A DNA stretch of 64,000 bases from Argopecten irradians (taxonomy: Eukaryota; Mollusca; Bivalvia; Pectinida; Pectinidae). Shown here in pieces: positions 1 through 64,000 of the stretch (position 1 is its first letter; every line of letters starts with the position of its first letter). Location of the stretch: positions 38,647,338 through 38,711,337 of the forward strand of contig NC_091134.1 in NCBI RefSeq assembly GCF_041381155.1, read 5' to 3'. A program made the position numbers and the translations under genes. The notes beneath the pieces were generated by a model. That model was given only the letters and a program-made list of their open reading frames with translations, was not told the origin of the DNA and searched no databases.

Positions 1-83
1 AAAAGAAACAATGAACCTGTATTCAGAACATGACTTGACATTACAAACCAGGTGAGCGATACAGGCCCTCTGGGCCTCTTGTT
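1..83. repeat. End of a dispersed 'ccaggtgagcgatacaggcc' repeat
   Basis: The motif ccaggtgagcgatacaggcc followed by ctctgggcctcttgtt is almost the same as the end of the repeat at 41406-42076. The copy is cut by the window edge. Bases 84-515 show no recognisable feature beyond AT-rich sequence. Confidence 0.6.
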
Positions 84-515
84 TTGAAAAGATATTTCCG
101 ACGCCTTGATACAGGAAAACGAAAATAATATAAACTTCACATCAAGACACATTCGCTATATTAACATACAGTAACATTAAGTATGATGTCATTAGGTCGT
201 ACATTATCTGTGCTCACTCTATGGATAGCATTTTGGGCATTTTGCTAATGGAAGACACTAATTGCTAAAATAAAAATAATCGTTTTAGCATTTATTGCTA
301 AGCCTTTTTGTTTTGCTGAATAAGAAAATGAATTTGTAATTTCATTTTTTTTTTCATTCTAAATACCTGAGCTATCAAATCCATATGATTTAAGATGGAA
401 TTCAAGTTCCTAAAGAAAAAAGAAAGGTTTTAGCAACTTTTGCTAAGGCGTTTTTTTATCTAGAGTTACCAGAGATTATGTACATATCCTAACAGTAAAA
501 TACATACATAGGGCA

Positions 516-1084
516 ATCAAAGGGACAATTCACTTAGGCTAATTTTTTACATAACCAAGCAAAATATAGCATAAATGTATTGTCCTACATTTCTTTTGAA
601 ACATATAACGTAAAACATTGACAAATTCCACAACATTGTTAAGTATTTTAATGAATAACGTTGAAATATAAAATCGTTGATCAATACGATTAAGCAGGTA
701 AAATACGGACGCTGTACCCATACCTCAGCCAAAGTCACGCACGTTAAATAAATAAACTACATAACCACTGAGAAGGTGATAAAATGATTTTAGACAAGGC
801 AATTCACCTAATAAGGTAAACATACAACCGTCAGAGCGATTTGAGCAGTTCAAGACAACAGTGATTACTCTACGAGCAAGGGACGGGGTTCGGCATACAA
901 GAAGTTCGACCACAATGTGTAATGGCGGACAGCGAGCGAGTTTGAACATCTACACACATGTCACCACCATGGGCTTTCCAGGCATATCACATTATAAGCG
1001 ACTGATCTAATTTCCATTAGAACTAGGTTTTTTCAGATATATGTACAAATTTTAATGTTCTCTTAGACTGAATTGTCCCTTTAA
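516..1084. mobile_element. TTAA-target MITE (piggyBac-like), copy 1
   Basis: An element of about 565 bp is bounded by agggacaattcac on the left and gaattgtccct on the right. The right side is followed by TTAA and the left flank is tcaa, a likely decayed TTAA. A second copy at 16369-16941 matches along its whole length and has cleaner TTAA flanks. TTAA targets with short inverted ends are typical of piggyBac-type non-autonomous elements. No transposase is present. It lies just upstream of the SLC22-like first exon. Confidence 0.7.
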
Positions 1085-1156
1085 TAAGGTACATGTATAC
1101 TTGTTTACAGTCGAGAAACAACGCAGTATTTGTTGCAACGTGATTCGAGTAGTATC

Positions 1157-1299
1157 ATGGATTTTGATAAGATAGCAACACAGCTTGGAGACTTTGGTCG
1201 TTACCAGAAATGCCTTTATTTTCTGGTATGTCTATCTGCCATAACCTCAGGGATATTTGGTGTTATGTCTGCCATTGTCTTTGGAGTACCTGACCACAG
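1157..1299 (+). CDS. SLC22-like organic ion transporter, first coding exon
   Basis: The exon starts at an ATG and encodes MDFDKIATQLGDFGRYQ followed by a hydrophobic first transmembrane helix and GVPDHR. This is the usual start of SLC22 organic cation/anion transporters (major facilitator superfamily, plasma membrane). It ends at CACAG|GTGAG with two bases of a split codon. Those bases join exactly to the next exon at 1758 to give an Arg then Cys, so the reading frame continues. The start is the first in-frame Met and fits the family N-terminus. No promoter motif is clear; a MITE ends about 70 bp upstream. Substrate cannot be inferred from this fragment. Confidence 0.85.
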
Positions 1300-1318
1300 G
1301 TGAGATTCCACCCACGAT

Positions 1319-1378
1319 GACGGACGAAGCACGATAACTATAGCTCATTCTTCAACTTAAATCATCGTGCTTCGTCCG
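1319..1378. repeat. Hairpin of gacggacgaagcacgat in SLC22 intron 1
   Basis: gacggacgaagcacgat at about 1320-1336 is matched by its reverse complement atcgtgcttcgtccg at about 1361-1375, with a loop of roughly 25 bases. Similar 'gacggacgaggcacgac' text occurs at 45966 in a repeat tail. This is probably the remnant of a small dispersed repeat. Confidence 0.55.
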
Positions 1379-1757
1379 CCGTTGCCTAAACTACTATGCC
1401 ATTTCCTGTCGGATAACTTTTTAGTTAAACTGTATTCTCAACTTACACCTGTGGGATTGAGCTAACTTAAATTTCCCTCAAATGATTCTGAAGTATGAAA
1501 GAGTGTCTTTCATCCAAAAATCTTTTCAAGATGTAATTACATTATACATTGCATTAGTATCTAAACAATAGGTAGAGCATTTTGAGCACACTGCGCTATA
1601 CATTTGGCCTTGTAATAATGATTCAATTAAATTTTCTGATGCGTCTGAAGGTTCAAGAAATTAGCAGTTTCTTTGGGCTTGTCATCTTTATTTATTGGCA
1701 AACCGATATTTTTATATAGTTTATGACGAAACGTGATTGACTAAACATTGTTCGCAG

Positions 1758-2004
1758 GTGCAAGATACCCAGCTACGAAAATGACACGTACGCTATTCAA
1801 AATGCCCACCATAAGGACCTCATTGGAATGTACATTCCACCATCAGGTGATGATAGCAAACCGTATGACCAATGTCAAACCTACTTGGTAAATAGTAGCA
1901 ATGCGATGTTTGATGTGAATAATCAGTCTGTCAACGCTTTAAAGATAAATTGCCATGAATGGGTTTACAGTGACAACGTTTTCAGGCAAACGTTTACATC
2001 AAAG
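1758..2004 (+). CDS. SLC22-like transporter, second coding exon (extracellular loop)
   Basis: The acceptor TTCGCAG|GTGCAAG completes the split Arg codon of exon 1. The 82 codons that follow encode the large loop between helices 1 and 2. It contains several Cys and Asn-linked glycosylation sequons (NDT, NSS, NQS) and ends with the family signature CHEWVYSDNVF and TFTSK, then |GTAATT. Exons 1 and 2 together give 130 residues of a protein normally around 550 long. I could not find later exons (helix 2 onward) in the following 10 kb, which is mostly mobile DNA. The gene is therefore a fragment, or it has a very long intron here. Confidence 0.85.
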
Positions 2005-2541
2005 GTAATTCATTTGTATATGTACATTAAATATATACGGGAACACGACTTCACCCTTTACAACGCTATTGAAATAAAAAAAATGTGTAGACATAATACA
2101 TGTCTCGAGGTCTTAAGGGCGAAACTTTATTTTCCTTCGTTAATCTATTGAAAACCATAAGGTTTGGTAACTAAGATTTGAAAATTATTCAAATGGCTTC
2201 AGATGCCTAATAAACATTAGTTACAACACCTAAATTATGTACTGTAAATTTGTTGTTTTAGGACTTTTTTTTGTTCGAGTTTTAAGGCCCAAGTCAGGCA
2301 TTACTGTCGTTCTATCATAAGTGTATCGACTCACTGTAGTAGATTACATCGCTACATGTTACAGGTGAAGTGTCTATGTAACACGCATTGTGATTGGCTG
2401 AGTTGATCTAAAAATAGAAGAGTTTAGCCTGCCATTCGTTTTGTCTTTTTATGGTGAATAGAACACCTTTTTCCAGTGAAATACGAAATATAAAACAGTT
2501 CTTTTTACCAGAGATTTCTCTGATTTATGTTAGGCCTAATC

Positions 2542-3010
2542 TCAAACATAACCACACAGTCCATAATAGCGACTTAATTCCGAACCAGGAATGTCAGACA
2601 GGGCATCGATGATACCTAATTCTGTACATGTGAACTCTGATGAATACGACGGATTTTTACGAAGCCTGGATTTCATGGCATGAAATACGTACTCGGCAAC
2701 ATTGTACTGAGAAGAGTATGGTGGTTGGAAGACAAGATTTAGTCCACGTTGTTCCAGCATGTTTGTTAACATTTGTTCACCTGCTCTTTGGTGGTGAAAA
2801 CCACAATTATCCATTACAATAATGTCTCCTCGCGCAAACACGGGATTTTCAAAATCATTAGTTTGCTGTACTGCTTCTTCAAAGAAATTAATCATTTACA
2901 ATGCATTTGAAGGGCCTGGTATAATGTCAAAATAGTCCAGCCCAAAAAAAACACAGCACAAATTGACAGTGAATGTCGCATTTTTCGTGGAAGCAGAGAA
3001 CCATGCTGTT
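2542..3010 (-). pseudogene. Degenerate DDE transposase (IS630/Tc1-like)
   Basis: The minus-strand frame encodes DIIVMDNCGFHH, then LVFQPPYSSQYNVAEYVFHA and KSRLRKN. This matches the second Asp and the PPYS...E block of the DDE catalytic fold in IS630/Tc1-mariner transposases. An in-frame TAA sits just before MINFFEEA (about 2896), and upstream the same frame continues as FFGLDYFDIIPG. The N-terminal DNA-binding domain and first Asp are not visible. It lies inside the TIR pair at 2295-4552, so it is the decayed enzyme of that element. Confidence 0.75.
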
Positions 3011-3144
3011 CCTTGTACAACTTTTCGATGTTTGGACAGGTGGATTTCCAAACGCCGACTACTTTAGATATTTCCATATCACACCCCATCATTATACATT
3101 TTCACTACCCTTTCGCGTACTTTTAGATTGGTTCATGGCTTTGA

Positions 3145-3672
3145 TGGCCCTGCAGGTAGGGCGTTAGAATTGTACCTGCTGCCCCTATTGCATGATCGTA
3201 AAAGGCGACTAAATTTAGGACCTTATCTTTTCTCTTCTTCCTAACTGACTTTATCTTTCCTAATGCCTCCCTTGGCACCGCCTCACTTTTGGCCTTGAGT
3301 TGAGCGTTCGCCCCTGTGAGGAAGGCTCTGGGTTCTGTCCCCTGGCCGAGACACACCAAAGTCTAAAAAAGTGGTAGTTTCTACTCCTGCTTAGCGCTCA
3401 GCATAACGGGAGTGGGACGACTGGTTCACCCGTTGTCAGTATAATGTGACCGGGTGAGGTGTGTTGCTTGGTGTCTTCGGCGGCATGCTTCAGTGATATA
3501 GCACTATAAAAAGGGCAATAGTTCCACTATACAAAAAGACACAACATGAATATACCACAGTCTCCCAAGACACGAACCTCGCACAACATACACGCAACAC
3601 ACCACATACATGGGAGGCCGTCCTTACATGACCATAGCTGTTGATAGGACGTTAATTAATCAAACAAACAAA
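3145..3672 (+). mobile_element. SINE-like retroposon, full copy 1, with target duplication
   Basis: The copy is about 528 bp, begins at tggccctgcaggtaggg and ends in a short-repeat tail aatcaaacaaacaaa. The 12-base direct repeat tcatggctttga flanks it at 3133-3144 and 3673-3684, direct proof of retroposition-type insertion. Internal blocks include tagcgctcagcata and gactggttcacccg, which resemble RNA polymerase III A and B boxes of tRNA-derived SINEs. It may belong to a known molluscan SINE family such as RUDI, but I did not compare it. It is nested in the transposon at 2295-4552. Confidence 0.8.
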
Positions 3673-4702
3673 TCATGGCTTTGACATGTCGACATAAGAT
3701 CGGTTGAGGACTGCTTCTAATTTTGGCGCATATTAGCGAGAGATTAAAAGAGTAACGTACACATGTGCAAACACACACATGTACCGGTAACTTATAATAT
3801 GCACGCGTTGACAGCTTGGCGATCGACGATTTTTAGTACTTCAACACTTTTTTTATTCAGTATAAAGTTCAGATTAAGAGTTAAATTAACATTTTAAGTA
3901 TACATTACCATAAGAAACTGAACAGTTATGTTTAGCAGATAACGTTACTTTATTCTTGACCTTCATATTTATTCATTATCAGTATTATTATGTTTAAATC
4001 AATGTTACGTATTCTTCTACAGCTAGTATAACCTGATTGTGTGTTATCTCTTTCCATGTTTGATTTTTTTACAATCATATTATTTATATATAAATTTACA
4101 ACAGCTATTTCAGGAAACTCGGTCCGTCAAGTTCGTCACATGTGCTACATGTAGGTGTACTACACAAAAAACACCCTGGATCAAAACAGTCATGTATATT
4201 TTTACAGCGCGAATTCTATATATCAGCGTTATTTATTTTTACTGCGTAATACTTCTATTTTACAAATATTAATTTTTCTTATGTTTATATATTTGAACAG
4301 TTGTAATTGTTTTGACGTACTCACAACCTCCCGAATACACAAATAGCGGCCATTTTAAACTGGAGTGTTTTCCAGCGGATGTACAATTAGGTTGTATAAC
4401 GTTTATTTGTATACACACTTCAGCCAATTACAATGCGTGTTACATAGACTCTTCACCTGTAACATGTAGCGATGTAATCTACCACAGTGAGTCGATACAC
4501 TAGTACTGTAACACAATCGTGCAATCTTATGATAGAACGGCAGTAATATCAGGATATAAACAATGATTGCATCTAAAGATCAGCATAAGAAAAAAGCAAG
4601 AAGGAACTACTAAAACACAGATTTTAAATGTTGATTTTATAAAAAAATTGCATAGGATAAAAATTGTTTTGGTTCACAGGACTTAAAATGTTTACCGTAT
4701 GC

Positions 4703-5229
4703 GCCCTGCAGGTAGGGCGTTAGAATTGTACCTGCTGCCCCTATTGCATGATCGTAAAAGGCGACTAAATTTAGGATCTTATCTTTTCTATTCTTCCTAA
4801 CTGACTTTATCCTTCCTAATACCTCCCTTGGCACCGCCTCACTTTTGGCCTTGAGTTGAGCGTTCGCCCCTGTGAGGAAGGCTCTGGGTTCTGTCCCCTG
4901 GCCGAGACACACCAAAGTCTATAAAAGTGGTAGTTTCTGCTCCTGCTTAGCGCTCAGCAAAAAGGGAGTGGGACGACTGGTTCGCCCGTTGTCAGTATAA
5001 TGTGACCGGGTGGGGTGTGTTTCTTGGTGTCTTCGGCGGCATGCTCCAGTGATATAGCACTATAAAAAGGGCAAAAGTTCCACTATACAAGAAGACACAA
5101 CATGAATATACTGCAGTCTCCCAAAACACGCACCTCGCACAACATACACGCAACACACCGCATACATGGGAGGCCGTCCTTCATGACCATAGCTGTTAAT
5201 AGGACGTTAATTAATCAAACAAACAAATC
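4703..5229 (+). mobile_element. SINE-like retroposon, copy 2
   Basis: This is a near-identical relative of the copy at 3145-3672, running from gccctgcaggtagggcg to the caaacaaacaaatca tail. No clear target duplication was seen. The sequence from 5230 to about 5775 is AT-rich and shows no feature. Confidence 0.8.
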
Positions 5230-5775
5230 ATTTCACTAACGATGTAAGTACTGCCAAAAATCATTTTCAGCTCTTATTTGTCCACATAAAGTTAAAACCA
5301 ATGAATTGAAAGTACTGTAATTCCCAAAATGTTTGTATTTTTGGTAATGAATAACATATTAACAGTTCATCTTGATACGTGAGTATGAAAAATACGCGAC
5401 ACATAATTTTAAGATTGGTTTGTGCGCTATTCAAAATTTTCTGTGTGTGGGGAACACACTTTTACCTGTTGAACATACTTAAAAAATAGTTGTCAACACG
5501 ATAAGTTGGTTATGACCATTAAAACACTATGTGGGGCGTGCAATATAATTAAGCGAAAACCAGCCATGAACAAAAACGAACGAAATCTACATTGTCAACA
5601 TATGGGCGGCCGGATTTGTTTTCCGGTATTTGTTACTGTTTTTGGCATCAGCTATTGAATTATAACCCAACTTTTCAGGGGGAAATTTTCAAATGCGGGG
5701 ACTAATTTTCCGTGGTAGAAAACGCATTCTGTGATATCTTGAAACATGTTTTAGTTTATATTCTTTATTTGATTG

Positions 5776-5988
5776 GTGTCTTCTTCAGCGGCATACTTCA
5801 GTTATATAACACTAAAAAGGTTAAGTGTTCCACTATTCAAGAAGGCATAATACGAATATACCACAGCCTGCCAGATTATATGCACCTCGCATTTAACACA
5901 TGCAATACACCACATACATGAGAGGTCGTCCTTAAATGACCCTGTCTGTTAATAGGACGTTAATTAATCAAACAAGCAAGCAAATGGT
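5776..5988 (+). mobile_element. SINE-like retroposon, 5'-truncated copy
   Basis: Only the 3' part is present, from ggtgtcttcttcagcggcat through ttaataggacgttaatt to the caaacaagcaagcaaat tail. Divergence is higher than in the full copies. From about 5990 to 6740 no gene or clear repeat is seen. Confidence 0.7.
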
Positions 5989-6739
5989 TTCAATACCGAT
6001 GTTAATTTTGTAGACATGTTCCCGTGGACAGTGATGAAATGTTAGCTAATTATAATCGTTGGTGTTCATGATTATGTTTTTCTTCTGTTTTTGTTATTTT
6101 GCGCCTACTAAGCTGCCTGTATCGTCAGAGACCAATGGGTGATCGTACTACACTCATCACCCGAAAATATGCTAATTCACATACAAGAATTGACCAATTA
6201 GATTACTCGATATATAATTATATGCTTGCACGAGGCATAATAGTAGTACAGGATAGGATATAAGACCACTTTACGCTCAATGAAATCAAGGTTCTTAACG
6301 TGGTTAGACGTGTGGTTAACGTGGCGGCGCCCATAGGGATATTTTGTCAAAAATAATAAAAATAATAAAAACAAATCCTATAGGTGGCTGACTTCTAAAA
6401 CTAGCCAGGAACAGTATGTGGATATGTATAGCGATTTAATCGGTGAGTGGACATATCTGTAATCAATGCGTTAACAAGCTAAACAGAATGAACAAACTGT
6501 CGACCCTTGAGCGTGACAGAATCCTAGACACACTTAGACATTTGTTGTTGTTATGTCGCCGTATAGTAACATAACGCTTAATCTGATTGGATGAAATGCA
6601 AACGCAAAAATGCACTGGAACCAATCAAATTCCTCATGCATATGAATTACCTATGATGAGTTTGCTTACGGTGATAAGTGTAACGTAGTGCGCTCACCCG
6701 GGGATCTCTGACGATGAGCTGCCTCTAACGTTTTTCCTT

Positions 6740-8070
6740 TTTAGGTCATTTGACCCGAAGGTCAGGATGACCTATTGTCATCATGCATCGTCCGTCCTCG
6801 TGCCCAATATCAGTACCCTGGACACTCTGGTCCTTGAGAAGAAGCCGTTTTAAGATTTTAGCTTTTTTACCCCTGTGACCTTGAATGATGGTCAATGTCA
6901 TTGATTTAAACACATTAGTAGCCCTTCCTCCCAGTATGTCAGGGGCCCAATATCAGGTCTCTAGGCCTCTTAGTTGTTCACAAGAAGTAATGTAAAGATT
7001 TTAGCCTATTTGACCCCTGTGACCTTAAATGAAGGTTAAGGTCATTCATTTGAACAAATTTGGTAGCCTTTCATCCCAGCATGTTGCAGGCCCAATATCA
7101 GTTGTCTAGGGCTCTTAGTTATTCACAAGAAGTTGTTTAAAGAATTTTAGCCTATTTGACCCCTGTGACCTTAAATGAAAGTCAAGGTCATTCATTTGAA
7201 CAAACTTGGTAGCCTTTCATCCCAGCATGCTACAGGCCCAATATCAGTACCCTGGGCCTTCTGGTTCTTGAGAAGAAGTCGTTTAAAGATTTTAGGCATT
7301 TTGACCCCTGTGACCTTGAAGTGAAGGTCAAGGTCATTCATTTGAAAACACCATAGTAGCCCTTCATTCCAGCATGTTGCAGGGGCCCAATATCAGTACC
7401 CAAGGCCTCTTAGTTATTGAAAGAAGTAATTTAAAGATTTTAGCCTATTTTGACCCCTGTGACCTTGAATGAAGGCTAAGGTCATTCATTTGAACAAACT
7501 TGGTAGCCCTTCATCCCAGCATGTTGCAGGCCCAATATCAGTTGTCTAGGCCTCTTAGTTATTCACAAGAAGTTGTTTAAAGAATTTTAGCCTATTTGAC
7601 CCCTGTGACCTTAAATGAAGGTTAAGGTCATTCATTTGAACAAACTTGGTAGTCCTTTATCCCAGCATGCTACAGGCCCAATATCAGTACCCTGGGCCTT
7701 CTGGTTCTTGAGAAGAAGTCGTTTAAAGATTTTAGGCTATTTGACCCCTGTGACCTTGAATGAAGGTCAAGGTCATTCATTTGAAAAAAAACTTGGTAGC
7801 CCTTCATTCCAGCATGTTGCTGGCCCAATATGAGAACCCTGAGCCTTTCGGTTCTTGAAAAGAAATAATTTAACGGATTTTAGCCCATTTGACCCCTGTG
7901 ACTTTGAATGAAGGGCAAGGTTATTCATTTGAACAAACTTGGTAGCCTTTCATCCCAGCATGTTATATGCCCAATATCAGTACCCTAGGGCTTCTGGTTC
8001 TTGAGAAGAAGTCGTTTAAAGATTTTAAAATTTTTGACCCCTGTGACCTTGAATGAAGATCAAGGTCATT
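6740..8070. repeat. Tandem array, about 145-150 bp unit ('tgacccctgtgacc' family), about 9 units
   Basis: Units share tgacccctgtgaccttgaat, aggtcaaggtcattcatttg, cttggtagcccttcatccca, caggcccaatatcagtaccc and gagaagaagtcgtttaaaga. The repeat of tgacccctgtgacc occurs at about 7011, 7159, 7302, 7453, 7598, 7741 and onward. Related blocks lie at 16040-17800 and 46040-46620. Short ORFs in it are translations of the repeat. Confidence 0.9.
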
Positions 8071-8359
8071 GATTCAGTAGCTCGCTGGTACCTTGTTTCG
8101 TGCATATTCCGCACGCGAACGGAAAAGCTGCTTAGCTCTGATTTGTAGATTTCGCAAATTTGATAAGAAGACCTAGAGAAAAACTTATTATTCTGCGCAA
8201 TCGTTAACATGATACTATGCATTACAAATTTTTGGTATTATTGATTGAGCCAATTCTTTCTTCTCATCGGCTTATCTGTATGGTAACATAGTCATATTTT
8301 GTTTATTTTTGGTAATTAGGAGTTTACTGTGTATTACATACATTATGCATTTTTCACAG

Positions 8360-8970
8360 TTTAACATGCACCATACCCCCTCTAACCCCCACCATAACAT
8401 AATCCGTTTCAGAATCTATACTTTCAACCCGTATCACCCAATCCAACCCACCCCCACACCCCACCCCCCCACATTGAACCCCCCCCCACCCACCCCCATG
8501 AGTGAAAATAGCACCCCCCTGGGTTGGTCCTCGAGGGGGGACTGTGGGGTTACATTAGTGAGGGAGGCCAGGTCGGCGGATCTCCAGGGGTTATGTGCGA
8601 GTTAAGCAGGGGTCTGGTTCACACGACGTGAGGGGTGGTATACTGGGGGGTCGGTGAATTAGGGGTCGTAATCGTCGGTCTAGTATCTTCAGTAGTTTTA
8701 TGTTTATAGAGGATGTTTAACTGTTAGGTAGTAATTGGGAAGGGATTGTGCTGAGTCGGAATAACTCGTGTTTTTGACGGTATTGTGCTTATAGTATCTA
8801 GATGGACACTGGGGACCAGCGATTATAGCGGTGGGAACTGCTCGTCGGCTTTGGGTAGATTGGGCGTGAGGCTTGGTATATGCGCACGTCGCATGTCGGT
8901 TTAGCACGAAGCTCCAAGGGGTTATAAGGATGTTCAGACCATTTGATTAACTTTTGCGATAGCTTGTATG
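8360..8970. other. C-rich then G-rich low-complexity segment
   Basis: The top strand is strongly C-rich (runs of c, ccaccc) from about 8370 to 8518. It switches abruptly at ctcgagggggg to G/T-rich sequence up to about 8970. No coding signal was recognised. The composition is unlike the AT-rich flanks. Confidence 0.5.
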
Positions 8971-9129
8971 GTTGGGGGTAAAGGTTATTTAAATTGGTAA
9001 ACAAACTTCGGCGGTATACCCCTTCATCTCATGCATATCACGAGCACATGGATCAGTTTTCTAGGCCTCTTCATTATTTAAAAAAAGTCGTTAACGGTTT
9101 TCTCCTATTTGAAACCCCCGTGATTCCGT

Positions 9130-9215
9130 ATTTCCTCCACAACAAACCGCACATCCTTACACGGCCCTTGCTGTTAATAGGACGTTAAACCCAATCAAAC
9201 CCACGCATGGGTAAA
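9130..9215 (+). mobile_element. Short SINE-like 3' tail fragment
   Basis: The stretch cggcccttgctgttaatag followed by gacgttaaacccaatcaaac matches the 3' end of the SINE-like repeat. The stretch from 9216 to 10295 holds only AT-rich sequence, a C tract near 9797-9810 and a CACGTG-containing segment near 10105. No gene is supported. Confidence 0.55.
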
Positions 9216-10295
9216 AGTCTCCACAATCCCTATTTTATCGAAAAGAAACTTTTTCTCATATAAACAAGAACTAATCATACGATAGACAATATTGGTCTGA
9301 TTAAACAGTAATCCGTTACAATTACATGCATTTCTATATTTTTGTTTTTTCTTTGAACATTGTATTTTTAGCATTATGCTAGAAAATATATCTATAAATA
9401 TGAAACGTCATAATCGGCAAATTAACCTCCCCTTAATTTAATCCCAATGAAAACATTATATTGTAACAGAATGGAAGAATTTAATTAAAATAGTGTGTCC
9501 ACTCCAAGTGTTATTTATTACAGATGAAAAAGTATTAAAAACAAATCATATCTAATGGTAATGCCTCACCTAACCGATATGACTTCAACTGTTTGAAACG
9601 TAAACTTAACTGTATAATGAGGATATATATATAAACTTATTTTTTAATTTTTTTCCCAACACACCCAAAAGTAATTAAATTAGTAACATGAGTTTGTCTA
9701 ACGAGAATTGACGGAGCGAACCACAATTTTTCAGGTTGGCTTCTTTTAGTTGTTTGACTTAGGCCTATATTCCATGATTATTTAGTTTACCGTTATCCCC
9801 CCCCCCCCCGCCTTTGCCTGACATTGTCGCATTGATTTCATCGCTGTATAATTTAGGAGCAATTTTTAGATTGTACTGGCAGGCGACCAGTTCTCTCGCC
9901 AAGTAACAATTCTGACTCACGATCATGTGGAAAATGTACACCGCGTCGCGTGTTTTTTTCGCGTACTTTTGTCACGAAAGAAGACAGACCTTCATCACCG
10001 ACGAATATCCAAGAATTTGTGAGAAAATTCTGCCTAGAACGTAAGTTACCAGGTAAAAAAACCCTTAAGAACCCAACATGATATCAGCTGATCGCCAGGG
10101 GGGTCACGTGGTTTCAATTGTTAGAAATAACAAATGTCAAATAATGTCAACAAACTTTACCTCGATATGTCTTCTGTCGCCTGAAACAGTTATTCCATTA
10201 TTAGCTCCACGTGCTCCGCACAACATATTGTCGATAGAAAACAGTCTTGCAACTATGCTTGATGGCGTATCTATGACGTTTTTCAATTTATTTTT

Positions 10296-10823
10296 GGCCC
10301 TGCACGTAGGGCGTTAGAATTGTACCTGCTGCCCCTATTGCATGAATCGTAAAAGGCGACTACATTTAGGATCTTATCTTTTCTCTTCTTCCTAACTGAC
10401 TTCATTTTTCCTAATGCCTCCCTTGGCACCGGCTCACTTTTGGCCTTGAGTTGAGCGTTCGCCCTTGTGAGGAAGGCTCTGGGTTCTATCCCCTGGCCGA
10501 GACACACCAAAGTCTATAAAAGTGGTAGTTTCTGCTCCTGCTAAGCGCTCAGCATACAGGGAGTGGGACGACTGGTTCGCCCGTTGTCAGTATAATGTGA
10601 CCGGTTGGGGTGTGTTGCTTGGTGTCTTCGGCGGCATGCTTCAGTGATATAGCACTATAAAAAGGGCAACATTTCCACTATACAAGAAGACACAACACGA
10701 ATATACCGCAGTCTCCCAAAACATGCACCTCGCACAACATACACGCAACACACCGCATACATGGGAGGCCGTCCTTACATGACCATAGCTGTTTTAAATA
10801 GAACGTTAATTAAACAAACAAAT
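10296..10823 (+). mobile_element. SINE-like retroposon, copy 3
   Basis: Full-length copy from ggccctgcacgtagggcg to the aattaaacaaacaaatc tail. It carries the same ggttctatcccctggccgag and cgctcagcata blocks as copies 1 and 2. No target duplication was identified. From 10824 to about 11825 the sequence is AT-rich without a supportable feature. Confidence 0.8.
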
Positions 10824-11829
10824 CGGTTAGTTTTGCCGATTGAAATGGCGACCATCTTGAAAAGAAACCCGGAAGTAGATACATTTTTTCATTGGTTTCC
10901 TATTAAAATAATGTTTTGATAGTCTCGGCAACTCGCAAAAGTGTACGATTTTTCCCTATGCTGTTCTACTTTTAAGCTTATAATGACATTTGAATGACCA
11001 CAGCTATAACATTACCACGTTCATAAAAATCGGGCAAAAAAGATAAATCAACAAGGGCAGGCACAAAAATTTGAACAACAATGTCAATGTCGGCTTTGCT
11101 TATGTAGTACAAAAAAATTCTACTAATTGAAAAGAAAGGGCAGTGTCTTTATGTTACATATCATTTGATATTTGTCCATCTGTGACTATATATATCATGC
11201 ATTATTTATAAAATCGTGTCATGTAATTTTTTTGTCAACAGTCTTGTCTTCTTGTCGACGTACTTCGGAACGAAAACGCATTTTGTACTTTTCACTCAAT
11301 ACATTTGTAATAAAACTATGAAAAAAAGTTATGATATCGATTCGAGTTTAAATCTTAAAATTTTGCAAGGTAAGGTTTGCCCCAAAAAACTCAAATCTTA
11401 CTAAGATATTTACCTTAACAGCCATCATGCTAATGACTGACGAGTCTATACAACCATTTAGTAAGCCTACGTAGATAGAAGATCGTCTTGGAAGTAGTGG
11501 AATCACCTAGAAGTACAAATATTATCTTTGATCCGGTATTGCGTTGTTCTTAAAATCAAATTGATTTATAATTTGTAAAACAATCCATTTCTTTACATTT
11601 TTTTCTTAATTTATTTATAAAGCTTAAACACAATATCTGCGTTAATGGATTAAATTTGTTTGCAAAAAAGAAATCCACAAATAAAATATCTACATGATTG
11701 TTCTTCATTTTTTCGCAGTTCACTTCGTTTGCACGAGATTAACTTTCTTCATCAGTCAATGCAAGCAACAAAATTGACAATCAATCCTTAAATAAATTGT
11801 TTTGTACCAAACTTCATGTTTGTGGAGTG

Positions 11830-12000
11830 AGATTGTACTATAAAAGAGAATGATAGTCCCGTTATAACAAAGGGTCACACTATTACGAAAATGCCACTTC
11901 TCCTAAAAACAAACAGGCATTTACACATGCAACACATCATATGCAGGGGAGGCCACTCTTAGCTTTTATTATGACGTTAGTAAAGCTGAACCCACAAACT
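11830..12000 (+). mobile_element. Highly diverged SINE-like 3' fragment
   Basis: Degraded matches to the SINE-like tail are seen in order: actataaaa, tttacacatgcaacacatc, aggggaggcc and atgacgttagtaaa. The copy is old and the call is tentative. It lies just 3' of the last SLC43-like exon found. Confidence 0.4.
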
Positions 12001-12077
12001 CTGTTTGTTCAATTACATTTATGAAGAAACAATAATAGGATTTCCCTTTTACTTTAAAACAATCGAAGGACACATAC

Positions 12078-12157
12078 CTGCTTATAATTAGAAATCAATA
12101 AAGCCTGACCAGCTGTACCTGTCAGTACGATTCCTGGTAAAGGAAGCCAGGGATTCC
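12078..12157 (-). CDS. SLC43-like transporter, third exon
   Basis: Minus-strand exon between acceptor TTACAG|GGAATC and donor AAGCAG|GTATGTG. It encodes NPWLPLPGIVLTGTAGQ and LLISN. This is the helix that in SLC43 (L-type amino acid transporter LAT3/LAT4 family, major facilitator superfamily) reads NPWLL...LLISN. It begins in phase 1, which matches the end of the exon at 12512-12558, and ends in phase 0. The following exon (usually ANLF...RST) was not found between 8 and 12 kb. The function as a neutral amino-acid carrier is family inference only. Confidence 0.8.
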
Positions 12158-12511
12158 CTGTAATAAAACAAAGTAATCAATTTTTTGTGTTATCTTTTAC
12201 GGGTGGAAAAATGGTTAAGGACATGACACTTTTCTGCCTGTACTATTTCGTCCATATTTTCCCCTTTTTACCTTTATCTTAATTTCTGCTCAATCTTGCG
12301 AAGTGAAGTTTCACAGTTCTTCCAGACACATCAACAATCCATGAAACATTGGGATTAAACATATCTCTTTTCAATCAATGAAACAACTTCGATATTTTTG
12401 AATGATGTGTTGCCATACTGTTCACACGGTGATATTCTTAAAACGTAAAACAAATTAAAGTATACGTATTATTACTGTCAATATATTATTAATAGTAATT
12501 ACACTATTTAC

Positions 12512-12558
12512 CTGGTGACGTGAACGCGAAGCACATAATACCAGCCACTTCCATAACC
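12512..12558 (-). CDS. SLC43-like transporter, second exon
   Basis: A 47-nt minus-strand exon lies between ATGCAG|GGTTATGG and TCACCAG|GTAAAT. It encodes VMEVAGIMCFAFTSP, matching the 'LLFAFTSP' end of helix 3 in SLC43 proteins. It starts in phase 2, joining the 13117 exon, and ends in phase 1, joining the 12157 exon. This phase agreement across three exons is strong evidence that they form one gene. Confidence 0.8.
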
Positions 12559-13116
12559 CTGCATATAATATGTTATAAATCTAGGAGAACACAATAATAA
12601 TAAATAATTATAAAGTATATTAAACCAATATTCATAACTTTTTTAATCTGAGGCTAATTTCCCTCAGGAACCTCACAATATATTGTAACAAAAGGGGGGG
12701 GCGTTCAATATCGTTTTAATCTTATACGGTATTCGCATTAGCTTAGGCTTGAACTCAGATCATTTATATTAAATGTAAAAACACCAGCAATTCTTGTTAC
12801 TTGTGTAAAAAGGGATAGTACATAGAGTTTATAATCAAATACAGGGATGGTACATGGACAGTACATTAGCATGATCGATCAAATACTGTAAATAACTCGA
12901 GATACAAATTTTCGCGACATATTGCATGATAGCTAAAATATTTCTGGAATAATTTTAGAAACACAATAAGAATGTACAATTGTTATTAAGAGATGAGAAC
13001 ATGTTGGAAAACTAAACTGCGAAATTTTATTTACGGAAAAACAGATTGATTTCATTATATAAATGTAACAAAATCAATTAATTCGGAACGTTACCTGTTT
13101 TGGATTTTGTACTTAC

Positions 13117-13448
13117 ATAAATGACATCCGTATCTTTTTTACGCTAAATATCATGAACAGTTGTCCACTCAGAAAGATCAAGCCTAGAAAGACGCCGACT
13201 CCAATGGTAAAAATCAAATTCAGTCGTTCATCCTGTGGAAAACAGTCCTTAAATGTTGTAGTTTCATTTTCTGAAGTTTTGTTAAGTTGAACGTCAATTT
13301 TGGTTAAAAAACAGAGATTTTCAAACACGCCTTCTTGTTTCAAAATGAAGACGTAAGCAACCCATCCCCACTGGACTCCACCAAATAGAAGTATTTCTAA
13401 TAAACTGAAACCAACCAACAATATTACTCTTAGTTTACCTTCAACCAT
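13117..13448 (-). CDS. SLC43-like transporter, first coding exon
   Basis: It encodes MVEGKLRVILLVGFSLLEIL, then GVQWGWVAYVFILKQEG, an extracellular loop with Cys and NKT/NET sequons, and DERLNLIFT. These match the N-terminus of SLC43 amino-acid transporters. It ends TCATTTAT|GTAAGT in phase 2. I chose the Met at 13448 because family homology begins near it; an in-frame Met at 13565 would add 39 residues and remains possible. The usual DRFGTR loop between helices 2 and 3 is replaced by MIFSVKKIR, so the conserved MFS A-motif is not recognisable. Only about 50 + 100 residues of a roughly 500-residue protein are present in this window. It is transcribed leftward, converging on the SLC22-like fragment. 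Confidence 0.8.
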
Positions 13449-13744
13449 TTTGAGTAATATCAGATATTTAGTGGCATTGCACGATACACCTTGATGCCGA
13501 AAGTTAAAACCTATAATGAATAATATGTGGTGATAGCTTAGCATTTTTGTGTGTATTTTCCGCATCTTTTTAATTCTGATTACAGGTTGACGTCAGATAA
13601 TCAAAACATTAAATTCATATCACGGCATCCGTGTGCAGAAATAAAAATACTTGTATAAAGATGACATAACGTGATAAAGATATAGGTAACAGTGTCAAGG
13701 TGAAAAAATGCATTTATCATTATCTTATGACCCTGATTACATAA

Positions 13745-14215
13745 TATGTTCATAACCTCCTTGAATTTGGTTCCTAATTCCTTATTCCGTTACTTATTCG
13801 ATTTCATGATTACTTATTCGATTCCCATGTACTTATTAAACTACATACATTTAACCTTTAAATTCCACACTAAGCGTTCATAATATTATATAACCTCCGT
13901 GAATTAGGTGCCTAGTTCCTTATTTCATTACTTATTCGATTTCCTAAATACTTATTCGATTCCAATGTACTTATCAAAATAATTTATGGGTTACATTGAT
14001 ATATTAAACCTTTAAATTCTATACTAAGCGTTCATTAATTTGATTTTCTTAATTACTTATTTCATTTCCTGATTACAAATTCGATGTCTTATAGAAAATA
14101 GATTACTTATTACCATTATAAATGATTAAAAATATATTTGCAAACATCAAATTGATCTATTTAACCTTTGAATTCTATGCTAAACGCTCATTACTTATCC
14201 CAAGTACTGATTAAC
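13745..14215. repeat. Tandem repeat, about 160 bp, three diverged units
   Basis: Repeated text includes cttattcgattcc, tttaacctttaaattc and actaagcgttcat. The phrase taacctttaaattc recurs at about 13853, 14010 and (as taacctttgaattc) 14162. A shorter internal acttattcgatt motif also repeats. The remainder to about 14830 holds no recognised feature. Confidence 0.7.
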
Positions 14216-14829
14216 ATAATAAATCGTTCAAAATGTATTATCAAGCAATGATTTACATGTATATAAGTTTAGCGCTTTTTAGTTAGAATGAGCAACGTCC
14301 AGTTCAAGCAATGCCGTATTACTCTGTACATAGGTCTGATAATTAATGTATAACACACTTAAACTCAATGAGAAATCAATTGAAAGTCAATAGTTTTATC
14401 TAACTGACCATGTTATTCGATGGTAAATGTATGTGATATCACATTGTACGAGGGATGTTCCGAAATAAATGTTACTTGCGCAATATCTCGTGGAAATCGT
14501 GCTAAATGGGCTTAATTTGGGAACACCTCTCGTATGTGAAATAGTCTATTAGCAAGTAGCGTATCGCCGGCTACGATAGCTGCATATTGTATCGTGACTA
14601 AGCAATCGGTCATAATTTGAATGCGTTATTTTATTTATGTAAGCTTTACGATCAATCTTGTAATGTAATGCAGTGATAAGTAAGATAATAAGTAAGAGAA
14701 TACCACTACTATCTATTAACATTATGTGTTAAATACGTACATGTGGTATACTGTGAAACTTATCGCTGACGTTCCGGCCGGTTATGCAGTATTGACAATC
14801 TGAATGCAGTTTTGACATTGAATTTACCT

Positions 14830-15260
14830 AAATACAGCTATGGTGGTAAACTGTAGCACCGCCAACGTCCTCAGCCGCGGCCATCGCTCATTGCGTGTTT
14901 CGACCCTTACTCGGGTCTGTACAAATGATCGCCTCTCTGTGACATCAGATTTCTTCCAGAGAGTGTGTTTTTATGTTCCTACGCCCTGCCTCCCAACTCT
15001 GGGGGTGTTTTTCTTCAATCGGTGTTGTAGCTTGCTGTGATGTTCCCTCACAGCAACTGTGTGTCGGGCTGCCAACACTTCACACCCAATATTCCAGTCT
15101 TGCCTAGCCGTCACTGGTTGCGCAGTTAAAATTACCTAAATACAGTTGTGATGGTATGCTACGTGTATACATTACCGCCGACGACCTCAGCCGAGATCAT
15201 TCCTCTTTGTGCGTTTCGACCCATCACTCGGTACTCTCAGGATGGGTGTCCAAAGTGATG
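14830..15260 (-). mobile_element. Two related copies of a retroelement 3' region
   Basis: acctaaatacagctatggtg at 14828 and acctaaatacagttgtgatg at 15134 begin two copies. They share tggtaaactg/tggtatgct, acctcagccg and gtgtttcgaccc/gcgtttcgaccc. They lie directly 3' of the retrotransposon remnant on the minus strand. I read them as its 3' untranslated end plus a second partial copy. Confidence 0.5.
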
Positions 15261-15930
15261 ATCTGTCTCTGCACGTCGGTGGTGGGTGACCAACTACTGG
15301 TGTCCTTATTCATACACACCCAGCATGAAGATTGTTCTGTTGCATTAGTCATCCTCTGCACTGCTGTCCTTCTTGTTTTGCTCGACAACCCTAATGCAGA
15401 TAGCATTCTCCACTTAGACTGTACAGAGAATCTTTGTATCCAACCTCAATAGGGTAGTTCCATATATGCCAACCCTGCTCCCTGCATTCCGTCAGCAGTG
15501 TCTCATACATTGTCCTCTTCCTTTCATGTGCTTCACTGCACCTTTCCTCCGATGTGACTGTTAGATCGATAATGATGATTTTCTTTGTTCCTGATGACCA
15601 TATAACCATTTGCGGTCTGAGGTTGGTGGGAACAAAATCCGAAAAAGTTCAATCTGGTTGAGATCTACCTCAAGCCTCCTGTCCCCTGCCTGGCTGATAA
15701 TTCCGATTGATTTCTCAGATCTAGATGTCCATGTTTTACCTTCCCTCACAAACCTAATCTGCGTATGCTTGAACCTTGGTTGACTGGACCTGACGCTCTT
15801 CCGCTCTTTCTCCAAAACATCAGCCAGCTCCCTTAAAGCTTGGTTGTGGTGCCACGTATATCTCCCCTGTGATAAGGCCACATGACAGGAGATTTCATCT
15901 CGGTCCACACAGAGGGCAGTCTGGTGTGCA
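15225..15930 (-). pseudogene. Non-LTR retrotransposon ORF2 C-terminal remnant
   Basis: Minus-strand frames in order read: a CPLCG zinc-knuckle-like start (near 15920), RDEISCHVALSQGRYTWHHN, ELADVLEKERK, FVREGKTW, then after a shift near 15620 MVIWSSGTKKIIIIDLTV, EERCSEAHERK, ECREQGWHIW, and after another shift SGECYLH / MLSALGLSSKTRRTAVQRM and SSCWVCMNK. This order and these phrases are typical of the C-terminus that follows reverse transcriptase in repetitive proteins of marine invertebrates. At least two frameshifts make it non-functional. No reverse transcriptase domain is present upstream. Confidence 0.7.
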
Positions 15931-16039
15931 AAAATATCATTTTGAAAATATTTCTTTTTAACGTATTGTTATAATGAATCTATAAAAAGACACACAAAAT
16001 ACAAGCGATTTCTTAATTTCGTTTTTATAGTCAAAACAA

Positions 16040-16368
16040 GAGGCCCATGGGCCTTAACGGTCATCTGACTATTGGCACAATACTCGTTTAAATAATTTAG
16101 CCTATTTGACCCCTGTGAATGAAGATCAAGGTCATTTGGTAGTCCTTCATCAAAGTCAAAGTATGCTGCAGGCCCAATATGAGTATCCTGAGCCGTTCGG
16201 TTCTTGAGAAGAAGTCGTTTAAAGATTTAAGCATATTTCATCACTGTGATCTTGAATGAAGGTCAAGATCAATCATTTGAACAAACTTGGTAGCCCTTCA
16301 TGCCAGCATGTCGCATGCCCAATAGTAGAACCCTGAGCATTTCCGTTCTTGAGAAGAAATCGTTTTAA
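16040..16368. repeat. Tandem 'tgacccctgtga' array, block 2a
   Basis: Diverged units of the same family as 6740-8070, beginning with aagaggcccatgggccttaa, which marks the family's usual head. The block is interrupted at 16369 by the TTAA-target MITE and resumes at 16940. Confidence 0.85.
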
Positions 16369-16941
16369 AGAGACAATTCACTCAGGCTAATTGTTTTACA
16401 TAACCAAGAAGCCAAATATAGCATAAATGTATTGTTCTACATTTCTTATGAAATATGCAACGTAAAACATTGACAAATTCCTCGTCATTGTTAAGTATTT
16501 TAATTAATATCGTTCAAATATCAAATCGTTGATCAATACTATAAAGCAGGTACAATATGGACGCTGTACCCATACCCGAGCCAAAGTCACGCACGTTAAA
16601 CAAATGAACTACATAACCACTGAGAAGGTGATAAAATGATTTTTAGGCAAGACGATTCGCCTAACAAGGTAAACACACTACCGTCAGAGCGATTTGAGCA
16701 GTTCTAGACAAAAGTTGCATTACTCTACGAGCAAGGAACAGGGTTCGGCATACAAGAAGTTTGACCACAGTGTGTAATGGCGGACAGAGAGCGAGTTTGA
16801 ACATTTCACACACATGTAACCAACATGGGCTTTTCATGCATATCACAGTAAAACCGACTGATCTAATTTCCATAAGAACTAGGTTTTTTTTCGATATATG
16901 TACAAATTTTGATGTTCTCTGAGACTAAAATGTCCCTTTAA
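16369..16941. mobile_element. TTAA-target MITE, copy 2, inserted in the tandem array
   Basis: The element from agagacaattcactcagg to aaaatgtccct is flanked by TTAA on both sides. It interrupts an array unit: cgttttaa before and gattttagcc after are contiguous in intact units. It is related to copy 1 over its full length. The clean insertion into a known unit fixes the termini. Confidence 0.85.
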
Positions 16942-17800
16942 GATTTTAGCCTATTTGACCCCTGTGACCTTGAATGAAGATTATTTATTTGAACAGACTT
17001 GGTAGTCCTTCATCCCAGCAAACTGCAAGCCGAATATGGGTATCCTGGGCCTTTCGGTTCTTGAGAAAAAGTCATTTAAATTGTTTAGCCTATTTGACCC
17101 CTGTGACCTTGAATGTAGATCAAGGTCCTTCATCCCAGCATGCTACAGGCCCAATATCAGTACCCTGGGCCTTCTGGATCCTGAGAAGAAGTCGTTTAAA
17201 GATTTTAGCCTTTTAACCCCTGTGCCCTTGAATAAAGATCAAGGTCATTCATTTGAGCAAACTTGGTAGCCCTTCATCCGGCATGTTGTAGGCCGTATAT
17301 CAGTACCCTGGGTGTTCTGGTTATTGAGAAGAAGTCGTTTAAAGATTTAGCCATTTTGACCCCTGTGACCTTGAATGAAGGCCAATGCCATTCATTTGAA
17401 CAAACTTGGTAGCCCTTCATCCCAGTATGTCACAGGCCCAATATAAGATCTCTAGGCGTCTTAGTTATTATCAAGATGTCGTTTAAAAGTTTTAGCCTAT
17501 TTGACCCCTGTGACCTTGAATGAAGGTCAAGGTCATTCATTTGAACAAACTTTGTAGCCCTTCATCCCAGCATGTTGCATGCCCAATTTGAGAACCCTGA
17601 GCCTTTCCGTTCTTGAGAAGAAATCGTTTTAAGTTTTTAGCCTATTTGACCCCTGTGACCTTCATTTGTCATTCATTTGAACAAACTTGGTAGCCCTTCA
17701 TCCCAGCATGCTACAGGCCAAATATCAGTACCCTGGGCCTTTTGGTTATTGAGAAGAAGTCATTTGAATAAAAAAATTGCGCACGGCCCTTCGGGTCAGA
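16942..17800. repeat. Tandem 'tgacccctgtga' array, block 2b
   Basis: About six further units with the same phrases as 6740-8070. The block ends at cggcccttcgggtcagatga, the usual family terminus that pairs with the aagaggcccatgggcc head at 16040. Confidence 0.85.
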
Positions 17801-18104
17801 TGACCTAAAACTATTCTATTATGAAATCATGATACGCACTCTCATTGAATGCAATGTTATTAAAATGTTGTTAGCTATGTGTACCTGTATTCTGTAAAGC
17901 AGCGAGCTCCATATTCGTAGTATGTACTATTTGTTCATTTCATTTTCTATTCATTTTTTCAACAAAACGCAATCTTCATTTAAATGTTGACTGGATGTAG
18001 TATCTACACACAATGTTTATCGATCGCGGGAAGGGTTACGATTGAGTTAACTAATCAAATTTTATGTTTGGAAATGGTATTTTTACTAAAAAAGAAAAAT
18101 CATT

Positions 18105-18185
18105 GATTCAAGGATTCGAACTCGACCTGCACTTTCTGTTTCATCCAAAACTGACTAGCTGTCCATTTGACTGGTTTGTCGCATA
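18105..18185 (-). other. tRNA-like B-box sequence
   Basis: The reverse strand carries ggtcgagttcgaatcc, a perfect tRNA T-loop/B-box consensus. The surrounding 75 bases do not fold into a convincing cloverleaf by eye, and the acceptor stem does not pair. It is most likely part of a tRNA-derived repeat rather than a tRNA gene. Confidence 0.3.
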
Positions 18186-18206
18186 CACTTTCGGCTCTGC
18201 GGTGGT

Positions 18207-18303
18207 ATGCATCGGTATACTAACCTTAGCACGTGCAGTGTGAGTCCCTCACCGCTTCGCGGCTCAGGATTTACAACCTGCACGTGCCCAGGTTGGTATA
18301 CTA
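18207..18303. repeat. Imperfect hairpin around gtatac...gcacgtgcag
   Basis: gtatactaaccttagcacgt on the left pairs with acgtgcccaggttggtatac on the right, about 24 bp with a few mismatches, around a loop of about 40 bases. Function unknown; it may be the termini of a small palindromic repeat. Confidence 0.55.
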
Positions 18304-18339
18304 CGATAGATTTATGAAAAAGAAATCAGCATTTTCGGC

Positions 18340-18520
18340 GATCTTGTTGTCAAAAATTTCATTCGGACCAAAACTTTACTTCGTATTATCCGAGTTTTTG
18401 AGTTTTCCGAATTCGAATTTTCCGAGTTTTTTAAACAAAGATAAAGAGGGAATTCGGCTAGGACCGACAAAGTACTTCGTATTAAGACGGGTTATCGAAT
18501 TATCCGAGTTCGTATAAAAA
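18340..18520. mobile_element. Possible pogo/Tigger-type remnant
   Basis: Repeated tattatccgag, tttccgagtt and ttatcgaattatccgagttc resemble 'ttcgaattatccgag' ends common in pogo-like elements. No transposase or clear termini were found. From 18520 to 19210 nothing further is supported. Confidence 0.3.
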
Positions 18521-19211
18521 GTTCCAAGTTAGACAATAGTAAGCAGAGGAATAAACTATATCAAAACTTTTTGAGTCAGGGCAAAAATCACTACTTGGCG
18601 TCCGGACTAATACTAAGTAAAGAGATTGTTAGTAGACTTGAGAACTCGCTTAATTCGAATACTCTGATGATTCAAAGCTTTATCTCGGTCCCTTCGAGTT
18701 CATATTGATATATTTCTAGATGTAAGACCTGTTATGTAACACAGATTATTCTTTTATATTACCTTATCTGTCGTTTGGGTAGACGAACCACACTTACGAT
18801 ATGCGTACACTTGTGTTCCTATTGACGTGCATTTATGGCCAAACGGTAAAGAATTATGGGAACATATGCTACGCCAATCTATTTCATATATTTATTACAC
18901 TATTATTATATGATTTCAGTTTTTTTTTGTTTTTTTTCCCGGAAGATATTCCCGTCGTACAGACATGCATAGATTTTACCATCTCAACGGAAGTTTATAT
19001 CAAAACTTTCAAATTACATCTGCGAATAAAATGTACCTTTGCATTTTACATCAAACTGCAGAATTGTTAAAACAGTAGTTGAAATTAGGACAACACAAAT
19101 CAGAATAGAATTTGTTTTATATATCAAAGTACACATAACAAGGCATAAAAACAACGATTTCTGTTTTAAAACAAATACACATTTAAATGTGTTTTTGAGT
19201 TTTAACTTTTA

Positions 19212-19755
19212 TTAGCCCCCGCCCAACGAAGTTGGCGGGGGATATACAAATGGGTTCCGTCCGTCCGTCCGTACGAATGGTTTTAGGAGCATAACTATAA
19301 AACCAGTAGAGATATTTCCACGAAACTTCATACACACATTGGTCTTATGGTCTAGTAGTGCCTTTTGTAGTAGTGCCTATTTTTAGGTTTTCATTTTTTG
19401 TATGTTTTCCGTAACCATGGAAACATTGCTGAAAATGGCAGATTTTTGTATAAGAATCGTTTCCGGAGCACAACTCTAAAACCAGCAGAGATATTTCTAG
19501 TAGTGCCTTTTGCTATTTTAAGGTTTTCACTTTTTGCACTTTTTCCGTTACCATGGAAACATTGCTGAAAATATCATGGTAAATGGTAAATGTTACTTTG
19601 CAAAACTCCACCCATCTTTGTATAAATAGTCTAATATAAATGTCAAGGCTGTATACCTGATTCAACAATTGCAGCCCGCGCTTTTTTCATACACACAAGT
19701 CTCCACAATCAAACTTACTTCAGCTTTGATATCTCTATTGGCGGGGGATCTGAAT
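19212..19755. repeat. Dispersed repeat with 'agcccccgccaac...ttggcggggg' ends
   Basis: It begins with a hairpin cccccgcccaacgaagttgg followed by cggggg, then a ccgtccgtccgtcc tract. Two internal related copies of about 190 bp share ccagtagagatatttc and gtaccatggaaacattgctg-like text. It ends at tattggcgggggatctg. Inverted ends suggest a non-autonomous DNA element. From 19756 to 20345 no feature is seen. Confidence 0.6.
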
Positions 19756-20346
19756 GACTATGTCCTTGTCGATTTTAAATCCCATTTGACTTATTCTATT
19801 AACTCTTACATAAAAAAACATTTATATGAAATATTTTGTGAAATATTGAAAAAAAGAAAAAACACCAACCAAGACAAAGTTGACGATATCGGGGGAAATG
19901 CAGAGATGTAAAGTTTTCATTTTGCTTACAGCATTTGTGAATATAACACATCCGATAACTAATTAACTATAGTACATGCATGTACAATCATAATTTACGG
20001 ATATTCGCTCGAATACAATCATGATTGTATTAACATTTGTAGCTTTGTGGTGTTGAAAAGATGTACCCTCACAGTAATGTGCGATATCTTTCACTGGCAA
20101 AGGTATAATAAAATAATTACTGAGAGCTCGGTCAGTGTTACAATATACGTTTCCAAATATGATACCTCCTGAAAAGTTTTCAAAAAAACCGTTTGGGGAT
20201 ATTCTCATTTCTTATAGAAAATCATCTAGCTCCCATTGGCTCCGGTACTTTAAATTAGGTTTTTAGAGCGAAACAACTTTTTAATATCGGCAAATTCACG
20301 GATATTTTTTTTTCATGGATTTTTCGATGTAATTAAAAGGATTAGT

Positions 20347-20544
20347 TACCGTATACGACCCAATAAGCGCCCTGGGCGTTTGAAAAATTGAAGAAAAAAT
20401 GAAAAGGAGCTTATAAGACGAAATTATTGCAAATCTATACAGTTTTTGTGTAGTTATTTATGGCTGGGCAATGGAAATCGAGGCCTCAAAAAGGGGAAGG
20501 GGCGCTTATAGGGAAATGGGCGCATATTGGATAGAATACGGTAC
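20347..20544. mobile_element. MITE with taccgtat...gcgccc inverted ends
   Basis: Left end taccgtatacgacccaataa followed by gcgccc pairs with the right end gggcgcatattggatagaat followed by acggta. The element is about 198 bp and may be flanked by TA. Transposase family not assigned. Confidence 0.75.
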
Positions 20545-21059
20545 CAGTACTCAGCCGGGAAGTTTTTGTGGACCTTACCACCTTTTTATATTTACATTAT
20601 TAAAGTAAGTCAATGTCGTGTTTTAAGTTACGAATGTTCTTTTAATAATACAAAGATTATATACATGTAATTATTAAAATTGTTTAACTCAGTATATGCG
20701 TGCTATAATTCAATTTGAACTGCCATATAACAATTTGTGACGTGACACTGTGAAAAAAGTTCCGGTCATAGTTTAAAACTGTAGCCAATCAAAAGACCTG
20801 AATGTTAATATGTCTTTCCAACAGCCATTACATGTATACAAAGGTCCGAAAGTGGAATTAATCGACGTTTTTTAGTAGAAATAGCAGTATTATGTCTGTC
20901 AAAGACAAAACTATGTGAAATACGTATCCCAGAAAATGCATGCGTATATAATTATATGTAATATCAACTTTTGTATTTGTCCTAATAAGATGGACAACAC
21001 ATTTAAAATTATCTCTGTTTTCGAGATTCTGCAAGACCTGTTCGGTTCGACAATTGCAG

Positions 21060-21109
21060 TTATCGGTATTGTTGAGGTGGCTTGACATTTTTGTATGTTC
21101 CTTTGTTGC
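21060..21109 (-). CDS. FN3/EGF protein, terminal coding exon
   Basis: After acceptor TTTTAG|GCAAC the frame reads NKGTYKNVKPPQQYR and then TAA. It starts in phase 1, matching the exon at 21580-21647. The tail is basic with a Tyr and a PPQQY stretch. The 3' untranslated region continues leftward; no clear AATAAA signal was chosen. Confidence 0.7.
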
Positions 21110-21579
21110 CTAAAACAAAGACGGGAACGAATTAACAACACTGACTCAATGAATTTATATTTGTTTAATCAATATTTGACAGTACCTTTTTGTCGTTAAA
21201 ATATGCAATTGACTATTACAAATCATTATGAATTTCGGAACAGATAGTGTAAGAAATTATAATTGAAATAAACATTAATAGTCGAAAAGATGGTATCAGG
21301 CGTTTATCTTTAGCAAACAAATAAAAGAAAACATGTAACATTCAATGTAATAACGATAAACTTTCATTTGATTTTTTCCAAGAAAACGTCAGAAAAAAAA
21401 GAAATATTGCCGACCTAAAGGTCATCCAAAATCATACATATTTTGTTAGTATAAAATACACACAATAATAATTCAAACCATTCATTGCTATTCTTACATT
21501 TTTGTTTTCATAAACTATATGTATAAATGTCCGTAACTATGAAATAAATTACTTTTCAATAACACCTATGTTTACTTAC

Positions 21580-21647
21580 CAAATGGTTTAGTTTGAAGTT
21601 CATCATAAAAGTTTGGGTTAGAACGACCATGTAACGACTCGTAATTC
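21580..21647 (-). CDS. FN3/EGF protein, cytoplasmic tail exon
   Basis: Between TTCATAG|GAATTAC and CATTTG|GTAAGT the frame reads NYESLHGRSNPNFYDELQT. It starts in phase 2 and ends in phase 1, matching both neighbours. NYES and NFYDEL are candidate phosphotyrosine sites, consistent with a signalling tail; that role is inference. Confidence 0.75.
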
Positions 21648-21798
21648 CTATGAAAATAAAAGGGCACTTTATCGTTTAATTTCATTAAAAACTGATAGAT
21701 ATGCTTTTTTGAAACTTTTGACTAAACAGGGAAAAAAGATCAATTAAGGTAGTCATTTCATAAATTAAATCAGTATGATGCAGACAGTTATTACCTAC

Positions 21799-21841
21799 CC
21801 GCCATCTCTATCATTGCCTGGATCGTTTTGGTATACGGCCA
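21799..21841 (-). CDS. FN3/EGF protein, cytoplasmic tail exon
   Basis: After TTTTCAG|TGGCC the frame reads AVYQNDPGNDRDGG and ends at GGCGG|GTAGGT in phase 2. An alternative donor four bases on (GTAG|GTAATA) would introduce a TAG, so the GTAGGT donor is preferred. Confidence 0.65.
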
Positions 21842-22467
21842 CTGAAAAGATTCAAAAATATTTGATTTATTAATTTGCTGAAAACACTACATTTACAATA
21901 CAATCATTTTTTTCATTATAGATAATACTATTTCCAGTAAAATTTACCCAGGTTTTTACCTCTGTAAAACGACCATCAACTTCGTTTTTTTCTTCATCCA
22001 TTTGTTGACAGAATTAATTTTAACTTTTGTAATGTAATAACTCGAAGATTTTTAAAAATAGTATATATAAATCTAATCTAATATAAAATGTATTGTGTTA
22101 GGATTTATTTGTTTCGTAATGTGTTATAATCGATTTATACAGAACCAAGAACATTTAGATTAAAATATATACACTGACATGGACTCCATAACCATGTATT
22201 ATCATTATCAGTGTATAATGATAGCACAACACGTGCGGTGATTCTGTTGTTACGTGAATAGCCAATGGCGTATCAATGCGGCGGGAACGTAGGGATTTGA
22301 CCCCACTTTTGGTAGGAACATTTGGATGACTCGATTACAATCTGCTGTTCAATCGAATTAGTTAACGATGACGGGAGAGGGAAAAAATTTGGGTATTTTT
22401 AATACAAAAAATATACAACTGTCAAAAGAATAAAAAATTATTCATCTGCGTGAAAAACTGTAAATAT

Positions 22468-22590
22468 AAGGAATAGGGTTTTATTTTGTTGAGGTTATGA
22501 GGGTATGATGATAATGGAGAACGCGTAAATTTCATGTAACCCGGCTTCATACCCTGATAACATAATCAAAATAAAAATCTATTCCTTAAA
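22468..22590. repeat. Long hairpin in a tail intron
   Basis: aaggaatagggttttatttt followed by gttgaggttatgagggtatg (22468-22507) pairs with tcataccctgataacataat followed by caaaataaaaatctattcct (22547-22588). The stem is about 40 bp with few mismatches and the loop is about 40 bases. It may be a small palindromic MITE. Confidence 0.75.
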
Positions 22591-22966
22591 GAAATACGAT
22601 ACCCCGAGGAGTTCCTCCTATTTCAGAGTATACGGAAGCTTTGGCAACCTCATTCCCATCTAACGTTTGGTACTGAGTGCTAGAATATTGAAGATAGAAA
22701 CGTAAACAATAAACTCTCCTTCATTGTGAAATACTGCTGCAACATATTTTTCTTTTAAGATTTATTTGTTTCTTTCTTTCTATTGATTTTTTAATAACAA
22801 TTTATAACATAAAATAAGCGTCAACGTTTATGTCTCATTAATATCTCAATGAAAAAACATCTTTTCAAGTTAAGCCCAATAATAAAATCACACAATGATT
22901 ATGTAATGTTGTATCCTTGATTATAAGGTTAGGATCGATACTGTACGATGAGTTCTTACCTTTCAC

Positions 22967-22987
22967 CTTCGCCGGAAGGTGTCGTAT
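22967..22987 (-). CDS. FN3/EGF protein, 21-nt tail micro-exon
   Basis: ATTACAG|ATACGAC to GGCGAAG|GTGAAAG encodes TTPSGE and keeps phase 1 on both sides. Using the stronger donor seven bases downstream (GAAAG|GTAAGA) would shift the frame into a stop in the next exon. Short and supported mainly by phase agreement. Confidence 0.45.
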
Positions 22988-23740
22988 CTGTAATTAAGAT
23001 TTCAATTTAAAACAAAAGGCAAATGGATCCTCGTGAATAAAACAATAAAATGACGATGTCATCGCACTCTTAAATAAAATTGATATATGTATATACATCT
23101 TTACATTAATAATAAATCGTTTTGACCTTCATTTGTTCAAATAATAAAAGATTGGTTATCAAAAACAAACTTTGATGTTTCGACTGATATGATAAGTACG
23201 TTGGCCTCAAATAAAAAAATATAAGATAAAGATGGAAATACAATTCCTTAAAAAACATAAAATATGACGTACAATATTCGCTGTTGTCTCGTTCAGAAAG
23301 TTGAACATTCTGGTATTTCTTTTGTTTCGAAGGTTCGCTTGAGCTGAAATAGATATTCTCAACGTAAGTGGATATACACATGTGAATAAGTCTATGGTAT
23401 GCAAGTGATTAATTAAAATCAAAGGAAACATTATTAAGAAATCCATAACGAAAATCTAAAACGTGAAAGCATGGTGAAAAGATCTCTAAGACTTATATTA
23501 CTACTGTTTCAATGTAAAAGTAATAAAAGATTTATGAAGAGGAAATCTGGACTAATTTTTATTTGATTTAATTGTGACCCCGTGGGAAAGGCCATATAAA
23601 TGTACATATATGTAAAGTTAGCAAAAAAGGAATTCCGTCAATGCTCCAAACTGTTCTAAATGGTATGTCAATGTACTCGATGCATTCGGATGTTACAGTT
23701 TACAGCACAGAAATAGTTAGTTTTAATTAAATTTACATAC

Positions 23741-23759
23741 CTACAGCATAGTCTGTTTC
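23741..23759 (-). CDS. FN3/EGF protein, 19-nt tail micro-exon
   Basis: TTTTCAG|GAAACAG to GCTGTAG|GTATGT. Read in phase 0 it gives ETDYAV and joins the next micro-exon cleanly. The transmembrane exon, however, ends in phase 2, and that reading would give KQTML followed by a stop. The junction is unresolved; see findings. Confidence 0.45.
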
Positions 23760-24020
23760 CTGAAAATTTCAAAAATTAGATATCTTAAATTACAAAATTG
23801 TTGCGTTTCATAATGGTTGGTTTCGTTTTATTTTCATTTTAAATCGTCAAGGAATTTAAGACGATGCATCATTAATGTTTATTATGCATACCGAAGTATT
23901 TTATTTTATATCGAGTTATTAAAAAAATGTTTGTTATTTTTTTTTGTTTTTTTTTGTTAGACAATTTGCCTCAATATGATGAAAGTACAATTCATATAAT
24001 GAAGATGTATAGCAGAATAC

Positions 24021-24135
24021 CTACGTCTGAATGCAATCAATAGGCCAAGTGTTATCAAAAGTGCAAGAATGCCAGTAACCGTCAGTACAACTCCAGGTAT
24101 AAACAGACTGTCTGTTCCACAACCAGTCACGTTGT
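24021..24135 (-). CDS. FN3/EGF protein, transmembrane exon
   Basis: Acceptor TGCACCAG|ACAACG leads in phase 1 to NVTGCGTDSLFIPG, then the hydrophobic stretch VVLTVTGILALLITLGLLIA, then a basic stop-transfer FRR. The donor is CGTAG|GTATTC in phase 2. A single helix followed by Arg residues after a row of FN3 domains marks a type I membrane protein. The upstream exon at 25028 ends in phase 1, which agrees. Confidence 0.85.
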
Positions 24136-25027
24136 CTGGTGCAAGATGAAACACAACATATCTTATCATTAGTGCGCATGTTAATACTACCTAAAACCTA
24201 TATACTACCTAAAACCTATCGCACTGAGGATCTTTTATACCAGTGTTTCATCTCAGCTTGTGTCTGATATTGTCTCTGATTAAGCCGCTACATACTTTCT
24301 AAGTTACTGTTTACTTTTTTAATACTTTACAGCATCATTTTACCTCATATATTTCCCTTGAAATATTTTATGACATGAAAATATTCCTTTTGGACTTTCG
24401 TAGAAATCAATGACGTTCTACGTTCTATATACAAAACTGCTAGTGTAAAAACACTATAAAAAGTGCAAGAATTCTACTAGGCGATGTTTCAGGTTTTCAG
24501 TGTCCTCTATACGCCAATTTCTTTTCCGTTTTCCCATCAATATAGAAGATCGAAATGTGAACTCGTGTCACAGGTGTTAATAATTAGGGCAGTGGACGTG
24601 CTTTTAAATTATAATCTGATGTCAACATCTATAACACAGTAAAACAATATTGGTAACGGTTTAATTAATTGGGTGCGGCATCTTTGTATCCAAAGATTTT
24701 ATTCACAGAAGATTTTTTGTGACTCGCTAAATAATTACAATGATTACATATACTACGGAGACAATAGATGTTACACATCTCATGAAACGCATTTAATGCT
24801 ATCAATAATAGGATTTGGAATTGAATGTTACATTCAACCATATAATACCGAACTGTGACATTTTCTGTGATTAATAATTGTCATGGCAACAGTTACAGAA
24901 GAATAAAAAACAGATTATTTAGGCGACTAATTATATGGTATGAGTCAAGTGCCCGAATCTCCTCTTGGAAATAATATTATAAGTGTTGCGATTTTGCTAT
25001 CACCAACCCCAGGACCATTCTACTTAC

Positions 25028-25123
25028 TTGTAGTTGTACATCCTATTTGTGAGCTATATGTACGTTGGTTTGTAGCTATCACTGCATCATTCACTGAGGC
25101 AACACTGAATATGTATGTTGTCG
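25028..25123 (-). CDS. FN3 domain 8, C-terminal half exon
   Basis: Between TTTAAAG|CGACAAC and TACAA|GTAAGT the frame reads TYIFSVASVNDAV, then SSQIGCTTT. It is a close paralogue of the exon at 46880-46981 (YYTFNIATVNDAV...SSMLGCAT). It supplies FN3 strands F and G with the Y-x-F...VND signature. Phases are 1 and 1. Its N-terminal partner exon is the one split by the foldback element. Confidence 0.8.
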
Positions 25124-25628
25124 CTTTAAACAGAGATAAAGACACTTCTGTAATAAATGATTAAAGCTTAATGATTAACGATAAAGGGGCGTAACAGCTA
25201 TATTTTGCCGTCTGGTGTTTGGACTTTCGCATTGGTTTTAAAGTACAGATGGCATTTTCTTTTTACTGAATTATGAAAACCTAATGTATGCATAACTTCA
25301 TAAACATCTTAAAAATTGGAGACATTAAAGATGCTCCACCGCTAACAAACAGTATTTTTTCACTATCAAAAACATGAGCAAACGATTTAGTTTTGGGTTT
25401 TTTTTCAGTTAAAAAATTGCTAACTTTACACCAATACCACCATTGAAAAGTTTGAGCTTCTAATTTTACTTTAAGTTAAAAATATGAAAAATAATTAATT
25501 GCATCCCGAAAAATGCCATGTCACTTCATTTTATATGGAATGAAATACTGATTGCGCATGCACTAAAGGCAAAATAAATTATTTCACTACATTTTTTTTG
25601 CTAATAAGACATATATATACACAATTAA

Positions 25629-25690
25629 ACACCAATTACTGTTCAAATGAAGAACACCAATTAAACACCAATTACTGTTCAAATGAAGAA
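25629..25690. repeat. Short direct duplication
   Basis: accaattactgttcaaatga occurs twice, 36 bp apart, with aagaacaccaattaaac between. A simple local tandem duplication in an intron. Confidence 0.8.
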
Positions 25691-26250
25691 TAAGCTTTTA
25701 CCAGATGAGGTATAGGGTTGATATGAAGCAAATTCTGGTGCAAGATAAATAGAATTGCGCCCGTTTCTACCCGGATGCAACTAATGATATGTAACGTCAA
25801 ATTATCGGGTATATTAAGAATGGAAATATTTCAGAAACGATTATGCATATTGACGAAATACATTCTAAACACGCGTGGGGTGTATGTAATTGAGTATGTC
25901 ATTCACTTTTACAATGAGACTGGTATTATGCTGATCAAAAGCACCTTAACATCACGCCAAGCTTATGTGTCAATAAATTTCAATTGAAGACGTGAATTGC
26001 CGATTAACACTACTCATAGGCTGATTTCATACACTAACAGCTGTGGGTCATCTGTTTTCGGACATTATTTTCAGACGCAAACGTTTTTCTTGCAACTGAC
26101 TTAAACGCTAATGTTTTTAGGTTTAGTAAAATCGAGTGGAGGAATACCAATTTAAACATCTAGCATCAAAATAGTAGTAAACAACAAATTGAAAACTATT
26201 TTAATTAGAAACACGTTTTGATAAAATTCAGAAGTCATTTATTAAGTTAC

Positions 26251-26310
26251 CTGATTTCAGACCATACTCAACAGTGTTACTCTGTTAGGTTGGATGTCGT
26301 GGAAAACATA
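26251..26310 (-). pseudogene. FN3 domain 8, N-terminal half exon: 3' piece left of the foldback insertion
   Basis: Reverse-strand reading gives MFSTTSNLTE, then after one extra base YTVEYGLKSG and the donor ATCAG|GTAACT. This matches the end of the paralogous exon at 48319-48507 (LFTTTSSTTEYTVASGLQAG). The extra base near 26279 shifts the frame to TAA. The other piece of the same exon lies at 29718-29900, beyond the 3.4-kb element. Confidence 0.75.
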
Positions 26311-29300
26311 TAGGCCGGGATCTAGGGGGGTCTACGTGCACCCCCCCCCCCCCCCCCCCACAACTTACAACTTAACGAACCAATGTTTTTCTGAACCCTT
26401 GACCCACTGATAACGAAATCGAGAGGTAACATTGTATAAACTGGGATGAACTTCCGGTTATGACGTCATCAAGATGGCCGCCATCTCGAATTTCACTAAA
26501 GATTGAAAAATAGTCATAACATTGACATTTTTCAACCGAAGAAGACAAATGAGGCATCAAAATGACCACAATAGAACAACAAATACATATCAGGACCATA
26601 TAACCCAATATATATAGTTATTTCTACGCAGGAAATGAAAAAATCGGATTTTAAGCTCAAAAATGGTAATTTTTAAGCAAATTTTTCATATTTGGCTTGA
26701 CGCAGCAAAAATGTTTGCCAACAGCAAACTATTATTTCTAATCAGTTATTTGACCTTTTATCAATCAGTAAAAACAACACCAACAAAAAAACAATGTTAA
26801 CATTGTATGAGCTCCGGTTATGACGTCATCAAGATGGCCGCCATCTCGAATTTCACTAACAATTGAAAAATAGTCATAGCATTAACATTTTTCAACCGAA
26901 GTAGACAAATGAGGTATCAAAATGATCATAATAGAACATCAAATTCATACCAGGACCACATAATTCAATATATGTAGTGATTTCTAGGTAGGAAATGAAA
27001 AAATCGGATTTTAAGCTCAAAAATGATAATTTTTTAGCAAATTTTTCATATTTGGCTTGACGCAGCAAAAATGTTTACCAACAGCAAACTATTATTCGTA
27101 AACAATTATTTGACCTCTAATCACTCAGTAAAACAATAAAATGTATAGAGATATAAAAAAGAATTATTGTTATACCATCATTAAGTTTACAAAACATCAC
27201 CGGGTGCGTATACTGGGTATATGCTATTTTTCTAACTCCAAACCGCTGACACTACAGTTTCCTGGTGTATTATAAGTTCCTTAAATAAATTTGACTATTG
27301 GCGATTTATAAGTAGGAAACATGATTGTAATGTTGACAGAATATCTAGCCGCGGGTAGGACAAGTCATAGTTTCGTTTATTTCCTATGCATATTATTAGC
27401 AAAATGTCAGATGGTTACCACAATGTCACATATTTCTTTCACTGGTTCTCAATTATAACCATTATCATTGTGCGTGCTTTCCCACCTCACTGCACTATCC
27501 TCTGACGTGACTCGGCATGTCTGGTAGCTAGTACATGCAGTCCAAATCAGAGTAATCGAGATATCAGTATCCAATTCGTCGAAAGCCAGAGCGTCGTCTT
27601 CGATGTCGATGAGTTGATGTGACACTACATTACCAGTGGTGTTCTAGCCTGTCATCTTTCATGGCCCATCCATGGCCAGAGTTTATATCAGGAACAACAG
27701 GTTCAGGGATGTGGGATTTCCTTCAGATTCTAACATATCGTATATGCTGTTTCAGACTTCTCAGGAAATTACACCAGATCCAGATTCTTCGAATGGTGGA
27801 ATGATTCAAGCACCATTCATCATCCTTGTGGACACTCGTGCGACTATAGATGTCACATGTTATATCCTCGAGGTCTTTAATGAGGTCATAAATGTTAAAT
27901 GTTTTTGATTGGTCAGACTTTCACATGTCCCTTGAAGGTACTGGTTGTGTCGCATCTGGTGTATGCGTGGATACACCATTGAAGACTCTCCAGAAAAGGT
28001 TTTCTACAGTGCTCTCCAGACTTGGCAAAGAGAGGAACTTCACTATAGACCTCATTTCATTTATGACCTCAAAGAATTCACTTGTGTCATCTATGGTCAC
28101 TGAGGGTTCACAAGAATGAGGAATTGTGCTTCATACGAATTAAGGAGAAGCAACTCAACCCTTCGCAGAATGTGGCTCTGGTGTCTTTTCCATCCTACCG
28201 GAGAGGTCTGGAACATCATATACGATATGTGAATCACTAGGTTGAAAACAGGATGAGCTCCCACATCCGCGAACCCGATGTTTTTGATGTTACCTCTGGC
28301 CATGGACGGTTGACAAGTTAGAACCACGATGGTAAACCGGTAATGTAATGTCACATCAGCTCATCAGCTCATCGACACTCTGGCGAGAAAGCACGCACAA
28401 AGATAATGCTTATCATTAAGAACTATTGAAAGAAATATGTGATACTGCAGTAACCATCTGACATTTCCTTACGTTATACACAGAAAAATAAAGTTAATAA
28501 TGGATGCGCTATTTCTAAAAGAAACAAATTTCGGAAAGTGTCGTGGTATTAACGGAAACAAATGCTTTCTTCAGTTTTAATTTGATACCCTATTAGTTGG
28601 CGTTGTGCAGTAAAAATTCATTGAGACGCTACTAGTCTACAAACTTTCGAACATGAAAATGGATTTTGTTAGGAAATTGTCAAGTCCCACTTAGATATTA
28701 AGCCAACTTAAAATTCAAATGTGTTAAGATATGAATCGTCAATTGCCAATGTTATCTTCAGGAAGTTCTAAGACATCCGGAAACTGTAGTGTCAGCGGTT
28801 TGGAAAAAACAGCAATCATATACCCTGTATACGCACCCGGTAATGTTTTGTAAACCAAATGATGGTATAACAATAATTCTCTTGCATTTCTATATATTTG
28901 TGTTGTTGTTGTTTTTACTAATTAATAAGAGGTCAAATAACTGATTACGAATAATAGTTTCTTGTTGGGAAACAATTATAGCTGCGTCAAACCAAATATG
29001 AAAAATTTGCTAAAAAATTATCATTTTTGAGCTTAAAATCCGATTTTTTCATTTCCTACCTAGAAATCACTACATATATTGAATTATGTGGTCCTGGTAT
29101 GAATTTGATGTTCTATTATGATCATTTTGATACCTCATTTGTCTACTTCGGTTGAAAAATGTTAATGTTATGACTATTTTTCAATCTTTAGTGAAATTCG
29201 AGATGGCGGCCATAATCGGAGCTCATACAATGTTAACATTGGTTTTTTTTTTGTTGGTGTTGTTTTTACTGATTGATAAGAGGTCAAATAACTGATTAGA

Positions 29301-29717
29301 AATAATAGTTTGCTGTTGGCAAACATTTTTGCTGCGTCAAGCCAAATATGAAAAATTTGCTTAAAAATTACCATTTTTGAGCTTAAAATCCGATTTTTTC
29401 ATTTCCTGCGTAGAAATAACTATATATATTGGATTATATGGTCCTGATATGTATTTGTTGTTCTATTGTGGTCATTTTGATGCCTCATTTGTCTTCTTCG
29501 GTTGAAAAATGTCAATGTTATGACTATTTTTCAATCTTTAGTGAAATTCGAGATGGCGGCCATCTTGATGACGTCATAACCGAAAGTTCATCCCAGTTTA
29601 TACAATGTTGCCTCTCGATTTCGTTATCAGTGGGTCATAAGGGTTCCGAAAAACATTGGTTCGTTAAGGGGGGGGGGGGTGGTGCACGTAGACCCCCCCC
29701 CCCTAGATCCCGGCCTA
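26311..29717. mobile_element. 3.4-kb foldback (palindromic) element inserted in an FN3 exon
   Basis: Termini are taggccgggatctagggggg on the left and ccccccctagatcccggcct followed by a on the right. ATA flanks both sides (26308-26310 and 29718-29720). Almost the whole element is an inverted repeat: each arm is about 1.6 kb and they meet around 27.9-28.0 kb. Left arm 26360-27250 matches right arm 28770-29690 closely; the inner parts (27250-27900 and 28010-28770) match with more divergence. Each arm holds a tandem pair of about 360-bp units with tgacgtcatcaagatggccg. Poly-C/G tracts lie inside both ends. Mirror-image ORFs occur in both arms. No known transposase was recognised. Confidence 0.85.
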
Positions 29718-29900
29718 ATAGCTCCAGTTGTAACGCTGTTGACCACATAATATAGCTCCAGTTGTAACGCTGTTGACAACATAATATTGAATGCTAGGTC
29801 CAATCGACTGGGACGGAGCTGACCAGGCCAGAGTGATGGTTTGATCTGTAGCAGCCTTACAAATAAGTGTCACGAGAGTGATTAATATGGGTTTTGTTCT
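29718..29900 (-). pseudogene. FN3 domain 8, N-terminal half exon: 5' piece right of the foldback insertion
   Basis: The reverse frame reads LVTLICKAATDQTITLAWSA, then PSIQYYVVNSVTTGAI. It parallels the 48319 exon (TSLTCHATTDQSITLSWTAP and IQYYVV). It then carries a 34-bp direct duplication (tcaacagcgttacaactgga twice) that shifts the frame, and ends at the foldback element. A convincing phase-1 acceptor is missing; candidate AGs lie at about 29901 but give the wrong phase. In its intact form it should have been phase 1 to 1. Confidence 0.75.
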
Positions 29901-30889
29901 CTTGGTATAAAAACTACTTCGACAACTATAAACAGTTGATAGTTTATTTATACACAAAAACGGAGACAGATAACCTGAAATTAAAAGAACAATACCTGAC
30001 AATACATAGGGAGACATAAATTTACCGGCTATAATATGATATATTTATACTGTAAAGTAATAAATATAATATAAAGGTATTTATTTATTATATATCTATA
30101 GTAAATTCTATTCTAATTTCATGGTTATTACATTTAGTTTACAATCACTTTACCCTATACATTACCTGACCTAACGGACCACGTGCGATCCTTTGTTATA
30201 CATATACATACTGTATTATAAAGGTTTATGGACAATTTATTTAAAGAAGTTATAACAGAAAACTAAGTATATTAATTATATTGCATAATGAAGAATAAGT
30301 TAATTACTTTATTTCTAGTTATATATTAAATAAACATACCTTTCAGCACTGTGGCGGTAAAGCACACAGACTTTCAGCTATAGGTGTTACATGTCCGGTG
30401 CCTATTTTCCATGTAATGTGTGGACACGCTTTCACCAGGGTGGGCGTGCACGTGCAAGGACAGGGTCATGCAGGGTCAATGTGACACACTCAACCAATCC
30501 ATTCACTCACCTCTCATACGTCATCATAACAATTTACATACACAGATTTACATGTACAGGACATTACATGACACAGGGACATGTAAATCCAGACAATACA
30601 CAGCGCATGTTGTTTTAAGACCTAATATAATATATTTTATGTACACAGTTAATTCAAACACCGCGACATAAGTAAGGAAGGGGGTTCTGGTGCTGGATGT
30701 TCAAGACAAAAAAAAGAGATAAAAGACAGGGCTTTCAAAGAAAATTGAAATTGATCATGACCTTATATTACATAGTAATTTATCACTTATGTGGTCCATG
30801 CTTTGTATTCATACCAAAAAGTCTCTCATCATATTATCATCTGGTTATCGATTTTAATGAAGTCAGTTCCCATTTTGAGATGTGCTTAC

Positions 30890-30971
30890 CTCCAGGTGGA
30901 GCATGGTAAATTTTCGTGCTTTTTACACCTACATATTCAGTCAGACTAAAGTCCGTACCTACAGCATACAC
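30890..30971 (-). CDS. FN3 domain 7, third exon (strands F-G)
   Basis: Between TTTACAG|GTGTATG and CTGGAG|GTAAGC the frame reads VYAVGTDFSLTEYVGVKST and HAPPG. It starts in phase 0 and ends in phase 1. Joined to 32060-32149 via the phase-0 donor there, it gives TTYYIE-VYAVGTD, the expected Y-x-V-x-A core of an FN3 F strand. Confidence 0.8.
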
Positions 30972-31357
30972 CTGTAAAATATGAAAATGATTCAAACTGA
31001 TGATATAAATTGTCATTTCCTCTTCCGTTTTTGCATACTATATATTTCTACTATAGAGGGTAAATTTCATTGTTACATCAGTGGTTTGTTGCAAAATTTG
31101 CATTGTTTCTCTGAAACGTGGTATTCTGCACACTAGCACGATAAATAACTAATCGCAAAAACACATGCTACATACAACAAACATATGAATCATGTTTGAA
31201 CCTGTTTGAAAAGTATATGAAATGTATGTTCCACTTCAGGACCATGGTCTACTATGTTATGACAAAGAATAAAACGAATGATTAAGTAATTATTATAATG
31301 ACATCAGCAGTTAATACATGTATATGACATACGTAAGTCCCAAAACATATAAGCCCT

Positions 31358-31768
31358 TTAGGTATGGCAATAGAATGGTACCTGGTGCCCTATTGAATGA
31401 TCGTAAAAGGCGACACCCTTTATTTTTCCTATTATTGACCCTGGTAAGAAAGCTATGGATTCTTTTTCCTATACACAAGTCTATAAAAGTGGTAGTTTAT
31501 GATCCTGCTTAGAGCTCAGCATAAAAGGAGTTGTACGTTTGGTTTACCTGTTGTCAGTATAATGTGACCGGGTGCAATGTGATTGTTAAGTGTCATCGGC
31601 GGCATGGTTATAGCACTATACAAAGAGCAAGGGTTTCTCTATTATAAGAAGACATAACACGAATATATCACAGTCTCCCAAAACACGCATACGCAACACC
31701 ACAAATATGGAAGGGCGTCCGTAAATGGCACTAGCTGTTAATAGGACGTTTTTAATCAAACAAATCAA
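31358..31768 (+). mobile_element. SINE-like retroposon, diverged copy with internal deletion
   Basis: Recognisable blocks in order are gcaatagaatggtacctggt, tgatcgtaaaaggcgacacc, tataaaagtggtagtttatg, tagagctcagcata, ccgggtgcaatgtgatt and cggcggcatgg, then the tail atcaaacaaatcaaa. The middle block is shortened. Confidence 0.75.
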
Positions 31769-31779
31769 AACCAAAATAG

Positions 31780-31870
31780 ACATTCACACACAATATGTTG
31801 TACACATGGGATGCCTTAATGACCCTGGCTGTTCGGCCGTTAACTTAATAAACAAAATCAAACATGCAAA
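31780..31870 (+). mobile_element. SINE-like 3' tail fragment
   Basis: A second, adjacent tail: cacatgggatgccttaatga, ctggctgttcggccgttaac and taaacaaaatcaaac. It appears to be an independent truncated insertion next to the copy at 31358. Confidence 0.5.
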
Positions 31871-32059
31871 ATCATGATGTCCGGTTAATAGTTATATGTT
31901 ATTACTCGGATTAATTTATTAATCCTTGTATTTGCCTACTTTTTAGCAGCTTTACATAAATTTTCATTACAGTTTAATATGATTAAGACTATAGTACTTA
32001 CAACAGTGTGATGGTTGTTCAGAATCTGTTACTGTGATGATGTTCTTGACACTACATAC

Positions 32060-32149
32060 CTCGATATAATAAGTTGTTTGTGGTACCACTACCAAAGTGC
32101 GTGTTACGCTGTCAACTACTGATATTAATTCTGGGGCAGAGTTCAGGTT
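32060..32149 (-). CDS. FN3 domain 7, second exon
   Basis: After TTAACAG|AACCTG the frame reads NLNSAPELISVVDSVTRTLV and VVPQTTYYIE, ending at ATCGAG|GTATGT in phase 0. It starts in phase 0, matching the exon at 33155. A second donor 58 bases on (ACTGTT|GTAAGT, exon start 32002) would add CSVKNIITVTDSEQPSHC and end in phase 1. The shorter form is preferred because it joins the exon at 30890 in frame. Confidence 0.75.
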
Positions 32150-32299
32150 CTGTTAAAAAATAATCAAAATACTTCCACATAATTGTCATTTAAATATAAT
32201 TGCTATTGTTTGCTTTTCAACGGCATTTTGGCAGCGATTTTAATTGACGTGTGTCATGATGAAACATGTCAAGATACCTTTATACTCCAGTAAACCAAA

Positions 32300-32680
32300 A
32301 ACATCATCACAACCATTATCATTCATTTTCATCCTCATCATAATAATAATCATGCCATCATCATAATCACAATCTATTCATATCATTATAATCATTTTCA
32401 TCATCATCATCGTCATTATCACCTTCACCACCATCATCACTATCATCATCATAATCATATCATCACGAATATACCAGTCTCCAAAAACACGCACCTCTCA
32501 CTTTATACACAGCAGGCCGTCCTTAATTATAAAAAAAACCTGGCTTTCAATAGGACGTAAAGATATAAATCCATACCAAACCAAATGTTATCATCATCAC
32601 CATCATAATTTTTATCACATTTTTTTATAAAACCATCATATTCACTATCATCATATCATTATCATCATCATCATCATCAC
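32300..32680. repeat. (ATC/CAT)n microsatellite tracts around a SINE tail
   Basis: catcatcatcatcg-type tracts occur at about 32300-32465 and 32585-32685. Between them, 32465-32580 matches the SINE-like tail (cacgaatataccagtctcca, aggccgtccttaatta, aataggacgtaaa). Confidence 0.8.
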
Positions 32681-33154
32681 AATTATTGCAATATGCCCAA
32701 GACACGCGTTACATATGCATAAACATAGAAACAAGAAATTTACAAAAAGAGGTGGAGCACGAATTGTGAAGAATACAATGGCAAAGGAGGTTGAGAGAGG
32801 GGGAAGCATATATATATATATTTTAGAAGAAGGATAGTGAGTTTAAACACATTTTATTTGGCTGGAAATATTTATTAAACTTAGGTTATGGCAGAGTTTA
32901 GAAAAAGAGTGAAAGTTGTATGCAGTTACCAACTTTTTAGGCAAATATATATGCATTACGATGTGCCAAAATTGATTTCTTATATATCAGTGTGAAAATA
33001 ATCCATATATTTCCATTGATCCATTCGGAAATTTAACAACAATCAAAGGCATTCAATAGAGAAAAATATTTGTTATCTCTGAGAAAATACAGAAAGTGAG
33101 AAAATACAGAAAGTGATGGTTAGTAATCTGTATGATCTATGAAGGCAATCTTAC

Positions 33155-33300
33155 CCCTCCAGTGGCATTGTGTGCGAACATGAATTTGGTGATATCGCTG
33201 TTCCGCTGTAATACCGACGGAAGACTCCAGGATACTGTCACAGTAGTAAAGTCTGGTCCGTCAGGTCGAGCTACTACAAAATTCTCTACAGGACCAGGAG
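33155..33300 (-). CDS. FN3 domain 7, first exon
   Basis: Acceptor TTTGATAG|CTCCTGG leads in phase 1 to PGPVENFVVARPDGPDFTTV, then TVSWSLPSV and FMFAHNATGG, ending GAGGG|GTAAGA in phase 0. It holds FN3 strands A-C with the conserved SWS...P. Confidence 0.85.
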
Positions 33301-33851
33301 CTATCAAACCAGAAAATGGATGGATAGTAAAATAGATGTTATGAGATTTCAATTATGTCTTAGAGTTTAGCTTGCTGCATGGATGAAATAAGATGCCGAG
33401 AACGATTAATGCCCATATATTGACAATTCAAAATAGAAACAGCATGATTTATCGGAGCAGTGAAATTATTTGTCTTTGATCGAAATAAAACAAAAAAAAA
33501 ACTTGTTTTCTCTTTCAGTAATTTAATTCCAAAGCACATTACTATAAATGGGAAATAAATGTAATAATTGAAAATATATGTGAGTTTGGATCACCTTTGA
33601 GATTGATTTCTGGTGTGATTTTGTCAAACTTCATTGTAAAAATGTAATTTCTCGAATCCAGTTTAATACAGATTATGATTTTTGTAAGAAACATTTTTCG
33701 CAACTACTTTAATTCCTATGAATTGATGCTCTGTGACACCCTGTCAAACTGTTTGATATAACGTAAACCAAACGAGAAAGAAAATTATAACACTTCATAT
33801 TCATTTAAACGGGTAAAAAATGTGAAATCTGTTGAATCATGTATAATGTAC

Positions 33852-33989
33852 CTGCAGCATTTGTCTTGGCAGACGGCAGTGTTGGGCTATAGTAAGCTGC
33901 TGTCCCCTTGATAGTACTGGCGGTCAGATTGAATGTGTAGGTCCTGTACTCCTCTAGATTTGTCACCAAGAGTGTGGTGGTCGAGAACA
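33852..33989 (-). CDS. FN3 domain 6, C-terminal half exon
   Basis: GTTGTTCAG|TGTTCTC to GCTGCAG|GTACAT; the frame reads FSTTTLLVTNLEEYRTYTFN, LTASTIKGTAAYYSP and KTNAA. L-x-x-Y-x-x-Y-x-F-x-L-x-A is the FN3 E-F signature. Phases are 1 and 1, joining 34310-34465 and 33155-33300. Confidence 0.85.
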
Positions 33990-34309
33990 CTGAACAACAA
34001 ATAAAACATACAAATGTACTAAAAAGTCACTTTTGGCAACACTTGAGATGACAGTATAATAACAATCAATATTTATATATAATTATATTAACTGTTAGTT
34101 GCTATATCCTGGTGTTTACCACAAATCTTAATTTCTAGGTTCATAAATTAATAACATTCATTTTTAATCACGGCTATTTTTCTCAAGAATTTCTTTCTTT
34201 TTTCTCTATTCTGAAAGGTTGCCAGATATCCATGGGAACCAAAATATAATGTTTCTGATGATTTAGACGAGGATAGTCTCTAGTGAATCACCTATACTGT
34301 ATTACTCAC

Positions 34310-34465
34310 CGATTACAGTTTCTAAACGACTTGTCTCTGGAGAGTCAGGTATAACGTTCAGTGTGTAGGTAGTAGGTCCAGGCTCCGGACCACTGATGGT
34401 CCAGCTCACACGTATTTCTGTACTACTCACAACAGCAGCTGTCAGGGTCGAGGGACTCTGAGGAA
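34310..34465 (-). CDS. FN3 domain 6, N-terminal half exon
   Basis: TTCTCCAG|TTCCTCAG to TAATCG|GTGAGT; the frame reads PQSPSTLTAAVVSSTEIRVS, then WTISGPEPGPTTYTLNVIP. This is a typical FN3 start (P-s-x-L-x-V...V-S-W). Phases are 1 and 1. The next exon upstream in the gene is about 9 kb away, across an intron holding the DIRS-like element. Confidence 0.85.
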
Positions 34466-34469
34466 CTGG

Positions 34470-36540
34470 AGAAATAAATCATTTTCAGCATTGATATACA
34501 TGATAATATTTTAATAACCTAAATAAAAATATAGCTCAATGTGGTTAATTCATTCGTTGAAAGTAACAGCTAACAGTACATCCCGAAATGTTCCTACTCT
34601 AGGCCAACGGTCATGCTGAGGTGACCCCAATGGGGTGTTGTTACATCTTGGATTGGAGCGTAATGTAGAACATCATACTTGAGCGGAACTACAAGTCTAA
34701 TTTTAATTAGATTTGGATTTTTATAGCGTGTTTACTTAATGGTCAAATCAGAGAGTTTAATCTTTGAGAAAAATATGCCGAAAATAAGAGTACTAGTAAA
34801 TCAATCTGTTGTTACTCACTAATAGTCCAGTAAAATACGAAAAATAGAGGCCTAACCTCCAAATAATTGCAACAGAATTTGTTTTCTGCTTTTTGGGTTG
34901 GAGGATTTTAGTACTTTATCATGAACAAAGTCGCCAAAAATCATATGTTTGGAAAGTCGTTTTTTCAAAACCCGAAAACTATGAAAATATAAAGAAATCA
35001 CACTTTAAAGTACAATATCTGCTATTTTTGCAATACTTGAGATATGAAATCGAGTATATAGTAAGACAAACATTAGGTTAGTACAAATAAGTTGAAATGA
35101 TACAATAATTCCAGTCAATCAAAGAAATAAAGAAGGATGAAAACGCTCAAAACCTTTTGAATTTGCTAGCATTACCATTTTTGCTTTATTAGATGCAAAT
35201 ATTCATAAAATTTACCCTGAACAATATCAGTTTATATTTTATATCTTAAAGGGTTACCTTTTCTTTGATAATAATGCATGATCGATAAAACATTGTCTAG
35301 AAAAAACTAAATATTAACCTGCCAAGTTGACTGATCGTGCCAATTTGAAGCGTTTTTATAGTTAGATTTTTGGCAAAACACATATTTTGGAAAAGAAAAA
35401 AGCAAATGCATCCAAATATGTTATATCTTTTTGTATATTTTCTACTTGTTATTTTGATCATTTGTTGTAAAAACGGTATAAATATGCATATCTTATTTAG
35501 TATTAAAAACTTATCACGTTAATTTGGCTGAATACCAAAACAAGTTGTGTAAAGTTACCATATTAGCACTTATGGCAATAAACCATATAGTGCGGTTATC
35601 GGAGGGCACCTGTTGATTTGGTAGCGTGATACCTAAAAAAGTTATGTCAGAATTGCTGACGAGTTATTCCCCCTTTTTAAATGAAGACAACTTGGTACAA
35701 TGACAGCTTTGATAGAGGCTAAGTTTATGTGAAAAAATAATTGGTTTGAACACTCAATTTCTTCAAAAATTTCGATGCATTTCTTTTGTTTGATATCTAA
35801 TGTATGTTTTTAATCTGATTTTGGATTGATTTCTCAAATACATTCTGTTAGATGGGAATGGATTTATTTCCGTCATTGACTTCATAATCCGGCATGGCGC
35901 CGGCGTGATCGATAGTTTGGCAAAGTATTAAAAGTAAAGTCATACTTTTTGTGATACATAATGAATGCATCGAAATTAATAATTGGTATATTTCATTGTT
36001 TTGAATCTGTTTCACTATAGGATATATCCTATTGTATTCAACTCGGAATAATTTTGACGATCGTGAATGTACAATATGTACTTGGGCCGAGTTTTACTTT
36101 GTTGCCGAGATCGCACATACATTTGTAATTAATGTAGGCTAGCATGAATGTGATCGATCATTTAAATATTAAACAATTAATTGTAACAGTTAAACACTTC
36201 CTTGGAGACGATTGCGATCGTATTGATTAACTTTACCCATTCGGGGCGAGATTCCCTGTTGGGTCGAGTTTACCTAGCGGTCATGACCTATGTATTTCGG
36301 TCAAGTCGATCGGCGTACCAATGTGAACCGTTTGCGTTTCTGTACATGTACAATATTGTTATGGTTAAATTGAACAGTACTTGTAAATTTTTGTTTTGAA
36401 ATGTGAGATGTTTTTGATTTCACAATTATAAACAAAGCAGTATTTTAGTAATGGTATACCATATACATTATTTGTTATAATTATTAAAATATTATAAAGG
36501 TGTTCTAATCACACATTTTGTTTTTTTTTTTTTATTCATG
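34470..36540. other. No gene seen (AT-rich intron)
   Basis: AT-rich intron sequence without a supported exon, RNA gene or clear repeat on either strand. A T-tract lies near 36518-36532. Confidence 0.5.
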
Positions 36541-36598
36541 CATGAATGCATCCGTGGCGAGACTTCTATAGAGACGGAAGAGGACAGGACAAGCAACA

Positions 36599-37497
36599 GT
36601 GCCTGCAGAAGTTGAGTCGGTGACGTCGACAGTTGGGCCTAGTCATGGGACGATTTCAGGACCTCTTGCAACTGGGAGTGGAACTGACCATTATATGCCA
36701 CCTGAGCTACCGGTAGCAGCAACACCTCCTGTATTACAAGACCTGGGTACGTACTTTGGTGTAATGCCAACCCCTATTGCAAGTGTTAATGATATGTTAG
36801 GCTTGTATGTATCTGTTTCAGTGAAGCATAAGATTACAAATGGAAAGTATGTTGTACTTTCACAATTGTTGTCTAACTCAATGGGGGATTCCCATCGGGC
36901 TCATAGGATATCTCTAGTTGATGGGGGCTTCTTATTAAACCAAAAAATCAATATCCTAAGATTTTTGACATCAATAAATGGACAGATGCATTCATTATAT
37001 ATAATATATCAGCATTTATACAGCAATGCACCCAGAACAGTTGCATGGGTTGTAAAAATACATGCAGGTTGTTTGCCTTGGGGCTCAGAGATGTGGTGGC
37101 ATGGACTGGATCAAATATGACGAGCAATATAGGTTATGAAAAGCTCTTAATTCCCAAGGGGCATGGGACATTATTAACAATGAATTATACCTGTTATATA
37201 TGCAGCCACAGCGGGTCCCCCTACCTCAGTCAAAAAATCAAAATTCTAACACCCTAAAATGTTTCGACTACAATTATAAAGGAAATTGTACACGCCCAAA
37301 CTGTAGCTACTATCACATATGTATTACGTGTAGTGGGGGGCATGCTAGTATGAATTGTGTTAAAATGAGTACAGACAACTCATATTCTTTCCGAAAAACA
37401 AGCAACAATACAAAACAGCAAAGACAGGTGGGAAACAAGCAAGAATCACAAACAAGAGTGGACATTAGGAAAGACACAAATAAAAATCACAGCTCTT
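36599..37497 (+). pseudogene. DIRS-like gag remnant
   Basis: The first open stretch (173 codons) includes NDMLGLYVSVSVKHKITNGK, YVVLSQLLSN and ISLVDG, phrases typical of DIRS-type gag. After a frame change it continues through an MQPQRVPLPQ stretch to LKCFDYNYKGNCTRPNCSYY and HICITCSGGHASMNC. That is a Cys/His-rich module of the kind that binds nucleic acid. At least one frameshift near 37045-37200 separates the two parts. Confidence 0.7.
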
Positions 37498-37724
37498 AGC
37501 TACTGGATGGCTAAGTACCCACAGGTAGCAGTAGGGACACAGCTTCTTTGGGGATTTTTAAAATGGTTTTAGAATTCAATATCTAGGCTCAAGGATCCCG
37601 AGAGAATCCAGAAAATTGAAAGTGGCCTCCATATATCTAACACACACAGACATATCAGAAAATATTGCAGGAAGTAGAATTAGGTAGAGAAGTAGGCTCC
37701 CTTTGAAGAAAAATCAATGGCACA

Positions 37725-38400
37725 GTGGATATAGGGTCCCCTAGGTTTAGTTCCCAAAAAGATGCAAAATGGAGGTTAATTACTCACCTTTCATGGACTT
37801 CAGGTAAAAGTTTAAATAGTAATATTGATCCTGATACAGTTTCTGTTAAATTCTCGTCATTTGATAAAGTAGTTAAAATTATAGCAGTTGGGAAACGGGA
37901 CTTTGTTAAGGAAAATTGATATTAAATCTGCATTCCGTCCTCCCAATCCATTCGGCGGATTTTCCGATACTAGGATTTAAGTTTCAAGATAAGTTTTTCT
38001 TTGATAAGTGTTTACCCATGGGGTGCTCAATTTCATGTAGTCTATTTAAAAAAAAAAAAAAAAAAAATCAACATTTATTGAATGAGTAGTTAAGGAGATG
38101 GCAGTGAGCAAAGTCTAGATCAAGATTTGGACGATTTTATATTTGCTGGAAAAGAAAAATGTGATACATGTGCTAGGCTCATATCTTCTTTCGAGAAACA
38201 TGCAATGAAATGTGTATACTTATAGCTGAGGATAAATCAGAAGGTCTAACTACAGTTGTTGTGTTTTTTGGGTCTTGAAATTGACACTATTAAAATGGTA
38301 GTCAGGGTACCTTCGGAGAAAGTGGTATCTCTCTGGTCAGAAATCGTGAAAGTGTTGGAAAGTAAAACTGCATGAATTACAGTCTGGCTGAGATTATGTC
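37725..38400 (+). pseudogene. DIRS-like reverse transcriptase remnant
   Basis: Fragments in three frames, in order: ITHLSW, SLNSNIDPDTVSVKFSSFDK, a decayed DIKSAF-like start, FKFQDKFFFDKCLPMGCS-like text (partly with stops), DLDDFIFAGKEKC (the active-site xDD box, near 38125), AEDKSEG, GLEIDTIKMVVRVPSEKVV and LESKTA. Stops and an A-tract (38047-38067) interrupt it. Non-functional. Confidence 0.65.
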
Positions 38401-38859
38401 TTGTTGTGCAAACGCTATACCAATAGCTAGGACCTTTACACGGCTATGTTTAATGCAATGACAGGCATACGGAACCCCTTTTATAAAGTAAGAATATCTG
38501 AGGATATAAGAGCAGACTTAAAAAATGTGGTTGCTATTTTTGAAAGATTTATTTTAATGGGTCCTGTTACTTTGCGGAGAGTTCTTGGCGCATTAATGTG
38601 GATTTAGGTCTGTGTACAGGTAGTGCAGGGAATTGTGAATTAGTTTGTAGTTCCTGTTGGGGAAGTAATTGGATAGTTTTCAGGTGTCCAAGTGATTGGC
38701 AGGGAAAATCCATCATGAGAGACATAACTTTCTTAGAATTGGTGCCAATAATTGGCAGTCCAAGTTTGGTCTTATGAGTTAATGTTTAAGAAATTAATTT
38801 TTTTTTTGTGTAGAAAATATTAGCTAGTAGCTATAGTTTACTATGCAGAATAACAAAAC

Positions 38860-40485
38860 ACCAAAGATACATCAAGTAATGCGATATTTTGCATATATAT
38901 GTCTGTTAAAGGCTATTCGCACTCTACAGTACAAACTTTGATTGGTTTGAGTTTTAATTGCAAGCTAGGTGGTCATGATGATCTTACTCAACAAATTATT
39001 GTTAAAAAACTGTTGGAGGGAATTAAGAAAGATAGTGATGAAGGTGGTGACACCAGATGACCTATAACGGTAGATTTTTTTTTTTTTTTTTTTTTGGCTA
39101 GCATTATTAAGGTATTTCCCAATTCCCAGTATCAGTATTGCCAACCTCTGATGAGGTCAAATCGGGTGATCACCTTTAAAAATAACGGGTGAAAGGGTCA
39201 AAACAAGGGTCATATACGAAGAAACATTTTAGTGTAATTTTTAACACTTTTTAAAAGCCTTTAAATATGCATATATTTATTATTTTCATATATATTCAAT
39301 AATATTTATGATAATTTTTTTTTAATAACATAAATAATATTTGATAAAATCCGGATTTTTTGTTCTACACGTGTCCGGTTTCATTATTACCTTTGACTCA
39401 AACAAAATGGCGGCCATTATGATTGGCTTGCCTGCCTACTGTAACAGGATACTGTTCATGTTGACTACATTTTATTCATGTGAGTAAATCTTTGTCTGAA
39501 ATCACAAGTGTTTGTGCTTTTGAAGAATTTTGAAGAGATTATTTCTGATTTTGAACAGTATTAATTGGCCCAGTCTAATTTCCTAGCTGGCTCAGGCTAA
39601 AAACGATCATAGACATCGTGATGCATGACTGAATAGATTGATTGCTACAATTTCACACCTTTATTAAAGTTTGTGAAAACACAAACATAGCTACCTGCAT
39701 TATACAAGGGCCTGATATGAGTCTTAAGCCCTGAGATGTAATTAAAATTTTGCTAATGGCTATATCTGACGTAATTTTTGTGAGCTTTTTGACACTTTGG
39801 TCCCAGTCCTGAGAATCGGGTTATTTGATGACCCGCGGGGTCAATCAGGTTAGGCATTCTAAAATGTCTAAATAACGGGTCAACCGGGGGAAATCGGGTG
39901 AGTTGGCTATACTGCAGTATTTGTAGCTCTCAGTATATTCATTAGCATTTTATTTCCCCGGTAGGTGAAATCACAGTGAATAGTAAACACATGCCTTTCA
40001 GGGTTATAACATTTTTGGAAGTGTCACTTCAAGAAAATGCTGCCATAATACACCTCTCTTCTTCAAAAACTGATCAATATAGCAAAGGTACTATCATCGA
40101 GCTACAAATTGATGATGCCATTTATTGTCCAGTCGGTAATCTTCGCAGACATATGGCAGTTCGACATAGGGTTCAGGCTCCATTACTATGTCATTTTGGT
40201 GGTAGAGACTTGACAATATATCAATTTTCTAGTGTCCTTACAAAAGCATTCAACAGTAGGTACTGCAAAGCACATTCCTTCAGAATTAGTGCAACCACAC
40301 CTACATCCCTATCTAATATGTCTACTGAAGCTATTATGGAATGTGGTAAGTGGAAATCAAGTACTTACAAGAGTTACATACAAATACCAACTCAAAAAAT
40401 TAGTTTCCAAACTCTAGTTCCCCTCTCTGCTTTGAGGAATGATAAACACCTTGCAAGTTGCATTAGAAAGCTTCAGAACAAGTAA
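38860..40485 (+). pseudogene. DIRS-like tyrosine recombinase, split by a MITE
   Basis: The N-terminal core-binding part reads YMSVKGYSHSTVQTLIGLSF and GGHDDLTQQIIVKKLLEGI (38900-39040). The catalytic part reads VGEITVNSKHMPF, SSSKTDQYSKG, then AHSFRISATTP and GKWKSSTYKSYI. It shows the H-x-x-R box and the final Tyr region of the family. The two parts are separated by a T-tract (39073-39094) and the MITE. The 169-codon 3' piece (39976-40485) is the longest intact stretch. Confidence 0.75.
39133..39914. mobile_element. 782-bp MITE inside the recombinase, with 6-bp target duplication
   Basis: Termini cagtattgccaac and gttggctatactg are inverted repeats. Cagtat lies on both sides (39127-39132 and 39915-39920). 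Internal text includes ataacgggt near both ends and caaaatggcggccattatg. No ORF of note. Confidence 0.8.
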
Positions 40486-40689
40486 TACATTCTTTCCAAA
40501 TAATTAAGTCAGCAATGCTATGAATGATGAAGGCATTTTTGGTCACAGCATTGTACCGTGAAATGTGTCGCCATCTTATTTGGTTTTCGTTTGGCTGTGA
40601 ACGTGCTACCTTTGGTGCACGTTCCTTTGGCAGATTTCGCGGTACATATTAATGATTTATATTGATTGATTGACATCATATTGATTATA

Positions 40690-40756
40690 TATGCTGTTAT
40701 ATTGACGTGAATCAGTTGATATCTGTTTCCCAGTATCACTGATCACTATTGACATC

Positions 40757-40789
<33 letters not shown>

Positions 40790-40995
40790 TTATTGTTTAA
40801 TTGATTGAGGATGGTTTCCCAGAATCAATCAATTTATTTGATTGATGGCTTGCCATTATGGTCTATTGATGGACCGGCGGCCATCTTAATTGGTGGATTA
40901 CTGTTTCCCAGAATCTATCAATTAATTTGTGTTGCAATTTTGATTGAATTTGTTTGATGGCGTGCCATTATGGTCTTTTGATGGACCGTGCCGCC
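40690..40995. repeat. (GATT)n tract and local repeats
   Basis: gattgattgattgattgatt runs at about 40758-40788. Beside it, cattatggtctattgatgga and cattatggtcttttgatgga recur about 117 bp apart, as do ctgtttcccag motifs. Confidence 0.75.
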
Positions 40996-41405
40996 ATATG
41001 TATATATTCATTAAAGCTGTGACCATAAATCCAAAATTGAAATTCTTTGTTGTCTGTGCATCTAATGATAAATCTGCAATACAAAAATCTTATTTTTTCG
41101 AATATGCTTTATTCGTTTGTCATAAAATTTTGCCATTAAATAAATCAGAACTGTAATGATTTTCAGCTATAAAATTGAAATTGAACTTTCATTTTAATCC
41201 TTTATCTCATTGAAAATTATGTAACCCCCATTCCAGTATCATTATGGAAAATGAAAAAACTGGTCCTGTTCAAAATATTTGATCCCAAAAAACGGAACTC
41301 TTTAATCCCAGCTGTTTAAAAGAACCGCTCCATTATGGTTGTAATATTGGCAAAGGATTTTGCAATATGATTCTAGTCATCAAAATAGATCATTCACATT
41401 TGTTA

Positions 41406-42076
41406 GCTCACCTGGCCCGATGGGGCCGGTGAGCTTATTGTCATGGCGCGGCGTCCGTCGTCCGTCGTCCGTCCGTCGTCACACATTTTCCTTTATTTCG
41501 CTATATAGTCATACGAGTTACTGCATGGATTGTACACCAAATTTGGGCCACAAACATTCCTTGGAGGAAAGGGAACATAACTTGTATAAATTTTGGCTCA
41601 GACCCCCTATGGGGCAGGATGAATAAGCTGTGGGCCCAGTACTGGGAAATTAGAGTTTAAATCCCTATAAATCGCTACTTGTCCTAGAGTTCTGCATGGA
41701 TTGTAACCAAATTTGGCCACAAACATCCTTGTGGGAAGGGGAACAGAACTTGCATAAATTTTGGCTCTGACCCCCGGGGCAGGAGGGGCGGGGCCCAATA
41801 GGGGAAATAGAGGTAAATCCTATAAATCGCTACTTGTCCTAGAGTTCTGCATGGATTGTAACCAAATTTGGCCACAAACATCCTTGTGGGAAGGGGAACA
41901 GAACTTGTATAAATTTTGGCTCTGACCCCTCGGGGACAGGAGGGGCGGGGCCCAATAGGGGAATTAGAGGTAAATATTCAAATTCCTTCAGAAAAAAACC
42001 CAAATGAACCAGTATTCACAACAGTACTTTGCATTATAAACCAGGTGAGCGATACAGGCCCTCTGGCCTCTTGTTG
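41406..42076. repeat. Dispersed 'agctcacctggcccg...ccaggtgagc' repeat
   Basis: It starts ttagctcacctggcccgatg, has a ccgtcgtccgtccgtcgtc tract, two tandem units of about 150 bp (atggattgtaaccaaatttg, gtgggaaggggaacagaact), and ends ccaggtgagcgatacaggcc. The inverted outer ends suggest a non-autonomous DNA element. Other ends of the family are at 1-83, 56395-56440 and about 59240-59995. From 42077 to 42790 no feature is seen. Confidence 0.75.
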
Positions 42077-42789
42077 ATATTTCAACTTAAGGACTTAGCC
42101 AATTAGAGAAGTTTAGTCAAATTGGCACTAAAAGAGGATTTGGTCGACCTCACGTCTTGTCTCACCTTGTCTCTTTTAAGGTATAGCCTACAAATCATCT
42201 GAATTAATAACTATCTGAACACTTGAAACGGTACTTACTGAATAATTCTTGAATAAAAAAGACATAATATGTAATTTGGATTTCAAAATATCCTTGGAAA
42301 AGGCCAAAAGGCCAACTTTGAGCAACCATGTTATCTCAGGTAATGAAAGTAAAATGTTTTACTTTTAAAGCCTTTAATCAACAAGTTTTATTTAAAAAGA
42401 TTCCATCAAAATGAGTATCAATTGTATTGTTGATAATAACAATTTTTTATCTTAACAATCCAGTAAAAGCATATTTGGCTGTTAGAAAGACATAATTATG
42501 CAATTTTGATGTTGTCATAATGTTTTCCCTGTGTTGATTTCAACTTATGTTTTGGCAATCTGTGTTGTCCTTATAACGTTCTTGCCATACAGTGAATGTT
42601 GGCAAATTATGCAAATATCCCTATTTCCTGTTTTTTTTTCAAGAAAAACTTCCGGATTTTGCGGCGACTTTTTTTCTTGTATAAAACAAAGTCAGATCTG
42701 TACGAAAAACAAAGAAAAATTTTGTTGCAATTATTTTTGGGTAACACCCTATCTTTACTGGACTACAAGCTAATATTATGTGTGTGTTT

Positions 42790-43402
42790 GAGGGGACCTT
42801 CGATAACGTCTTATTAGTGTGACCGTCACCTTCCTGTTCTGTTATGACATACGTGGGGTGACCATCATTTGTACAAATTATAACCTTATAAAGGACTCGC
42901 GGATCACCTTCCTGGTCTGTTATGGTATGGTAGGGTGACCATTATTTGTACAATTATAACCTAATACAGGACTCACCTTCTTGGTCTATTATGACGAACG
43001 TTGGGTTGCGGTGATCGTCAATTGTACAGTTATAACCTAATACAGTACTCGCCTTCCTGATTTGTTATGACGTACGTTGTGTTGGGATGACCGTGTACAA
43101 CTATAACTAATACAGTACTCACCTTCCTGGTTTGTTATGACGAACGTTGTGTTGCGATGATCGTCCATTTGTACAATTATAACCTAATACAGTACTCGAC
43201 CATCCTGGCCTGTTATGACCTACGTACGTTGTGTTGTGTTGTAAATTTACCTGACTCCTCCTGGCGTATGAGCACGTGGTTGGGGTGACCATTACCTGTA
43301 CAATTTTAACCTAATACAGGCCTCACCTTCTTGGTCTGTTATGACATACGTTGTGTTGGGGTGACCGTCACCTCTACAATTATAACCTAATACAGGACTC
43401 AC
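42790..43402 (-). repeat. Donor-spanning tandem array next to FN3 domain 5
   Basis: About seven units of 68-77 bp repeat the last ~45 bases of the neighbouring exon (tgttatgacgtacgttgtgt read on +), its donor (ctcaccttcctgg) and about 30 bases of intron (acaattataacctaatacag). gttatgac-type motifs recur at about 42843, 42987, 43066, 43134, 43211, 43337 and in the exon at 43414. Donor versions include GTGAGT, GCGAGT and decayed forms. Confidence 0.85.
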
Positions 43403-43601
43403 CTTCCTGGTCAGTTATGACGTACGTTGTGTTGGGATGACCGTCTCCTGCATCATTTACGGCCAGCACACTAACAGTGTAGTTGATGTAAGGATTCATG
43501 GTGGCCACAGTATAAGTGTAGCTATCTAGGTCTGCAGGTAGAATTACTACTGATAGTTTGTCGCCTGCTCCACATGAACTGGCAGACAGGAAAAGTGAAT
43601 A
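43403..43601 (-). CDS. FN3 domain 5, C-terminal exon
   Basis: TTTGCAG|TATTCAC to CAGGAAG|GTGAGT. The frame reads YSLFLSASSCGAGDKLSVV, then DSYTYTVATMNPYINYTVSV and LAVNDAGDG. P-Y-x-x-Y-T-V-x-V-x-A-x-N is the FN3 F-strand signature. It starts in phase 0 and ends in phase 1. Its 3' end is the source of the tandem array at 42790-43402. Confidence 0.85.
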
Positions 43602-43913
43602 CTGCAAAAATGAAATTAATGCATTTTTTCATCATTCACTACTATCATGAAGATGCATTAATAAACAGTGTATGAACAAAAATGATAATAAACTGTTAAT
43701 TCATTTTTATTTCATGGATAGATAATTAATTTCACAAAATTTAAGATAAAACAATGAACTAAGACACCTAGCTTTAATCAGAAAAGAGATTACTATTGAT
43801 ATATATTTCTTATTCTTAATACTTGTAAACACCAATATATAATGTAGATATATATTTTACGATAAAAAACTTAATTCCTTACCCCCGGACATGATGTACA
43901 TGTAAAGAGAAAC

Positions 43914-44056
43914 CTCACGGACACATGTGCTCCCATCTAGTACTGTGAGTCTGTACCCTCCTAGGGCACCATTGGTCACTGCAGGTAGTGTCCAGTTCAG
44001 AGTAAACTGTCGACTTAGTATCTGTGATACGACCAAGGTTTCTGGCGGAAGTGACA
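43914..44056 (-). CDS. FN3 domain 5, N-terminal exon
   Basis: TCTTTACAG|TGTCACT leads in phase 1 to SLPPETLVVSQILSRQFTLN, then WTLPAVTNGALGGYRLTV and STCVRE. I end it at CGTGAG|GTTTCT because that is phase 0, as the next exon requires. A stronger-looking donor 31 bases on (CCGGGG|GTAAGG, exon start 43883) ends in phase 1 and would break the join. Confidence 0.7.
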
Positions 44057-44199
44057 CTGTAAAGAAAGCACAATTAGAAATACAAAAGGTCCATGTGCCT
44101 TAACAGTCTCCTGATATTTGATACAAATTAGTTATGTAATATACTAGCAAACTGATGTCTTTTATTCACGAAATAGAAACATACATCTACATACAAAGT

Positions 44200-45110
44200 T
44201 TAATTAAGCTTGGTGTTTATTCAATCGCATAACAGCGTTCGCAAGGTTCAATAATTATTAGTCCAAAGGGCAATAACTCCGTAAATAAGTTAGAGTCAAA
44301 TCAAGCTTATTTTCAAACTTGTTCTAGATATTTCCAATGTAAGTCTATATGCAAAGTTTCGAAATAATTCAATAATTATAATTGCAAAGTGCAGTAACTT
44401 CGCAAGTTACGATCTGATCAGGTCGATTTTCGAACTTGTCAGAGATCTTTCCTATTTTAGTCTAAATACAAAGTTTCATGAAGCTTAGTGCATATTTATT
44501 CAAGTAATTGTATTCACAAGGTCCAATAATAATGATTTACAAACTCGTCCGAGATATTTCTAATGTTATTATACACACAAAATTTCATAAAGCTCTGTTC
44601 ATATTTACACAAATTATGTGTTCACAAGGTTCAATAATTATTATTGCAAAGGGCAATTACTCCTTAAGTTACGAACGAATCGTGTCGATTTTTGAATTTG
44701 TCAAAGATCCATCCACTGTTAGTATACATACAAAGTTTCATTAAGCTCGGTGCATATTTACTAAAGTTATCGCGTTTACAAGGTCCGATAACATTTTTAG
44801 TGCAAAGGCCAATAACTCCATTAATTACCGTCGAATCAAGCTGATTTTCAAGCCCGGTTAAAATCTTTTCAATGCCTGTCTACATACAAACTTTCATTAA
44901 GATTGGCTCATATTTATTAAGTTACCGCGTTCACAAGGTCCAATAGCAATAACTCCGTAAATTAACCGTTGAATCATGCTGCTTTTTTACCTCGTCTGAG
45001 ATCGTTCCAATGTTAGTCTACACATAAAGTTTTATTAAGCTTGGTTTATATTTACTAAAGTTATTACGTTCACAAGGTCGAATAATAACAAGTACTCATT
45101 GTAATGGACA
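44200..45110. repeat. Tandem repeat, about 140-165 bp unit
   Basis: Repeated phrases are gttcacaaggtccaataat, gcaaagggcaataactccg, aatcaagctgattttc and tacatacaaagtttcatta. Related units resume at 45660-45950, ending with gacggacgaggcacgacgat. Confidence 0.85.
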
Positions 45111-45349
45111 CCATTACATAGTCTCCCTCCCCTTCCCCATCCCCTGCTGCAACAAATCAAGAATGCAGTTGCTCAGTGTATGAACATTCATCTTGGGAAA
45201 ATTTTGATGTACTTTTATATTGGAATTCAGGGTCTCCTAAAATGTACATAACTAATACAAGACTATCTCAGAGGAATTGATTTGGCAGTTATCATGACTG
45301 TATGGCATCCCTTAAAAGTTTAAGTTAAAACTCCCATTTACCAATTTTC

Positions 45350-45665
45350 AATGAATTTCAGACGAAAATGTTAAAACAGGGAGTTGGCCAAGCGACAATC
45401 TTTCAATTTTTTTATCATATTGATCAGCATCGCTTAATACCCCTACATACCAATTTTCATTGCGATCGGAGACCGAAACCTGAAAACAGGAAGTGGGCCA
45501 GCGACCATCTTGGAATAGCAAAATCTTTACGAAAATATTTACATGTTGTTCGTCATGCCTTAAAACCCCTATAGAACAATTTTCATTGAGATCGGAGACT
45601 GAAACCTGAAAACAGGAAGTGGGTCAGCGGCCATCTTGGAATACCAAAATCTTTACAAAAATGTT
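45350..45665. repeat. Tandem repeat, about 125 bp unit
   Basis: Two to three units share accaattttcattgcgatcg, gaaacctgaaaacaggaagt and gggccagcgaccatcttgg. The block sits between two parts of the 'caaggtccaata' repeat. Confidence 0.8.
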
Positions 45666-46039
45666 TGTTTACAGTCGAACCAAGCCCATTTTCGAACTGG
45701 TCCAAGATCTTTCCAATGGTAGTCTACATACAAAGTCTCGTTAAGCTGAGTGCATATTTACTGATGTTATTATGTACACAAGGTCCAATAATACTTATCT
45801 TTGCAAAGGGCAATTTCTCTGTAATTGACTGTCGAATCAAGCCGATTTTCGAATTTGTCCTATATCTTTCCAATGGTATTCTACAGATAAGGTTTCAATA
45901 AGCTCAGTGAATATTTAATAAAGTTATCGCGTGCACAACAAGGAAATGTTAATGGACGTCGCACGACGGACGAGGCACGACGATGCACTAAAGACTATCA
46001 CAATAGGTCCCTATGACCTATGGTAATGTGACCTAACAA

Positions 46040-46620
46040 GAAGTTCATGAGCTTAAACGGTCATCTGACTATTGACACAAACAGCACAGTCAAAGTATAC
46101 AGTAGGGCAAAATAACTTTGCATCAATATCAGGTCCCTAGGCCTCTTAATTATTAACAAGAAAATTTTAATCATTTTGTCCAATGTGAATGCAGGTCAAG
46201 GTCGTTCATTTGCAGAAACTTCATAAGCCTTCACCCCAACACGTAACAGACTTAACATCAGGTCTCTAGGACTCTTAGTTTTTCACAAGAAGACTTTCAA
46301 AGAGTTTAGCCTGTTAGACTTTTGTGACCTTGAATGGCAAATGGTCATTTATTTAAAAATTTAGTAGCCCTTCATTCCAGCATTATATGGCTAAATATCA
46401 GGTCACTAGGCGTCTTATAGTGATTCACAAGAAGTCATTCATAATAGTTTAGCCTATTTGACACCTGTGACCATGATTGGCAGTCAAGGTCATTCATTAG
46501 AACAAACTTTGTAGCACTTCATTCCAGCATGCTAGAAGCCAAACATCAGTATCCTAGGTCTTTCGGTTATTTAAAAGAAGCTGTTTTAATGAAAAGTTTA
46601 AGCACGGCGTACGGCGAAAA
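46040..46620. repeat. Tandem 'tgacccctgtgacc' family, block 3
   Basis: About four diverged units with gaccttgaatggcaaatgg, aggtcattcattagaac, ttcattccagcat and tcacaagaagtcattc. Same family as 6740-8070. Confidence 0.8.
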
Positions 46621-46879
46621 AATACAAAATTTACACCTTTGTTTAATTTATATGTTTATTTCTGATGGCTACCATTGAAAGTACTAAGATAATTTAAATA
46701 CAACAAATTTTTCTTAACAATTAGTTATAAAAAATCAATGACGTTAGGGACCAAAAAGGGCCTAAACCACACATAAGAGGCCTTTAACCACTTTACCATT
46801 CTTAGCCTGGGTTTGAAGCGTTAAGCAGAACTTAATATGAACACCTAGAAAAGCTATTTCTTGTATGTGCTTTACTTAC

Positions 46880-46981
46880 TGGCGGCTTTAGTAGCACATC
46901 CTAACATGGAGCTGAATGAACTTTGGTTGGTCTCTGTCACTGCATCATTGACTGTAGCTATGTTGAATGTGTAATACATCG
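46880..46981 (-). CDS. FN3 domain 4, C-terminal half exon
   Basis: TTTCAG|CGATGTA to CCGCCA|GTAAGT. The frame reads MYYTFNIATVNDAVTETN, then SSMLGCATKAA. It is a close paralogue of the 25028 exon. Phases are 1 and 1, joining 48319-48507 and 43914-44056. Confidence 0.85.
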
Positions 46982-47559
46982 CTGAAATGAAAATTAAGTA
47001 AATGGTTTGTTAAGGGATGGAAAGGTAAATGGTCAGGTGGGGTTTTTAATGAAAAAAGGAGTACAACGAAAAAAGGAGCATTTTGATACTCCAGTTTGAT
47101 AATATCCAGGCCCTCACCATCACTTCTCCTAAATTATAATATAATCATTAAAAACAAATATGATGGTTCTAGCATTGTAAAGTGTTATTTCAACCAGTAT
47201 GTTTAACTAAGCAATAAACCATTTAGGGCTGCACCTATATGGTACTTTTTCTGATTCTCTTCATTCTTCATTTTAACCATTGCTTAAGAATGATCTACAT
47301 GTCAGATGCACCAAAGAAGACCAGGGACTTTTAGCTTTTATGGACAGAGAATTGACAAATGTAGGATGTTAAGTGATTTGAATAGTCCATCATTTTCTGG
47401 AACTGGTCATACACACATAGTAGGGGAATTTCACAAGGCTTATAGTTAGCATTAATTATTGCTATCAGAAATTTGTTTTGGAAATCCACATTTCCATAAC
47501 TATTGAATGAAGAAGAAAACACTTAATTAGTTGACAAAACTACCTAAAGGTAGGGATCT

Positions 47560-48240
47560 TGGCGCCCACCAAAGATTATATCTGACAATGGAAATAGGGA
47601 TCTTTTCTCTGTTTTTTTAACTTTAACAATCAAAATCCAATCCGCCATCTTGTTGAAATTTGAGAGTGATCCCTTGAGTACTTCCTGGGAAATAGTGGTA
47701 AAAAACTTCAACTATCACAATCCAAAATGGCTGTCTAACCGCCATCTTTTAACCGATCGGTCCTAACATGCAATGTGCGCAAGTAGGGTCATAAGGAAGC
47801 ATACATATGGAATTTGAGAATGATCCCTTTAGCACTTTTTGAAAAATAGCGGTAACAAACTTTTAACTATCAAAATCCATGATGTCTGCCTGGCGACCAT
47901 CTTGTTAACCGATGTGTCCGAAAACTGCAATATGCACAAATATGGGAAACATATATATGAAATTTGAGAACGATCCCTTCTGTACTTTCTGAGAAAAAGT
48001 GGTAACAAACTTTCACTATTAAAACCTGGCAGCCATCTTGTTGACTGACTGATCAGTCTCAAAATGCAATATGCACAACTAGGGCCTTAGGGGAACCTAC
48101 ATGTGAAATTTGAGAAAGATCCTATCAGCACTTTCTGTGAAAAAGCAATAACAAGAATTGTTAACGGACGAAAAGGCGGTCGGACGACAGACCACGGACG
48201 AAAAACGATTTGAATTGCCCACCATCTGATGCCGGTGGGC
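47560..48240. repeat. Tandem repeat, about 165 bp, four units
   Basis: Units share aatttgagaatgatcccttt, gcactttctgagaaaaag, ggtaacaaactttcactatc and gccatcttgttgacc. The block ends with a gacggacgaaaa-type head and gcccaccatctgatgccggt followed by gggct, a hairpin typical of the family end. Confidence 0.85.
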
Positions 48241-48318
48241 TTAAAAATATAATGAACAAAACTATTAATATTAATGTTATGTATTTAAGATATTGGTTTT
48301 AATGTAACTTAACCTCAC

Positions 48319-48507
48319 CAGCCTGTAGCCCACTAGCCACAGTATACTCGGTTGTACTGGATGTCGTGGTAAACAAAGCACCGATATCAACTCTCTGTAC
48401 CACGTAATACTGGATATCTCCTCGTGGTAGTGATGGAGCTGTCCAGGAGAGGGTGATAGATTGGTCAGTTGTGGCATGACAGGTAAGTGATGTAGGAGGA
48501 TCAGGGG
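48319..48507 (-). CDS. FN3 domain 4, N-terminal exon
   Basis: ACTTCCAG|CCCCTGA to CAGGCTG|GTGAGG. The frame reads PDPPTSLTCHATTDQSITLS, then WTAPSLPRGDIQYYVVQRV and TTEYTVASGLQAG. It holds the FN3 P-P...L...W-x-x-P core. Phases are 1 and 1. It is the intact paralogue used to interpret the disrupted exon at 26251/29718. Confidence 0.9.
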
Positions 48508-48747
48508 CTGGAAGTAAAAATGATATTCAACATGTTTACACCAAAAGTAATTAAAAATATATCAAAAAAAGTGATCTAGGAAAAAAATCAAAGGTTTGAA
48601 AATACAAATTTCCTATATTCAATATAGCCTATATAAGTTCTCTCCCTAAGTAACAACTAGTACATAGCAAGATATATACGATATATAAGTTAAGATATGT
48701 AGTGTTGTTTACAATATATAACAGTATAAACATATTATAATTATCAA

Positions 48748-49222
48748 ATTTGTTTGTTTGTTTGTTTGATTTATTAACGTCCTATAAACAGCTATGGTCA
48801 TGTAAGGACGGCCTCCTATGTATGCGGTGTGTTGGGTGTATGTTGTGCGAGGTGAGTGTACTGGGAGACTGCGGTATGTTCGTGTTGTGTCTTCTTGTAT
48901 AGTGGAACTGTTGCCCTTTTTATAGTGCTATATCACTGAAGCATGTCGCCGAAGACACCAAGCAACACACCCCACCCGGTCACATTATACTGACAACGGG
49001 CGAACCAGTCGTCCCACTCCCTGTATGCTGAGCGCTAAGCAGGAGCAGAAACTACCACTTTTATAGACTTTGGTGTGTCTCGGCCAGGGGACAGAACCCA
49101 GAGCCTTCCTCACAGGGGCGAACGCTCAACTCAAGGCCAAAAGTGAGGCGGTGCCAAGTGAGGCATTAGGAAAGATAAAGTCAGTTAGGAAGAAGAGAAA
49201 AGATAAGATCCTAAATATCAAA
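48748..49222 (-). mobile_element. SINE-like retroposon, copy on the minus strand
   Basis: Tail (tttgtttgtttgtttgattt) at the left, head missing at the right (ends gataagatcctaaat). Blocks ctgagcgctaagcaggagc and gtgtgtctcggccaggggac match copies 1-3 in reverse complement. Confidence 0.8.
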
Positions 49223-49789
49223 AATGATGTCACCATATTCAAGTATGGGTCTTATATAAGCATTATATATTGTGATGAATGTTTTGCGACTCATTATTTA
49301 ACAGACTCAAGTAAGTTAATACGCTTACTTGCTTTATTATAGATAAAATTTATATGATGAAGCCACTTACCAACTTCAGAGAAGAAAACACCAAGATGTT
49401 TATGATTAGATACATTTTCCACAGTTTCAGTTTAAAAAGCAATATCAGAAATGATAATATTTCTTTTCCGACTAAAAGTTACAGATTCTGTTTTTGAAGG
49501 ATTAAACTTTATATATCCCATTTCTTTGACCATACATTTACATTTTCTAAGTCATTAGATAGACTAGTAGCTGTTTCTAGCGGAGTAGTATCTATTACTT
49601 TAAAAAGAGATGTATCATCAGCAAAAAGTCACTTTTCATTTGTTATACCTTCAGTTATATCATTTATATAAATATAAATTTCCTATATTTGATAGGTAAT
49701 GCAAATAATTCCAAATAATAAAACAGTTTCAGAAAAAAAATATATAATTGATTAATTACATGCTTGTACATATTAGAGATGCTGAAGAT

Positions 49790-50352
49790 TATGGATTCTG
49801 TATCACGTACTTACTTTTGGACACTGACCTGAAGGTAGCCACCAGAGGATCACTCCTCTCACTACCACTGACTGTGGTAATAGAGATGTTGTTGTCCATC
49901 TATTACACCTGTACTGTAGGTTATAGATTCTGTATCATGTACTTACTTTTGGACACTGTCCTGAAGGTAGCCACCAGAGGATCACTCCTCTCACTACCAC
50001 TGACTGTGGTAATAGAGATGTTGTACCTCTGTCCATCTATTACACCTGTACTGTAGGTTATAGACTCTGTATCATGTACTTACTTTTGGACACTGTCCTG
50101 AAGGTAGCCACCAGAGGACCACTCCTCTCACTACCATTGACTGTGGTAATAGAGATGTTGTACCTATGTCCATCTATTACACCTGTACTGTAGGTTACAG
50201 ATTCTGTATCATGTACTTACTTTTGGACACTGTCCTGAAGGTAGCCACCAGAGGATCACTCCTCTCACTACCACTGACTGTGGTAATAGAGATGTTGTTG
50301 TCCATCTATTACACCTGTACTGTAGGTTATATATTCTGTATCATGTACTTAC
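49790..50352 (-). repeat. Donor-spanning tandem array next to FN3 domain 3
   Basis: Four extra copies of a 137-bp unit (two lack 5 bases, 132 bp) follow the exon at 50353-50614. Each contains the last ~125 bases of that exon (in the gene sense: SITYSTGVIDGQRYNISITT, VSGSERSDPLVATFRTVSK), the donor GTAAGT and a few intron bases. acttacttttggac occurs at 49809, 49941, 50078, 50215 and 50347. The unit length is not a multiple of three. Confidence 0.9.
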
Positions 50353-50614
50353 TTTTGGACACTGTCCTGAAGGTAGCCACCAGAGGATCACTCCTCTTAC
50401 TACCACTGACTGTGGTTAATAGAGATGTTGTACCTCTGTCCATCTGTAACACCTGAACTGTAAATTATATATTCTGTTGCTGTAGTGGTGGGGGTAAGTG
50501 ATGGTGTAGTGATAACGTCATAACTAGTTTTGATGCCACTAGGTAGAGTCCAGATTAGCACTATTGTTGGACCATCAACATCTGTTGCTAAAAATGATGT
50601 CGGTGTTGCTGGCA
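50353..50614 (-). CDS. FN3 domain 3, single exon with a one-base insertion
   Basis: ATTGTAG|TGCCAGC to CCAAAA|GTAAGT. The frame reads PATPTSFLATDVDGPTIVLI, then WTLPSG and YSSGVTDGQRYNIS, and then shifts to a stop because of an extra base near 50416 (ggttaat; all four tandem copies have ggtaat). Without that base the exon is 261 nt, phase 1 to 1, and fits the next exon. The insertion may be real or an assembly error. Confidence 0.8.
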
Positions 50615-51051
50615 CTACAATCAATAGTTTATATATAAGTGTTTTATAAAAAACACCTGGTATACAGGAGAATAGTTAAACTGGAGACACTTTGACTGTT
50701 GAATGAAAATACAAAAACCTCTACAAATCTAATATAATGTGATAAAGTCTTGCATTTGTTATCTGTTCTGTTTAAAATTCCAGTATGTCTATCATTATCA
50801 TCTACATCTTTCAAAACTAAGATTTTCGTTATTTCCAACATTATAAATAAAACATGTAATGAAGGAATTAGACCCTGTTTTAACTAGCGATATCTTGCAT
50901 GCTTATATATCACATCTGAGGTATACTTGAACATAACTAAGTTGTTAAAAAGTGTCTATGCATCTAGCCTAACTAATGTAATAATGTTGACTCTTAGATT
51001 ATTATGCTGCTTGTATTTTAGTAAATTATGCAAAAATGTACATTTCAGTTT

Positions 51052-51322
51052 CACAGGGGGCCAACTCAATGAAATGGATTTTGTCATTCATTTTTGTATT
51101 TGGAGGATGGACTGATGAGTATATATGACAGTCATGTGATTTTTTTCAATAAATACGAGATTTGAAAAATTATTTAAAAAATCGGGATATTTACTTTAAT
51201 AATTTTTCAAATCTCGTATTTATTGAAAAAAATCACATGACTGTCATATATAATCATCAGTCCATCCTCCAAATACAAAAAATGTTTGACAACATCCATT
51301 TTCATTGAGTTGGTCCCCTGTG
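51052..51322. repeat. 271-bp near-perfect palindrome
   Basis: The left arm cacagggggccaactcaatg ... ttggaggatggactgatgag ... aatacgagatttgaaaaatt (51052-51170) is repeated in reverse complement at 51200-51322. The loop is about 30 bp. Few mismatches, so the arms are young or maintained. Confidence 0.85.
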
Positions 51323-52275
51323 TTCAGTTTAGCAAATCCACAGGGTTCCGTACATATTTCTGTAACCAAATAACATTGCCACTATGTTTACCTGTGCATC
51401 TGTAGATACAAGGAGCGCTTATTTATACGGATTCGGCTTTACAAAACCATACACTTTTTACCTAGTCATGTCAATGGTGGTTGTAAATCATATCATGCTA
51501 AAATATACAAACAACACAATGCTTTACGAGTCAATATTATTACTTATGGTTAGGTCCAATGCATAGACACTTTTTATTAAGTAATTAATATTCAAATACG
51601 CCTAAGAAGTATTATATAGAGAACAACTAACTAAATGAAAAAAAGACATTCGAAATGGCATGTGTGTATACAAGATTGAGCCTAGGATAGAATTTTAACC
51701 CGGCCGCTGATTGGCTGGCTAATTACGAATTTCAAAAGTAAAAGTGTTTTCTGGCAGGTAATTATTCTTAGATAACTATGATATGAATTTGGAAATTCAA
51801 ATTGAGATATAGGTTCGAAATATCAATTTTGATAATGAATAGGTAAAAACATTATAATTTCAGGATTTTTTAGTGCAAAATACGCCTAACTTAAACATGG
51901 CTACCCTGGTTGGAGTTTGAGCTGAAGTACCAAAAATTTTTTTTTCGATCTAGTGTTTTTTTGAGAACCTAGACTTTAATTATAGAGCACAATAGCTAAC
52001 AAATATTCCTTATTATCCTTATTGTTCCTAATATCACAGGGTCTAAAACCTTAAGGTAAGAATATAAGTCATAATCGTAGTTGTCGCGATATAAAATCTA
52101 AATATGGGTGATGAACATGACTTACACCACATGACCTTTATATCATATGTTGGGGACATAAAAATGTTTTGTTACAGTGAAACATATATCTTTGTTTTGA
52201 TGCAATCACATTTTAGTTAGAGCATTGACGAATTTTCACATTCACACTTGTTTTTGTTTTACCAGATTTACAGTA

Positions 52276-52707
52276 TACAGTAAAACCCCGTTATATTGCT
52301 ATCCCGCTTAGTATCACCCTGAATGTATTCAGAACGGATTTCCCTCCATGTAAGTACACCCGCTATATACCGCCAAACTCGATATGTTTTCCAATTGAAG
52401 GTTGTACTCAATAGAGTGTGGCACTTGTGAGTAATTATACACCCAATGGAATTTATCTCTATGCCGAACAAGTGCGTCTCATCATTCTATAACACAAGAG
52501 AAGTTTTTCGCTGATTAACCCAAAATTTGGAATCTAAAACAATGTCTTCTAGTAAAATCATAAGAAGTCTAGAAGATTCCTTACAATGTAAAATTTCTAT
52601 AAAATTCATGCTTGCATATTCTTGGCAGGATTATACAAAAGACACACAAGACACATCTTTAAAATTATCCCTGAAAATAGGTGGTGGAGATTTAACGGGG
52701 ATTTTTT
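52276..52707. mobile_element. Possible pogo/Tigger-like remnant
   Basis: cagtaaaaccccgttatatt at the left and ttaacggggatttttttag at the right look like inverted ends of about 16 bp. Between them a plus-strand stretch encodes ISIKFMLAYSWQDYTKDT, which resembles the W-x-x-V-T-x-x-T helix of pogo/CENP-B-type proteins. Weak; termini uncertain. Confidence 0.4.
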
Positions 52708-53284
52708 TAGTATTTCGTCTTGAACGCTATAGTATATGGTACTAAATGATAGAAAGTTGACAAATATCATAACTCAAAGTTAACTTAAAGGCTATTAGAA
52801 CTGGGGAACTGAAGCTAACATTATGTCAGATGTCAGTATTACTTGTACATGTAACATGATTCTGAAATTAGATTTCCTACCATCTTAACGGTCATCTTAG
52901 TGTTAACTCGTTGTATATTATTATGACCACTGGATTTCACCAGGATTATATAATTAAGACTTTGTTATAAAGGATCTCGAAAGTATTGTTTCCAGCAAAC
53001 TACTAGAAGATCATTATTTTTTGTATGTTAACTTATCCTACTTAAGCCTCGTCCGTAGAGTAAATCAGAGTCAATGTCCATAATGTTTATCTTCTATCTG
53101 ATTCTGATAATTCTACCAAAGTTGTATTTTATAGCATAATTGACCCACTGCCTGGCGGAAAACCTGAGACTCCAGGGTCATACAATGTATTTGACCTCCT
53201 CTGATTTTACTACTTACAAACCTTTGTTGAAGCTATTGTCCCCACAAGGCTGACAGATATTTGTTTTTTTGTGTTTTTTTTTAT

Positions 53285-53455
53285 TAAATAGCATCATATT
53301 AACAGCCAGGCTCAGGTAAAGACGGCCTCCCATGTATGCAGTGTGTAGCGAGTATGAAGTGCGAGGTGTGTGTTTTTGGAGATTGCGGTATGTTCGTGTT
53401 GTGTGTTCTTGTATAGTAGTACTGTTGCCCTTTTTATAGTGCTATATCACAGGAA
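53285..53455 (-). mobile_element. SINE-like 3' fragment on the minus strand
   Basis: aagacggcctcccatgtatg, gcgaggtgtgtgtt, gcggtatgttcgtgttgtgt and ctttttatagtgctatatca match the SINE-like tail half in reverse complement. Confidence 0.75.
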
Positions 53456-53523
53456 ATATATATTAATTTGAACTCTCTGGTGTAAGACACATGTTATTTA
53501 TCTCCTGTGATTACATTACTTAC

Positions 53524-53818
53524 ATAGTTATTGGAGAAGTAGATACTTGTGTACTCTGATCCTGATTACGAAGACTGCCAGACTCCACCGAGCTGACAGA
53601 GAAGGTAAAGGTCTGTCCTGGTGTAAACCCCACCAACTGTACAGCCGTGGTCAGCTGGGCATCGTAGAATGAGTTACCGTTGATAATTGTAGCAGGACTC
53701 CAGGACACACGGTAGCTGTTGACCTGGTCAGTGTATTCTGTAGGAGGTGTCCAGCTGATGTTGACCGTGTCTGTTCCTACCTTTACCAGTGTAATGCCAG
53801 TCACTGCCAGTGTAGACA
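53524..53818 (-). CDS. FN3 domain 2, single exon
   Basis: ATTGACAG|TGTCTAC to TAACTAT|GTAAGT. The frame reads STLAVTGITLVKVGTDTVNI, SWTPPTEYTDQVNSYRVSW, then AVQLVGFTPGQTFTFSVSSV. It is a complete FN3 domain with the SW..P core and L...P-G-x-x-Y/F-x-F-x-V. It starts in phase 1, matching the EGF exon. It ends in phase 2, while the next recognised exon starts in phase 1, so an exon or a base is missing. Confidence 0.85.
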
Positions 53819-53829
53819 CTGTCAATTCA

Positions 53830-55120
53830 TAAAGATAATATTTACTAAATAAAATGAACCAAAACTTGTTAGCCGGTAGAATAAAATATCTTTAATCACT
53901 ACAGTTATGTCAACTATATTATCACAATGTCATGTTCTGTGTCACCATGTCGATACTTCCTCTTCACATAATATGTCTAAAACTATTTTCGCATTTCTCA
54001 AATAGCATTTGATAATATTGATATTAAACAGTATGTTAAGTTCGACCAAAATATTATTTTGATAGTCCTAGTAAGTTTTTACTCTCAAACCTTAATGTTT
54101 CAAATAGACCTGTCCACGTCAATAAATCTGCATGAATATTTTTTTTGTTTTTGTGTATCGTTTGTTTTTTCGCACAAGTGCCAGGGTAAGAAAAACCTCA
54201 TTGTGACATCACAATGGTTATATGAAGTTAAATAGCGCAATAACGGCCAAAACCGGGAGCCAAAATTTAAAAGTAATGTTTAAAAATGCTCTCATAGACA
54301 ATCTGATATATAGATACATATATGAAGGATAGAGATCATTCAACCTCCGAGTCACTAAATAAGGTAAAACTGTCAGCAAAGCTTCGAGTTTGGACTTATT
54401 TAGAAACACATTGAATTGGATGGAGTATTCCTGCTCATCAGCGGACCAATTCTTGCCAGGTACCATTTCCCGCCATCGCATGTGTATTTGTCTGATTGCA
54501 CACGGATTTTCAAACAATATTTTGTAGATAGAAACGCGCATGGTAGCGTCTTTTACTAGAATATGACTTTATTTATGAATATTCGTGTATAACCAAACAT
54601 ACGATTGCGACAATTGGTACTTGGCGAGAATTGGTTGCTAGCAGGGATATTTTACCCAATGTGTTACTAAATTAGTTCAAACCCGAAGTATCTTTCATAC
54701 TCTCATAACAAAACAACTTCTCGGGGACTAAATTTCGCAATTTTCATTTCGAAACAAGTCCAGAAGATTAAATAAAATTTGTGGATTGAAATATTGAATG
54801 GAAATTGCTATCTATAAATATCACGTAGGTGTGAATTACAGAGATACACTTTCGCAAATTTACTTGGATCGCAAAATTCGCGAAAGTAAATTGCACGCGA
54901 AAGAAAGTTGGTTTACAGTAAATCCATTCCGAAATGTCATATTCCAAAATCATTTTATCTAAGTCAGAATAATATCAACAATCCTATAATTTTGCGTTTA
55001 AAATAAATTAACTGACACTGAGCGGAGTATAAAGCTACAATTGTATCAATATACAGTAGAATATAAAGCACGAACTATTTCAGACAATGATAATCACTAT
55101 TTAGTATAATTTTGTACATA
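53830..55120. other. No gene seen
   Basis: AT-rich intron of the FN3 gene. Minus-strand open stretches here show no family motif or paired splice sites I would support. Confidence 0.5.
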
Positions 55121-55121
55121 C

Positions 55122-55280
55122 TTGTGACACACATTCCCCCGGCAGTAGAATATCCATTGCTGTCGAAGTAGCCTGATATACATCTACAGACGGTGGTAGT
55201 TCCACCATCATCCTGGACACATTCAGAATTGGAGTCAGCACAGTTTATACCAACACCACAACCAACAGTGAGACCAGCAT
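55122..55280 (-). CDS. EGF-like exon
   Basis: TTTCCAG|ATGCTGG to GTCACAA|GTATGT. The frame reads AGLTVGCGVGINCADSNSEC, then VQDDGGTTTVCRCISGYF and GGMCVT. Six Cys in the order C-x5-C-x6-C-x10-C-x-C-x13-16-C fit an EGF fold. The C-x-C-x(2)-G-Y/F signature is present. Phases are 1 and 1 (159 nt). Confidence 0.85.
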
Positions 55281-55902
55281 CTGGAAAAAAGGTGTATTGC
55301 AAAATTTGTTAAAATCTATCAAATTGAAAAAAAGAAAGGTAACATGTTGTGTGTGAATTCTGCCAATATGCCCATAAAATCTGGGCCTGGTTATCAAGAT
55401 GATTTTGTAAAACTAAAAACATGTTTGATATTACATCATTTCCTTTTCAATCAACTTATAGTTGCATGCATCAATAATGGTTATGTATCATGGGATATCT
55501 TCCGCCATAAGGACATCATTTGTTTTGCTCTTTTAGAATATTTCAATTATCCAAGGGATCTGCAATCCGATTGTATCACATTCATTGACATAAGCAGTAC
55601 AATAACCCAATAAGCCAGATTTTGTTTCTTTCCATATTCTACTGAGGAATTAAACATTTGTAAATTCTATGTACGTAATACACCAATTCATTCATAATAT
55701 GTAAGCATTGCAACTAACCTATATTGCGTATGGCCATGTACACTTTTCAACACAATAGCCCACAATTACTATCAAATTAATTAACACCAAAGCAAGACAG
55801 TTTTTAGCTCGGCCATGCTTAGCTAATGCCATGATACAGTTGATCTCATATAGTAATACTTGCAAATAAGAGTTTCTATTGGCCATGAAATAAAGAACTT
55901 AC

Positions 55903-55935
55903 TGATAGTACCACAGGGCTGACTCAGCTCAGCCT
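55903..55935 (-). CDS. 33-nt micro-exon preceding the EGF exon
   Basis: ATCCTAG|AGGCTGA to CTATCA|GTAAGT. The frame reads AELSQPCGTI and joins in phase 1 to the EGF exon as ...CGTINAGLTVG. Supported by consensus splice sites and phase on both sides. Confidence 0.65.
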
Positions 55936-56089
55936 CTAGGATAGCAAACAACAAACAGGGAGAATAATTTAAAGATGGCTAAGACTTGCACGATACGCTA
56001 ATGAATATCGAATACAAGAGACTCAGAAGGCCTATATCACTCACTTGGTTTATTTAGTAATTATCATAAAACCTCTTGCAATTTGAAAT

Positions 56090-56440
56090 AGCAAAATTAA
56101 TCCTTTTGGCCCACTATTTGTACAATTTTGAATCCCCTTCCCATATTAATTGCTACAAATGCAATATGAGTGTTATCCAATTATCAGTTTCAGAGAAGAA
56201 GTTGTTTATATGGAAACAGCCAAATTGACCCATTTTGGCCCACGCACCTCAGGCCCACAGGGGGTCAGCCAAACCATTTGTACAATTTTTAGTATTATTA
56301 ACCCATAACAATGCTACCCGTCAACTTTTCTTAAATTCCGACCGGCGGTTATGAAGAAGACGATTGTTGATGGACGGATGGACGGACGCCACAGTATCAG
56401 ATATTAAGCTCACATTGGTCCTTCGGACCAGGTGAGCTAT
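56090..56440. repeat. Dispersed repeat ending ggaccaggtgagct
   Basis: ggcccacgcacctcaggccc, a gatggacggatggacggacg tract and ctcacattggtccttcggac followed by caggtgagc mark a diverged copy of the 'agctcacctgg' family. From 56441 to 59240 no gene, RNA or clear repeat was recognised. Confidence 0.6.
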
Positions 56441-59239
56441 TCAGTTAAGTCATCCAACACATATATTGACACACATTTAACTTATTTTCAAGAATCATTA
56501 TTTGTCAGGTTGCAATATAATTCTAATTTCTAGCTTGTTCATAACATCCTTTAATTGCTATAGACCAATCAATATTAATTTGTATTTTTTTGAGAATTTC
56601 AAACATAACTATATCAAATAAGCTGGGTTTTCCGCATTAAAACGAAATATCGTAATAAGTAATTCCGGACCCAATTTTAGTGAAAAATTGCATCAAAATA
56701 GTCATGTTTTCTTTTATTCTGAAAAAATGATCTCATGAATAATTGATTTTTTAGAATTTCCATGAAAATTGACCTATTTGCAATAAGAAAAGCCAATAAA
56801 AAACTATACCTCACCGCATTATTTTTCAAAATATGACCGATTCGCTTTCTAATACCCCTTAAATTTTGGCCTGAAAACGTTTTAAAAAAGCGAATCCCTA
56901 GCTAGCACATTTCAATGCTTTTTTATTCATTTACCCTTGTTAATTTTCTATATTTATTGAATATTATTGGAGCCTACAAGATAACACAATAATTACATAT
57001 CTTAATGATTTCATTTATCTATCATATATAAAATATAACAAACCAGTTTGCAAGCTACATGTATGTCTGACCTCAAACTTTCAAAAAGAGTCTAATTCAG
57101 TAAGAAATATATAAGTTTTTTTGCTCTGTGTGATACTGTATTCAAATGGATTAGTTTCCGTAATAGCATCTTTCATATCCTAAGTAAACATTTTAACAAA
57201 AAATAAAATGAAAGTATGTTCCAGCAATTTTAATTCCGTATATTGTGTCCGTTTCCGGACGAAAATTAGTATACCGGTATGTTACGATTCGTATGTATCG
57301 AAGCTCAAAACTCGAATGTTTGCATTCAAAACACCACTAACTTCCTTTCAGCATTGATATAAATGTACTGTGGTAATTAAGTTCTATCCTGCAAAAACAT
57401 AGGTACATAGTATGACGGTCATTCTGATGTTCAGTTACTAGGCCCAACTGATTCGAAGTTTTTCGTTTTGGGTCTCCGTCAAACCCATGTGTATTCCATG
57501 TGATTGTTTAGCGACCTATGATTCTTGGAATTACTTCATGCACGAATCTTCAAAATTATACTATATTTACCGGTTAGCACACAGTTCACACCTTTAGATT
57601 GGTACACGTCAAGTAAACACTCGGAAAGCTGGCAGACGAAATATTTACGGATAATAATGTAAAGGTGGGTACGGAGAAATAAAATATGTTTGCCGGGATC
57701 CGGAAAGCGACGTTACAAACGTATGACGTCACAGAAGGGACGATCTATGTTAATTGTTAATTATTGAGTAAAAATAACTTTAATCGTTTTAATACTTCAA
57801 ATTACATGAAATGCATTTTTTAAATATGAGTTGCTTCCCCTGCGCCAGTTTGAAAGTTGATGACGCGGCGAAAGTCAAACGTAACAATATTCAAGCGTTT
57901 TATAGACTGTGATTATAAACAAATGGAGGTGTTCGTACCTACAGATCAATCTTCACTCTACAATCAATTTATCGGCATAACTTTTAAGTTATTATCTCAG
58001 CGAGAATGCACAGATGATCAAGGAGATTGTGCTTAAAATGTTTGATGAATGTTTGTGTCACTCTTGTTTGTGATGCTTTCAATATACAGACTGTCTGTTG
58101 TCGTATTGAGGTAGGCCTACTGTGCACGTAGCAATGTCGAAATTATTGTTGATTTATGAATTATTCATTATTATTCTGCAGGTTCCTTATAGATATCTAC
58201 AGTATATTTGAAAATTCTTGAAAGAAATACATAGATAAATATGTAGCCTAGGCCAATTATTTTAAAAGTGGCGATTGTTTGTTACCATTCGCGCCAGTAT
58301 GATTTAAGTTTGATTTCAGATTCTTGACCAAACAAATAGGAAACAAAGAATTAATAAAGCAAATAAATGGTCCTCGATGCGATAAATTCGTTATATAGTC
58401 AGTTACTGACCCCTATAAAGGCATAGAGGGTCAGTAAGAAGTATAGGAGACTATATAACTAATATCAATGACATTTAATGACAGATTTCTGGTACAGGAT
58501 AATCTATTCTCTACACCAGACTCCAATTCAGATTTGAAAGCTTTCATCAAAAGAGTTTAGATATTGAAATTTTTAAAAATGGATCATAAATAAATCAAAG
58601 TGATATAAAGATTAAACCATGGAGATTTAAAAAATAACGGTATTTAAGTCTCTGGATGAAAAGTATTAAGTTTACTGCATTTTAGAATTTTAGCCAACAA
58701 CTGATTTATACACTATATACTATGAATGATTTTTACCGAATCTGACACGTGTTCACAACTTTTGTTGTGTATAATCAAACTTGGTCTACATTGGGAGATA
58801 GTAACTTACTCACTAAAAGTTTTCAAAATACGTCCAATGCCATAAAAACTACAAGGAAATAAACGCTTGGATTTACTTGCTATGGAAACGTCGTATCTTT
58901 GATGTAAACTACGTGACAGATAGTTGATTCGCAAGTGGCCCTATAAGGAGTATTTCTGACAGCTACATACGATACATGGTCTTTTCGAATATTCAAATAA
59001 AGTTTATCTATTCAAATCAAATTTGAATAGTGGTTGACATCCCTAATGTGCTACAACCAACATACGAAACAAAAAGAACTCAATAGCTGCTGGTTTTTTT
59101 TAATATCTACCATGTATGTGTTTTTTTTGTTTTGTTCTGCAGTGTAGTCCAGGACCCAATTTTTCGAAACAACAAACAGATAACAAGAAGATCAATAAAA
59201 ATGTTATCAAATATGAAAAAAAATGAATAAAATAAAAAA

Positions 59240-59995
59240 AGATCGTTTAACAACATTAGTCGTCCGCTTCCGTCCGTCTCGTCCGTCTGTCCGTTAAACT
59301 AATTCAAGCATTGACGCCACAAACATCCTTACTTGTGGTGACAACGCCAGCTACTAGTTCATAGAATCATGGATCAGCCACAAACATCCTTGGGGAAGGG
59401 GGAACAGAATCTTGTATAAATTCGATAAATATCAATCAGTAATACAAATTAATCCTTAGGTACAACAATCAGAACTTATCACATAAACCATTATTGCAGG
59501 ACCAGGCACTATAAAGGCCCAATAGAAGAATTATAATGATCTCAATTAATCCTATGATTTAAATCAGGGCACTAATAATCTAGAGTTTTCAAATATGATG
59601 TACAAATTTGTCCTGCCATCCAGGGGGAACACAATGTATAATTTTTTAATTCCTCTGACCCCCAACAGGAGGTCATGTTATGGATTCCCAATAATTACAT
59701 ATTTAAAATAGATTTAAATTACATAATTGACATCCGTACTTGTACTAGATTATATCATTGTCATTGTAAACAAATTTTATATCACAAACATACAGGTTAA
59801 ATGGAAAACAGACAAACAAAATTTCTTGTAAAATAAATTAATTGGTGTACACACACCAAAGGAAGGTCACCTCAATAACCAATTTTTGTTAAAATCACAG
59901 GTAAATATTAAACCAATTACTTACAGAAAAGTACAACAATCCAGTATCAAACAACATGACTTGCTTTACAAACCAGGTGAGCAATACAAGTCATA
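59240..59995. repeat. Diverged 'agctcacctgg' family copy
   Basis: It starts with a tccgtccgtctcgtccgtctg tract, contains gccacaaacatccttgggga as in 41406-42076, and ends at aaaccaggtgagcaatacaa. Many small indels relative to the other copy. Confidence 0.6.
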
Positions 59996-60261
59996 TTAAC
60001 TTACACAACTTACTTGAGGTATCACCATGTTGTTTTATAAAAATACACCACTTCCTTTAACCAGTGTACACCACAATATTACAACTTAATTCGAAACTTA
60101 TAATAACAATACACAACATGGGTATCACACAAACATGTTATAAAACAGATATGATAACTAATTACTTTGTAATAAATTTCCACCAGGTGTATATAAACAA
60201 AAACAATTTACTTGTGGTACAACATTATCAGGTTAAACTAATTCACAAGCAGGGACTTATG

Positions 60262-60545
60262 GTACACACACCACCAAATCATCAGATTCAATTTGTTGTG
60301 GAGTAAGACGACTTCCTGACTCAATTGATGTGACCTTGAATACATATGTTGGTACTTTGTGACAGCCCTGTTATAACTGCAGATGTGACTTTCCCCCACT
60401 GGGTAAGGATCCTGCTGGATTACCACCCTGTGTCCAGGTTCACAGTGTAACTAACACCTGGGAGATTCTTGGATGGTGGCAGCAATAACTTCTGTCCAGC
60501 TGATGGTAAACATCACTTGTGGTGGTGAGTCACAGGTTGATGTGC
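60262..60545 (-). pseudogene. FN3 domain 1 exon with several frameshifts
   Basis: The minus strand shows one FN3 domain spread over three frames: SPPQVMFTISWTEVIAATIQ; then VSYTVNLDTG; then SRILTQWGKVTSAVITGLS; then TYVFKVTSIESGSRLTP and DDLVVCT. At least three small indels separate these pieces. The exon end gtggtgtgtacc is the same text found in each 48-bp unit of the adjoining minisatellite. In a corrected frame it would end in phase 1 and join the micro-exon at 55903. This may be assembly noise rather than a true pseudo-exon. Confidence 0.6.
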
Positions 60546-60569
60546 AATAACAAGCTAAATTACTTGAGG

Positions 60570-63500
60570 TACACAACAATTGCCAAACCATGGTTGTAGA
60601 TATAATACAACAGGACCAATTACTTGAGGTAATACACACCACCAGGTGTAGAAACAATCAAACAACTTACTTGTGATAAACACACCGCAGGTATACTATA
60701 TCATTTCCAAAACCTTTAATGTGAGGTAGATTCAACTAACCATCAGGTGAATTACTATTAACAATTACAACATATTATCTTGTTGGTGATAATAAAATCA
60801 AATCCAGGTAATACATAATTTATAATCCTAGACACATATAATACTCAATCTAGTACCTGCATACACCATATATCTCAAAGGTGTACCTGATATTGTACCA
60901 CATTACAAACTGTAACTTGTGGTACACACTCCAACAGGTGTTACTATTATTACAATAACAAATTATCTCGATGAAAGGATTACACTCACCCCAGGTGTAC
61001 TATAAACAATACACAACCTTACTTGTGGTAACACATGATGTTGCATCAGGTATGTCTATAACAATAACACAACTTACATTGTGATACCACACACACCACC
61101 AGGTATACTATAAACAATACACAACTTAACTTGTGGTACACACACCATCAGGTGTACTATAACCAAATACACACTTATTTGTTGGTACACACACACACCA
61201 CCAGGTGTAATACCTATAAACAATACATAAAACTTACTTGTGGTACACACACCACCAGGTGTACTATAAACCAATACACAACTTACTTGTGGTACACACT
61301 CCACCAGGTGTAACTATAAACATATACACAACTTACTTGTGGTACAACACACACCAGGTGTACTATATAACAATACACAACTTACTTGTGGTACACACAC
61401 CACCAGGTGTACTTTATAAACAATACACAACTTACTTGTGGTACACACACCACCAGGTGTTACTATAAACAATACACAACTTACTTGTGGTACACACACC
61501 ACCAGGTGTACTATAAACAATACACAACTTACTTGAGGTACACACACCACCAGGTGTACAAACAATACACAACTTACTTGAGGTACACACACCACCAAGT
61601 GTACTATAAACAATACACAACTTACTTGTGGTACACACACCACCAGGTGTACTATAAACAATACACAACTTACTTGTGGTTACACACACCACCAGGTGTA
61701 CTAACAAACAATACACAACTTACTTGAGGTACACACACCATCAGGGTACAATCAATACACACACTTGTCACCACTACACCAGGTGTGTAAACTATACAAC
61801 TTAAAGGTACACACAACAGGTGTACTATTAACAATAACAACTTAACACACACACCAGGTGTAAATAAACAATACACAACTTACTTGTGGTACACACACCA
61901 CCAGGTGTATATAAACAATATACAACTTACTTGAGGTACACACACCACCAGGTGTATAAACAATACACAACTTACTTGTGGTTACACACACCACCAGGGT
62001 ACTATAAAACAATACACAACTTACTTTGTGGTACACACACCACCAGGTGTACTACTTGACTTGATGGTACACACACCACCAGGTGTACTATAAACAATAC
62101 ACAACTTACTTGTGGTACACACACCACCAGGTGTACTATAAACAATACACAACTTACTTGTGGTACACACACCACCAGGTGTACTATAAACAATACACAA
62201 CTTACTTGAGGTACACACACCACCAGGTGTACTATAAACAATACACAACTTACTTGTGGTACACACACCACCAGGTGTACATAAACAATACACAAACTTA
62301 CTTGAGGTACACACACCACCAGGTGTACTATAAACAATACACAACTTACTTGAGGTACACACACCACCAGTGTGTACTATAAACAATACACAACTTACTT
62401 GTGGTACACACACCACCAGGTGTACTATAAAACAATACACAACTTACTTGTGATACACACACCACCAGGTGTACTATAAACAATACACAACTTACTTGTG
62501 GTACACACACCACCAGGTGTACTAAAACAATACACAACTTACTTGTGGTACACACACCACCAGGTGTATAAACAATACACAACTTACTTGAGGTACACAC
62601 ACCACCAGGTGTACTATAAAACAATACACAACTTACTTGTGGTACACACACCACCAGGTGTACTATAAACAATACACAACTTACTTGTGGTATACACACA
62701 CCACCAGGTGTACTATAAACAATACACAACTTACTTGTGGTACACACACCACCAGGGGTGTACTATAAACAATACACAACTTACTTGTGGTACACACACC
62801 ACCAGGTGTATAAACAATACACAACTTACTTGTGGTACACACACCACCAGGTGTACTATAAACAATACACCAACTTACTTGAAGGTACACACACCACCAG
62901 GTTGTATAAACAATACACCACTTACAGGTACAACACCACTCAGGTGTACAAACAATACACAACTTACTTGAGGTACACACACCACCAGGTGTACTAAACA
63001 ATACACAACTTTTACTTGTGGTACACACACCACCAGGTGTACTATAAACATACACAACTTACTTGAAGGAACACACACCATCAGGTGTACAATAAACAAT
63101 ACACAACTTACTTGTGGTACACACACCACCAGGTAGTATAAACAATACACAACTTACTTGTGGTACACACACCACCAGGTGTACTATAAACAATACACAA
63201 CTTACTTGTGGTACACACACCACCAGGTGTACTATAAACAATACACAACTTACTTGAGGTACACACACCACCAGGTGTACTAAAACAATACACAACTTAC
63301 TTGTGGTACACACACCACCAGGTGTACTATAAACAATACACAACTTACTTGTGGTACACACACCACCAGGTGTACTATAAACAATTACACAACTTACTTG
63401 TGGTACACACACCACCAGGTGTACTATAAACAATACACAACTTACTTGTGGTACACACACCACCAGGTGTACTATAAACAATACACAACTTACTTGAGGT

Positions 63501-64000
63501 ACACACACCACCAGGTGTACTATAAACAATACACAACTTACTTGTGGTACACACACCACCAGGTGTACTATAAACAATACACAACTTACTTGTGGTACAC
63601 ACACCACCAGGTGTACTATAAACAATACACAACTTACTTGTGGTACACACACCACCAGGTGTACTATAAACAATACACAACTTACTTGTGGTACACACAC
63701 CACCAGGTGTACTATAAACAATACACAACTTACTTGTGGTACACACACCACCAGGTACTATAAACAATACACAACTTACTTGAGGTACACACACCATCAG
63801 GTGTACTATAAACAATATACAACTTACTTGAGGTACACACACCACCAGGTGTTATAAACAATACACAACTTACTTGAGGTACACACACCACCAGGTGTAC
63901 TATAAACAATACACAACTTACTTGAGGTACACACACCACCAGGTGTATAAACAATACACAACTTACTTGTGGTACACACACCACCAGGTGTACTATAAAC
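60570..64000 (-). repeat. 48-bp minisatellite, about 60 clear units
   Basis: The unit on the plus strand is ggtacacacaccaccaggtg then tactataaacaatacacaac then ttacttgt. Read in the gene sense it contains gtggtgtgtaccacaa|gtaagt, that is the end of the FN3 domain 1 exon and a consensus splice donor, then intron-like sequence. Units vary mainly at cttgtgg/cttgagg. The part from about 63100 to 64000 is almost uniform; 60570-63050 has many one-base indels. It continues past the window. Long ORFs here are 16-residue repeats in all frames. Confidence 0.9.

Follow-up and report, generated by a model that had tools for sequence, protein, structure and literature searches.

Why should several tandem arrays within a single gene each begin at the end of an exon and carry its splice donor? 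This question is raised by a 64,000-nt stretch of the Argopecten irradians genome (hereafter, the window), in which a sequence-only reading had proposed three arrays, each built from the end of a fibronectin type III (FN3) exon plus its donor. To our knowledge, the origin of minisatellites is rarely visible; at this locus, the birth of an array, its breakpoints and its growth are readable because the parent is a coding exon, which is often still attached. We consider it probable (roughly 0.6) that these intronic minisatellites were born at exon-donor junctions by local duplication, followed by tolerated expansion into the intron.

Three tandem arrays at exon ends

The three arrays, all on the minus strand, were recovered using TRF, and their unit sequences were mutually unrelated, as had been proposed. 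Array A (42826..43449) contains ~8.7 copies of a 76-bp unit in the window, which unit-exon alignment resolved into the last ~45 nt of an FN3 exon, a GTGAGT donor and ~25 further intron nt. Its source is an exon for the C-terminal half of an FN3 domain (43403..43601, minus strand), which ends in ..GACCAGGAAG and continues into the intron with GTGAGTCC, the first intron base, 43402, marking the donor. Array B (49782..50477; TRF and unit-exon comparison) contains ~5.1 copies of 137/132-bp units, in which ~100 nt from the second part of an FN3 exon are followed by ~33 intron nt, comprising a GTAAGT donor and ~27 further nt. Its source exon (50353..50614, minus strand), with ..GTGTCCAAAA on the exon side of the 3' junction and GTAAGTAC on the intron side, has a one-base frameshift in the window copy, which is absent at the same place in other copies of the gene.

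Array C (60981..64000) consists of 48-bp units and runs past the end of the window. Its degenerate units begin at ~60556, ahead of the TRF start at 60981, and it extends to a contig position equivalent to 69875 (L011:5875), 5.9 kb beyond the window; the total was ~187 copies in the window gene copy, including the part beyond the window, and 40 in another gene copy. The unit, ..GGTGGTGTGTGTACC(A/T)CAA followed by GTAAGTTG, combines the 3' terminus of a Cys-rich EGF/EB-like exon with GTAAGT and ~16 intron nt. The proposed composition of FN3 exon end plus donor therefore held for arrays A and B and failed for C, whose FN3 origin was rejected because the exon directly attached to the array in paralogue R3, where it is frameshifted, is Cys-rich. 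The parent exon of array C was looked for in the decayed window copy and was not found. Among the degenerate units lies a decayed FN3 exon (60277..60523, minus strand), which is frameshifted and in which an array C-like unit takes the place of the 3' end. Many one-base indels are scattered through array C, and several exons of the window copy are frameshifted. Donors without arrays were also present in the same gene, with a Cys-rich EGF/EB-like exon (55113..55290, minus strand) and an FN3 exon (53523..53841, minus strand) serving as negative examples.

Gene family and further arrays

On its Pfam domain content, the predicted gene is a fibronectin type III / EGF-like gene. Matches to Pfam fn3 exceeded the cut-off in four of five FN3 exon proteins (E 2e-12 to 6e-07), and the array A exon fell just below it (E=3e-05, 24.5 bits; cut-off, 25); the R3 ortholog of the array B exon matched with E=6e-07. 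Three of four Cys-rich exons, a set that excludes the array C parent exon, matched EB/EGF models below the cut-off, and one had no match.

Two exon queries retrieved the same five gene copies both times, and five is accordingly a lower bound. The four further copies contained two more donor arrays (D and F) and an array built on an acceptor junction (E, at an FN3 acceptor); array B was also present in all four, with ~two units in R2. Each of arrays A–F was found in two or more separate copies of the gene, which differed in array length and in which the units had diverged; copy number also differed widely among the paralogous copies (8.7 in the window vs 39.5 in R3 for array A; 25 vs 116 between gene copies for array D). 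Related Cys-rich exons had their donors amplified in units of differing length (34, 48/45, 100 and 73 bp), and donors of the gene without arrays carry an identical GTAAGT. The parent exon of array D was found in R1b and not in R2, and the array is absent in R3 and R4, where the orthologous exon has a plain donor. Contig C578 showed 89-93% identity over ~2 kb blocks and may be a haplotype or a paralogue.

Paralogue R4 (40 kb searched) lacks arrays C, D and E. Pieces of 28 bases from the units had their best matches in R4 at the Cys-rich exon end (C), the FN3 acceptor (E) and, for D and F, the respective orthologous donor. A dispersed, transposon-derived satellite was thus not indicated, as the units of C–F matched exon junctions of an array-poor copy. 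The array A piece had no match in R4 although its parent is certain in the window, which means that this 28-base search can miss true parents. For G (55 bp) and H (59 bp), which may be junction arrays, the best R4 matches (19-21 of 28 bases) were no better than chance, and searches with G, H, a 40-bp array and a 22-bp array were unproductive.

Placement of arrays relative to donors

In the gene spans, 9 of 37 arrays straddled a donor from the exon side, vs 1.16 expected by rotation, and none of 20,000 rotations gave nine. The test set comprised 40 donors; it omitted copies inside arrays, as well as three incomplete EGF exon pieces, an FN3 exon whose donor is lost and three exons for the N-terminal half of FN3. 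The nine do not include array A of R3 or the R2 array D, an orphan, because no exon donor was listed for them. Since the nine include homologous arrays of different gene copies, a type-level test was performed on 19 repeat types (grouped by hand, with array H, just outside the span, omitted), of which five were donor-derived, vs 0.41 expected by placement. Both the suspected repeated amplification of exon-donor junctions, now seen as five distinct donor arrays in the gene family, and the overlap with donors beyond chance were thereby supported. Arrays away from donors, which the sequence-only reading had named as a possible objection, do occur (14 of the 19 types, one of them E, at an acceptor; many are dispersed and small).

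Donor-motif arrays elsewhere in the genome

Four of seven donor-motif arrays sampled outside the gene look like exon-donor arrays. Two have domain support, namely L041 (mitofusin) and L039 (NIT + guanylate cyclase), and two (L035 and L040) were assigned only by an open frame and an acceptor-like start, without homology support, as the L035 exon peptide had no match and the L040 one had none in Pfam. For the other three, an exon-donor structure was not shown; one of these, L034, is without an exon and looks repeat-derived. Given the four likely cases, of which two are in domain-recognised genes, the phenomenon is not peculiar to one gene. Unit-exon alignments in which the match starts inside the exon and continues through the donor were clear for arrays A, C (R3) and F (R3) and for L035, L039 and L041; those for B, D, F (R4 and R1b) and L040 were less clean, at a fixed shift.

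A genome-wide enrichment of arrays at donors is uncertain. Donor-motif triples outnumbered those of the reversed motif (14073 vs 2216, 11097 vs 1657, 5566 vs 437 and 2540 vs 212), but this raw excess was set aside as evidence because the single donor motif already occurs 3.5 times as often as the reversed one (29141 vs 8292) and because of a near-miss control, in which 3103 of 14749 CAGGTYAGT copies (21%) were in triples vs 5566 of 29141 donor-motif copies (19%). As the near-miss motif is equally array-rich per copy, copy counts alone show no genome-wide donor excess. Acceptor-motif triples showed no excess over their reversed control (1103 vs 2480, not normalised for motif abundance). At the array level, the density on C1 was 0.77 per Mb (from the first 6.5 Mb) for CAGGTRAGT, vs 0.067 per Mb for CAGGTYAGT and 0.135 per Mb for the acceptor motif; these listings are small (5, 4 and 10 arrays), and, once corrected for motif abundance, donor-motif arrays stood to near-miss arrays in a ratio of 5.8 (P=0.011).

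Donor conservation within the arrays

Intact GTRAGT is kept in most units of arrays A, B and C. Ranked by conservation among all windows of the unit, the donor hexamer took positions 13/76, 17/76, 66/137, 74/132, 24/132, 4/48, 32/45, 13/34, 24/34 and 83/100 in the ten arrays, the extremes being the fourth best kept of 48 windows in the window copy of array C and the 83rd of 100. In array F, 20 of 29 units have lost the GT, with A as the first donor base. Selection keeping the units as donors was rejected, as the hexamer was not consistently better conserved over the ten arrays; the suggestion that the arrays form clusters of decoy donors is therefore unsupported.

Proposed origin and alternative explanations

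Under junction birth, a short tandem duplication would take in the last 10-100 exon nt, the splice donor and the first 8-40 intron nt. The 5'-most copy would still end the exon with a working donor, and the duplicate could be tolerated because the mRNA can stay unchanged. Unequal exchange or slippage may then enlarge the array into the intron, where units would decay freely; the first donor is presumably the one used, and expansion is probably nearly neutral. Duplications spanning an acceptor are expected to be rarer than those spanning a donor, because additional acceptors lying 5' of the genuine one would probably draw array sequence into the mRNA. Direct support comes from the unit anatomy, the recurrence at five donors of the family and four likely donors elsewhere, two orthologous donors at which array D is lacking and the donor decay in array F. 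Counted against this origin are the acceptor position of array E, the 14 of 19 repeat types off donors, the per-copy rate of the near-miss motif, the rank of the array C donor in the window copy (4th of 48) and the parent exons of D (R2) and C (window copy) that were not found.

The five donor types against 0.41 expected, the related Cys-rich exon donors amplified with different unit lengths and the higher C1 density at the donor motif than at the near-miss and acceptor motifs would also agree with donors being mutational hot spots, at which some process of transcription or splicing acting on the 5' splice site raises the duplication rate beyond what tolerance would account for, candidate causes being R-loops, polymerase pausing, U1 binding and the GTAAGT sequence itself. 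We regard this as rather unlikely: the densities and the abundance-corrected ratio come from few arrays, there is no difference at the copy level (19% vs 21%), and array-free donors in the same gene also read GTAAGT. Its broader form, in which donors throughout the genome act as tandem-duplication hot spots in this lineage and a transcription- or splicing-linked process seeds minisatellites repeatedly, is likewise rather unlikely; under it, if the 0.77 arrays per Mb held throughout, perhaps hundreds of introns would start with their own exon-donor array.

It is very improbable that selection keeps the arrays as functional donor or U1-site clusters, for example for long-intron splicing or the suppression of premature polyadenylation; the GTRAGT kept in most units of A, B and C and the well-kept donor of array C would fit, but the ten-array ranking, the 20 F units starting with A and the variation of array presence and length among gene copies do not. 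Chance placement of ordinary minisatellites in a genome rich in repeats, with some of them covering donors, would account for the many dispersed, small arrays off donors and for the near-miss motif being common in arrays per copy; this is highly improbable given the rotation and type-level tests, and the units begin inside coding exons, where selection should oppose random arrays. An artefact of repeats collapsed or expanded in a noisy assembly, to which the indels of array C and the frameshifted window-copy exons might point, is extremely improbable, as arrays A–F each recur with diverged units and different lengths in separate gene copies and others adjoin exons with intact reading frames; exact copy numbers may nevertheless be wrong.

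Relation to known systems

A recurrent donor-linked origin, if true, would tie the birth of repeats to gene structure and explain some long introns, and would provide a natural test, in a mitofusin gene among others, of which donor the spliceosome selects when dozens to hundreds are nearly identical. A 1995 paper (23:1854) reportedly described an exon-end minisatellite with a splice donor in each unit in one human gene (the IFI6 type). Arrays A, B, C (R3), D (R1b) and F likewise have a donor in the unit and begin at an exon end, and so do the four likely cases outside the gene, of which two are domain-supported. The IFI6 type concerns one gene, whereas five donors in one family and four likely cases elsewhere are involved here; unlike that type, the units here span 26-137 bp, the arrays reach 8.9 kb, and there is an acceptor counterpart.

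No genome-wide class of donor-junction minisatellites was reported in the titles and opening abstract lines of the papers listed by searches of open-licence literature. A study on intron gain by tandem duplication (the AGGT model; PMC4974935) likewise describes short tandem duplications involving splice signals, but no new intron is needed here, and the model was rejected for array D because the orthologous donors of R3 and R4 exist without the array. According to PMC2812944, human genes in segmental duplications carry internal tandem repeats, some of which resemble the present arrays in being variable repeats at exon-intron boundaries of recently duplicated paralogues; half of those repeats lie in coding exons, and the boundary ones can form novel introns, whereas here other gene copies have the array D donor on its own, and array growth is directed into the intron.

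Tandem arrays at the exon–intron junctions of the gene copies

The genome searched comprised 845.8 Mb in 1508 contigs, and the sequence was followed past the window (C1:38647338-38711337) as far as C1:38781337, with loci carrying related exons added. In addition to the window copy (R1a), we retrieved a second gene copy some 20–40 kb upstream of it in the gene's sense (R1b) and related copies on contig C578 (R2), at C1:38.96-39.03 Mb (R3), and at C1:42.00-42.04 Mb (R4). The gene lies on the minus strand and is a mixture of FN3 exons and Cys-rich exons of ~50 residues: Pfam fn3 scored above the cut-off in four of the five FN3 exon proteins tested, while three of the four Cys-rich exons tested matched EB/EGF models below the cut-off and one had no Pfam match. 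Exons of the window copy were frameshifted or lost at window 60277-60523 and L011:7891-8071; domain matches in R4 were mostly full-length and in frame. The pattern suggests that the window copy is a paralogue in decay, or else that these are assembly errors.

Arrays A (76 bp) and B (137/132 bp) agreed with the sequence-only reading, in which each unit joins the end of an FN3 exon to its donor and the start of the intron. Array B was found in all five gene copies, with approximately two units in R2. For array C (48 bp), which extends to window-equivalent position 69875, the same make-up of exon end, donor, and intron was recovered, but the proposed FN3 parent was not: in R3, the array, in a 45-bp version, directly follows a frameshifted Cys-rich exon whose end reads ..GGTGGTGTGTGTACCTCAA|GTAAGTTG. 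Neither this Cys-rich parent nor an intact FN3 exon was found before array C in the window copy, where a frameshifted FN3 exon (window 60277-60523) has array C-like units on either side; array C there is thus an orphan in a gene copy that looks to be decaying.

Two further arrays lie at donors. Array D (34 bp; 25 copies in R1b and 116 in R2) derives from the donor of another Cys-rich exon, which is attached in R1b, was not found in R2, and is present with a plain donor in R3 and R4. A third Cys-rich exon is the parent of array F, which has 29 copies of 100 bp in R3, two of 73 bp in R4, and two in R1b. Units of array E (38 bp; 67 copies in R3 and ~19 in R1a; C1:38982160-38984705, i.e., L022:2160-4705, and L011:6099-7098) consist of an intron acceptor end and the first FN3 exon bases, and the best match of the core was an FN3 acceptor each time (40 kb of R4, the R1b span, and all of R2). 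Judging from these matches, array E has an acceptor as its parent junction and thereby mirrors the donor arrays.

When 28-base pieces of every unit were searched against R4 without supervision, units C, D, E, and F landed on junctions and units A, G, and H gave only chance-level matches; array B provided no test, because R4 carries its own. The 55-bp array G (>130 copies at C1:38970501-38976710, in L030, and 38979354-38981102, in L030 and L022) is located upstream of a Cys-rich exon, and its unit had no exon-junction match above chance. The 59-bp array H (L011:8513-10000 into L012) lies beside a 10-base N gap and adjoins remains of the 55-bp array.

Overlap with donors exceeded chance, as the sequence-only reading had asked to be checked. 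The five gene spans total 131.6 kb and contain 40 donors and 37 merged arrays. Nine of these arrays were donor-spanning, with a start ≤150 nt upstream of the donor that they cross; when the donors were rotated 20,000 times, the mean was 1.16 and the highest count 7. Since some arrays are common to several gene copies, types were counted as well, and 5 of 19 were donor-spanning against 0.41 expected (P ~3e-5, simulation). None of the acceptors listed in the gene spans was crossed by an array; array E ends 55 bp short of one.

Probable donor arrays in other genes

Triples of CAGGTRAGT at 20–50 bp spacing numbered 5566 genome-wide, versus 437 for the reversed motif. Flanks were read for seven arrays outside the gene, drawn from the matches listed, and four of these seven had an exon-donor appearance. 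Domain support exists for two of the four: L039, with NIT and guanylate cyclase domains and a 48-bp unit of 34 exon and 14 intron nt, and L041, with a mitofusin match (Pfam 2e-8) and a 42-bp unit of 34 exon and 8 intron nt. The other two look so by an acceptor-like start, open frame, and shared exon end only: L035 has 41-bp units and a 93-nt exon open in one frame (..INWFMFYFYRFW), and L040 has 26-bp units that share ~10 nt with a 108-nt exon open in two frames. The flanks of L034 contained no exon, L037 starts next to a repeat, and L038 was read without reaching the array start.

On C1, counting motif clusters among the matches listed, CAGGTRAGT formed 5 arrays in 6.47 Mb and AAGGTRAGT 3 in 5.52 Mb, compared with 4 in 59.8 Mb for the near-miss CAGGTYAGT and 10 in 73.9 Mb for the acceptor motif; among these matches, the donor to near-miss ratio per motif abundance was 5.8 (P=0.011). 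However, the proportion of copies starting a triple was 19% (5566/29141) for CAGGTRAGT and 21% (3103/14749) for CAGGTYAGT, with 5 and 10% for their respective reversals, a disagreement perhaps arising because a few giant arrays dominate. Acceptor triples showed no excess over the reversal (1103 vs 2480, raw counts, not normalised). Because array counts favour donors and copy counts do not, these data suggest, without proving, a genome-wide origin linked to donors. A CAGGTYAGT array at C1:4938396-4941093, its motifs spaced 33 bp and 59 bp apart, may represent a decayed donor array.

The human gene IFI6 reportedly has a minisatellite supplying multiple donors. Two studies describe repeats at exon–intron boundaries of human duplicated genes (PMC2812944) and tandem duplication as a model for intron gain (PMC4974935). 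In the open-licence literature searched, we found no account of recurrence at many donors and spread over genes.

Inner donors and other repeats

Across ten arrays, the six donor columns were not consistently better conserved than the rest of the unit. In the window copy, those of array C ranked 4th of 48. In array F of R3, the donor GT lacked its G in 20 of 29 units, and array D showed drift at the fourth intron base. Use of inner donors would insert multiples of 76, 137, 34, and 100 nt (A, B, D, and F, respectively), a single step causing a frameshift; by length, the frame is preserved for units of 132 bp in B and of 48 or 45 bp in C. Read-through reaches a stop at once in L041 and is open across the first two added units in L039. 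In our reading, the arrays would mostly be tolerated passengers of the intron start.

A ~146-bp repeat forms arrays at window 6802-8074 and 17005-17765 and recurs in tandem in R2 and R3; it is a dispersed satellite, not derived from a junction. Two separate tandem duplications of ~350–360 bp, each just under two copies and ~90% alike, occupy window 26453-27133 and 28897-29563. Some 13 kb at the end of contig C578 (36695-49681) is largely a 22-bp repeat with heavy indel noise, which may have caused the contig to end.
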